Source of the DNA: a virus
IMG/VR virus record: IMGVR_UViG_3300036819_000334
Coordinates: 1-38,462 of that record
DNA: 38,462 bases
Reading direction: 5' to 3' (one strand)
Part shown: positions 1 through 38,462 of the stretch, piece by piece
Layout of the letters: each line of letters opens with the position of its first letter
How positions within the stretch are numbered: the first letter of the stretch is position 1
Translations under genes and position numbers: made by a program
Notes under the pieces: model-generated
What the model was told of the DNA's origin: nothing
Seen by the model: only the letters and a program-made list of their open reading frames with translations
Databases searched by the model: none

Positions 1-1140
1 TTACGGTGCCGCTGTGCCGGTTTTTGTGGCGGCACCGATCGCGCGCTGTAGGTGCTCCTCTTTGAGGAACGCATACGACTTCTCGGTCACGGTGATGCTC
101 GAATGGCCGAGCCACAGCGAGACCTCCTCCATCTTCATCCGGTCTTCCTGGAGTCGACGACACCCGCAGGTGCGGCGAAGGTCGTGCCAGGTGAGGGGTT
201 CGATGCCCGCTCGCTTCGCGGCGCCGGCGAGCGCCCGGTTCATGTGCCGGTACGGCTTTCCGGTCTCCGGGTTCGTGAAGAGATAGGGCGACGCATATTG
301 TGCCGGTTCCTGTGCCGGGGCGCCGGGGCGCCGCACGAGGACGATCGGGCGCCGCTCAAGGATCACCCGCGCCCGTGGCAACAGCGGCACGTCGCGTGGT
401 TTGGCGTTCTTCGTGCCCTCGGTCAGGTGGACATCGTTGCGGTCGTAGCGGAGCTGCGGCCGGCGCAATAGCAGCTGCTCGCTGCGGCGTAAGCCGGTAT
501 CGATCGCGACGCAAATGGCGTCGTAGAGGTCGGGCGCCTCTTTCGACCCGCGTGCCGCCGCGAGGAGCTTCGCTTCTTCGTCGAGGGTCAGATACCGCCG
601 CCGCGGCGGTGCCTCGCGCAGCCCCCGGCGCTTGCCGCGCTTCAGGTAGGGCGAGATCGGGTTGACGTCGACCCACTCGATTTCGATGGCATAGCCGAAC
701 ATAGACGACAGGCAGGCGAGGTCACGGCGGATCGTGGAAGGGGTGAGGTTGCGGTAGCGGCGCTTGCCGCGCTGCTTCGGCGACGATCGCCAGCCCCCGC
801 CGCGCCGCTTTGCCTCGAAATCGTGGAGCGAGCTGCCGTTGATCTCGTCGAGATAGAGCCCTTCAAAGGATTCGGCCAGGGCCTCCAGGGAAGAGAGGTA
901 GCGGTCGCGCGAGCTCGGCCTGAGATCAGGCAGGTGCTTTTCGCAGAATTCGCGGGTCAGCTCGTCGAAGGTACGGCGCGGTTTACCGCCGAGGATAACC
1001 CGGTCGAGTTCTTCGACCCAGATCTTCAGCCTTTGCTTCGCAACCTTTTCAGATACTGTTTTAAGGGACTGCCGATATTCACGGCCTTGACGTTCGACGC
1101 GGCCCCACGCGATCCGGCCCCGCCAGTAGATGCTCGCCAT
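1..1140 (-). CDS. int: Tyrosine recombinase (phage integrase)
   Basis: Site-specific tyrosine recombinase that would integrate and excise the phage with host strand-exchange chemistry. The 379-residue protein has an N-terminal arm-type DNA-binding region (MASIYWRGRIAW onward), a core-binding domain, and a C-terminal catalytic domain. Visible catalytic elements are the first Arg in DTGLRRSEQ, a Lys in EGTKNAKPR, the HDLRR box, the second His in WLGHSS and the tyrosine in EKSYAFL. I chose the ATG at 1140 because GGGGGA lies about 8 bases upstream; an in-frame start 36 bases earlier is possible. It is the last gene of the leftward operon and overlaps the excisionase by about 115 bases. The stop codon is the first three bases of the window, so any attP beyond it is not visible. 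Confidence 0.95.
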   Translation of the reverse strand: MASIYWRGRIAWGRVERQGREYRQSLKTVSEKVAKQRLKIWVEELDRVILGGKPRRTFDELTREFCEKHLPDLRPSSRDRYLSSLEALAESFEGLYLDEINGSSLHDFEAKRRGGGWRSSPKQRGKRRYRNLTPSTIRRDLACLSSMFGYAIEIEWVDVNPISPYLKRGKRRGLREAPPRRRYLTLDEEAKLLAAARGSKEAPDLYDAICVAIDTGLRRSEQLLLRRPQLRYDRNDVHLTEGTKNAKPRDVPLLPRARVILERRPIVLVRRPGAPAQEPAQYASPYLFTNPETGKPYRHMNRALAGAAKRAGIEPLTWHDLRRTCGCRRLQEDRMKMEEVSLWLGHSSITVTEKSYAFLKEEHLQRAIGAATKTGTAAP

Positions 1141-1337
1141 GTCGTGCGTCCCCCGTTGCGAGCGTTCTCCCACCAACGGTCGAAGCTGTCGCGCTCAAAA
1201 CGCCAACCACCACGTTCGCCCGCCGGCTGATAAGCACCCGGTATCTTGCCGTCGCATGCGGCCTTGGTAAACCAGCGCTGCGAAAAGCCGGTGATCCGGC
1301 GCGCCTCCGCCGTACCAATGGTCTCGGCGTCAGGCAT
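1026..1337 (-). CDS. xis: Excisionase-like small HTH DNA-binding protein
   Basis: Protein of 103 residues with a MerR/excisionase-type helix-turn-helix near the N-terminus (GTAEARRITGFSQRWFTK), followed by a beta-wing-like GGWRFERDSFDRWW segment. Such proteins bend DNA and direct the integrase toward excision. It lies immediately upstream of int, as xis genes usually do. The start at 1337 overlaps the preceding gene's stop by 8 bases. The C-terminal ~38 residues are encoded inside the 5' part of int in another frame and look basic and low in complexity, so only the N-terminal ~65 residues may form the conserved domain. Role inferred from fold and position. Confidence 0.75.
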   Translation of the reverse strand: MPDAETIGTAEARRITGFSQRWFTKAACDGKIPGAYQPAGERGGWRFERDSFDRWWENARNGGRTTWRASTGGAGSRGAASNVKAVNIGSPLKQYLKRLRSKG

Positions 1338-1536
1338 CGGCAGACTCGGCCAGGGCTGAGCGGCCGGCGGCATTGGCGATAAACGTGAACTGCTGATCGG
1401 AGTACCAGATGTAATACAACGATCCGAGACCGAGTTTTTGAAGGCCTAAGCCAATCTCGGTCTCAATCCGTGCTCCATAACCTGAGACGCATGCGTTACG
1501 TAACGCCCGCACTTGTCCCGGCGTCAGGTCAGCCAT
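1330..1536 (-). CDS. Small hypothetical protein
   Basis: A 68-residue protein beginning MADLTPGQVRAL, with an internal stretch LGSLYYIWYSDQQF. I do not recognise a family. It sits in the leftward operon upstream of the excisionase and overlaps it by 8 bases. Its own ATG overlaps the end of a further small reading frame upstream, which supports translation within the coupled operon. Nothing seen points to a specific function. Confidence 0.6.
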   Translation of the reverse strand: MADLTPGQVRALRNACVSGYGARIETEIGLGLQKLGLGSLYYIWYSDQQFTFIANAAGRSALAESADA

Positions 1537-1711
1537 CGCGGTCCTCATGGATGCTTATGATGCCCGGCCCTGAAGCCGGTCGCGGTCCAGCCACAGGAAC
1601 GGCTCGATCGCTCGGGACCGGCCCGTCATAGCCACCGACGCCACGCTGTTGGACGTCGATGATGTCGCGCATCAGCCGTTTGGCGGCGTCGTGGAAGGTG
1701 GGAACGGTCAG
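1529..1711 (-). CDS. Small hypothetical protein, no ATG at the expected start
   Basis: A 60-codon frame beginning CTG-ACC-GTT at 1711 and reading LTVPTFHDAAKRLMRDIIDV, ending at a TGA at 1529-1531 that overlaps the next gene's ATG (ATGGCTGA). At the expected position, overlapping the stop of the ASCH gene, there is CTGA where neighbours have ATGA or GTGA. Either CTG is used, or translation starts at the internal ATG at 1672 (47 residues), or the gene lost its start. No family recognised; the helical N-terminal segment looks protein-like, the C-terminal half less so. Confidence 0.42.
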   Translation of the reverse strand: MTVPTFHDAAKRLMRDIIDVQQRGVGGYDGPVPSDRAVPVAGPRPASGPGIISIHEDRDG

Positions 1712-2343
1712 GCTGCCACCTCAACGGGATCGCCATCCTCAAGCTCATATCCAGGGCACCAAATTGGGGATTTGGGATAGCTCGGTATCGGTCGGCCATC
1801 ACACGGATGCGTCTGGTCGAGGGCCGCGTGATAGCAATAGTCGGCGAGCGTCCCATTGTTGCGGTGCCGGCAAGTTCCGCAGTCGGCAGCCTTCATGCCG
1901 AGCGTCCCGCTCCATTCCCAAAAACCCTGTGCACCGCGCGCCAGGATCGGCGGGACGAACCGCTCGATATCAGTCAGCCACCATGCGAACCGACCGGGCG
2001 AGTAATCCCCATAGTCGTCGGTGATCAGATGCGCCTTGTGGGGCGAGTCGCCGATGCGTCGTGTGACCCAAACCGCCGGCGCTGAGCGGCTGGCAACCAA
2101 GCCGCACAGATAAGCGCCGGCGAGGATGGCCGTACAGATGATCGCCCCGAGTGGAAGGTCGCCTTCAACCCCGGCTCGGCGTGACCACTCTCGATTATCG
2201 GCGTCGACGGGCTTCTTTGCCGCGTGGATGGCGATGCGCTGACCGATCAGCGCTGGTGGAGGTGCCCAGCCTCTCGTCTCGAAGGGCTTGACGCCGATCG
2301 CAATGAACGAGGCCCACGGTTGCCAGAGCGAGAGGGTCTTCAC
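1708..2343 (-). CDS. ASCH-domain protein with Cys-rich C-terminus
   Basis: A 211-residue protein whose N-terminus (KTLSLWQPWASFIAIGVKPF, then ETRGW and RIAIHAAKK) is typical of ASCH domains, a PUA-like beta-barrel that binds RNA or modified nucleotides. The C-terminal third has several cysteines and histidines (CGTCRHRNN, then YCYH and HPCDG) that could bind zinc. The start is a GTG at 2343, behind an AAAGGGAAAAGAG ribosome-binding region. It lies 16 bases downstream of the C5 methyltransferase gene, so a role in reading or editing modified bases is plausible but inferred. ASCH proteins also include N4-acetylcytidine hydrolases and RNA-binding regulators. Confidence 0.8.
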   Translation of the reverse strand: MKTLSLWQPWASFIAIGVKPFETRGWAPPPALIGQRIAIHAAKKPVDADNREWSRRAGVEGDLPLGAIICTAILAGAYLCGLVASRSAPAVWVTRRIGDSPHKAHLITDDYGDYSPGRFAWWLTDIERFVPPILARGAQGFWEWSGTLGMKAADCGTCRHRNNGTLADYCYHAALDQTHPCDGRPIPSYPKSPIWCPGYELEDGDPVEVAA

Positions 2344-2359
2344 GTCTCTTTTCCCTTTT

Positions 2360-4537
2360 TCACGATTCGAGCACCGCGCGCACGAGCGCCTTCGACAGGC
2401 GCACCGGCACCGCGTTACCGATCTGCTTGGTGACCTGGTCTTTCTTGCCGACGAAGACATACGGGCGCGGGGCAGCATCGAAGCTGGTTCCCGCGGCGAG
2501 CTCATCATTGTCGAGCATCCGAAAGAGCAGGTCGGTGCCGTACCGGGTGACCAAGTAGCCAGCGCCGCGGGTCGTCACCGTCGGCAGCGGTTCGTCGACC
2601 GCGTGCGCGCGCGGTCCGCCTGGGCGGTCGCCGTGTCGATTGAGCAGGAAAGCCGGCTCGGCGAGTCCGCCGGCGCCGTGGCTGGTCACGGCTGGCAGCG
2701 GTTGCGCAATATCATGCGTCCGCGGCGGTTGACCCTCCCGCTCGCCGAAATTCGGCACTAGGAAAGCCTCGGCGAGGGCGAACCGATCTTTCGCCGTGAT
2801 GGTGTCGAGGGGTTCGTCGACACTCTTGCCGGTCGTGCCGGAGCCCGACCCATAGTAGGGCGCGATGAACGGCGCGGCGACGCCGTATTCGCCGCGATTG
2901 GCGGTCGTGATTGTCGGGAGCGGCACCTCAGGCGAACACACACGGCCGGGATCGCCGCCGTGGGTCACCGGCATCAAAAAGGCCTCGGCGACCCCATACT
3001 TGCCGCCGCCAGCGGTGATCGTCCCGAGCGGTTCGTCCGGGCTGGCGACCCGGCGGCTGTGCGGATCGCGCTCGCCCGGCTCGTTTCCGTGCGCCAGCGT
3101 CGCGACGAACGGCTCCGCAATGCCTACTGCGCCGCCCGCGCACAAGGTCATCAGCGGTTCGTCGGTGCTCCGCGGAGCGTTTCCGGCGTGCTGACCGAGC
3201 AGGAAGGGCTCCGCTATGCCGATGCCGCCTGCCGTGGTGATGGTGTAGAGAGGATCCTGCGTGTTGCGCGTACCGAGCGTTTTGGCGCCGCCCATATCGA
3301 TGCGGAGTAGCAAGGGTTCGACGATCGCGGGCTTGCCGTGGGTGACCAGTGTCGGCAACGGTTCGTCGAGGGACCTGGTCGGCTGATTACTCCCTTGCGG
3401 CAACAACAGCGGTTCGGCTGCCGCGAGACCATCGCGGGTAAGGATCGTCGACAAGGGCTCGTCGGCGCTGCGGATGCCGCGCGCCCGGCCGGCGCCCTGG
3501 TTGGCGGGGAACACGAAGGCCTCGGCCACGCCCAGATGCTTGCCGCCGGCAGTAACCGCCGGCAGCGGCAGGCCGAGCGACCGCGCATCGCTGGTGCCGC
3601 GCAGCTGGATCAGACAGGCCCCGTCAGCGTCGCCTCGCGTGGCGCTGGTCTTAGGTGACTTTTTGTCGCCCCATCGCGCGATCGACCGCTCGATTTCGAG
3701 GTCGAGCAATGCGGCATACCACGCTGCCCAAGGACCGAAGAAGCGCAACGCCCCCGCCTTGAGTCGGCGCAGCGTGTTCGGCTTCAGCGGCACCTTGCGG
3801 AGGAAGACCGAGCGACCCTTGCGGCTCCAGTCGATGACCTCGCGCGCCGCGCGCCAGCGCTCGGTCGTGTGGCCCAGGAGGTCCGTGCCGCCCTGTTGCG
3901 AGTGCGTCGGATCGGGCCATCTAATCCGGCGACCGTCACGGCGGCCGAGGATGAAGAGGCGCCGTCGCGTCGTCGGGTCGCCGTAGTCGGCCGCGTTCAG
4001 GACGCGCCATTCGACCCGATACCCAAGGGATTTCAGGGATTCGATCCAGGCGAGAAACGTCTTGCCCTTGAGCTTCTTGATCGGGCGCCCGCGGCTATCG
4101 ATCGGCCCCCATCCCTGCAACTCGGGCACGTTCTCGACGATGAAGGCCCGGACGTAGAGGCTGGCACACCAATTCGGCACGCACCACGGGGTCGCGCGCT
4201 TCTGATCCTGGATCGGGCGACCGCCTCGGGCTTGGGAAAACTGCGTGCATTCCGGGCTCGCGAGCAACAGGTCGAGCACGCCGTCGGGCACGGCATCGCG
4301 CGGTTTGACCGTTTCGATGTCCTGGCAGAAATGCCGGGCGGTCGGATGGTTCGCCGAGTGGGTGGCAATCGCGATGTCCCAATGATTGAGGGCGACCAGC
4401 TCCATCTCCCGGCCGAGCTCGGCGATGGCGAGCTCGGCGCCTGTCGAGCTGCCGCCAGCACCGCACAGCAGATCGGCGACGCGCACCGGCGGCGGCCGCT
4501 TCCCTCGGATTTCGGAGGCGACCGGTAGGGCCGTCAT
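2360..4537 (-). CDS. DNA (cytosine-5) methyltransferase with ~10 tandem repeats
   Basis: A 725-residue C5 methyltransferase, predicted to methylate cytosine in phage DNA and so protect it from restriction or regulate it. Motif I is VADLLCGAGGSSTG (about residues 20-33). Motif IV is ASPECTQFS, with the presumed catalytic Cys97 in a PEC rather than the usual PCQ context. Motif VI is VENVPEL (134-140), motif VIII RRRLFILGRR (191-200), and motif X KQIGNAVPVRLSKAL near the C-terminus. Between motifs VIII and X lies a region of about 340 residues built from ten imperfect repeats (D-E-P-L-x-T-[IV]-T then AEPF[LV]). This is where the target-recognition domain belongs. The ATG at 4537 overlaps the upstream stop as ATGA. 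Confidence 0.92.
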   Translation of the reverse strand: MTALPVASEIRGKRPPPVRVADLLCGAGGSSTGAELAIAELGREMELVALNHWDIAIATHSANHPTARHFCQDIETVKPRDAVPDGVLDLLLASPECTQFSQARGGRPIQDQKRATPWCVPNWCASLYVRAFIVENVPELQGWGPIDSRGRPIKKLKGKTFLAWIESLKSLGYRVEWRVLNAADYGDPTTRRRLFILGRRDGRRIRWPDPTHSQQGGTDLLGHTTERWRAAREVIDWSRKGRSVFLRKVPLKPNTLRRLKAGALRFFGPWAAWYAALLDLEIERSIARWGDKKSPKTSATRGDADGACLIQLRGTSDARSLGLPLPAVTAGGKHLGVAEAFVFPANQGAGRARGIRSADEPLSTILTRDGLAAAEPLLLPQGSNQPTRSLDEPLPTLVTHGKPAIVEPLLLRIDMGGAKTLGTRNTQDPLYTITTAGGIGIAEPFLLGQHAGNAPRSTDEPLMTLCAGGAVGIAEPFVATLAHGNEPGERDPHSRRVASPDEPLGTITAGGGKYGVAEAFLMPVTHGGDPGRVCSPEVPLPTITTANRGEYGVAAPFIAPYYGSGSGTTGKSVDEPLDTITAKDRFALAEAFLVPNFGEREGQPPRTHDIAQPLPAVTSHGAGGLAEPAFLLNRHGDRPGGPRAHAVDEPLPTVTTRGAGYLVTRYGTDLLFRMLDNDELAAGTSFDAAPRPYVFVGKKDQVTKQIGNAVPVRLSKALVRAVLES
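2560..3595 (-). repeat. Ten-copy ~36-residue repeat inside the C5 methyltransferase
   Basis: The recurrent core is [DE]xPLxT[IV]T followed 8-12 residues later by [AV]E[PA]F[LV]. Copies centre on residues 323, 359, 391, 427, 459, 501, 537, 574, 611 and 648 of the protein; spacing is 32-42 residues. The DNA copies have diverged, so this is an old protein-level repeat and not a recent DNA duplication. Confidence 0.85.
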
Positions 4538-5445
4538 ATCCCGCACATCCCCCGGCACTCGTAGGCGGCCATAGCGTTCGGAAATAGCGCCCCTTGGCCG
4601 CGGTCCTCCGGCGTCGACAAGTCGACCTGGTCGAGCGGCTTCAGCGAGCGATGCAGGTAAAGCGTGCCCTTGAGAGAAAAATGCTTTGCGTCGTCACGCA
4701 GTGCTCGGTCGATCGCGACCGCATCGGCCCATGAGGTCGGGTCGTGGTCGCGAAGCCGGCGCCATTCCTCATCGCTGTGAAACGGGCAGAAGGTGCAGGC
4801 CGATTTCGGCGGGACGGTATAGCCGTGGTCGGCCAGCCACCTCATGCAGTCGATACGGGTGATCTGCCGCTCAAGGAGAGGCCAGCGAGTTTTGATCCAG
4901 CGCTCCTCCGCGGGTTTGGCCCGCACGCGTTCATCCCATGAAATCCCGACCCATTGCTCGACGATCGGCGCCTCCGGGCCGCGCGATCGTGGCTTCAGTC
5001 CCGCGAGCTGCCGCGTCTTCGCCCGGATCACGTCGAGCTTGTAATCCTGGGTGCATTGACGGTTCGTCATGCCGCTGTCGCGTTTTCGGCGCCGCCCTTT
5101 ATCCAACTCGGTGCCGCCAGCAAGCGGCAGCAATTCCCACAGCAACTGTGCCTGCGCGTTGTCGGCATTCTTCACAAAGAACGGCGGGCGCCCCCAGGCG
5201 CCGGTGAGTCCGGCGCAGGCATCGAGGATCTCTTGGCGGAGGCTGCCCTTGCTGACGACGTGGACCGGGAACGGCAGCACGTTCGGCGACATCAGCCAGG
5301 CCAGGTGCTCATACACCGCGGCCGGTTCAGATTGGGTGTCGGCGAAGATCGCGCAGTCGGGCATCGGGGTGACGTCGCCGTGCGCTGCCATCAGTGCGAG
5401 CGTCGTCGACTGTACGCCAGCGCCGAGGCTGAGGATGGTCAGCAT
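4534..5445 (-). CDS. PP-loop ATP-pyrophosphatase, PAPS-reductase-like
   Basis: A 303-residue protein of the phosphoadenosine-phosphosulfate reductase/PP-loop superfamily, which activates a substrate with ATP by adenylation. The N-terminal LSLGAGVQSTTLALM is the PP-loop, in a G-A-G-V-Q-S form without the SGGKDS consensus, followed by IFADTQSEP. Cysteines cluster as C131 (NRQCTQDYK), C200, C217-x2-C220 (ACTFCPFHSDEEW) and C297/C301 (ECRGMCGI), which could hold an Fe-S cluster or zinc. Its ATG at 5445 overlaps the MT-A70 stop (TGATG). Phage members often neighbour DNA methyltransferases. The substrate is unknown; thiolation of a base or the DNA backbone (compare DndC) is speculation. Confidence 0.82.
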   Translation of the reverse strand: MLTILSLGAGVQSTTLALMAAHGDVTPMPDCAIFADTQSEPAAVYEHLAWLMSPNVLPFPVHVVSKGSLRQEILDACAGLTGAWGRPPFFVKNADNAQAQLLWELLPLAGGTELDKGRRRKRDSGMTNRQCTQDYKLDVIRAKTRQLAGLKPRSRGPEAPIVEQWVGISWDERVRAKPAEERWIKTRWPLLERQITRIDCMRWLADHGYTVPPKSACTFCPFHSDEEWRRLRDHDPTSWADAVAIDRALRDDAKHFSLKGTLYLHRSLKPLDQVDLSTPEDRGQGALFPNAMAAYECRGMCGI

Positions 5446-6092
5446 CACGCCGCCCTCCGCTGGGTCGGAGTAGCGCCGACGTAGCCGCCGATCTCCTTCC
5501 CGAACCCATCCCAGCCGGGCCAGAGGCGCCGGGCGAAGAGCTCGAGGTAAGGCCCGGTGCAATACCGCTCGACACGCCGGAACGCCTCGCCGGGCTTGCG
5601 CGAGTGCTCCCGCACCGGAGCAACGATCACCTCGCGCACGTCGCGTGCCGATCGCCGGCAGTTGCCGCGCCGGCCGAGCAAACAGTATTCGGTGTTCTTC
5701 CGGGTCGTCAGGCCGAGACCGACATGCAGATCGCCCTCGGTCATCGGGATCATGCGGATCTGTGCCGGGTCGAACCGGCGTTTCATCTTCAGCCAAGTAA
5801 AGGCGACCCCGCTGTACCGGAAGCCCCACGCGTCGAGAACATCGAACGCCTGCCGAAGAAAAGGGCCGGTCGTCCAGAGGAAGAGGTGAGCGCCTTCCCT
5901 TGCGGACAGCTCGCGGACAGGCAGCGCGCAAATGGCCCCGACGTCCATAACCGCATAGTGCTTTTCGGCGTCGCGCCGCGAATTCCAGTTGGCCGATTGG
6001 AGCGCCGTTCTCGACCGGAAATGCCAGGGTGGATCAGCCATGATTGCGGCGTAGCGTCGGCGCGGGATCTCGTCGAAAAGATCGTCGGTCAC
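5445..6092 (-). CDS. MT-A70 family N6-adenine methyltransferase
   Basis: A 215-residue MT-A70-type methyltransferase. The catalytic DPPW motif is at residues 20-23 (MADPPWHF), and SAM-pocket elements include LFLWTTGPFL and the GFRYSGVAFTWLK strand. Downstream GLGLTTRKNTEYCLLGRRG and YLELFARRLWPGWDGFGKEI are typical family segments. It should methylate adenine N6 in phage DNA, changing sensitivity to restriction. It starts at a GTG (6092) overlapping the upstream stop as GTGA. Beside the PP-loop protein and the C5 enzyme it forms a modification cassette. Confidence 0.9.
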   Translation of the reverse strand: MTDDLFDEIPRRRYAAIMADPPWHFRSRTALQSANWNSRRDAEKHYAVMDVGAICALPVRELSAREGAHLFLWTTGPFLRQAFDVLDAWGFRYSGVAFTWLKMKRRFDPAQIRMIPMTEGDLHVGLGLTTRKNTEYCLLGRRGNCRRSARDVREVIVAPVREHSRKPGEAFRRVERYCTGPYLELFARRLWPGWDGFGKEIGGYVGATPTQRRAA

Positions 6093-6286
6093 GACCGGAC
6101 ACCCCCGAACTCATCCTCCTCGACCATCGTGCCCGCGCATCGACCGAACGCGGCGTCGAGCATCGCGAGGAAGCGATGCGCCTCGACCCTCGCATCTGCC
6201 ATATGCGGGCCCAGCCGCTCGGCGTAGGGATAGGTGAGGCGCGCGTAAGCCAGCGCGACCGCATCGAGGCGAGGGTCGACCGCCAT
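6089..6286 (-). CDS. Small hypothetical protein
   Basis: A 65-residue protein (MAVDPRLDAVALAYARLTYP), predicted mostly alpha-helical, with an acidic C-terminal segment VEEDEFGG. No family recognised. It is joined to its neighbours by TGATG (upstream) and GTGA (downstream) overlaps, so it is most likely translated as part of the leftward operon. Confidence 0.6.
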   Translation of the reverse strand: MAVDPRLDAVALAYARLTYPYAERLGPHMADARVEAHRFLAMLDAAFGRCAGTMVEEDEFGGVRS

Positions 6287-6513
6287 CAGTCGGGCACCTT
6301 CACCTGATCGGGATAGGCGTGCTGCCAGTCGCTCATCGCCGCGGCGGCGCGGATCGCCCGGTCCAGCTTGGCCTTGGGCGTTCCGTGCTGGCGGGCGAGC
6401 GCGATCCAGTAGCGGATCACCGGCAGGGCGAGTTCGTCGGTCGGTCGCAGCACGAAGACCGGCTCGTGCGGATCGACCTTGGCGAGCGCGACTTCGTCGC
6501 CGGCGGTCGCCAT
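6286..6513 (-). CDS. Small hypothetical protein
   Basis: A 75-residue protein with a predicted beta segment HEPVFVLRPTDELALPVIRY and a helical ARQHGTPKAKLDRAIRAAAA segment. Its ATG at 6513 overlaps the stop of the ATPase gene (TGATG); a GTG one codon earlier is also possible. The family is not recognised. Position next to the recombination ATPase is the only functional hint. Confidence 0.6.
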   Translation of the reverse strand: MATAGDEVALAKVDPHEPVFVLRPTDELALPVIRYWIALARQHGTPKAKLDRAIRAAAAMSDWQHAYPDQVKVPD

Positions 6514-7784
6514 CACACCGGCTCCTTTTGCAGCTCGTCGGCTCGCGTCTCGAACGCGACCATCATCTCTTCAGCGGCGATACCGGCTTGATGGTCGATC
6601 GTCGGCTGGTTGGCCGCCTGCAACGCGGCGAGTACGTCGGGACCTTCAGCCTCGCGGATGCGGCGCTGGAGTTCGATGCCCCAGGTGGTGCCAGCGCCGC
6701 GCACGATGAGGTCGCCGGTCCAGAAGCCATCATCGCGGCGAATAGGGGCGCCCCGCGTCGGCTCAGCCTCCGGGTCGGCAGGGCGCCGCGCCGGCCCACC
6801 CGGCGCGTTTGCAGAGGCTGGCCGCGGCAGCGGCGGCAGGCCGAACGGATCTTCCCGCTGGTTGCGTTCATCGTCGAACGGCAGGTCATCGGGCGGGTCG
6901 GCGTTCTCGTCGACACGCTTTGCCAGCAGGGTCAATTCGCCTGGCTGGTCGCGCGTACCGATCAGGTGCGCAATCTGGCTGCGCTCGGCGCGGTCGAGCG
7001 GCTTCCAAAAATCCTGAAGCGAGGTCTTTCCCCGTTCCGCCGCAGCGCGCGCACGGTCCTCGACCGTCGGCGCATAGATCGGTGCAGGCGCCCCGCCGGC
7101 GCACCATTGCGCCAGCGCCTCACCGGCCTGTCGTGAGACTAGACGGCCTTCCGGGAAGAACTTGGCGTGGATGTCGTAGAGCTTGATCGGCCGAGGTACA
7201 CCCGGCTTCTCCGGGCTGAACATGAACGAGGACTGCACCTCGTACATGAACCGCTTCTCGCAAAGCGGCATCCAGCCCAGGGGCTCGACGACAGGGCGAC
7301 CGTCGACCTTGCTGATGCGGACACGCTCCTCGGCGCGCAGGCAGAAGATGATGTGGACCTTGGCCCGCCGCATCCGGTTGATGAGCGCGTGCTTGTGCCG
7401 CGCCTTGGTCTTGGCCCAGAACTCGTCATTGGTCGCGGTGCGGATTTCCTGAAGGCCACCTTCTCCCTCGTATTCGTCCGACTCGCTGTCGATGACGAGG
7501 ACCGCGTATCCCCTCTGCTCGGCAAGGTCGATCAGCTCGGCATTGCGTTCCGGCGTAAACGGCGGCCGCCATTCGACATGATCGAATTTGTAAAGATCGG
7601 CGTAGTGAAGGGCGCGGTTTCCCTCGGTGTCGGCGACGAGGATCTTGCCCCCGCCGGCGAGCCCCGTCGCCAGCTCGAGGCCGCTCCGCGTCTTGCCGCT
7701 GCCCGATGGTCCCGACAGCGCGACAAAGGCCGGCGTGTTGACGCGGACGGCGCGGGCGATCTGAAACACATTGCCGTCAGGCAT
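6513..7784 (-). CDS. AAA_24 / Sak4-like ATP-binding recombination protein
   Basis: A 423-residue P-loop ATPase. Walker A is GPSGSGKTRS (about residues 25-34) and Walker B lies in YAVLVIDSESDEYEGEG. The RecA-like core spans roughly residues 15-230 and matches the AAA_24 (phage nucleotide-binding) type, which includes Sak4-like single-strand annealing proteins. The C-terminal ~190 residues are variable and Pro/Arg-rich. The gene is immediately downstream of a RecE-type nuclease (8-base overlap), so the pair is likely a phage recombination module: the nuclease makes single strands and the ATPase handles them. The Sak4 assignment is inferred from fold and context; a general phage NTPase is the alternative. 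Confidence 0.78.
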   Translation of the reverse strand: MPDGNVFQIARAVRVNTPAFVALSGPSGSGKTRSGLELATGLAGGGKILVADTEGNRALHYADLYKFDHVEWRPPFTPERNAELIDLAEQRGYAVLVIDSESDEYEGEGGLQEIRTATNDEFWAKTKARHKHALINRMRRAKVHIIFCLRAEERVRISKVDGRPVVEPLGWMPLCEKRFMYEVQSSFMFSPEKPGVPRPIKLYDIHAKFFPEGRLVSRQAGEALAQWCAGGAPAPIYAPTVEDRARAAAERGKTSLQDFWKPLDRAERSQIAHLIGTRDQPGELTLLAKRVDENADPPDDLPFDDERNQREDPFGLPPLPRPASANAPGGPARRPADPEAEPTRGAPIRRDDGFWTGDLIVRGAGTTWGIELQRRIREAEGPDVLAALQAANQPTIDHQAGIAAEEMMVAFETRADELQKEPV

Positions 7785-8685
7785 GGTGGCTCTCCATGGG
7801 CTTGTAGAGTTCGGCGCCGAGCGCGAGGAGCGACGGGTCGCCGTCGCGGAAATGGCCTTCCTGCTCGCGGTCGGCGAGCTGATATTCGGCCCAGGTCGGG
7901 AGACCGATCCGCATGGGTCGGTCGCAGTAGCCGGGCCACACGCCCCGGTCGCGACAGCGGCGGAAGAGGTCGAGGGAGCGGCGAATCATCATGCGGCCCC
8001 ACTCGACGGCCTTCTGGTCGAGCTGAAGCACCGAGACGAGATGCGGTTCCTCGCAACCGACGACGATGTACCAGTACTCGGCGCGCTTGCCGGTCGATGC
8101 TTCCCAGCCGTCGACATACCAAGGCGTGCGCAGAAAGTGCCCGGCATTGAAGGCCCGGCGCTGGAAGAACAGCGGGCTCGCGCTGGCGCTCGCCTTCAAG
8201 TCGCCGATCGCGCTGCAATCCTTGGTCACGAGATCGGCCCGTGCCTTGCCGCCGACACCGCCGGCGTCCCAGAAATAGGAGATTTCCGTGTCGGCGCCAT
8301 CAAGGAGGCGGGCGACGTACTCGTTGCGCCGGAGCACATTAGCGAGGCGGTCGACGAGATCGCGGTCTTTGAGCAACAGCGGGGTCAGACCGGCCTCGTA
8401 AGCCGCGTCCCGTGCCTCTTTCGCCGCTTTGGTGCGCCAGTCTTCGGCCTCGACCAGCACCGTGCGCTCTTGCAACCGATCCGGTTCGAGGACGGCGAGA
8501 TGCAGCGCCGTCCCGATGTCCATGACCTTCGCGTTTTCGGCCGGCGCGGCGTCGGGGTTGAACGGCGAGGAATGCCAGTAGATCGCCGGGCAGTCGTTCG
8601 CGAGCGACCAAGCGCCCCCGGCGGACAATGCCTTCGTGGCGTGGTATTCGGCTTCGGGCATGTCGCGGACGACGTTGGCGCTCAT
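7777..8685 (-). CDS. PD-(D/E)XK nuclease, RecE / exonuclease VIII-like
   Basis: A 302-residue protein of the exonuclease VIII (DUF3799) type. The N-terminal MPEAEYHATKALSAGGAW and the MDIGTALHLAVLEPDRL helix are characteristic. The nuclease core is GKARADLVT followed by AIGDLKAS, giving the Asp...Asp-x-Lys metal-binding arrangement, then QRRAFNAGHFLRTPWYVDGW. It should resect double-stranded ends for recombination during phage replication. The ATG at 8685 overlaps the upstream stop as ATGA. The AAA_24 gene follows directly. Confidence 0.88.
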   Translation of the reverse strand: MSANVVRDMPEAEYHATKALSAGGAWSLANDCPAIYWHSSPFNPDAAPAENAKVMDIGTALHLAVLEPDRLQERTVLVEAEDWRTKAAKEARDAAYEAGLTPLLLKDRDLVDRLANVLRRNEYVARLLDGADTEISYFWDAGGVGGKARADLVTKDCSAIGDLKASASASPLFFQRRAFNAGHFLRTPWYVDGWEASTGKRAEYWYIVVGCEEPHLVSVLQLDQKAVEWGRMMIRRSLDLFRRCRDRGVWPGYCDRPMRIGLPTWAEYQLADREQEGHFRDGDPSLLALGAELYKPMESHHA

Positions 8686-8906
8686 GGCCTGAGCCCCTGG
8701 GCGGCGCGCAGATCCCGCCAGGTCTTGGCGATCTCGCTGCGGCAGGCGAGGTAGCGCAGCTCGCTCGTGTGGAGGTCGGCGAGACCGCACGCCTCGAACA
8801 GCACGCGGTAGCAACCGCGGCCGAGCCGACCAACGATGCAGCCGATATCCAACCAGCGGCGGTCGTCCTTGCGGCGCACGCCGGCGCCGAGCGGAAAGGC
8901 ACTCAC
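8682..8906 (-). CDS. Small hypothetical protein
   Basis: A 74-residue protein from a GTG at 8906 (VSAFPLGAGVRRKDDRRWLD), with several cysteines (IGCIVGRLGRGCYRVLFEAC). The GTGA overlap with the preceding gene and the ATGA overlap with the nuclease support the start. An earlier in-frame start exists but would run antisense-like, Arg/Pro-rich sequence through the whole neighbouring gene. No family recognised. Confidence 0.6.
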   Translation of the reverse strand: MSAFPLGAGVRRKDDRRWLDIGCIVGRLGRGCYRVLFEACGLADLHTSELRYLACRSEIAKTWRDLRAAQGLRP

Positions 8907-9205
8907 GGTCGCGCGCCTTCGGCCGACGAATCGGCCGGTCGCACCACCTCGAACAGAAAGTCGTCCGGGTACGGGATGCGGTGCAGGACCGTGATGCTGC
9001 GCGCCGCGGAGTCCGGCCAGGTCAGGTATCCGCGCTCGCGCAGGCAGCGCAGCAGGCGCTGCGCCTGGGATCGCGATTTCAGGTCGAGCTCTTGCCGTAG
9101 CTCCTCGATCGACGGTGCCGCGCCGGTCGTGTCGACGATCTCCTGGATGACCAAGAGGCAATCGCGTTGCAGACGGGTGAGCCCGTAGGCGTGGTCGTCG
9201 GCCAT
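8903..9205 (-). CDS. LexA-like winged-helix DNA-binding protein without protease domain
   Basis: A 100-residue protein whose first ~65 residues look like the LexA N-terminal winged helix: LTRLQRDCLLVIQEIVD, then PSIEELRQELDLKSRSQAQR and LLRCLRERGYL. No S24 protease domain follows, so it cannot self-cleave as LexA does. It may be a small regulator within the leftward operon or bind DNA during recombination. The start ATG at 9205 overlaps the preceding stop as TGATG. Confidence 0.75.
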   Translation of the reverse strand: MADDHAYGLTRLQRDCLLVIQEIVDTTGAAPSIEELRQELDLKSRSQAQRLLRCLRERGYLTWPDSAARSITVLHRIPYPDDFLFEVVRPADSSAEGARP

Positions 9206-9399
9206 CACCAGTGCCCCCAGTAATGAGCGCCAAGCATGATGCCCGTAAGGGCCAGAGCGAGTACCAACGCGATCATGTCGCGCAGCGGGATCGGTCGCCG
9301 GCGCACGCGCCTCAGCGTTTCGATCGCCTCGCCATCCCAAATCGAGCGACGGCGGCGCGGCAGCGGCTTCACGTCGTCGGGCCAATCGGCGGAGGGCAT
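9205..9399 (-). CDS. Small single-pass membrane protein
   Basis: A 64-residue protein with a basic, Arg-rich N-terminal half (PLPRRRRS, RRVRRRPIPL) and one clear transmembrane helix near the C-terminus (DMIALVLALALTGIMLGAHY). By the positive-inside rule the N-terminus should stay in the cytoplasm. No homologue recognised. It is coupled to both neighbours by TGATG overlaps. It could act at the host membrane, for example in superinfection exclusion, but the sequence does not show this. Confidence 0.62.
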   Translation of the reverse strand: MPSADWPDDVKPLPRRRRSIWDGEAIETLRRVRRRPIPLRDMIALVLALALTGIMLGAHYWGHW

Positions 9400-9581
9400 C
9401 ACGCAACCTCCCTTGCAAGATCGACCATGGCGCCTTCGTCGACCGGCCAGTGCCGGTCACCGTCGGGAACTCCCGCAGCAGTGAGGACGAGGCGGAGACG
9501 ACGAACAGGCTTTTGCCGCTGCGACACGGTGCGGCAGCGCACGTGCTCGAATTCGCGGGCAACGATCTCGTCGCGGGTCAT
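9399..9581 (-). CDS. Small hypothetical protein
   Basis: A 60-residue protein, MTRDEIVAREFEHVRCRTVS at the N-terminus, then a basic stretch RQKPVRRLRLVL. The ATG at 9581 overlaps the upstream stop as ATGA, which fixes the start. A longer frame upstream is Arg-rich and lies over the neighbouring gene. Function unknown. Confidence 0.55.
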   Translation of the reverse strand: MTRDEIVAREFEHVRCRTVSQRQKPVRRLRLVLTAAGVPDGDRHWPVDEGAMVDLAREVA

Positions 9582-10072
9582 GCCGCCCGCCCGACTGGCG
9601 CCGCATCCGGGTCTTCGCCGCGCAACCGCGCCCGGGCCCGCAATAGCATGATGGCGGCGCTTCGCTCTTCGGCAACCGCGGCGCCGGGATCGATGCCGGC
9701 GAGGCATTCGTGCGCCCAGGCGATCGTCTGCTCGGCCCAGAGCACGAGAGCAAGCTGGTGATCGCGGTCCGCGTTGTCATTGCGCCGCTTCTGCTCCCAA
9801 GCCTCGTGCGAGAGGCCGGACGCGGCGTACCCGTTGGGCAGCACCGGCGCGTCGCGCCAATCGGCGGGCGCCGCAATGTAGCTGGTCGCCGGCGCGATCT
9901 CGGTCATCACGCCAAGGTCGGTGTGGCCGCCGAACTCGTATCCCTGCGTCCGACACCGGACGCAATATTCGATCGGGCTCGAGGCGTAGGGCTCACACGA
10001 GACCACGATCCGTGCTTCGTGCGGATCGCGCGCCAGAAGGATGAGCTCGCCGGGTCGGAACGGCGCGGTCAC
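9578..10072 (-). CDS. Hypothetical protein
   Basis: A 164-residue protein starting at GTG 10072 (GTGA overlap with the upstream gene). The N-terminal half reads like a beta-rich domain with a possible metal site (EYCVRCRTQGYEFGGH, CxxC). The C-terminal half is helical (AWEQKRRNDNADRDHQLALV and an Ala/Arg-rich end). No family recognised with confidence. Confidence 0.6.
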   Translation of the reverse strand: MTAPFRPGELILLARDPHEARIVVSCEPYASSPIEYCVRCRTQGYEFGGHTDLGVMTEIAPATSYIAAPADWRDAPVLPNGYAASGLSHEAWEQKRRNDNADRDHQLALVLWAEQTIAWAHECLAGIDPGAAVAEERSAAIMLLRARARLRGEDPDAAPVGRAA

Positions 10073-10416
10073 GGCGCGTCGTCCGTGACCGCCGGCAGGG
10101 CACCGAGCGGATAGCTGAAATGCTGGTCGACTGGAATGCCACCAACCGTAATTGGAGCGTTTGCCGGCGCGATGATGACCCGGTAGTCCTGGTCATCGAA
10201 CGGCAGGCGCAGCCGGAGCTGGTGGATGCCCCATGCGCCGTTGGACTGGTGCTCGTCGGCGGTCGCACCCGAGAACTCTTCCGGCCCGCGCTCGCCGTTG
10301 ACAAAGCGCCGGAGACCGCAGGCAATCAGGAACGAGTAGATCGGCTTGAGCTTGCCGGTTGTGACCGGCCGCAGGAACTCGGGGAGCGCGTATTCCGCGG
10401 TAACCGTATCTGGCAT
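10069..10416 (-). CDS. First gene of the leftward operon, hypothetical
   Basis: A 115-residue protein (MPDTVTAEYALPEFLRPVTT). The ATG at 10416 has a good ribosome-binding site, GGAGG five bases upstream; an ATG 12 bases earlier overlaps that site and is less likely. It is promoter-proximal in the leftward operon and so is expected to be among the first genes made when repression lifts. No family recognised; a segment with HQLRLRLPFDDQDYRVI suggests a beta-rich fold. Confidence 0.65.
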   Translation of the reverse strand: MPDTVTAEYALPEFLRPVTTGKLKPIYSFLIACGLRRFVNGERGPEEFSGATADEHQSNGAWGIHQLRLRLPFDDQDYRVIIAPANAPITVGGIPVDQHFSYPLGALPAVTDDAP

Positions 10417-10447
10417 CGTCGCCTCCATCCATCGGACAAAGGCGACG

Positions 10448-10473
10448 TTAATAGGCTATTTCCTATCAGTCAA
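10448..10473 (-). promoter_or_regulatory. Predicted leftward early promoter (PL-like)
   Basis: On the minus strand a -35-like TTGACT lies at 10473-10468 with -10-like TATTAA at 10453-10448. The spacer is only 14 bases; TAACGT three bases further on gives 17 but is a weaker hexamer. It sits between and overlaps two repressor operators, 32 bases upstream of the first leftward gene. A repressed early promoter is the expected reading. Confidence 0.5.
10451..10466. promoter_or_regulatory. Repressor operator OL1 (ATAGG-N6-CCTAT)
   Basis: A perfect inverted repeat ATAGG...CCTAT with a 6-base spacer. Together with the base before it, the 16-base core recurs as an exact reverse complement at 11248-11263 on the other side of the repressor gene, as expected of an operator bound at both early promoters. 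Confidence 0.7.
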
Positions 10474-10488
10474 TAGGCATAGTCCTAC
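10473..10488. promoter_or_regulatory. Repressor operator OL2
   Basis: ATAGG-N6-CCTAC, nine of ten half-site bases matching, placed 22 bases (about two helical turns) from OL1 so that two dimers could bind one face. A further half-site CCTAT is at 10496-10500. Confidence 0.62.
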
Positions 10489-10502
10489 TTATCTTCCTAT
10501 CC

Positions 10503-11189
10503 CTACACTTCGCGTCCCAACCAGATCACCCGGCCGATGATTTCGACGGCCTCCGGGTTCACCCCTTCCCACCGCGGATATTGGACATTGTCGCTGATGA
10601 TGGTCAGCAGACCCGAGCGCGGGTCGACGGCTACCCGCTTGACCTGCAGGTCCTCATCTCGCCGCAACCCGTAAATGCCGTCGCGCGTTGCCCTTGTCCG
10701 CGTGCGGTCGAGAAGAACTTGGTCGCCGTTGTGGAGCGTCGGCTCCATCGAATCGCCCTCCACTCGCGCAACGACCAGCATCTCCGGCGCGGCCGCGGTA
10801 ATTGACCTCAGCCACTGAAAGCGATAGGGCTCAAAATACAGCGGCTCGCTATCGTCGCCAGCCCACGCGCCGGGGCCAGCCGACAGCCGAAGGTCGTAGA
10901 CGGGTAGCAACGCGTAATCGTGGCCGGCGATCGGCACGAGATGCCGTGCTTTCCTCGCTACCGCAGCGCCGGGGGGAACCCCATCCGGCCGAAACTCGTC
11001 CGCATCGACCCGGAAATGCGCGGCGAGAGCTTGCCGAACCTCCTCCGGCAGGTTTCGCGGCGTGCCGCGTTTCACATATTGCTGAAGGTAGGCGTGGTTT
11101 TTCCCGACGAGGCGCGAGGCCGTCGCGAGGTCCGTGTCGCGATCAGCGACGAGTTGCAACAGCCGGAGGCGCGGGGCGTCAAGGTCCAT
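10503..11189 (-). CDS. CI/LexA-like S24 phage repressor
   Basis: A 228-residue lysogeny repressor. The N-terminal DNA-binding domain spans about residues 1-65 (LATASRLVGKNHAYLQQYVK helix-turn-helix region). The C-terminal half is an S24 peptidase: RVEGDSMEP with nucleophile Ser147 and general base Lys184 in LQVKRVAV. A candidate self-cleavage site is Ala104-Gly105 in LRLSAGPG. It would hold the early promoters off and be inactivated by RecA-stimulated cleavage after DNA damage. I chose the ATG at 11189, since an earlier GTG at 11234 would put an operator inside the coding region. It is oriented leftward and flanked by operators on both sides. Confidence 0.92.
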   Translation of the reverse strand: MDLDAPRLRLLQLVADRDTDLATASRLVGKNHAYLQQYVKRGTPRNLPEEVRQALAAHFRVDADEFRPDGVPPGAAVARKARHLVPIAGHDYALLPVYDLRLSAGPGAWAGDDSEPLYFEPYRFQWLRSITAAAPEMLVVARVEGDSMEPTLHNGDQVLLDRTRTRATRDGIYGLRRDEDLQVKRVAVDPRSGLLTIISDNVQYPRWEGVNPEAVEIIGRVIWLGREV

Positions 11190-11210
11190 CGGATGATTGT
11201 CGCCGGCCGA

Positions 11211-11226
11211 ATAGGAAATATCCAAT
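11211..11226. promoter_or_regulatory. Repressor operator OR2 (near the repressor start)
   Basis: ATAGG-N6-CCAAT, nine of ten bases matching the palindrome seen at the leftward promoter. It lies 21 bases upstream of the chosen repressor start, a suitable place for autoregulation. Confidence 0.6.
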
Positions 11227-11239
11227 AGGAACACCCCGC

Positions 11240-11268
11240 TTGACGGGTAGGAAATAGCCTATTATTTT
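11240..11268 (+). promoter_or_regulatory. Predicted rightward early promoter (PR-like)
   Basis: TTGACG at 11240-11245, a 17-base spacer, and TATTTT at 11263-11268. Transcription would begin near 11274-11276, only a few bases before the ATG of the Cro-like gene, so the message would be nearly leaderless. The spacer holds operator OR1. Confidence 0.6.
11247..11262. promoter_or_regulatory. Repressor operator OR1
   Basis: GTAGG-N6-CCTAT. Sixteen bases from 11248 are an exact reverse complement of 10450-10465. It fills the spacer between the -35 and -10 boxes of the rightward promoter, so repressor binding should block polymerase directly. Confidence 0.7.
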
Positions 11269-11278
11269 CCTATTCCTG

Positions 11279-11506
11279 ATGAACACCTCGCCCGATCCGC
11301 TTTTGCACGAAATCGAGAGCTTCCTTACCGAGGCTCGCATGACGCCGACTGCCTTCGGGCGAGACGCCTTGGGTGATCCTGGCTTCGTGTTCGGCCTGCG
11401 GGCCGGTCGCGACTGCCGGAGGTCCACGTCGGAGCGCGCCCGGGCGCAGATAACCCATTACCGCCAACACAAGAGTTTCGCGTCGCGAGCTGAGGTGGCG
11501 GCATAA
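11279..11506 (+). CDS. Small Cro-like regulator
   Basis: A 75-residue protein (MNTSPDPLLHEIESFLTEAR, then MTPTAFGRDALGDPGFVF) of a type common opposite the repressor in alphaproteobacterial phages. The TPTAFGRDALGDPGFVFGLR segment resembles a helix-turn-helix, and the end is basic. As the first rightward gene, divergent from the repressor, it probably plays the Cro role of shutting repressor synthesis. No Shine-Dalgarno sequence is visible before the ATG, in keeping with a leaderless message. Confidence 0.72.
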   Translation: MNTSPDPLLHEIESFLTEARMTPTAFGRDALGDPGFVFGLRAGRDCRRSTSERARAQITHYRQHKSFASRAEVAA

Positions 11507-11519
11507 AATGCCCGTCGAA

Positions 11520-11690
11520 TTAGACATTGTAGTCTGTCAGATCACGCGGCTGGATCGCATCGTCGCGACGCTCCAGGCCCTTGAGGATGCGCCAGTAGAG
11601 TTCGATCGCGCGGTCGGCGTTGTTCGTGGTCGGCCGCTTGCCGGTCATCATGGCGGCTACCAGCGTCACTGCGATATGCTCGGGGTTCGT
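11520..11690 (-). CDS. Small hypothetical protein, possible ACG start
   Basis: A minus-strand frame lying between rightward genes. It reads NPEHIAVTLVAAMMTGKRP, then ADRAIELYWRILKGLERRDD, ending TDYNV. A strong AAAGGAG lies nine bases before an ACG at 11690, where an ATG would be expected; the next start-like codon is GTG at 11669 (49 residues), too far from the ribosome-binding site. The helical composition looks like real protein. Either ACG/GTG initiation or a start lost by mutation. The overlapping plus-strand frame (11508-11729) looks less convincing. Confidence 0.45.
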   Translation of the reverse strand, partial: TNPEHIAVTLVAAMMTGKRPTTNNADRAIELYWRILKGLERRDDAIQPRDLTDYNV

Positions 11691-11725
11691 GGTGTACGGC
11701 TCCTTTCGTTGCTGGAGCTGCGATC

Positions 11726-11953
11726 ATGACGCCAGACGCGCCCGATTTCTCGCGCGTTTCTGCCGGCTCCGAATCGAGCCAAGATGAGAGCCATACCCCC
11801 ACCTTCGCGTGCTGCTGTGCTCATGGAATTGATGACGATAGCCACGTCGTCAGCATCGTCGCCGCGTGCTGCCCGCTGCATGGGTCGCTGCGGGTGGCGG
11901 TCGATCCGGGCCTTCGTGTCGCGCGAAAAATAGGGAGCCCAGATGGGCTCTAG
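11726..11953 (+). CDS. Possible small Cys/His-rich protein
   Basis: A 75-residue frame with GGAG nine bases before its ATG. A cluster of Cys and His residues (FACCCAHGIDDDSHVV, then AACCPLHGS) might bind metal. No family recognised. A minus-strand frame over the same DNA (11666-11881) is an alternative, so the call is tentative. Confidence 0.38.
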   Translation: MTPDAPDFSRVSAGSESSQDESHTPTFACCCAHGIDDDSHVVSIVAACCPLHGSLRVAVDPGLRVARKIGSPDGL

Positions 11954-12079
11954 CCCGGCGGTTGCCGAACTTCGGACCCGACGACAGCAGCGGCGAGGGG
12001 ATTTGCCGCGATGGGGGAAAGCTGTCGTCGAGTCGTCGGTTCAACGTGTCTCACCGGGGGTTCGTTCCGGCGGGGAACG
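11935..12079 (+). other. Highly structured RNA leader region
   Basis: Several perfect stems lie in about 145 bases with little coding support. GAGCCC/GGGCTC is at 11935-11940 and 11945-11950, and competes with GGGCT/AGCCC at 11945-11949 and 11952-11956. A 10-bp stem CGACGACAGC/GCTGTCGTCG pairs 11979-11988 with 12021-12030 and encloses an inner GCGGC/GCCGC stem (11990-11994 with 12005-12009). CGTTCC/GGAACG pairs 12063-12068 with 12074-12079. It lies in the early rightward transcript just before the gene at 12108, and could be an antitermination or attenuation RNA. Function is inferred from folding alone. Confidence 0.4.
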
Positions 12080-12107
12080 CTCTGAAACTAAGACGCGAGC
12101 GTGCCCC

Positions 12108-12365
12108 ATGTCGTCACACAAGAATTGCGACTCGACCGTGAGCGAGGCCGCGATCGTCCGGGCGGTCTATCCGCGCCACCCGATGAAGCGCCTAGCGGGC
12201 GCGATGAGCGTGCCCCTCGATACCGCTCGGCACTGGCTGTACCGCCGCCTGTCCGGCGCCCGGCGCCGCGAATTGGCGCTCGTCCTACTGGCCGAACTGG
12301 ACCGGCAAGACGTCGAACGCAGTTCGATCCGGCGCCGGCTCGCCGAGTGGGCGGCGGAGCCGTGA
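12108..12365 (+). CDS. Small HTH-type hypothetical protein
   Basis: An 85-residue protein containing an apparent helix-turn-helix (MKRLAGAMSVPLDTARHWLY) followed by a basic helical tail. It is probably a DNA-binding early protein. The frame is open further upstream, but that part overlaps the structured leader and is Arg/Ser-rich, so I place the start at the ATG at 12108; the ribosome-binding site is weak. The stop overlaps the next small gene as TGATG. Confidence 0.6.
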   Translation: MSSHKNCDSTVSEAAIVRAVYPRHPMKRLAGAMSVPLDTARHWLYRRLSGARRRELALVLLAELDRQDVERSSIRRRLAEWAAEP

Positions 12366-12457
12366 TGCGATGGCTGCTCAAATGGCTGGCCCTGGCCGCG
12401 GCGCGCGCGCTGGACACGATTGCCCGGATATGGCGCTGCCGAAAGCGCGTCGGGTGA
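12365..12457 (+). CDS. Tiny membrane-active-type peptide
   Basis: A 30-residue frame, coupled to the preceding gene by TGATG. It has a Trp/Leu/Ala-rich hydrophobic stretch (MRWLLKWLALAAARALDTIA) and a basic C-terminus (RCRKRVG), a pattern of amphipathic or membrane-interacting peptides. The coupling is the main support. No function is assigned. Confidence 0.42.
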   Translation: MRWLLKWLALAAARALDTIARIWRCRKRVG

Positions 12458-12470
12458 CCTGAGACGGACA

Positions 12471-12495
12471 CCGCCCGGCGGTGGGCGCCGGGCGG
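12471..12495 (+). terminator. Strong hairpin, possible terminator/attenuator
   Basis: A perfect 10-bp stem CCGCCCGGCG/CGCCGGGCGG with a 5-base loop, followed by CTTTAAG. The U-tract is short, so full intrinsic termination is uncertain. It lies between the small early genes and the RMF-like gene and could be a checkpoint overcome by antitermination. Confidence 0.45.
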
Positions 12496-12518
12496 CTTTA
12501 AGAGGGGAAGCTGTAGTC

Positions 12519-13685
12519 ATGTCAGAAAATGGTGAAGAAACCGGCGACGTCAACCACACCAACGGCGACGTCAACCACACCAACGGCGCCGCGATGATCA
12601 GCAATATGGCCGCATCGGCCGCGCTGGCGGAGCGCACATTGTCGGGCGATCTCCGCGACTACCTCCTGGGCCTCTTCCGCGAGCAGCGCAATCCTTGGCC
12701 GCTCCTTAGCGAGACCCAGCAAAGCAACCTCGCCGCCGAAATCGAAGTGGAGAGCGAGATCATCATCAAGCGTTGCGTCGAGATCATCGGCGCGCGCAAT
12801 TTCCCGGCGATCGGCGTCAACCTCGAGCAGGTCACGTTCAAGCCCAAGGGCGTCGAGGCGAAGATGACCTTCGGCGCGATGGACATGGCGACGCGCCACG
12901 AGCTCGTCGACCGCCAGGGTGGCCGGGTCATCGTCGTCGCGGCCGATCCCGATGTCTTCCGCGGATCGCGCGGGCTCGCCCGGATCGACAAGCAACAACC
13001 CGACCTCCCGCTGGATCAGCCGGAGGCGACGCCCTACACGCTCGGCAAGGCGGCCGCCCTCGAGGGCGGCGAGCAGCAATGCCCCTACGAGGCACCGAGC
13101 CCCGAGCACGAGCAGTGGCTGGAGGGCTATCGCAGCGGTGCCGGCGAGCGGGCCGCGACCGGAGCCCCGGCCGACGAAGGCACGCTCGGCTACAACCTCG
13201 GCTACGAGGACGGCAAATCCGGCCGGTCAATCGAGTTCTGCCCGTTCCCCGGCGAGTCAGCCGAGCGGGCCCGCTACCACGCCGGCTACTTCCAGGCGCA
13301 GCTGGACGGCCTTGAAGACGGCGATCCCAAGACCGCGCTCACCGAGCGGGCGGCGCTTTATTTCAGTGTGATGGGCATCGCCGCTGCCGTGGCGGGTCAA
13401 CAACCGATCGACAATCCCTTCGCCGAGTGGATGCCCGCACGGAAGGCTTGGAACGACGGGTTCTTCGCCGATACCGAACGCGCCCGCGACATGGGCGCGA
13501 AGGCCGGCAAAGCCGGTGCCGACGAGTCGACCAATCCCTTCGGCGATGGCACCCCGGAGCACGAGCAATGGCTGGCGGGTTGGATCGCGCCGGAACCGGG
13601 TGCCGGTCACCCCAGCGAGGAGCCCCTCAAGCGCGGCCGGGGTCGCCCACGTAAGGAGTCGCGAGCGGATCAGCCGGGCGCCTGA
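12519..13685 (+). CDS. Phage protein with ribosome-modulation-factor-like repeats
   Basis: A 388-residue protein with a good AGAGGGGAAG ribosome-binding site before the ATG at 12519. The first ~180 residues are a conserved-looking phage domain of unknown role. The remainder carries several segments resembling ribosome modulation factor, for example PEHEQWLEGYRSGAG, NLGYEDGKSGRS and GTPEHEQWLAGW, and a basic KRGRGRPRK end that could bind nucleic acid. Such phage proteins are widespread and uncharacterised; an action on ribosomes or RNA is possible. Near the start a 21-bp unit is duplicated in tandem, giving two GDVNHTN units. Confidence 0.7.
   Translation: MSENGEETGDVNHTNGDVNHTNGAAMISNMAASAALAERTLSGDLRDYLLGLFREQRNPWPLLSETQQSNLAAEIEVESEIIIKRCVEIIGARNFPAIGVNLEQVTFKPKGVEAKMTFGAMDMATRHELVDRQGGRVIVVAADPDVFRGSRGLARIDKQQPDLPLDQPEATPYTLGKAAALEGGEQQCPYEAPSPEHEQWLEGYRSGAGERAATGAPADEGTLGYNLGYEDGKSGRSIEFCPFPGESAERARYHAGYFQAQLDGLEDGDPKTALTERAALYFSVMGIAAAVAGQQPIDNPFAEWMPARKAWNDGFFADTERARDMGAKAGKAGADESTNPFGDGTPEHEQWLAGWIAPEPGAGHPSEEPLKRGRGRPRKESRADQPGA
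12543..12584 (+). repeat. Two-copy 21-bp tandem repeat
   Basis: GGCGACGTCAACCACACCAA(C) occurs twice in a row with no mismatch, adding seven residues near the N-terminus of the RMF-like protein. Probably a recent slippage event. Confidence 0.85.
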
Positions 13686-13694
13686 GCGGCGCCC

Positions 13695-14195
13695 GTGTCA
13701 CTCCACGTCGTCATCACCCTCGCGGGTCCGCCGCGGGGCAAGGGCCGGCCCCGTGCGACGGTCAATCCACGCACGGGGTTCGCCCGCGTCTACACGGACG
13801 ACCGGACGGCCCGGTACGAGTCGCAGCTCCGATATGCCGCGCAGCAAGAGATGGCCGGGCGACCGCCGACCGCTCAGCCGATCCGCGTCATGGTCGAAGC
13901 CCGATTTCAGCCAGCGCCGAGCTGGTCGGCGAAGAAGCAACAAGCCGCGCTGGCGGGCCATATCCGGCCGGCGACGACACCGGACGCCGACAATCTTCTC
14001 AAATGCCTCGACGCGCTCAACGGCGTCGCCTGGGTCGATGACCGGCAGATCGTCGATGCGGTGATCCGCAAGGTCTACGCCGAGGCGCCGGCGCTCGTCG
14101 TCACCATCGAGACCATCACGCCGCCGGCGCTCCCTGCCGCTCGCGGCACCCGCGAACCCGACACCGCCGATCTTTTCGCAGGAGCGACGGCATGA
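13695..14195 (+). CDS. rusA: RusA-family Holliday junction resolvase
   Basis: A 166-residue RusA-type endonuclease that cuts Holliday junctions during phage recombination and replication. The family signature is clear: PDADNLLKCLDALNG followed by WVDDRQIVDAVIRK, giving the acidic metal-binding cluster, and an N-terminal AGPPRGKGRPR segment. The start is a GTG nine bases after the previous stop. It leads the replication cluster, with DnaA-like genes directly following (ATGA overlap at 14192). Confidence 0.88.
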   Translation: MSLHVVITLAGPPRGKGRPRATVNPRTGFARVYTDDRTARYESQLRYAAQQEMAGRPPTAQPIRVMVEARFQPAPSWSAKKQQAALAGHIRPATTPDADNLLKCLDALNGVAWVDDRQIVDAVIRKVYAEAPALVVTIETITPPALPAARGTREPDTADLFAGATA

Positions 14196-14536
14196 CACTG
14201 CACATTGCCGAGATCCAGTACGCCGTCGCGCAACGCTTCGGCTTGCCGATGATCGAGATGAAATCGGATCGGCGAGCGCGGCGCTTCGCCCGCCCGCGCC
14301 AGGTCGCGATGTATCTGGCGAGCGAGATGACGCCGCACAGCTTTCCCGCGATCGGGAAGCATTTCGGCAACCGCGACCACACGACCGTCATGCACGCCTG
14401 CCGGGTGATCGCCGAGAAAATGGGCTGCGACCGGGAGCTGCAACGGACCGTCGCCGAAGTCAGGTGGTTGCTCGAAAGAGACCCAAACCAGGGCGTGCTG
14501 CCGCTGCACGAGCGTTGCGGGAGCGACCGCCCATGA
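14192..14536 (+). CDS. Free-standing DnaA domain IV (DnaA-box-binding type)
   Basis: A 114-residue protein that matches only the C-terminal DNA-binding domain of DnaA: LPMIEMKSDRRARRFARPRQ, AMYLASEMTPHSFPAIGKHF, and the signature GNRDHTTVMHACR. The AAA+ ATPase and domain I are absent. In DnaA this domain recognises DnaA boxes, so this protein could bind origin sequences or compete with host DnaA. It is immediately upstream of the initiator-like gene, which carries a DnaA domain I-like segment. Confidence 0.85.
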   Translation: MTLHIAEIQYAVAQRFGLPMIEMKSDRRARRFARPRQVAMYLASEMTPHSFPAIGKHFGNRDHTTVMHACRVIAEKMGCDRELQRTVAEVRWLLERDPNQGVLPLHERCGSDRP

Positions 14537-15651
14537 GCCACGAGGGCGGCTATACCCGGCAGTTCCGGCGCCTCTGGGATAACCCGGTCTTCCGCAACAA
14601 GCAGGAGGCTGCAGTCTTCTCCTGGATGAAGGACGCGGCCCAGTGGCGACCGACGACCGTCCGCACAAAGCTCGGTCCGCTCGCGCTCGAGGTGGGCGAA
14701 TTGCTCCTCACCGAACGGCAGGTCGCCGACGATTTCGGGCTCCACAAAAACACCGTTCGGGGGCTTTTCCGACGCATGGTCCAAGACGGCATGATCGTCG
14801 TTTCCAGGACCAGTGCCGGGACCAAAGTCCGTCTCTGCAACTACCTGAAATATCAATCTGAAACGTCGGTCGACGAAGAGGTCAGGACCAGTGCCGGGAC
14901 CAAGCTAGGACCAAGCCAGGACCACGGGAGGACCGCCTATATAGATGAAAGAAGGGAAGGAATAGAAGAAGGGAATCAAGAGATGCGCGAGGGCGCGCAT
15001 CCGGCGCGCACGGCGTTGCCGCGCGCATCTCTCTTCGTTGACGAATCTCGGAAGGGGGATGATTTCGACGAGTGGTGGGCGGTGTGGCTGAAAGCCGGCG
15101 GCCCCAACCGCGACAAGAAGCGGGCTCGGTCAGCCTATTGGAAGGCGCGGAAGCACTTCACCCGAGCTGACCTGATCACCGGCATCGAACGCTTTCGTCA
15201 GGCAAAGCCGGCCTTCGCCGAGTGGTGCGGGGCCGCGAAGTTCTTCGATGGCGAGCGCTGGCGCGACAGCGGCGAGCCGGCGCCCCCGCCGACACCGTCG
15301 CCCGGTGAGGATGGCGCACAGATCCGGCACGAGCTCGGCGAGCCCGGTGACCGCCTGGCGCGCGACCTCGGCGCTGCGGCCTTCCGCAGTTGGTTCGTCA
15401 CATTACGGATCGACCGGCTCGGTGCTGGCGAGGTCTTTCTGAGTGCTCCGACGAAGTTCATCCGCAACTGGGTCAACACGCACTACGCCGACGCGATCGG
15501 GCGAGCGTGGAACGTCCGCCGGGTCACGATTGCGATCAGGGATGGCGATCCCGTGCCCGAACCCACGCCGGTGCCGATCGTCGCGCCCGCGTGCCCGCCC
15601 CATGAACCCGGCTTCATGCTGCCCATCATCGGCGGGAGGGCAGCTGCATGA
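14533..15651 (+). CDS. Phage replication initiator with C-terminal DnaA domain I-like segment
   Basis: A 372-residue protein. Residues ~1-110 form a phage replication-type winged helix (FRNKQEAAVFSWMKDAA, LLLTERQVADDFGLHKNTVR). A low-complexity linker (~115-165) coincides with DNA repeats. Residues ~175-245 resemble the C-terminal part of many phage replication proteins (KKRARSAYWKARKHF, AAKFFDGERWRD). Residues ~273-330 resemble DnaA domain I (DLGAAAFRSWFVTLRIDRLG, then FLSAPTKFIRNWVNTHY). In DnaA, domain I recruits the DnaB helicase, so this protein may bind the phage origin and load host helicase. Start at ATG 14533 (ATGA overlap). Confidence 0.8.
   Translation: MSHEGGYTRQFRRLWDNPVFRNKQEAAVFSWMKDAAQWRPTTVRTKLGPLALEVGELLLTERQVADDFGLHKNTVRGLFRRMVQDGMIVVSRTSAGTKVRLCNYLKYQSETSVDEEVRTSAGTKLGPSQDHGRTAYIDERREGIEEGNQEMREGAHPARTALPRASLFVDESRKGDDFDEWWAVWLKAGGPNRDKKRARSAYWKARKHFTRADLITGIERFRQAKPAFAEWCGAAKFFDGERWRDSGEPAPPPTPSPGEDGAQIRHELGEPGDRLARDLGAAAFRSWFVTLRIDRLGAGEVFLSAPTKFIRNWVNTHYADAIGRAWNVRRVTIAIRDGDPVPEPTPVPIVAPACPPHEPGFMLPIIGGRAAA
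14806..14935 (+). repeat. GGACCA iteron-like array (candidate replication origin)
   Basis: GGACCA occurs at 14807, 14819, 14885, 14897, 14908 and 14919, with GGACCG at 14930; spacing in the main cluster is 12, 11, 11 and 11 bases, close to one helical turn. The 20-base unit AGGACCAGTGCCGGGACCAA is present exactly at 14806 and 14884. An inverted TGGTCC is at 14777. All lie within the initiator gene. Confidence 0.65.
14937..14984 (+). other. Purine-rich, low-GC tract next to the iterons (possible unwinding element)
   Basis: About 48 bases running from CTATATAGATGAAAGAAGGG to AATCAAGAGA, almost all purine on this strand and well below the GC content of the surrounding genome. It directly follows the GGACCA array, as the AT-rich region follows the iterons at lambda ori. 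Confidence 0.55.
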
Positions 15652-15884
15652 GCGCCCCCGCCGACACCGTCGCCCGGTGCGAACCGATCCGTCGTGCCCG
15701 CGCGCCGCGGGAATGCTTCGCCGACGACCCCCGGTTCGACGGCCCGTGCTGGATAACGGACCCGTATCGCGCCCTCCCTACCGGGAACACCCTTCGCTGT
15801 CGTGGTTGCCACGGCACGGTCGACCCCCAGCGAAAGGGCGCACCAAGCCGCCAGGAACTCAAGGACGTGGGGATCGTGAAATGA
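15648..15884 (+). CDS. Small hypothetical protein
   Basis: A 78-residue protein (MSAPADTVARCEPIRRARAP) with a CRGCHG motif near residue 51 that might bind metal together with the other cysteines. It overlaps the initiator upstream and nrdJ downstream by four bases each (ATGA). No family recognised. Confidence 0.62.
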   Translation: MSAPADTVARCEPIRRARAPRECFADDPRFDGPCWITDPYRALPTGNTLRCRGCHGTVDPQRKGAPSRQELKDVGIVK

Positions 15885-18187
15885 TCGAGGGGATCGGAGC
15901 GAAGATCTGGGATGCCAAGTACCGGCTGAAGCGGCCGAACGGGATCATCGTCGACCAGACCGTCGAGGACACCTGGGCGCGCGTCGCCGGCGCTCTCGCG
16001 GCGCCGGAGACTAGAGGGGCCGATGTGTGGGCGAAGCTCTTCTACTGGGCGATGGAGGATTTCAAGTTCCTGCCCGGCGGCCGGATTATCGCCGGCACCG
16101 GGACCGGCCGGGACGTGACCCTTTTCAACTGCTTCGTGATGGGGATCATCCCCGATTCGCTCGACGGGATCTTCGCGCACCTCCGCGAGGCGGCGCTGAC
16201 GATGCAGCAAGGCGGGGGCATCGGTTACGACTTCTCCTCGCTCCGGCCGCAGGGATCGCTGGTGAAGGGGGTCGACGCTGACGCGTCGGGTCCGCTGACC
16301 TTCATGGACACCTGGGATTCGATGTGCCGCACCATCATGTCAGCCGGCGCGCGCCGCGGCGCGATGATGGGGACGCTGCGCTGCGATCACCCGGATATCG
16401 AGGCGTTCGTCGACGCGAAGCGCGATCCGGGCCGGCTCCGCATGTTCAACCTGTCGACCCTCGTCACCGACGCCTTCTTGGCCGCGGTCGATGCCGACAA
16501 GGAATGGCCGCTCGTGTTCGGCGGCGAGGTGCGGAAGATCGTCCAGGCGCGCGACCTGTGGGATCGCATCATGCGGGCGACCTACGACGTCGCCGAGCCC
16601 GGCGTGATCTTCATCGACCGGATCAACCGGCGGAACAACCTCGCCTATTGCGAGACGATCATCTCGACCAATCCTTGCGGCGAGATCCCGCTACCGCCCT
16701 ACGGCGCCTGCCTCCTCGGATCGATCAATCTGGCGGCGCTTGTGCGAGCCGCGTTCACCCGCGACGCCGGAATCGTCATCAGCGATCTCCGCGACCTGGT
16801 GCGGCCGGCGGTGCGGATGCTCGACAACGTGATCGACGTGTCCAAGTTCACGCTCGAGGCGCAACGGCAGGAGGCGCAGAACAAGCGCCGCATGGGCCTG
16901 GGCATCACCGGCCTTGCCGACGCGCTGATCATGACCGGCCAGCGGTACGGATCGCGCGATGCTATCCAGACCGCCGAGGACTGGATGGCGGCGGTCGAGC
17001 GCGAGGCCTATCTGGCGTCGGCCGAGCTCGCTGCCGAGAAGGGATCGTTCCCGGCGTTCGACCGCGACAAGTTCCTTGCCAGCGAGCACGTCCAGGGGCT
17101 CGACGACGAGGTGAAGACGGCGATCGCCGAGAAGGGCATGCGCAACTCGCACCTGACCGCGATTGCCCCGACCGGCACGATTTCGCTCTTTGCCGGCAAC
17201 GTCTCCGGCGGCATCGAGCCGCCGTTCTCGTTCCGCTACACCCGCGATGTCCTCCAGCCCGACGGGTCGAAGGTCACCGAGGAGGTGACCGATTTCGCGT
17301 ATCGGAAGTGGCGCGAGCTGAGGGGTGACGAGCCGCTGCCGAACTACTTCCTCGACGCGCAGACGCTCCGCCCCAAGGATCACATCGCCATGCTTGCCGC
17401 GGTCGCGAAGCATGTCGACCAGTCGATTTCGAAGACGGTCAACCTGCCCGAAACCATCCCCTTCGCCGACTTCAAAGGCGTCTACCGGCGGGCTCACGAG
17501 CTAGGGTGCAAGAGCTGCACGACCTATCGACCGAACGAGGTCACCGGCTCGGTACTGAACGTCATCCCGGCCGAGGAGAAGGCGCCGGCGCCCGGCACCA
17601 ACGTCGTGACGTTGACCGCGCCGCTCGTGGCACCCGACGAGCTCGACGGCAAGCGCTACAAGATCCGCTGGCCCGGCAGCGACCACGCCCTCTACGTGCT
17701 GATCACCGACGTGGTCGAGCACGGCCGGCCGCGGCCCTACGAAATCTTTCTGATCTCCAACGACGCCGAGTCGGACGCTTGGCGCGTCGCGCTCGGCCGG
17801 ATGATCAGCGCCGTCTGGCGCCGCGGCGGCGACGTGGCATTTGTCGCGACCGAGCTGCAGGCGATCTTCGGCAAGGCCGGCGGCGGCCACGTCAACGGCA
17901 AGTTCTATCCGTCCCTGCCGGCCGCGATCGGTCACACGATCGAACACCACATGCGGGCGATCGGCTTCCTGCCGGAGAAGCAAGAGGATCAGCACGAGAT
18001 CGCTGCCGCGCCGGCGGCAGTGGTGGGGGGAGGGGCGGGGGGGAGCAGTGTCGGTCCCCTAAGTGGCAACGCCGCCCCTCCCGTTCCCGCGTGGTTGCGG
18101 CAGTGCCCGGCCTGCGGCCAGCCGGCGTTGATCCGCGAGGAGAATTGCGACCGCTGCACGAGCTGCACCTACTCGAAATGCCAGTGA
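15881..18187 (+). CDS. nrdJ: Adenosylcobalamin-dependent ribonucleotide reductase (class II)
   Basis: A 768-residue class II ribonucleotide reductase that makes deoxyribonucleotides using vitamin B12, independent of oxygen. Visible hallmarks are TLFNCFV (Cys84), NPCGEIPL (264-271, with the thiyl-radical Cys266 and Glu268), YGACLLGSINLA (Cys277), and APTGTISLFAGN. A C-terminal Cys-rich tail (CPACGQ, then CDRCTSCTYSKC) should shuttle electrons to the active site. It is separated from the body by a Gly-rich linker encoded by a long G-tract. Presence in the early region suggests the phage raises the dNTP supply for its own replication, and that the host makes or imports cobalamin. The start at 15881 overlaps the previous stop as ATGA. 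Confidence 0.95.
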   Translation: MIEGIGAKIWDAKYRLKRPNGIIVDQTVEDTWARVAGALAAPETRGADVWAKLFYWAMEDFKFLPGGRIIAGTGTGRDVTLFNCFVMGIIPDSLDGIFAHLREAALTMQQGGGIGYDFSSLRPQGSLVKGVDADASGPLTFMDTWDSMCRTIMSAGARRGAMMGTLRCDHPDIEAFVDAKRDPGRLRMFNLSTLVTDAFLAAVDADKEWPLVFGGEVRKIVQARDLWDRIMRATYDVAEPGVIFIDRINRRNNLAYCETIISTNPCGEIPLPPYGACLLGSINLAALVRAAFTRDAGIVISDLRDLVRPAVRMLDNVIDVSKFTLEAQRQEAQNKRRMGLGITGLADALIMTGQRYGSRDAIQTAEDWMAAVEREAYLASAELAAEKGSFPAFDRDKFLASEHVQGLDDEVKTAIAEKGMRNSHLTAIAPTGTISLFAGNVSGGIEPPFSFRYTRDVLQPDGSKVTEEVTDFAYRKWRELRGDEPLPNYFLDAQTLRPKDHIAMLAAVAKHVDQSISKTVNLPETIPFADFKGVYRRAHELGCKSCTTYRPNEVTGSVLNVIPAEEKAPAPGTNVVTLTAPLVAPDELDGKRYKIRWPGSDHALYVLITDVVEHGRPRPYEIFLISNDAESDAWRVALGRMISAVWRRGGDVAFVATELQAIFGKAGGGHVNGKFYPSLPAAIGHTIEHHMRAIGFLPEKQEDQHEIAAAPAAVVGGGAGGSSVGPLSGNAAPPVPAWLRQCPACGQPALIREENCDRCTSCTYSKCQ
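18022..18043 (+). other. G-rich tract with G-quadruplex potential in nrdJ
   Basis: Runs of six, four and seven G separated by single A or C bases encode the Gly-rich linker before the C-terminal Cys motifs. The runs can supply four G-triplets. The seven-G run could also be slippage-prone. Confidence 0.5.
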
Positions 18188-18200
18188 GGGAGAGAGCATC

Positions 18201-18578
18201 ATGAGCGATCGTGCGACGGAGCGGGTTGCCGGATGGCTGGACGGGTCGAGCCTGGCCGATACCGAGGCGCCCGACGAGGTGTGGGCGTGCGTCGAGATCT
18301 TCGGGCACCGGAAGCACTACGGCCGGATCCGTGAGATCGAGAAGTTCGGCGCCAAGATGCTGCGGGTCGACATTCCGGTGGCCGCCGGCGCACCTCTCCT
18401 CGAGGAAGGCGAGCGGTTTGAAACCTTCGTCTACGGCGGCAGCGCGATCTTCAGCGTCACGCCGATGACCGAGGAAGCCGCTCGGAAATGGGCCGATTAC
18501 GGGCGTCCCCGCGGTGCCTCCGACTACCGGCGCCTACCGCCGCCCGAGTACGCCCCCGCCGACGAGGACATGGCCTGA
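18201..18578 (+). CDS. Hypothetical phage protein
   Basis: A 125-residue protein with GGGAGAGAG upstream of its ATG. The sequence EVWACVEIFGHRKHYGRIRE, followed by FGAKMLRVDIPV and a FVYGGSAIFSVTPMTEE segment, reads as a compact beta-rich domain. The C-terminus is Pro/Tyr-rich. It is conserved-looking but no function is known to me. The stop overlaps the next ATG (TGATG). Confidence 0.65.
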   Translation: MSDRATERVAGWLDGSSLADTEAPDEVWACVEIFGHRKHYGRIREIEKFGAKMLRVDIPVAAGAPLLEEGERFETFVYGGSAIFSVTPMTEEAARKWADYGRPRGASDYRRLPPPEYAPADEDMA

Positions 18579-19042
18579 TGGCCGATCCAGCAACCCTCGT
18601 CGAAGGCGGTGTCTGGCAGAATCGCGAGGACGGCAGCCTTTACTTCGCCCTCGGCCGGGCCCGCGACGAGACCCACGACGAGGCGGTGATCGTCTTCGTT
18701 CCCGTCCGCCCCGACGGCGAGTGCGAGCGGTTCACGAGGCGCGAGGTCGATTTCCTCGAATGGTACAGGCCGGTCGATGCCCTCGACCCCGCTTGGCTCC
18801 TTCGAGAATGGGGCACCCAGCTCTCCGAGGACGTTGCCCGGCTCGCCAAGTCGGGGGTGTCCTTGGTATCGGCGGTCATGGAGATGGCGAAGCAGATCGC
18901 CATGAATCTCGCGCTTTACGACGACGAGGCCACGCGCCACGCCGTCATGGAGGCGGTCGTCAAGTTGCTCCCGGTGTCGGTCAACCAGTACCTGGCCGTC
19001 AAATCGCAGGTCGCCGAGGCTAAGGCTGCTCCGCGGCATTGA
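18578..19042 (+). CDS. Hypothetical phage protein
   Basis: A 154-residue protein starting at ATG 18578 (TGATG overlap). The first ~65 residues look like a small beta-domain (WQNREDGSLYFALGRARDET, VIVFVPVRPDG). The rest is helical (LSEDVARLAKSGVSLVSAVM, EATRHAVMEAVVKLLPVSV). Family not recognised. The 77 bases after it before the next gene contain no clear terminator. Confidence 0.62.
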   Translation: MADPATLVEGGVWQNREDGSLYFALGRARDETHDEAVIVFVPVRPDGECERFTRREVDFLEWYRPVDALDPAWLLREWGTQLSEDVARLAKSGVSLVSAVMEMAKQIAMNLALYDDEATRHAVMEAVVKLLPVSVNQYLAVKSQVAEAKAAPRH

Positions 19043-19119
19043 ACGCTTTCCGCGCTCTCTAACGCCGTTCTAACAATCGTGTGGTAGCCATGCCGAAATG
19101 CAGGCTGGTCGTGGTGCCA

Positions 19120-19707
19120 ATGGGCAGACCACGTAAGTCCGGCGAGCGCAACCCGTCGGGTCGCCTCCGCGCCAAACCCGAGGGCGACCGCGGCACGCTC
19201 GAAACCCGCGCTCAGCGGGCATTGCGGGCGAACCCGCACCTCCTTTCCTCCCTGACGAAGGCCGGTCTTCGCGGCACGGCTCTTGTCGACGCGCTCGCGG
19301 CGCGCGATCAGGTCGACCGCAGGGTTCGCGACGACCCGCTCGGCATCCTCTATCGCCGCGACATGGTCGACGGCGGCGAGCAATACGCCGGCCGGCGATA
19401 TGCCGGTCTCTTCGGCCGAGCGGTGCGCCGGGTCCATGCTCCCTCGCTGATGGGGGTGGCGGTCGCCGGCAATCGCGGTGTCGACGACAGCGCCGACGAC
19501 GAGGATGGCCGTCTCGACTACCTCGCGGCCCGCCGTCTCGACTACCTCGCGGCCCGCCGGGCGCTTCAGCGTCGCGGCTATCGGGTCACCAGTGCCGTCG
19601 ACAATCTGGTCGTCTACGAGTTCTTCCCGCAGACGCCGGCGCAACTTGCCGCCGCCCGCGACGGGTTGAGCGCCCTGAAGCGCCACTTCGACGACACGGA
19701 GCGCTGA
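19120..19707 (+). CDS. Hypothetical phage protein with internal tandem duplication
   Basis: A 195-residue protein from the ATG at 19120 (MGRPRKSGERNPSGR), a typical opening for genes near phage packaging clusters; a start 39 bases earlier is possible and neither has a strong ribosome-binding site. The N-terminal ~80 residues are basic. A 24-bp perfect duplication gives two copies of RLDYLAAR. No function assigned. Confidence 0.6.
   Translation: MGRPRKSGERNPSGRLRAKPEGDRGTLETRAQRALRANPHLLSSLTKAGLRGTALVDALAARDQVDRRVRDDPLGILYRRDMVDGGEQYAGRRYAGLFGRAVRRVHAPSLMGVAVAGNRGVDDSADDEDGRLDYLAARRLDYLAARRALQRRGYRVTSAVDNLVVYEFFPQTPAQLAAARDGLSALKRHFDDTER
19511..19558 (+). repeat. Two-copy 24-bp perfect tandem repeat
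   Basis: GTCTCGACTACCTCGCGGCC(CGCC) is repeated with no mismatch inside the coding region, in frame, adding eight residues. The exact identity indicates a recent duplication. Confidence 0.9.
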
Positions 19708-19763
19708 GCCCGCGATCCGTAACAACGGTCGCAACGAGCGGATACGGTTGAAACACCCCCAAG

Positions 19764-20582
19764 ATGCCCCGCCCGCGCTCGCTGATGGCCGCCGGACGCG
19801 GTGCTGCGGTAACGCCGTTCGTCGCCTACTACCGGGTTTCGACCGAAGGACAGGGCCGTAGCGGCCTTGGACTGGCGGATCAGCGGGCGAGAGTCGCCAC
19901 TCGCGTCGCCACCGAGAACGGCCAGATCGTCGACGAGTTCACCGAGATCGAAACCGGCAAGGTCACCGATCGTGACCGGCCGCAACTGGCGAAAGCCCTC
20001 GCCGCGTGCCGCTCGAAACGGGCGGTGCTGATCGTCGGGAAGCTCGACCGCCTGGCCCGCAACGCCGTCTTCCTGTTGACCCTCGTCGAGGGCAGCGGTG
20101 AGGGCGGTATCATCTTTTCCGAGGTTCCGGTGCTACCGCCGGGACCGATCGGCAAGTTCATGGTCACCATGCTTGCCGCGGTCGCCGAGCTCGAGGCCGG
20201 GCTTATCTCGGAACGGACGAAAGCGGCACTGGCGGTCGTCAAAGCGTCGATCGAGCGTGACGGGTTCTGGATCTCGCGGAAGACCGGCAACCGGATCACC
20301 CGGCTCGGCGGCCCGCGCATGAAAGCCGGCGACGGGCACACCGGCTACCTCGGCCGGAAAGCCCAATCGCAACGGTCGGTCAGTCGCGCGAAGGACGTGC
20401 TGCCGCGGATCGCTGAAGCCCGATTGCTCGGCGACACCTCGCTGCGCCGCATCGCGGCCCGGTTGACCCAGTGGGGCATCAATCCGCCGAGCGGCGGCGC
20501 CCAATGGTACGCCGCCCAGGTGAAGCGGATTTTGGAGTTGGTCGAGACCGGGTCGCCCTCACGCGATAGTCGCGCAAGCTGA
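19764..20582 (+). CDS. Serine site-specific recombinase (resolvase/invertase type)
   Basis: A 272-residue serine recombinase. The catalytic domain begins VAYYRVSTEGQGRSGLGLAD with nucleophile Ser26 in YRVST, continues with LIVGKLDRLARN, and ends with the long helix GKFMVTMLAAVAELEAGLIS then ERTKAAL. A short C-terminal helix-turn-helix part follows (SLRRIAARLTQWGINPPSGG). It is intermediate between small resolvases and large serine integrases. Because a tyrosine integrase is already present, this second recombinase may resolve dimers, invert a segment, or be a remnant or passenger. No paired target site is obvious in the window. Confidence 0.9.
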   Translation: MPRPRSLMAAGRGAAVTPFVAYYRVSTEGQGRSGLGLADQRARVATRVATENGQIVDEFTEIETGKVTDRDRPQLAKALAACRSKRAVLIVGKLDRLARNAVFLLTLVEGSGEGGIIFSEVPVLPPGPIGKFMVTMLAAVAELEAGLISERTKAALAVVKASIERDGFWISRKTGNRITRLGGPRMKAGDGHTGYLGRKAQSQRSVSRAKDVLPRIAEARLLGDTSLRRIAARLTQWGINPPSGGAQWYAAQVKRILELVETGSPSRDSRAS

Positions 20583-20610
20583 TTGCAAAATCGCCTTTGG
20601 GCGCTATCTC
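20583..20610 (+). promoter_or_regulatory. Candidate promoter ahead of the late genes
   Basis: TTGCAA at 20583-20588, a 16-base spacer, and TATCTC at 20605-20610, in the only sizeable gap between the serine recombinase and the packaging genes. A small CGCC/GGCG hairpin lies in the spacer. A moderate match only. Confidence 0.35.
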
Positions 20611-20644
20611 ATTGAAAGGGGCGAGTAGAACGTTGCGGGGGAAG

Positions 20645-21034
20645 ATGGCGACGAGCGCGGACGCGGTCATAGTACCGTCGATCGCCCCGGTTTTCGACAC
20701 CGACCGACACCTCGTCGTCGTAGGCGAGGATGCGCGAGCCGTCCAGCCTCGCACCTGGCAGCTCATCACGTTCCTCGTCGCCCGTCTCGGCCGTCTCGTC
20801 ACCCGCGACGCGCTCTATGCCGAGTTCTGGCCCGCTCACTATCGGGACGCCCCCGATCCCCAGGGCCTGAAGGTCCAGATTTTCTACGCCCGCCGGATCT
20901 TAGCCGGCTCCAGCTACCGCATCGTCACGGTGTACGACACCGGATGGATTTGCGAGCCGATCCCCGAGCGGACCGCCTCGCCACGAAGGGAAGTGATCTA
21001 CGATGGCCGCCCGCACGCGCAAGCAGCGGCATGA
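20645..21034 (+). CDS. OmpR/PhoB-type winged-helix DNA-binding protein
   Basis: A 129-residue protein with GGGGGA before its ATG at 20645. Residues ~35-100 match the C-terminal effector domain of OmpR/PhoB regulators (QPRTWQLITFLVARLGRLVT, RDALYAEFW, then LKVQIFYARRIL and IVTVYDTGWIC). There is no receiver domain. Its place directly before the terminase genes suggests a late-gene activator or a packaging-site (cos/pac) binding protein; both are inference. It overlaps the next gene by 32 bases. Confidence 0.8.
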   Translation: MATSADAVIVPSIAPVFDTDRHLVVVGEDARAVQPRTWQLITFLVARLGRLVTRDALYAEFWPAHYRDAPDPQGLKVQIFYARRILAGSSYRIVTVYDTGWICEPIPERTASPRREVIYDGRPHAQAAA

Positions 21035-21335
21035 CGAGTTCACCCGTGAGCGCATCCAGACCACTCAGCTCGTAAATCGCCTTACCGGGCATGCACTTGG
21101 GCGGGTCAAAATGACCGCCAGCCAAGTTGTCGCCGGCCTCGGGCTGCTGAAGAAGTCCCTGCCCGACCTGAAGAGCGTCGAGATCAGCGGCCCCAACGGA
21201 GGCCCGATCGAAACGTCGGTAACGGATGCCCGCCAGCGAAATCTTGCCCTCCTCGAACAGATCGCCCGCCGAGCTGCTGGCGGAACTGACGCCGGAACAG
21301 CGCCGGGCGGTGATGGAGGGGCTGAGCCCGGATGA
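21003..21335 (+). CDS. Probable terminase small subunit / packaging protein
   Basis: A 110-residue protein immediately before the large terminase gene. The N-terminal half is basic and helical (MAARTRKQRHDEFTRERIQT, TGHALGRVKMTASQVVAGLG), then SLPDLKSVEIS, a pattern of short small-terminase-like proteins found at this position in related phages. The C-terminus is Gly/Ala-rich. It would recognise phage DNA and direct the large subunit. It overlaps TerL by about 110 bases. Assignment rests on position and general resemblance. Confidence 0.65.
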   Translation: MAARTRKQRHDEFTRERIQTTQLVNRLTGHALGRVKMTASQVVAGLGLLKKSLPDLKSVEISGPNGGPIETSVTDARQRNLALLEQIARRAAGGTDAGTAPGGDGGAEPG

Positions 21336-22662
21336 GGCGCTGCGGTTCCCCTGGGCCTGGCGCGGTTGGTGGGCACGACCCAGCCAGCTCCCGCCCCTCG
21401 GCGACTGGCGTGTCTTCATGCTGTGCGCCGGCAGAGGATTCGGGAAGACCAGGGTAGGGGCCGAGACGGTCAGGGGTTTTGTCGAGACCGGTATCGCGCG
21501 CCGCATAGCGTTGGTCGGACCGACCGCAGCAGACGTGCGCAACGTGATGGTCGAGGGCGAAAGCGGTCTTCTGACGATCTCGCCGGCATGGCACCGGCCG
21601 CTGTATGAGCCGTCCAAGCGCCGCCTGACCTGGCCGAACGGAGCTATCGCTACAACGTTCTCGGCCGACGAACCTGAGCGATTGCGCGGACCGCAACACG
21701 ATCTCGCCTGGTGCGACGAGCTCGCGGCGTGGCGGTATCCCGAAGCATGGGACATGCTCATGTTCGGGCTCCGGCTCGGTGACGACCCCCGCGCGATCGT
21801 CACGACGACGCCGAAGCCCACCAAGCTCGTCAGGGGGTTGCTGGCCGATCCTCACACCGCCGTCGTGCGGGGAAGGACGGTCGAGAACGCCCGCAACCTC
21901 GCGCCAGCGTTCCTCACCAGCATCGTGCGGAAATACGAGGGCACCCGTCTCGGGCGCCAGGAGCTCGACGCGGAGATCCTGGATGACGTTCCGGGCGCGC
22001 TGTGGTCGCGGAAGGGAATTGACGATAACCGCCTCGGCCTGACGGCACCGCGTCCCGACATGATCCGCATCGTCGTCGCGATCGACCCTGCCGCCACGAG
22101 CGGCGAGGACGCGGACGAGACCGGTATCATCGTCGTCGGTAAGGCCCCAGCGCCGGATGGCATCGAGCACGGCTATGTGCTCGGTGACCTATCCGGTCGT
22201 CACGCGCCTACCGAATGGGCCCGCCTCGCCATCGCGGCATATCGGCAGCATTCGGCCGACCGGATCATCGCCGAGGTCAACAACGGCGGCGAGATGGTCG
22301 AGGCTACGATTCGGGTTGTCGATTGGAACGTCGCCTACAAAGCGATCCGTGCGAGCCGGGGCAAGGTCACGCGGGCCGAGCCCGTAGCAGCACTCTACGA
22401 GCAGGGGCGTGTCCACCACGTCGGTGCGTTCCCCCAGCTCGAGGATCAGATGTGCGCCTTCACGTCGGACTTTGATCGGAATGCCGCCGGCTACTCACCG
22501 GATCGGGTTGATGCGCTGGTGTGGGGGCTGAGCGAGATCTTGGTCGAGCCCATCGCCAGCGAAGGAATTTTCGAGTTGTACCGCCGGCAGGCTGCGGCTG
22601 CGGAAGCGCAGCGCGAGAAGACGACCGTGACCGGAGCCGAAGTGGAGGGTGACATTGCCTGA
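21226..22662 (+). CDS. terL: Terminase large subunit
   Basis: A 478-residue packaging motor protein with ATPase and nuclease domains. Walker A is LCAGRGFGKTR (about residues 67-77), Walker B is in LAWCDELAAWRYPE, and the coupling segment is IVTTTPKPTKLV. The RNase H-like nuclease shows VAIDPAATSGEDADETG and AEVNNGGEMVEATI, with the last acidic residue in SPDRVDALVWGL. It is of the type seen in gene transfer agents and alphaproteobacterial phages. The ATG at 21226 is used; a later ATG at 21313 would still keep the motor. Confidence 0.95.
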   Translation: MPASEILPSSNRSPAELLAELTPEQRRAVMEGLSPDEALRFPWAWRGWWARPSQLPPLGDWRVFMLCAGRGFGKTRVGAETVRGFVETGIARRIALVGPTAADVRNVMVEGESGLLTISPAWHRPLYEPSKRRLTWPNGAIATTFSADEPERLRGPQHDLAWCDELAAWRYPEAWDMLMFGLRLGDDPRAIVTTTPKPTKLVRGLLADPHTAVVRGRTVENARNLAPAFLTSIVRKYEGTRLGRQELDAEILDDVPGALWSRKGIDDNRLGLTAPRPDMIRIVVAIDPAATSGEDADETGIIVVGKAPAPDGIEHGYVLGDLSGRHAPTEWARLAIAAYRQHSADRIIAEVNNGGEMVEATIRVVDWNVAYKAIRASRGKVTRAEPVAALYEQGRVHHVGAFPQLEDQMCAFTSDFDRNAAGYSPDRVDALVWGLSEILVEPIASEGIFELYRRQAAAAEAQREKTTVTGAEVEGDIA

Positions 22663-23311
22663 AGCCGATGTGCCGCTGGCAGCGCGCGACACAGCGCCAG
22701 GCTATTCCCGGGCGTTCCGCGATGTCATCCCCGGCGCGGCCGATGGCGAGTTCGCCTATGACGGGGCGCGGTCGATGGCCGCGATCCTGGCCTCGGTGCC
22801 CCGCAAGGTGTCGGTGATCGACGGCCTCTTCGTTTACGAGCTGTTGGCCGATCTCCTGCACGCGATGTGGGACGACGATCTCCTCAGCGCCGAGATGCAC
22901 GGGGCCGCGGTCGACCTCAGGACCGCCTTCAAGAACTCCCACATCGATTTCTCGTGGCTGCGCGAAGCCGACGCTTCCGACGTGGCCGTGATCTTCGGCC
23001 ATCCCCGCACCGAGTTCCGCGAGGTGGCTTGCCGCGAGCTGGTAGCGATGACGCTGAATTGCGCCGGCGGGATCTTGTCGCCGGCTGGTCAAGCCCTCTG
23101 GTACGTCATCTGTTGGGGCTGTCCGCTGCGGACCTTTGCCGAGGTGCACGGCTACAGCGAGGACATCGCGACCGGCATCCTGATCGGCGCGCTGAGCGCG
23201 ATCGGCCCGCACCTCCGCAACCCGAAGACCGCCACCATTCCGGCCCGCGCCGTCGCTGCTGCGGCGGTTGCCCTCGGGGTCGACCTTGAGACGTTCAAGC
23301 ACCGCCCGTGA
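22649..23311 (+). CDS. Hypothetical protein between terminase and portal, HTH-like C-terminus
   Basis: A 220-residue protein starting at GTG 22649 with GTGGAGG just upstream. The C-terminal part (CPLRTFAEVHGYSEDIATGI, LIGALSAIGPHLR) resembles a sigma-region-4-like helix-turn-helix common in phage proteins at this locus. The central region LWYVICWGCPL is hydrophobic. Its role may be in packaging or regulation; it is not known to me. Confidence 0.65.
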   Translation: MTLPEADVPLAARDTAPGYSRAFRDVIPGAADGEFAYDGARSMAAILASVPRKVSVIDGLFVYELLADLLHAMWDDDLLSAEMHGAAVDLRTAFKNSHIDFSWLREADASDVAVIFGHPRTEFREVACRELVAMTLNCAGGILSPAGQALWYVICWGCPLRTFAEVHGYSEDIATGILIGALSAIGPHLRNPKTATIPARAVAAAAVALGVDLETFKHRP

Positions 23312-23394
23312 TCCAGCGCCTCGCCGACAACGCCCTGATGATCTTCGCCCTCGGCATGTCCGCGGCGGTCGTCGCCATCGCCCTCTCCGCGTAA
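23308..23394 (+). CDS. Tiny single-helix membrane peptide
   Basis: A 28-residue frame starting at GTG 23308, overlapping the previous stop as GTGA. It is almost entirely one hydrophobic helix (ALMIFALGMSAAVVAIALSA). The coupling and composition support a real gene, but so short a frame is uncertain. Confidence 0.45.
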   Translation: MIQRLADNALMIFALGMSAAVVAIALSA

Positions 23395-23409
23395 AGGCAG
23401 GTCACAGCC

Positions 23410-25026
23410 ATGCCTCCGGCCGGCGGCAAGCGCACGCCGCTCAACCCCTCGTACACGTGGGGTGGCGGCTATGGTTCGCAGAATGACATCACCCAGTTCC
23501 GGGATGTCTATGCGCCCGATCAGGGCATCTTTTCGCCCGGCTATCCGCTTGTGCCGACTGACCCCGCCCAGGTCCGGGTCTGGGATTTCCCGGTCGGCCT
23601 CAACCAGATCTACACGCCGCGGGCTTACGAACCCGTGTCGTTCGCCGAGCTGCGCGCGCTCGCCGACGGCCACGATATCACCCGGCTCGCGATCGAGACT
23701 CGCAAGGATCAGCTCGAAAAGCTGGAATGGTCGATCAAGCCGAGGGACGAGAAGAACCCGAGGCCCGACGCACCCGCGCGCATCGACAAGCTGATCGAGC
23801 TGTGGCGCTTCCCGGACGGCGACAAGCCCTTTGCGACCTGGCTGCGCGAGTCCCTTGAGGACGTGCTGGTGCTCGACGCGCCGGCCTTCGAAATCCGCCG
23901 GAACCGCGGCGGCGATGTCATCGGTCTCGACGTGGTCGACGGCGCGACGATCGACCTTCTGATCGACGACACCGGCCGCCGGCCGCGCCCGCCAGCGCCG
24001 GCTTACGAGCAGGTCATCCACGGGCGACCGTGGAAGCTGCTGACGACCGACGACATGCTCTACCTGCCGCGCAACCCGCGCCCGCACAAGCGGTACGGCT
24101 ACGGTCCGGTCGAGCAGATCATCATGACGGTCAACATCGCGTTGCGCCGTCAGGTCCAGCAGCTACAGCACTTCACCGAGGGCAACGTCCCGCCCGGCAT
24201 GCTGAGCGCGCCGGAGAGCTGGAATGTCGAGCAGATCCGGCAATTCCAGGAATGGTTCGACTCGGTACTCGCCGGCAACACGGCGAGCCGGGCACGCCTC
24301 GTCTGGGCGCCGGGCGGCGCGAAGTATTCCGCGTTCAAAGACCCGCCGGTCAAAGACGAGCAGGATGAGTGGCTGGCCCGCGTGGTCTGCTACGCCTTCT
24401 CGCTGCCGCCGAACGCTTTCACCCGGCAGATCAACCGAGCCACGGCCGAAACGGTTCAGGAGGCCTCCCTCAACGAGGGCCAGGCGCCGCTGATGGGCTG
24501 GGTCAAACGGCTCGCCGATCACGTCATCCAGCGGGTGATGGGCCACGCCGACCTCGAGTTCGTCTGGAATGTCGACGAGCCGCTGGCGCCGCAAGATCAG
24601 GCCACGATGATAGAGGGCCTGGTCAAGGAAGGCCTCTTCACCCGCAACGAAGGCCGCGACAAGCTCGGCATGGACCCGATGCCGGATGGCGACGTGCTCA
24701 TGGTCGACACACTGTCGGGCCCGGTGCCGCTCAGCGTAGCCGCGAACCCGCCGGCACCCGCCGCCGATCCGCAAGAGCCCGCCGCCCCGAAGCCGGGAGG
24801 CGCTGATCACGATGATGATGAGTCGGGGGTAGGCAAAACCGCCGCCGGCACCTTTCACCAAGGCACGCGGGAAACTGGCACGGTCGCCGCGGCGCAGCCT
24901 CGCCCTGATGACCGCAATCGAGCGCTCCTTGACCAAGAAGCTCGCCAGCTTCTTCGCCGAGCGGGCGCACGACGTAGCGGCCCAGCTCAGCCGGTCGCTC
25001 GGGCTCAAGAAAGCCGCGGAGGCTGA
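23410..25026 (+). CDS. Phage portal protein
   Basis: A 538-residue portal protein forming the dodecameric DNA channel at the head vertex. Recognisable segments include DITRLAIETRKDQLEKLEW, RESLEDVLVLDAPAFEIRR, MLYLPRNPRPHKRYGYGPVE, YAFSLPPNAFTRQINRATAE, and the C-terminal LFTRNEGRDKLGMDPMPDGD. Gene order (terminase, portal, head protein, protease, capsid) agrees. The last ~40 residues are Arg/Ala-rich and encoded in the 119-base overlap with the next gene; they look non-conserved. Confidence 0.92.
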   Translation: MPPAGGKRTPLNPSYTWGGGYGSQNDITQFRDVYAPDQGIFSPGYPLVPTDPAQVRVWDFPVGLNQIYTPRAYEPVSFAELRALADGHDITRLAIETRKDQLEKLEWSIKPRDEKNPRPDAPARIDKLIELWRFPDGDKPFATWLRESLEDVLVLDAPAFEIRRNRGGDVIGLDVVDGATIDLLIDDTGRRPRPPAPAYEQVIHGRPWKLLTTDDMLYLPRNPRPHKRYGYGPVEQIIMTVNIALRRQVQQLQHFTEGNVPPGMLSAPESWNVEQIRQFQEWFDSVLAGNTASRARLVWAPGGAKYSAFKDPPVKDEQDEWLARVVCYAFSLPPNAFTRQINRATAETVQEASLNEGQAPLMGWVKRLADHVIQRVMGHADLEFVWNVDEPLAPQDQATMIEGLVKEGLFTRNEGRDKLGMDPMPDGDVLMVDTLSGPVPLSVAANPPAPAADPQEPAAPKPGGADHDDDESGVGKTAAGTFHQGTRETGTVAAAQPRPDDRNRALLDQEARQLLRRAGARRSGPAQPVARAQESRGG

Positions 25027-25744
25027 TCCGGCCGAACCGGACGCCGAGCACCACGACGACGGCTGGAAGGACCCCGCCCTCATCGCTCTGGCGCTGGCGG
25101 CGGTCGATCTCGGCGACTGGACCGCGCTGAACGAGCCCGTCGCCGCCGCGCTGCAGGCGATCTTTGCCGACGGTGTGACGCGCGGCATCGCGGTCCTCGA
25201 GCTCCGCGACGGAGAGACGACGACGAACGAGGCGCGGGCCCATTTTGGCCTGCCGCCATCGGCCGGCGGTGATGCGGTCCCGTCGATCGCCGTGGGCGAG
25301 CAGGTCAATTCACGGGCTGTCGCCTGGGCCGAGGAGCGCGCCGCCGATCTGGTGACCCAGATCCAGGAGAACACCCGCGACATGCTGCGCGGCAGCGTCG
25401 CCGCGGCGATAGAGGACGGCGCAACCGCTACCGAGCTGGCCGCCACCATCGCCGCCGGCGCGGCGTTCAGCGAGGCCCGCGCGCTGACGATCGCCCGCAC
25501 CGAGATCATCCGGGCGAACAATCAGGGCAACCTGACCGCCTACCGCGAATCCGGCGTCGCGACCGGCAAGGAATGGGCCACGGCCCACGACGACCGGGTC
25601 GAGTTCACCTGCGCCGCCAACGCGACGGCTGGCCCCATCGCCTTCGATGACGATTTCCCGAGCGGCGACGAAGCGCCGCCCGCCCACCCGAATTGCCGCT
25701 GCGCGTTGCTGCCCGTGACCGAGCCGCTACCGAGCGTCGATTGA
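24908..25744 (+). CDS. Head morphogenesis protein (SPP1 gp7 / Mu gpF type)
   Basis: A 278-residue minor head protein. The typical C-terminal part is ALTIARTEIIRANNQGNLTA, then KEWATAHDDRVEFTCAANA and APPAHPNCRCALLPV, with conserved Cys/His residues. Such proteins are carried into the head with the portal and help early DNA entry. The annotated ATG lies inside the portal gene. The same frame is open about 75 bases further upstream (Pro/Lys/Arg-rich), so the true N-terminus may be different. Confidence 0.88.
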   Translation: MTAIERSLTKKLASFFAERAHDVAAQLSRSLGLKKAAEADPAEPDAEHHDDGWKDPALIALALAAVDLGDWTALNEPVAAALQAIFADGVTRGIAVLELRDGETTTNEARAHFGLPPSAGGDAVPSIAVGEQVNSRAVAWAEERAADLVTQIQENTRDMLRGSVAAAIEDGATATELAATIAAGAAFSEARALTIARTEIIRANNQGNLTAYRESGVATGKEWATAHDDRVEFTCAANATAGPIAFDDDFPSGDEAPPAHPNCRCALLPVTEPLPSVD

Positions 25745-25766
25745 GACGAGACGAGGAGAGCTGAAG

Positions 25767-26381
25767 ATGAAGACCCTCTACCGCATGCCGTTCCTGTTGG
25801 CGCTCGCCGTGGTGGCTGCGCTCCTTGCCGTTCCGGTCAATCGCGCCCACGCCGCGACGATGCAGTGCCCGGTGCCGGGCCAGATCCTGGCAGTCTCCGG
25901 GTTCCCGACCAGCGGCCCCTACACCGTCGGCTCCGATGGCATCGTGACCGGCGTCAACGCCAATGACGTGCCGGCGCTGGTACAGGACGGTTGCGTGTCC
26001 CTCGGCACGACCGCCGGCATCATCGGTCGCCTGCTCGCCGCGAACATGAACGCGACCACGGATCAGCCCATTCCGATGTTCGTGAATGCGGCCGAGTATT
26101 TCCGCATCACGAAGATTTCGATGAAGAACTGCTCCGTCTCGATGACGACCGCCGCCGGCGGCGTCTACCCGGCGGCATCGAAGGGTGGCACCGCGATCGT
26201 CGCCAACACGCAGGTCTATACCGCCCTCAGCGCCGCGACGATTGCGCTCGACCTGACGATCGTCAGCGGGCCCGGCAACACGCTCTACGCCGGTACGGTC
26301 GCCCCGACGTTCGCGCTGACCACGGCGCAGGGCGCGGCCGGGACGTGCGATATCTTCGTCGAAGGCCAGGTCGGCCAGTAG
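25767..26381 (+). CDS. Structural-type phage protein with an N-terminal signal peptide
   Basis: A 204-residue protein behind a GAGGAG ribosome-binding site. The first ~29 residues form a Sec-type signal: MKTLYRMP, a hydrophobic core FLLALAVVAALLAV, and a cleavage-like AHA-AT. After it comes a domain resembling a common phage head-region protein (LLAANMNATTDQPIPMFV, ITKISMKNCSVSMTTAAGGV, YPAASKGGTAIVANTQVYTA). Cysteines at several points could form disulfides after export. A head-cluster protein with a signal peptide is unusual; capsid assembly takes place in the cytoplasm. Confidence 0.72.
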   Translation: MKTLYRMPFLLALAVVAALLAVPVNRAHAATMQCPVPGQILAVSGFPTSGPYTVGSDGIVTGVNANDVPALVQDGCVSLGTTAGIIGRLLAANMNATTDQPIPMFVNAAEYFRITKISMKNCSVSMTTAAGGVYPAASKGGTAIVANTQVYTALSAATIALDLTIVSGPGNTLYAGTVAPTFALTTAQGAAGTCDIFVEGQVGQ

Positions 26382-26402
26382 CGCGACGGCGGGACAACAC
26401 CG

Positions 26403-27059
26403 ATGCGCTTCCTTGGATCAGCCATCGCGCTGGTGACCCTCATGGTGCCGCTCTGCGCGATGGCCGATGCCACCTATCAGGCAGCGGTGCAGGGCCTCCC
26501 TGCCGCGCCGGTTGAGATGGGTACGTCGGATCAGCAAGGACACGTCATCCCGACGAGCCCGGCCAATCCTATGCCCACGTCGGATTACGGCGACCGCCAG
26601 GTCAGCGTGCCGATCGTCACTGCGGCGGCCTATGCGTCGGGCAATGACGTCGGCGGCCTCAATGCGGTGTCGTTCCAAGGGAGCGGGCCGCCGCAGCTCG
26701 TCGAGGATTTCAGCATCGCGTCAACGTCGGGCCAGACCCCGACGTTGACGGTCTATCTCTTCGACAGCCAGCCGCAGCACTCGACCTTCACCGACAAGGG
26801 CAGCTTCTCACTCGATACCACGACGCCTGGCACCGACGGGATTGTGGACGTCGATCGCCTGCTCCTTGACCCGTTCGCGCTGACCCTGGCGGCGCCGACG
26901 GGCACGACGGTGAGCTTTGCCGACGCGGCGAACCTCACGCGCCTCCCACGGTCGGGCGCGCCGGCTCTGTACTACGCGCTCGCCGCCGGCAGCATCTTCA
27001 CCCCCGGCTCAACCAGCGACTTCCGGGTCGCCATCCAAGCGGTTCAGCAGCACCAATGA
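26403..27059 (+). CDS. Second structural-type phage protein with a signal peptide
   Basis: A 218-residue protein. The N-terminus MRFLGSAIALVTLMVPLCAMA-DA is a classical signal peptide. The rest matches the pattern of a frequent phage structural protein (VTAAAYASGNDVGGLNAVSF, LTVYLFDSQPQHSTFTDKGS, ALYYALAAGSIFTPGSTSDF). It follows the previous signal-bearing gene by 21 bases and overlaps the protease gene as ATGA. Probably a head or neck decoration-type protein. Whether it is exported or the signal acts as a membrane anchor is unknown. Confidence 0.7.
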   Translation: MRFLGSAIALVTLMVPLCAMADATYQAAVQGLPAAPVEMGTSDQQGHVIPTSPANPMPTSDYGDRQVSVPIVTAAAYASGNDVGGLNAVSFQGSGPPQLVEDFSIASTSGQTPTLTVYLFDSQPQHSTFTDKGSFSLDTTTPGTDGIVDVDRLLLDPFALTLAAPTGTTVSFADAANLTRLPRSGAPALYYALAAGSIFTPGSTSDFRVAIQAVQQHQ

Positions 27060-29071
27060 CCGACACAATCGCCAAGCGCTTCTTCGTCCCCCTCGCCAAG
27101 GTCGATGCCGAAGGCCGCATGGTCTACGGCTATGCCTCGACCGAGGCCGAGGACGACCAGGGCGAGACCATCACGCTCGACGCGCTCCGCGCTGCGCTCG
27201 ACGACTACATGCAGTTCGCGAACATCCGCGAGATGCACCAACTGAGCGCCGTCGGCACGGCCGAAGAGGCTGCGGTCGACGATAAGGGCCTCTACATCGG
27301 CGCCCGCATCGTTGACCCCCGCGCTTGGGAGAAGGTCACCAGCGGCGTCTACAAGGGCTATTCGATCGGCGGGAAGGTGACGGCCCGCGATCCGACGAAC
27401 CGTGCGGTCATCACCGGGCTCAGCCTGTCCGAAATCTCCCTCGTCGACCGTCCCGCCAATCCCGAAGCGGTCTTTGACTGCTGGAAACGGAGCAAAGAGG
27501 CGATGACCGATACCGATCTCGTCATCCCGGCCGACGAGGTCGGGATCGTCCGCGCGTTCCTCACCAAGCTCGGCATCCCCGGTCTCGCCAAGGCCGGCGA
27601 CGGCGACAAGCCCTACGGCGAGGTCGAGTATGCCGATCCGGGCCACCAAGAGGATGGCAAGAAGCGCTACCCCGTCGACACCGTGGAACACATCCGAGCG
27701 GCCTGGAATTACATCCACAAACCCAAGAACGCGAAGAAATACTCGGCCGATCACCTGAAGGAGATCAAGGCGAAGATCGTCGCCGCCTGGAAGGAGAAGA
27801 TCGACAAGGACGGTCCTCCCGAGGCCAGCGACGAGAGCGGCAAGACTGCCACCGCCAGCAGCGTGGCGAAGGGCATGGAGGACATCGGCCGCTTCGCGCG
27901 GATGATCGAAGACATGTTCTGGGCCTGGGAAAAGCTCGAAATCGAGCGGGCGATGGAGGGCGACGACAGCACGCTCCCCGACGACCTCAAAAGCCTTATC
28001 GCCCAGATGGTCGCCTTCCAACAGCAGCACGCGGGCGAAGAGACCGAGGAGTTCCTGGACGGCACGGAGACGCCCGTGCTGCCGCTTTCGCCCTATGGAT
28101 CACCGATCCCGATCTACTGGGCGGCGCACGCCGAGTCGCTGCGGAAGGCCGGCAAGACCGAGCTCGCCGAGCGGATCGAGAAACTGGCGGCCGATCAGGC
28201 TGAGCCGAAAGGAGTGACCATGACGGACGACGAGATCGCGAAGCGGTCGGAGGATCAGCACCTCAAGGACGTGGCGCATGCCGCGATCCACAAGGCCCTC
28301 GGCATGGACACGATGGACGAGCGCGAGCGCGGTCATGGGGTCCAGGCCCGCGAGGCCATGAAGGCGGCCGGCGCCGGCGAGGATGGCACCGCGGACGAGC
28401 ACTCGACCGTCGACACGGCCGGCAATCCGACGCATCCCGCGCCGTCGACCGGCGGCGGCGATCCGACCGGCAAGGCCGCGCTCCTCGACGCCCATCTCGA
28501 CGCGATCGTGAAGCAGGGCGGCGGCCATCGCCACCTGATGGACATCGCCCACGAGTGTGTCCGCAAGCTGACGGACGGCGCGACGTGCAAGAGCGACGCC
28601 GCCAAGGCCGCGCGCCACAGCAAAGACGTGCTCGACAACCTGCACAAGGCCCACTTCCAGGTCTGCGCGGCCGGCGCGAAATGCGACGCCGCCGGCGGTC
28701 TGCCCGATGAGCATCAGGGCACGACCGACGACAAGAAGGACGCCGAGGTCATCGCGGATCTCGCAAAGGCGGTCTCGGCCGAGATCAGCACCGGCGTTGG
28801 CGCCGCACTGGCGGAGCTGCGGAGCGAGATGGGCGCGATTGCCAAGGACGTGGCGGCGATCAAGGCGACCCCGATCCCGGCGCAAACCATCAACCCGGCC
28901 GGCGTCACGCGCTTCACGAAAGCGAGCGACGCCGGGGCGGTCGTAGTGCCGACCGATGTGGTCGACGCGCTCGCCAAGCTGAGCGACGAGGAACGCACCC
29001 TCGCGATGATCAAGGCCGTGCATCGCAACCCGATCACGGCACCGCGACAGCCCACGGACGCAACCACGTAA
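27056..29071 (+). CDS. XkdF-like prohead protease fused to a long C-terminal region
   Basis: A 671-residue protein. Residues ~1-140 are a prohead serine protease: GYASTEAEDDQGETITLDAL, His61 in REMHQ, nucleophile Ser103 in KGYSIGGK, and SLSEISLVDRPANP. It would mature the capsid. The extension has a DGKKRYPVDTVEHIRAAWNY module (~200-260), a helical acidic region, a Cys/His-containing helical domain (HRHLMDIAHECVRKL, SKDVLDNLHKAHFQVC), and a C-terminal coiled-coil-like stretch (LAELRSEMGAIAKDVAAIKA). With no separate scaffold gene visible, the C-terminal part may serve as scaffold; this is inference. Confidence 0.85.
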   Translation: MTDTIAKRFFVPLAKVDAEGRMVYGYASTEAEDDQGETITLDALRAALDDYMQFANIREMHQLSAVGTAEEAAVDDKGLYIGARIVDPRAWEKVTSGVYKGYSIGGKVTARDPTNRAVITGLSLSEISLVDRPANPEAVFDCWKRSKEAMTDTDLVIPADEVGIVRAFLTKLGIPGLAKAGDGDKPYGEVEYADPGHQEDGKKRYPVDTVEHIRAAWNYIHKPKNAKKYSADHLKEIKAKIVAAWKEKIDKDGPPEASDESGKTATASSVAKGMEDIGRFARMIEDMFWAWEKLEIERAMEGDDSTLPDDLKSLIAQMVAFQQQHAGEETEEFLDGTETPVLPLSPYGSPIPIYWAAHAESLRKAGKTELAERIEKLAADQAEPKGVTMTDDEIAKRSEDQHLKDVAHAAIHKALGMDTMDERERGHGVQAREAMKAAGAGEDGTADEHSTVDTAGNPTHPAPSTGGGDPTGKAALLDAHLDAIVKQGGGHRHLMDIAHECVRKLTDGATCKSDAAKAARHSKDVLDNLHKAHFQVCAAGAKCDAAGGLPDEHQGTTDDKKDAEVIADLAKAVSAEISTGVGAALAELRSEMGAIAKDVAAIKATPIPAQTINPAGVTRFTKASDAGAVVVPTDVVDALAKLSDEERTLAMIKAVHRNPITAPRQPTDATT

Positions 29072-29095
29072 TCCCGGCCGAAAAGGCACCACCCC

Positions 29096-29120
29096 AACCC
29101 GGCCGGCGAGCCGGGTTTTT
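29096..29120 (+). terminator. Rho-independent terminator between protease and capsid genes
   Basis: AACCCGGC/GCCGGGTT forms a perfect 8-bp stem with loop CGGCGA, followed by five T. It lies 25 bases after the protease stop and 27 bases before the capsid gene. Partial termination, or processing, could set the capsid message apart from upstream genes. Confidence 0.8.
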
Positions 29121-29146
29121 CTTTCCCGAGAAAGGGAAGCCCAGCC

Positions 29147-30652
29147 ATGAACCCCACCCAAGACACTCTCGACCTTGTCAAAACGGCTCGCGAGACCCCG
29201 AGCGACGCGATTGCGAAGTCGATCTCGACCAACACTGGCCTACTCGCCTTCGACCTTCAGGCACCGGCGAAGAACCTCTATCCCTTCGTGACGCCGCTGC
29301 GGAACTCCATCCCGCGCGTCGGCGGCGGCACCGGCACGGCGACGAACTGGCGCCAGGTCAGCGCGATCAACGGGTCGGGTTATGACGCGATGGGGTGGGT
29401 GCCGGAAGGCCAGCGCTCCGCGCAGATGTCTTACGTGACCGCGACCAAGTCGGCCACCTTCGTCACGATCGGCGAGGAAGACGGGGCGACCTACGAGGCG
29501 ATCAACGCCGGCCGCGGGTTCGAAGACATCCAGGCCCGGATGACCTTCCGTCTCCTCCAGAAAATGATGCTGAAAGAGGAGATGGCGATCCTCGGCGGCA
29601 ACGCCTCGATGCAGCTCGGCACACCCGGCACCCCGACCCTGTCGGCGTCGGGTTCCGGCGCGACGCTGCCGGCCACGACGTACTACGTCAAGGTCGCCGC
29701 CCTCACCCTCGAGGGCTGGCAGAATTCGAGCCTGACGAACGGCGTCGCCACCACCAAGCCGATCACCGGCGCCGACGGCCATTCCTACACGCTCAGCGGC
29801 GGGTCATCGAACATCAGCGCCGAAAGCTCCAGCCAGTCGGTCAGCGCCGGCAACACGCTGTTCGCAACGGTGACCGCGCTCCAGGGTGCCGTGGCCTATG
29901 GGTGGTTCGTCGGCACCGCGTCGGGCGCGGAGACGCTGCAGGCGATCACCACGATCAACAGCGCCGCCTTCTCGGCTCCCCTCACCGCCGGCGCGCAGCC
30001 CGCCACGGCGGTCACCGCCGACAATTCGGCGAACCCGAGCTACGCCTATGACGGGCTGCTGACCAGCGCGCTTAAGTCGGGCTCCGGTGCCTACGTCAAG
30101 ACGATGGCGACGGGCACCGCCGGCACCGGCACGCCCCTCACCGCGTCGGGCCGCGGTTCGGTCGTCGAGATCGACACGATGTTTCAGACGATGTGGAACA
30201 ATTTCGAGCTGTCGCCGACCGTGCTCTACGTCAACTCGCAGGAGCTCGGCAACCTGACGACCAAGGTGCTGAACGGATCGTCCTCGCCGCTGCTCCGTTA
30301 CAACGAGCCCGGCGATGGGGATGCGTTCAACATCACCGCCTCGGGCACGATCGGCTGGTACTACAACCCCTACAACACGGCGAACGGCACCCAGACCGGC
30401 CTCCGCATCCCGATCCGGCTGCACCCCCGCGTCCCGCCGGGCACGATCGTCGGCTGGGCCGAGCAGCTGCCGATCCAGTACCAGTCGAGCGAGGTGCCGA
30501 ACGTCGCCGAGGTCAAGACGCGACAGGATTACTACGAGATCGACTGGCCGATCGTGACCCGCCAGCGCCAGGTCGGCGTCTACGCCGAAGAGGTGCTGGC
30601 CGTGTACGCGCCCTTCGCAATGGGCGTCATCAACAACATCGGCAACGGCTGA
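29147..30652 (+). CDS. Major capsid protein with inserted Ig-like domain
   Basis: A 501-residue HK97-type capsid protein with an AAAGGGAAG ribosome-binding site. Capsid features include YPFVTPLRNSIPRVGGGTGT, the MGWVPEGQRSAQMSYVTATK beta-hairpin-like region, the spine helix GFEDIQARMTFRLLQKMMLK, and the C-terminal IVTRQRQVGVYAEEVLAVYA. Between about residues 157 and 290 lies an insert of beta-strand, Gly/Ser/Thr-rich sequence (TPTLSASGSGATLPATTYYV, AYGWFVGTASGAETLQAITT) typical of Ig/FN3-like surface domains. No N-terminal delta domain is obvious, so assembly may use the fused protease/scaffold. Confidence 0.92.
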   Translation: MNPTQDTLDLVKTARETPSDAIAKSISTNTGLLAFDLQAPAKNLYPFVTPLRNSIPRVGGGTGTATNWRQVSAINGSGYDAMGWVPEGQRSAQMSYVTATKSATFVTIGEEDGATYEAINAGRGFEDIQARMTFRLLQKMMLKEEMAILGGNASMQLGTPGTPTLSASGSGATLPATTYYVKVAALTLEGWQNSSLTNGVATTKPITGADGHSYTLSGGSSNISAESSSQSVSAGNTLFATVTALQGAVAYGWFVGTASGAETLQAITTINSAAFSAPLTAGAQPATAVTADNSANPSYAYDGLLTSALKSGSGAYVKTMATGTAGTGTPLTASGRGSVVEIDTMFQTMWNNFELSPTVLYVNSQELGNLTTKVLNGSSSPLLRYNEPGDGDAFNITASGTIGWYYNPYNTANGTQTGLRIPIRLHPRVPPGTIVGWAEQLPIQYQSSEVPNVAEVKTRQDYYEIDWPIVTRQRQVGVYAEEVLAVYAPFAMGVINNIGNG

Positions 30653-30656
30653 TCCG

Positions 30657-30896
30657 GTGAAGAAGGCTGATCTGGTCGCCGCGCTGAAAGATGCCGCGGC
30701 GGCCATCGATCAGCAAAAGGTGGCTATCGCCTATCTGATCGATCGAAGCATCGCGTGGGCCACGCTCGCCGGCAACTGCGGAGCCCGCGTCGTGGAGCTG
30801 CGGCACGAGCTCGACGAAGCGCAATCGCGGCTCGCGCTCTACGAGGGCGTCGCCGCACGCCGGCGTGCCGAACAGGTGGGTCATTACGATGCCTGA
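30657..30896 (+). CDS. Small coiled-coil hypothetical protein
   Basis: A 79-residue protein from a GTG at 30657, four bases after the capsid stop. It is nearly all helical (LVAALKDAAAAIDQQKVAIA, ELRHELDEAQSRLALYE). No family recognised; it lies in the head-completion region and overlaps the next gene by 8 bases. Confidence 0.6.
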   Translation: MKKADLVAALKDAAAAIDQQKVAIAYLIDRSIAWATLAGNCGARVVELRHELDEAQSRLALYEGVAARRRAEQVGHYDA

Positions 30897-31431
30897 CATC
30901 CCCGTTTCCAACCTCGTCCGCCTACAGGCCCGCTTCGGCCAGGACGAGGTCAACGTCGGTCGTGGGCGCTATCGCGTCGGCCTCGACGGCACCGTGCTCG
31001 TTCCCCGCGAGGCGGTCGATTCCCTACTTTCCACTGGAGGCTTTGCTATGGCCGATCTACCGCTGCCCGTGCCGACCGGCATGGCGCGCCTTGCCCACCC
31101 CGAGCACATCGGTTGCGCCTTCGGCGGCAAGACCTATGAGCCGGGCGCCGACGGCACCGTGCTCGTTCCCGCCGAGGCGGCGGCGGTCCTGATGGAGGCG
31201 CACGGCTTCTGCACGCCGAGCCCCGCGCTCGAGGTGCCGGTCGATCCGCGCGATGCCGAGCTGGCTGCTCTGCGGGCCGAGCGTGACGATCTGCAAACCA
31301 AGCTCGCCGCGGCCGAAAAGCCCGCGAAACCCAAGCCCGCGAAGGCTGCGGATGGCCCCACTGGCGCTACCGGCCCGACTGGCGCGAGCGGTGCGGGCTC
31401 GACCGGCGCCACGGGCACTGCGGGGGCCTGA
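30889..31431 (+). CDS. Duplicated-module protein with collagen-like tail
   Basis: A 180-residue protein. Two related modules are visible: GRYRVGLDGTVLVPREAVDS and GKTYEPGADGTVLVPAEAAA, each followed by a helix ending in GGF or HGF. A short coiled coil follows (LAALRAERDDLQTKLAAAEK). The C-terminus is Lys/Pro/Ala-rich and then carries Gly-X-Y repeats (GPTGATGPTGASGAG). The arrangement suggests an elongated trimeric appendage attached near the head-tail joint. Function not known. Confidence 0.65.
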   Translation: MPDIPVSNLVRLQARFGQDEVNVGRGRYRVGLDGTVLVPREAVDSLLSTGGFAMADLPLPVPTGMARLAHPEHIGCAFGGKTYEPGADGTVLVPAEAAAVLMEAHGFCTPSPALEVPVDPRDAELAALRAERDDLQTKLAAAEKPAKPKPAKAADGPTGATGPTGASGAGSTGATGTAGA

Positions 31432-31432
31432 C

Positions 31433-31726
31433 ATGGCCGTCGCCTACCACGTCGGCGCCATCCTCGAGTCGATGGAGCGCGAGGGAAAGCCGACGACCGC
31501 TGAGGCATTGCTGGGTCTCTGGCGCCAGACGCTGCTCGGTATGGGTCGCGATCCCCGCATCGGCTTGCGCATTGTCGATGAGCGCGGCTACCACACGATC
31601 ACCGGCCAGATCCACGATTTCGGGTCGGCGGTCGTGCTCGAGGCCGATCCCGAGACAGCGCCATTCGAACACGACAACGCGGCCGACCTCGATATCGCCA
31701 CGATCCCGCTGCTTCGCGCCGCGTGA
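31433..31726 (+). CDS. Hypothetical protein
   Basis: A 97-residue protein (MAVAYHVGAILESMEREGKP) with a beta-rich C-terminal half (RGYHTITGQIHDFGSAVVLE). The ATG at 31433 is one base after the preceding stop. No family recognised; it lies among the head-tail connector genes. Confidence 0.58.
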   Translation: MAVAYHVGAILESMEREGKPTTAEALLGLWRQTLLGMGRDPRIGLRIVDERGYHTITGQIHDFGSAVVLEADPETAPFEHDNAADLDIATIPLLRAA

Positions 31727-31732
31727 GCCCTC

Positions 31733-32338
31733 ATGGCCTACGGTGACCTGACGACGCTCGGCGCCATCAAGGCGTGGCTGCAAACCGGCCAGAACGCCTT
31801 TCCCGACACCGACGACACACTCCTCTCGGGCCTCGTCACCGCCGCCAGCCAGTTCATCCAGACCTGGCTGAAGCGGCAAATCGCGGCGGCCGATTGGATG
31901 GAGACCCGCGACGGCACTGGCGGTCAACGCCTCGTCTTCGCGAATTTCCCGGTGACGGCGGTGCTCTCGCTGACGATCGACGGGCTCACCATCCCGCCGG
32001 CGCCGGCTGGCGGCGGATACGGCGCGGGGTATGTCTTCACCCCGACCGCGTTGGCGGTGCGGGGCTACGCCTTCACCCGCCGCATCCAGAACGTGATCGT
32101 CACCTACACGGCGGGCTTTACGACGATCCCGCCGGAGATCGCCCAGGCCTGTGTCGAGCTCGTGTGCCAGCGCTACAAGGAGCGCACGCGGATCGGTGAG
32201 GTGTCCAAGGCGCTCGCCGCCGGCGAGACGATCACCTACTCGCAAAAGGACATGAGCGCCGACGTCCAGACGATCCTGTCGCAGTACCGCGCCGTCGCTC
32301 CGGTCTCGTCCTACGCTCTGATCATCGCGCCCACCTAG
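31733..32338 (+). CDS. Head-tail connector (gp6-like adaptor)
   Basis: A 201-residue protein resembling the gp6-like adaptor family that binds beneath the portal: TLGAIKAWLQTGQN, DDTLLSGLVTAASQFIQTWL, a central beta-hairpin region (FPVTAVLSLTIDG), and the IVTYTAGFTTIPPEIAQACV motif followed by YKERTRIG. Position between capsid and tail genes agrees. Confidence 0.85.
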   Translation: MAYGDLTTLGAIKAWLQTGQNAFPDTDDTLLSGLVTAASQFIQTWLKRQIAAADWMETRDGTGGQRLVFANFPVTAVLSLTIDGLTIPPAPAGGGYGAGYVFTPTALAVRGYAFTRRIQNVIVTYTAGFTTIPPEIAQACVELVCQRYKERTRIGEVSKALAAGETITYSQKDMSADVQTILSQYRAVAPVSSYALIIAPT

Positions 32339-32349
32339 ACCGACGCGGT

Positions 32350-32832
32350 ATGATCAGCACCTACATCGTCGGCGACGCTCAGGTGATTTCGCTCCTCGAG
32401 CGGATTACGCCACAGGTGCGGTCGCATGTCGCCCGCACCGTGGGAAGCCTTGGCCTTGCGCTACAGCGCCGGGTCCAGGATGAAAAGCTCAGCGGCCAGG
32501 CGCTGAAGGTCCGCACCGGCAATCTGCGCGCCAGCATCAACACGGAGGTCGCCGACTCGGGGTCGCGCGTCGCGGCGACGGTCGGCACCGGCGTCCGCTA
32601 TGGCCGCGTCCACGAATACGGCTTTCAAGGCATCGTCTCGGTGCGGGCGCACCTGCGGCACGTCACCCAGGTCTTCGGGCGCCCGGTCGCCGCGACCCAG
32701 AACGTCCGGGCTCACTCGCGGCAGGTCAACCTGCCGGAGCGATCGTTCCTCCGATCGGCGCTGCGCGAGATGCAAGGCACGATCCAGGCGGCCCTCAACA
32801 AGGCCGTCGCCGACGGGCTCCAGGGCCGATGA
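32350..32832 (+). CDS. HK97 gp10-like tail-completion / neck protein
   Basis: A 160-residue protein with features of the gp10-like family: VRSHVARTVGSLGLALQRRV, the segment LKVRTGNLRASINTEV, a GVRYGRVHEYGFQG motif, and PERSFLRSALREM. It should sit at the head-tail interface. It overlaps the next small gene by four bases. Confidence 0.85.
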   Translation: MISTYIVGDAQVISLLERITPQVRSHVARTVGSLGLALQRRVQDEKLSGQALKVRTGNLRASINTEVADSGSRVAATVGTGVRYGRVHEYGFQGIVSVRAHLRHVTQVFGRPVAATQNVRAHSRQVNLPERSFLRSALREMQGTIQAALNKAVADGLQGR

Positions 32833-32999
32833 AGCTCGGTGATCGCGAAATGGTGGCGGCCAGCGTCGATGAGGCCGGCGCCGTGGTGCAGCGCTGGGCG
32901 ACGATCATCGAAATCGACCGCAAGGACCGGCTCGTCCATCTGCTCTGCGATGACGGGACCGTGACTGCCCGGCGGTTGCCACGGAGGCGCCGCCGATGA
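32829..32999 (+). CDS. Small hypothetical protein
   Basis: A 56-residue frame (MKLGDREMVAASVDEAGAVV) with a beta-like WATIIEIDRKDRLVHLLCDD segment and a strongly basic end (RRLPRRRRR). It overlaps the upstream stop and the downstream start as ATGA on both sides, good evidence for translation. Function unknown. Confidence 0.6.
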   Translation: MKLGDREMVAASVDEAGAVVQRWATIIEIDRKDRLVHLLCDDGTVTARRLPRRRRR

Positions 33000-33448
33000 C
33001 GATCAGCCGTGAACCGATCTACGCCGCGCTCTTCGCGCTGGTTTCGGAGGCGGCCGAGTTCACGACCGCCGATCGCCGGCTACGGCATTGGAGCGATGTG
33101 TCGCCAGCCGAACAGCCCGCCCTGTTCGTGGCGCAGCGCAAGCAAAACGCCGCCGTCAAGACGCTCGGTGCGCCGGCCGAATGGACGCTTTTCGCGGACA
33201 TCTACGTCTACGCTCATTCGAGCGACCCCTACCTGTCGCCGGCGACGATCTTGAACCCGCTGGTCGACGCGATCGATGCGGCGCTTGCACCCGTTGGCCT
33301 CGGGCCGGGCGGTCGCGCAGTGCAGACGCTCGGTATGCCCGGCCTCGTGCAGCACGCCTACATCACGGGCTCGGTCGACACCGACGAAGGTGTGCTCGGC
33401 GACCAAGCGGTCGCGATCATTCCTGTTGAAATTCTCTGCGTGGGTTGA
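32996..33448 (+). CDS. Tail terminator-like protein
   Basis: A 150-residue protein that fits the tail terminator/completion family by pattern and place: PIYAALFALVSEAAEF, LFVAQRKQNAAVKTLGAPAE, DIYVYAHSSDPYLSPATILN, and the C-terminal VAIIPVEILCVG. It would cap the tail tube and join it to the head. It is immediately upstream of the tail-tube genes. Confidence 0.75.
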   Translation: MTISREPIYAALFALVSEAAEFTTADRRLRHWSDVSPAEQPALFVAQRKQNAAVKTLGAPAEWTLFADIYVYAHSSDPYLSPATILNPLVDAIDAALAPVGLGPGGRAVQTLGMPGLVQHAYITGSVDTDEGVLGDQAVAIIPVEILCVG

Positions 33449-33459
33449 AGGAGGGCCGG

Positions 33460-33642
33460 ATGGCCGAAAAGAAGACGGACGGCGCCCCCGTGGTGCCGCC
33501 GCCGATGGACGTGGACGCGCTCGTCGAGCGCTGGTGGACCGACCATTTCCCCGGCTCGGTCGTCGGCACCGTCACCGCGATCTGGAATCACGCACACGCC
33601 GCCAAGGAAGACCTGAAGCGGCGCCTGAAGGAAGGGGCGTAA
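33460..33642 (+). CDS. Small hypothetical protein
   Basis: A 60-residue protein with a strong GAAGGAGG ribosome-binding site before the ATG at 33460. It has a Pro-rich segment (APVVPPPMDVD) and a Trp-containing helix (ALVERWWTDHF). It lies directly before the tail-tube gene; no family recognised. Confidence 0.55.
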   Translation: MAEKKTDGAPVVPPPMDVDALVERWWTDHFPGSVVGTVTAIWNHAHAAKEDLKRRLKEGA

Positions 33643-33645
33643 GTC

Positions 33646-34410
33646 ATGCAACTCGCTTTTGGCGCCGGGGCCCTGTGGGGCAACCGCACCGACACGACCG
33701 GCTCGGGCATCGGCCCCGACCAGTTCGGCATCCTGCAAGACGTCGAGATCGACTGGGACTGGCAGACGAAGGAATTGTGGGGCCAGTACCAGTTTCCGCT
33801 CGATATCGCGCGGGGGCAGGGCAAGATCACCGGCAAGGCCAAGTTCGCCCGCATCTTCGGCGCGATCTACGGCGATCTCTTCTTCGGCCAGACGCCGGCG
33901 AGCGGTCAGATCCAGGTGTCGGAAAACGAGGCCGGGAGCGTGCCGGCGTCGAGCACCTACACGATCACCCCCGCCAATGCGGCGAGCTATCTGGACGACC
34001 TCGGCGTCTACTACGCCAGCGGGGCAACCGCCGGCACCCGCTTCAGCCGCGTGTCGACCGGCCCGACGGCAGGGCAGTATTCGGTCAACATGTCGACCGG
34101 CGTTTATACCTTCGCCGCCGCCGACGCGAGCGCCGCCGTCCAGATCAGCTACCTCTACACCGGCACGGGCGGCAAGAAGCTGGTGCTGACCAACCAGTTC
34201 ATGGGCTTCACCCCGACCTTCAAGGCGACCTTCTACACGACGAAGACGACCCAGGGCACTCCGGCCGGGCTGTCGCTCGTGCTGAACGCCTGCACGGCGA
34301 CGAAGCTATCGCTGCCCACGAAGATCGACGACTACGAGATCCAGGAATTCGACTTCAGCGCCTTCGCCGATGCCACGGGCACGATCGGCACGCTCAGCAC
34401 CAATGAGTAG
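33646..34410 (+). CDS. Major tail tube protein
   Basis: A 254-residue tail tube protein. The opening MQLAFGAGALWG, the DVEIDWDWQTKELWGQYQFP strand, the segment GKITGKAKFARIFGAIYGDL, the ITNQF-like VLTNQFMGFTPTFKATFYT, and the closing DDYEIQEFDFSAFADATGTI form a pattern seen in many siphovirus tube proteins. A central beta-rich part (residues ~85-165) may be surface-exposed. Confidence 0.85.
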   Translation: MQLAFGAGALWGNRTDTTGSGIGPDQFGILQDVEIDWDWQTKELWGQYQFPLDIARGQGKITGKAKFARIFGAIYGDLFFGQTPASGQIQVSENEAGSVPASSTYTITPANAASYLDDLGVYYASGATAGTRFSRVSTGPTAGQYSVNMSTGVYTFAAADASAAVQISYLYTGTGGKKLVLTNQFMGFTPTFKATFYTTKTTQGTPAGLSLVLNACTATKLSLPTKIDDYEIQEFDFSAFADATGTIGTLSTNE

Positions 34411-34729
34411 CCCGATGGAAGACCCGATCATCCACCTGGGCGACAAGGAATTCGTCGTCGAGGCGCTGACGCTGCGCCAGATGAAGCGCCTCATGGTCCA
34501 GCTCACCATGCTGTCGGGCATCAACCCGAGCGGCCCGGAATTCCTCGACGCGGCGGTTCAGATCATCGCCGCCGCAATCGACAAGAAGCATCCCGAGATG
34601 ACCGCCGACGGCATCCTCGACATGAACGCGACCCTGGAGCAGGTCAACCAAGCCGTGTCGATCGTTCTGCGTACGGCGGGCCTGGCCCAGGACGGTGCCC
34701 AGGGGGAAGCGGCGCCGGTAGGAGCATAA
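34403..34729 (+). CDS. Tail assembly chaperone G
   Basis: A 108-residue protein (MSSPMEDPIIHLGDKEFVVE, LTLRQMKRLMVQLTMLSGI) equivalent to lambda gpG, which coats the tape measure during tail assembly. The start is the ATG at 34403, overlapping the tube gene; an ATG at 34415 is also possible. Near its end a G-rich stretch allows ribosomes to shift into the next frame to make a longer GT product. Confidence 0.8.
   Translation: MSSPMEDPIIHLGDKEFVVEALTLRQMKRLMVQLTMLSGINPSGPEFLDAAVQIIAAAIDKKHPEMTADGILDMNATLEQVNQAVSIVLRTAGLAQDGAQGEAAPVGA
34702..34708 (+). promoter_or_regulatory. Probable -1 frameshift slippery site
   Basis: GGGGGAA, read in the G frame as (CA)G-GGG-GAA. A tRNA-Gly on GGG at 34703-34705 can slip one base back onto an identical GGG. 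It lies about 20 bases before the G stop codon, the usual position for G/GT shifts. Confidence 0.6.
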
Positions 34730-35094
34730 GGGAAGTCCTCGCGGCCATTTACGGGTCGCTCGCTACCGGCTGCGGCTACTCCTACCCGGTCATCGACGAA
34801 ATGACGATCGCCGATGCCGAGGAAATCTTCAGCTATTGGGAGTCGTCCCCTCCCACCCATCACATGGCGCAGACGATCGCCGCGATGTTCGGCTGGAAGC
34901 CCAAGCAACGGGCGCCGGCACCTTCGGATGTCACTGCCGTCGTCGCCGACGCCGCGCGCGTCGGGATTGGGGCAACCAGCGAACCGACGCCCGACCAGGC
35001 GACCGTCATTCTCGATTTCGAGGCGATGCAGGAGCGCAACCGCGCCGTCATGCGCCAGATCGCCGAGCGGAACCGCGCCGAGACGGCAGGATAG
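34702..35094 (+). CDS. GT frameshift extension (T part of the tail chaperone)
   Basis: From 34702 the -1 frame relative to G is open without stops to 35094 and reads REVLAAIYGSLATGCGYSYP, then MTIADAEEIFSYWESSPPTH and MAQTIAAMFGWKPK, typical of the T half of lambda-like GT proteins. The ATG at 34801 is internal to this conserved region, so independent initiation is less likely than a fused product of about 230 residues starting at 34403. The tape measure gene follows six bases later. Confidence 0.75.
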   Translation, partial: GGSGAGRSIREVLAAIYGSLATGCGYSYPVIDEMTIADAEEIFSYWESSPPTHHMAQTIAAMFGWKPKQRAPAPSDVTAVVADAARVGIGATSEPTPDQATVILDFEAMQERNRAVMRQIAERNRAETAG

Positions 35095-35100
35095 AGGCGG

Positions 35101-37791
35101 ATGGCCGACAATACGATCGAAGTAAAGGTCGTCGCCGATACCGGCGACCTGTCCGGGCCGATCCAAGCCGCGGTCGAGTCGGTCAAGGGCCAGGTCAATT
35201 CGCTGCGTTCGCAGCTGCGCTCGCTCGGCGCCGACTTTGAAGCGGGCAAGACCAGCAGCGGTAACTACGCCAAGGAACTGGTCGATCTCGGCGACCGGCT
35301 CGCCGATGCGAAGGGTCGCCTCGGCGGCCTGACGAGCGCGTTGGGCGGTGCAACCGGTGCGGCCGGTGCCGGCGGCTCTGCCTTCAACAACATGGGTTCC
35401 GAGCTCCGGCATGTCGTCGCGATCTTCGACGAGTTCAGCCGCGGCGCGCGGGGCCAGATGATCGGCTCCATCGTCGCCCTGACGCGAGACAGCGGTCTTC
35501 TTGGGAAAGTCGTCGGTTCCCTCAAAGGTCCGTTCGGCATCGCCATCGCCATCGCGGGCGCGCTGGCTGGTGCCTTCGTCCTGCTCGCCATGCGCGCTGC
35601 CGAGGCGGCGAAGCAAATCCGCGAGGTCAGCGCCGCGGCGGCCATGCAGGGCCGTGACGTGGGCGCGGCGGTCGCGAGCGCACAGCGCTGGACCGAGTCG
35701 ATGGCGAAGACCGGGATGCTGTCGCATAGCAGCGCCCAGACCGTCGCCGACGCAATTTCCAAGATCCCGAACATCGCGGACGAGACCCGCGATAAGATCG
35801 CCGGCATCGGCGAGGCCCTGACGGTCGCGATGGGCGGCGACGCCAAGAAGGCGGCCGCAGAGATCGACAAGGCGTTCGGGTCGATCAGCGGGCTCGCCCA
35901 CTTCGCCGATCAGAACAACATGATGACGGCCTCGGCGGTCGAGGCGATGGCGAAGGAGAAGGGCGCCGCCGCGGCATATGACGCGGTGATCGCGCAAGCC
36001 CAGGCCCGGCTTTCCGGCTACTCGGCGGCAGCGAAGAAGGCGAAAGAGGACGCCGCCGGCATCAATGCCGGTGCGAACGTGATGGGCTACATGCCCGTCC
36101 CGTCGTCGATGGTGTTTCCCCTGCAATTCCCGCAAGGGGCGCGGGGACCGTCGCCGCAGGAATGGCAGCTCACCAGCGATATCCAGACTGGCGCGCACGA
36201 CTACGAGGAGATGAACGCCCTCGCGCGGCAGCAAGACGAAATCCTGACCTCCATCCGATCCGGCGAGGCCGAGCGACTCGGTCTTCTCGACCGCGCCAAA
36301 GCGGCGTTGATGGAGATCGAGGAGAAGATGGACACCCTTCGCAAGAAAGGCGAAGGGCACGCCGGCACCCGCGAGGACGAGTCGAAGGCCTTCGACTTCA
36401 CCCGACACGTCCACGTTCCCAAGGCGCCGAGCACCGCCGGCGCTGACCGGGCGGTGCGCGAGGATTACCAAGCCTTCGCCGCGGAGGAGCGCGACAAGCT
36501 CTCTGCGGCCCAGGGCAACGCCGACGCCCAAAACGCCATTCTCGACGCCTGGCGGGCCAAGGCGGCGCAGAGCTTCGCCGCCGGATCGGCCGCCTACCGC
36601 AAGGCGATGGCCGAAATCGAACGCGCCAGCCAGAGCATCGGCCGGGCGAATTTCGCACAGGTCATGAAGGACGCCGAATCGGCCATCGCCGGCGCTCACG
36701 ACCAGCTTCGCGAATTCCGCGCCGACATGGACGCGATGGCGAAGCTGAAGCAGATAACGCCGCAACAGGCGCTGGGCTTCGATATCGAGGAGGTGGCCCG
36801 CGCCGCCGCCGAGGCCCGAGCCAAGATCCAGTCCGCGATCGACGCCGCCGCGACGCCGCAACACCGTGCCGACGCGCAGCGCCTGATGAACCGGACCGCG
36901 CTCCGCTTCAACGCGGAGCAAGCGGTCGACACCGACCAATACCGTGAGGCGGGCGCGAAAGCCGCCGAGGCCTTTTCGAAGCCCTTCCGCGAGACGTTCG
37001 ACCGTCTTGGCTCGACCTTGGAAAGCACGCTGACCGAATACCTGATCCACGGCACGTCGAAGGGGTACGGTCGCAAAGAGGTCGCGAGCCTGATCCAGTC
37101 CGCGATCGGCGGCGGGGTTGATCTTGTCGGCGGCGCGCTCAGCAAGGTCAGCGCGGGCCCGCTCGCCAAACTCCTCGGCACCCAGGCCAAGGAGGGTGAG
37201 GGGGCCGGCGACGTGCTCGGCAACGCTCTGTCTGGCTGGGTCAGCAAGGGCCTGACCAGCATGTTCCCGAGCCTCGGCGGCATGCTGGGGCAAGGCACGC
37301 AGGCCGCGGCGCAGACCGCCAACACGGCGGCGGTGACGGCTCTTACCGTGGCGTTGACGGCGAATACCGCAGCCGTGACCGGCGCCGCCGCGACGACGGG
37401 TGTGGCGGGTGCCGGCCTCGCTGCCGGCGCTGCTGGCGCAGCTGGTGCTGCCGCAGGCGGGGGCGGCTTGTTCGGGTGGCTTGGCGGGCTCTTCGCCTTT
37501 AAGGGCGGCGGCGTCGTGCCGAGCGCTTCGGGGGGCTGGGCGCTCCCGAACTTCGCCGGCGCGCAGCCCGCCCTTCTCCATGCTCGCGAAATGGTTCTCC
37601 CCGAGCACATCAGCACGGGCCTTCAGGACATGCTCGGCCGAGGTGGCGGGCGCGGCGACACCCACCTCCACGTCCACGGTCAGATTGTCGACGCACCGGC
37701 GGTCGGCCGCTGGTTTCGCGACAACAAGCGCCTCGTGGCTTCAGCCGTCCAGGGCTCGTTCGGCCCCGGCGGCATCAACCCGTTCCGGTGA
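35101..37791 (+). CDS. Tail length tape measure protein
   Basis: An 896-residue tape measure protein that sets tail length. It is long and mostly helical, with an N-terminal DLSGPIQAAVESVKGQVNSL, a hydrophobic segment FGIAIAIAGALAGAFVLLAM (about 142-161), and a C-terminal Gly/Ala-rich membrane-like region. The final FKGGGVVPSASGGWALPNFA, then LLHAREMVLPEHIS, is a common tape-measure C-terminus. Position after the G/GT chaperones agrees. Confidence 0.92.
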   Translation: MADNTIEVKVVADTGDLSGPIQAAVESVKGQVNSLRSQLRSLGADFEAGKTSSGNYAKELVDLGDRLADAKGRLGGLTSALGGATGAAGAGGSAFNNMGSELRHVVAIFDEFSRGARGQMIGSIVALTRDSGLLGKVVGSLKGPFGIAIAIAGALAGAFVLLAMRAAEAAKQIREVSAAAAMQGRDVGAAVASAQRWTESMAKTGMLSHSSAQTVADAISKIPNIADETRDKIAGIGEALTVAMGGDAKKAAAEIDKAFGSISGLAHFADQNNMMTASAVEAMAKEKGAAAAYDAVIAQAQARLSGYSAAAKKAKEDAAGINAGANVMGYMPVPSSMVFPLQFPQGARGPSPQEWQLTSDIQTGAHDYEEMNALARQQDEILTSIRSGEAERLGLLDRAKAALMEIEEKMDTLRKKGEGHAGTREDESKAFDFTRHVHVPKAPSTAGADRAVREDYQAFAAEERDKLSAAQGNADAQNAILDAWRAKAAQSFAAGSAAYRKAMAEIERASQSIGRANFAQVMKDAESAIAGAHDQLREFRADMDAMAKLKQITPQQALGFDIEEVARAAAEARAKIQSAIDAAATPQHRADAQRLMNRTALRFNAEQAVDTDQYREAGAKAAEAFSKPFRETFDRLGSTLESTLTEYLIHGTSKGYGRKEVASLIQSAIGGGVDLVGGALSKVSAGPLAKLLGTQAKEGEGAGDVLGNALSGWVSKGLTSMFPSLGGMLGQGTQAAAQTANTAAVTALTVALTANTAAVTGAAATTGVAGAGLAAGAAGAAGAAAGGGGLFGWLGGLFAFKGGGVVPSASGGWALPNFAGAQPALLHAREMVLPEHISTGLQDMLGRGGGRGDTHLHVHGQIVDAPAVGRWFRDNKRLVASAVQGSFGPGGINPFR

Positions 37792-37799
37792 TCCCCATC

Positions 37800-38462
37800 G
37801 TGATCCGCCGTCTCGCCCTCATCCTCTTCGTGCTGGTCGCCGCGCCGCTTCCGGCGTTCGCGCTCAACAACAGCTTCCCGACCTCCGGCGACACGCTGAT
37901 GTGTTCGGGCCGGCCCTGGATCGACGTGCTTTGCAACGGCGCCGATCCGGCCGACGCGGTCGACTCGACGACCGCGATCCAGAACACGATCACCAGCGCC
38001 ATCGCCGGCGGCTTTCCCATCCACATCCCGGCCGGCACCTACAAGGTCACCAGCCAGCTCACGATCGACTATGCGACCCTGTCCTCCAAGGGCTTCACCG
38101 TCATTTCCGAGGGTGCGATTCTCGACGGCCGGTCAATCACTTCCGGGCCGGTTCTTCAGGTGCAGTGCGGCGGCGGCACGCCGAATTCACCGATCGCGTG
38201 CTTCTATTTCCGGCAGCGCGGCACCCTCGACATTCTGGGCAACTCAGGCGCGACGAACCTGGCGACGCTGACCTCTGCCTACAGCACGGGCGCGACGGTG
38301 CTGTCGGTCTCGTCGACCACGCCGTTCTTTGCCGGCGCCATGATCAATATCGCGCTGACCGGCGGCGGCACCTACGCCACCACGGTCTCGTCGGTCGGCA
38401 GCGGCACGATCACGATCCCGTCAGCCGGCCTTCCATCCGGCACCAGCATCAATGCCCAGGTC
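37800..38462 (+). CDS. Beta-helix tail spike-like protein with signal peptide (partial)
   Basis: A frame from GTG 37800 that runs off the window (221 residues seen). Residues 1-21 form a signal peptide (MIRRLALILFVLVAAPLPAF-A). A pectate-lyase-3-like start of a right-handed beta-helix follows (DAVDSTTAIQNTITSAIAGG, FPIHIPAGTYKVTSQLTI), then GTLDILGNSG and repeated short strands. Such proteins often form trimeric spikes that bind or cut host polysaccharide. Location right after the tape measure suits a tail fibre or spike, though baseplate genes would usually come first. The signal peptide is unusual for a virion protein. Confidence 0.72.
   Translation, partial: MIRRLALILFVLVAAPLPAFALNNSFPTSGDTLMCSGRPWIDVLCNGADPADAVDSTTAIQNTITSAIAGGFPIHIPAGTYKVTSQLTIDYATLSSKGFTVISEGAILDGRSITSGPVLQVQCGGGTPNSPIACFYFRQRGTLDILGNSGATNLATLTSAYSTGATVLSVSSTTPFFAGAMINIALTGGGTYATTVSSVGSGTITIPSAGLPSGTSINAQV

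Follow-up and report, generated by a model that had tools for sequence, protein, structure and literature searches.

Two genes with leaders in the head module

In this work we analysed two genes, called A and B, in a window of 38,462 nucleotides that is the whole of IMG/VR virus record IMGVR_UViG_3300036819_000334. Both genes sit among late head genes, in the order terminase large subunit, portal, Mu-F head morphogenesis, A, B, prohead protease with DUF6582 and major-capsid-like (MCP-like) gene (Table 1). This order bears out the first-pass annotation, which had placed A and B between a portal/head gene and the prohead protease, and gene position points to a capsid role for the MCP-like gene. 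No promoter or terminator-like site was found in the A–B interval.

The prohead protease gene encodes 671 amino acids (AA), combining the protease with DUF6582 and a long C-terminal stretch in what is possibly a protease-scaffold fusion. Elsewhere in the window lie a DNA methyltransferase (2360-4558), a ribonucleotide reductase large subunit (15443-18187) and a resolvase/invertase-type recombinase (19764-20582). Comparison of the N-terminal module of A with the downstream ORF 30865-31431 gave no significant match (hhalign E 0.13).

Table 1. Features of the late gene block discussed in the text (↓, predicted cleavage site).
Feature	Position	Strand	Properties and evidence
Terminase large subunit	21226-22662		
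Portal gene	23410..25026	+	PF04860, E 1.6e-24; without signal
Mu-F-like head morphogenesis gene, left flank	24908..25744	+	PF04233, E 3.4e-15; without signal
Gene A, 204 AA	25767..26381	+	Signal peptide, short N-terminal module and C-terminal jelly-roll domain; ORF, relatives, model (pLDDT 85), fold matches
A, predicted Sec/SPase I signal peptide, 29 AA	25767..25853	+	Cleavage AHA↓ATMQ; counterparts in L002, L004, L022, L043
A, mature N-terminal module	25854..26000	+	YTxxxxGIVTGVxxNDVxALxxxGC; Cys34 and Cys76; alignment
A, C-terminal domain, predicted jelly roll	26016..26378	+	GANMNATTDQ...SLTTAAGG...SLTTAQGAAATADIYV family; Cys122 and Cys194 (NCS/TCD pair)
Gene B, 218 AA	26403..27059	+	Signal peptide and beta-sandwich body; no Cys in mature part; model (pLDDT 60)
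B, predicted Sec/SPase I signal peptide, 21 AA	26403..26465	+	CAMA↓DATYQ; ortholog L261 with GGAGGT start
Prohead protease (S78-like) with DUF6582 domain, right flank	27056..29071	+	Without signal
MCP-like gene	29147..30652	+	phrog_13692 (unnamed family), E 1.1e-97; without signal

Predicted signal peptides and their start sites

The leader of A, MKTLYRMPFLLALAVVAALLAVPVNRAHA↓ATMQC, has the SD sequence AGGAG 8 nt from its start, and the leader of B, MRFLGSAIALVTLMVPLCAMA↓DATYQ, has a weak SD. The signal peptide prediction proposed as a check in the first-pass annotation was made with a heuristic scorer that looks for a positive n-region, a 10-residue uncharged hydrophobic core and AxA-type residues at -3/-1. 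By this scorer a positive n-region, a hydrophobic core and an AxA-type site are present at both N-termini, A (5.12) and B (4.57) have the top two signal scores among all listed window ORFs, and 18 other window genes received no signal call. For A, the observed score was reached by 5e-5 of whole-protein shuffles and by 0.4% of shuffles confined to residues 2-41; for B, the corresponding fractions were 1.5e-4 and 0.2%. Both leader stretches are coding-like by codon-position GC (GC3 0.86). Since direct reading of the two leaders found neither a lipobox nor a twin-arginine motif, they are best described as of the Sec/SPase I type; the A leader has no Cys, and the B leader has VPLC with Leu at -1, which is not a lipobox. 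Lipoprotein (SPase II) and Tat readings were rejected on the same grounds.

Internal ATGs exist at 25860 in A and at 26460 in B, and the leaders might result from mis-called starts if translation began there, downstream of the hydrophobic stretch. However, neither ATG has an SD in front, the internal Met is missing in relatives (ALTYQC in L003 for A, KADPTYQ in L261 for B), good SDs precede the upstream starts of window A, L002, L022 and L261, and the leaders show coding GC3, which leaves this explanation hardly credible. The Sec signal peptides that the first-pass annotation had claimed for both genes are thus confirmed as predictions by scores, shuffles, GC3 and conserved starts, and the downstream starts that it had named as refuting them are set aside.

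Presence and absence of the signal on the A domain

The C-terminal domain of A has many relatives in IMG/VR. The set comprises 144 distinct domain sequences, reduced to 102 representatives at 90% identity, and a signal is present in 29 of these and absent from 73. An SD-preceded start lies before the leader in most signal-bearing forms and directly before the body in signal-less forms. The L003 gene (2110-2709) has an intact leader with no ATG, GTG or TTG start ahead of it, owing either to a sequencing error or to an unusual start; homology alone is the basis for placing it among the signal-bearing forms. On a Cys-masked tree the signal state changes 9 times, and at least 3 changes are forced by well-supported branches. 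Both forms are found at the same site between portal/MuF and protease, signal-bearing in the window, L002, L003, L004, L022, L043 and L155, signal-less in L009, L012, L027, L030, L061 and L192. L155 is 65% identical to the window in the portal, 55% in the protease and 78% in the MCP, and its gene at the A site encodes 483 AA, related to A only in the C-terminal part, with the signal and 10 mature Cys kept. The leader of A diverges freely among orthologs yet keeps its signal character, and the N-terminal module of A also opens signal-less relatives. We read the signal peptide as an exchangeable module on the A domain. The first-pass annotation mentions neither this alternation among relatives nor the pairing of cysteines described below.

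Direct tblastn of INPHARED phages returned no relative of A or B, and an INPHARED search via the signal-less relative L053 returned no A-domain relative; PHROGs and Pfam gave no name for the body of A or B, and a PDB sequence search gave no match. A bacterial genome scan yielded 3 A loci, none of the three with a signal under our start rules, and among 385 genomes of the class of one alphaproteobacterial MAG the single match was that MAG itself. Because bacterial genomes gave so few loci, the A family looks essentially viral.

Gene B and its relatives

Direct searches with B found no relatives. A remote relative beside the A gene in L192 (phmmer 1e-6) led to about ten more, of which the closest is the L261 ortholog, 66% identical over the whole protein, whose start has GGAGGT and which has a leader of its own, MRNRRVPAALLMAAAMLPAAVAAKA↓DPTYQ. 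The leader has diverged between the window and L261 and is still a signal, and the body is much better conserved. The signal comes and goes on B as it does on A. Three B-type genes carry a signal (window, L261 and L192); in L192 the signal-bearing B is adjacent to a signal-less A, and in both L192 and L261 a further signal-bearing ORF comes after B. The relatives without a signal are Seuss gp047, L249, L251, L256, L258, L259, L262, L263 and L264.

Cysteines of the A family

The cysteines provide what we consider the strongest evidence for export, for the A family only since mature B has none. Mature signal-bearing relatives of A have 2, 4, 6, 8 or 10 Cys, and the count is even in 28 of 29 by script; the sole exception is L003, where the script, cutting inside the protein, counts 3, and where inclusion of the upstream ALTYQC gives 4, making all 29 even. 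In the signal-less relatives, 37 of 73 have no Cys, and non-zero counts are odd in 23 and even in 13. The domain contains at least two Cys in 18/29 signal-bearing versus 3/73 signal-less representatives (Fisher p 7e-10, a value that overstates independence, as even counts and pairs are partly inherited within clades). Complementary pairs recur among signal-bearing domains: NCS with TCD in 14, seven of which also have a start-Cys with DQxC, a domain-start Cys with a C-terminal CRP in 8, and NCS with TGC in 3. All these pairs are absent from the 73 signal-less domains, in which the single NCS and the single TCD are each unpaired. Window A has one pair in the N-terminal module and one in the C-terminal domain (Table 1).

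A phylogenetic pair test offered 3 usable pairs on supported branches and is underpowered, and independent events are fewer than the raw counts. Among automatically called neighbours parity holds less well than among the relatives of A, counts being even in 15/19 signal-bearing (p 0.02) and 59/149 signal-less proteins, probably as a result of gene-calling and cleavage-site errors. Selection in an oxidising periplasm would be expected to produce several distinct pairs, each seen only with a signal. The A family shows the pattern expected of periplasmic disulfides, with Cys that are even in number, paired and linked to the signal; the pattern is inapplicable to mature B.

Cleavage is only predicted, and an uncleaved hydrophobic N-terminus might act as a membrane anchor or as a hydrophobic plug for cytoplasmic assembly. 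This is very unlikely, given that short h-regions and AxA sites are found across clades, that even, paired mature Cys are confined to signal-bearing forms, and that the B leader diverges freely between window and L261 with a much better conserved body. The membrane anchor for assembly put forward in the first-pass annotation is therefore disfavoured, by the AxA sites, the freely diverging leader and the even, paired Cys of mature A.

Predicted folds

The AlphaFold model of A (pLDDT 85) was compared with known structures. Its best four VIA rows are all phage cement or capsid-decoration chains, KHP40 (Z 8.6), KHP30 (8.4), Pam1 (8.0) and GP4 (7.8), a Z of about 8 being close to the level of unrelated beta sandwiches; BPP-1 reached Z 6.0, and Foldseek matched the A model to Pam1 with E 0.013. 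On this model A would be a jelly roll nearest to phage capsid cement proteins, near background. The B model, which is weak (pLDDT 60), resembles generic viral jelly rolls (Z <8), and its best BFVD match is Seuss gp047. The virion-type body proposed at first reading is supported.

Jelly rolls match carbohydrate-binding modules too (A model versus 4d3l, Z 6.8), as might be expected if A and B were exported non-virion proteins acting in the periplasm or at the cell surface, for example by binding receptors or glycans and so masking entry sites (superinfection exclusion), their domains having been taken over from phage particles. Any periplasmic destination would agree with the signal and Cys data, and known exported phage proteins such as Lom and signal-bearing endolysins act on the envelope. 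However, A and B lie among late head genes and not with early or lysogenic genes, and signal-less forms, for which the periplasm is out of reach before lysis, stand at the same site in related phages. We consider a non-virion role unlikely, if deserving of some weight.

Signal-bearing neighbours in related contigs

Signal-bearing relatives often lie within runs of other signal-bearing virion-like genes. In contig G392 (44 kb; L026) such a run comes after terminase, portal and MCP genes, the terminase being assigned by family search and the portal and MCP by position and reading. Among the products of this run (L026 263-7328) are one that resembles tail fibres (phrog_863, E 2e-12) and one of 668 AA with features of a tailspike; mature Cys counts are even in an automatic listing. 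Clusters of at least two signal-bearing structural-type genes are present in L005 (3986-5372), L115 (2647-7187), L017 (4845-6675) and L151 (4373-7959). Of 13 related contigs searched, 9 gave matches to terminase or portal families, G393 only weakly (E 5.5e-4), and most of the 13 are thus tailed phages. RR motifs occur in the leaders of L005 9107-9655 (LRRSFLKG) and L192 5198-6352 (PRRGLLFG), and these leaders may direct export by Tat instead of Sec.

Two neighbours in relatives have family matches below the Pfam cut-off, a GH16-like gene in L009 (142-792; PF00722, E 0.0013) and the laminin-G-like L192 5198-6352 (PF13385, E 0.002). Together with the signal-bearing tail-fibre-like genes of L026, they would suit a role of A and B as secreted matrix or debris binders that compete for surface polysaccharide and so help progeny escape the lysed cell or biofilm, together with glycosidase-like proteins secreted from neighbouring genes. 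The enzyme matches are weak, however, neither A nor B shows a catalytic signature, and we find this role quite unlikely.

Export and destination of A and B

At the sequence level, the signal peptides, the repeated switching between forms with and without them on one domain and, in the A family, the pairing of Cys with the signal indicate that A and B are very probably exported and processed. For cleavage, disulfide formation and the binding partners of the mature proteins we infer the following scheme. A and B would be made together with the late head genes, leave the cytoplasm via Sec and be cut by signal peptidase I; both would fold in the periplasm, A with disulfides; at lysis the exported proteins would meet finished particles, or debris, and act outside as decoration proteins. 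We favour binding to the virion at lysis because the genes lie in the head module, the predicted fold is cement-like and forms lacking a signal exist at this site, and we give this step an even chance. Coating of the particle at lysis is accordingly the use of the signal that we prefer among those suggested by the first-pass annotation, and its proposal of display in the envelope is left standing. The reading as a whole, that A and B are Sec-exported virion-decoration-type jelly-roll proteins, folded in the periplasm and meeting particles at lysis, is in our judgement evenly balanced between right and wrong. A broader proposal, somewhat more doubtful, is that, in several tailed-phage lineages, some of the outer coat or fibre proteins may be exported via Sec, disulfide-bonded and added to the particle only at or after lysis, assembly being split between cytoplasm and periplasm and the signal being an exchangeable module on decoration-type domains.

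If decoration-type proteins do travel via Sec to the periplasm and become oxidised there, either part of the surface is added at lysis or free copies of surface domains are released. Either outcome would alter the annotation of phage surface proteins, as a signal peptide predicted within a head module would not have to be an annotation error, and export itself can be tested directly.

Comparison with known phage proteins

Tailed-phage particles are thought to be assembled wholly in the cytoplasm, and the capsid cement proteins of KHP40/KHP30, Pam1, GP4 and BPP-1 assemble there and are not known to carry a signal peptide. These jelly-roll proteins (from H. pylori phages KHP40 and KHP30, cyanophage Pam1, Ralstonia phage GP4 and Bordetella phage BPP-1) are like A in the predicted fold of its C-terminal domain, and gene A lies in the head module, as expected of a capsid cement protein; identity in structural alignments is 8-14%, and no sequence-level homology with them was found. 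Gp047 of Caulobacter phage Seuss, a hypothetical protein, is homologous to the body of B (top BFVD match, E 7e-7, 30% identity), but has no signal peptide and is located after spanin genes. Decoration-type proteins are already known, and Sec export is the new part: in the literature searched, whose scope lay largely outside subscription journals, we found no description of signal peptides in virion-type phage proteins. Signal peptides have been described for phage lysis and envelope proteins (PMC6116005, PMC12309495, PMC9144972), and PMC10698182 reports none in its phage proteins. The endolysin Lys44 of fOg44, SAR endolysins, Rz1 spanins and Lom use the host export pathway (PMC6116005, PMC12309495, PMC9144972), as predicted for A and B; those proteins act on the envelope, whereas A and B are particle-like and lie in the head module.
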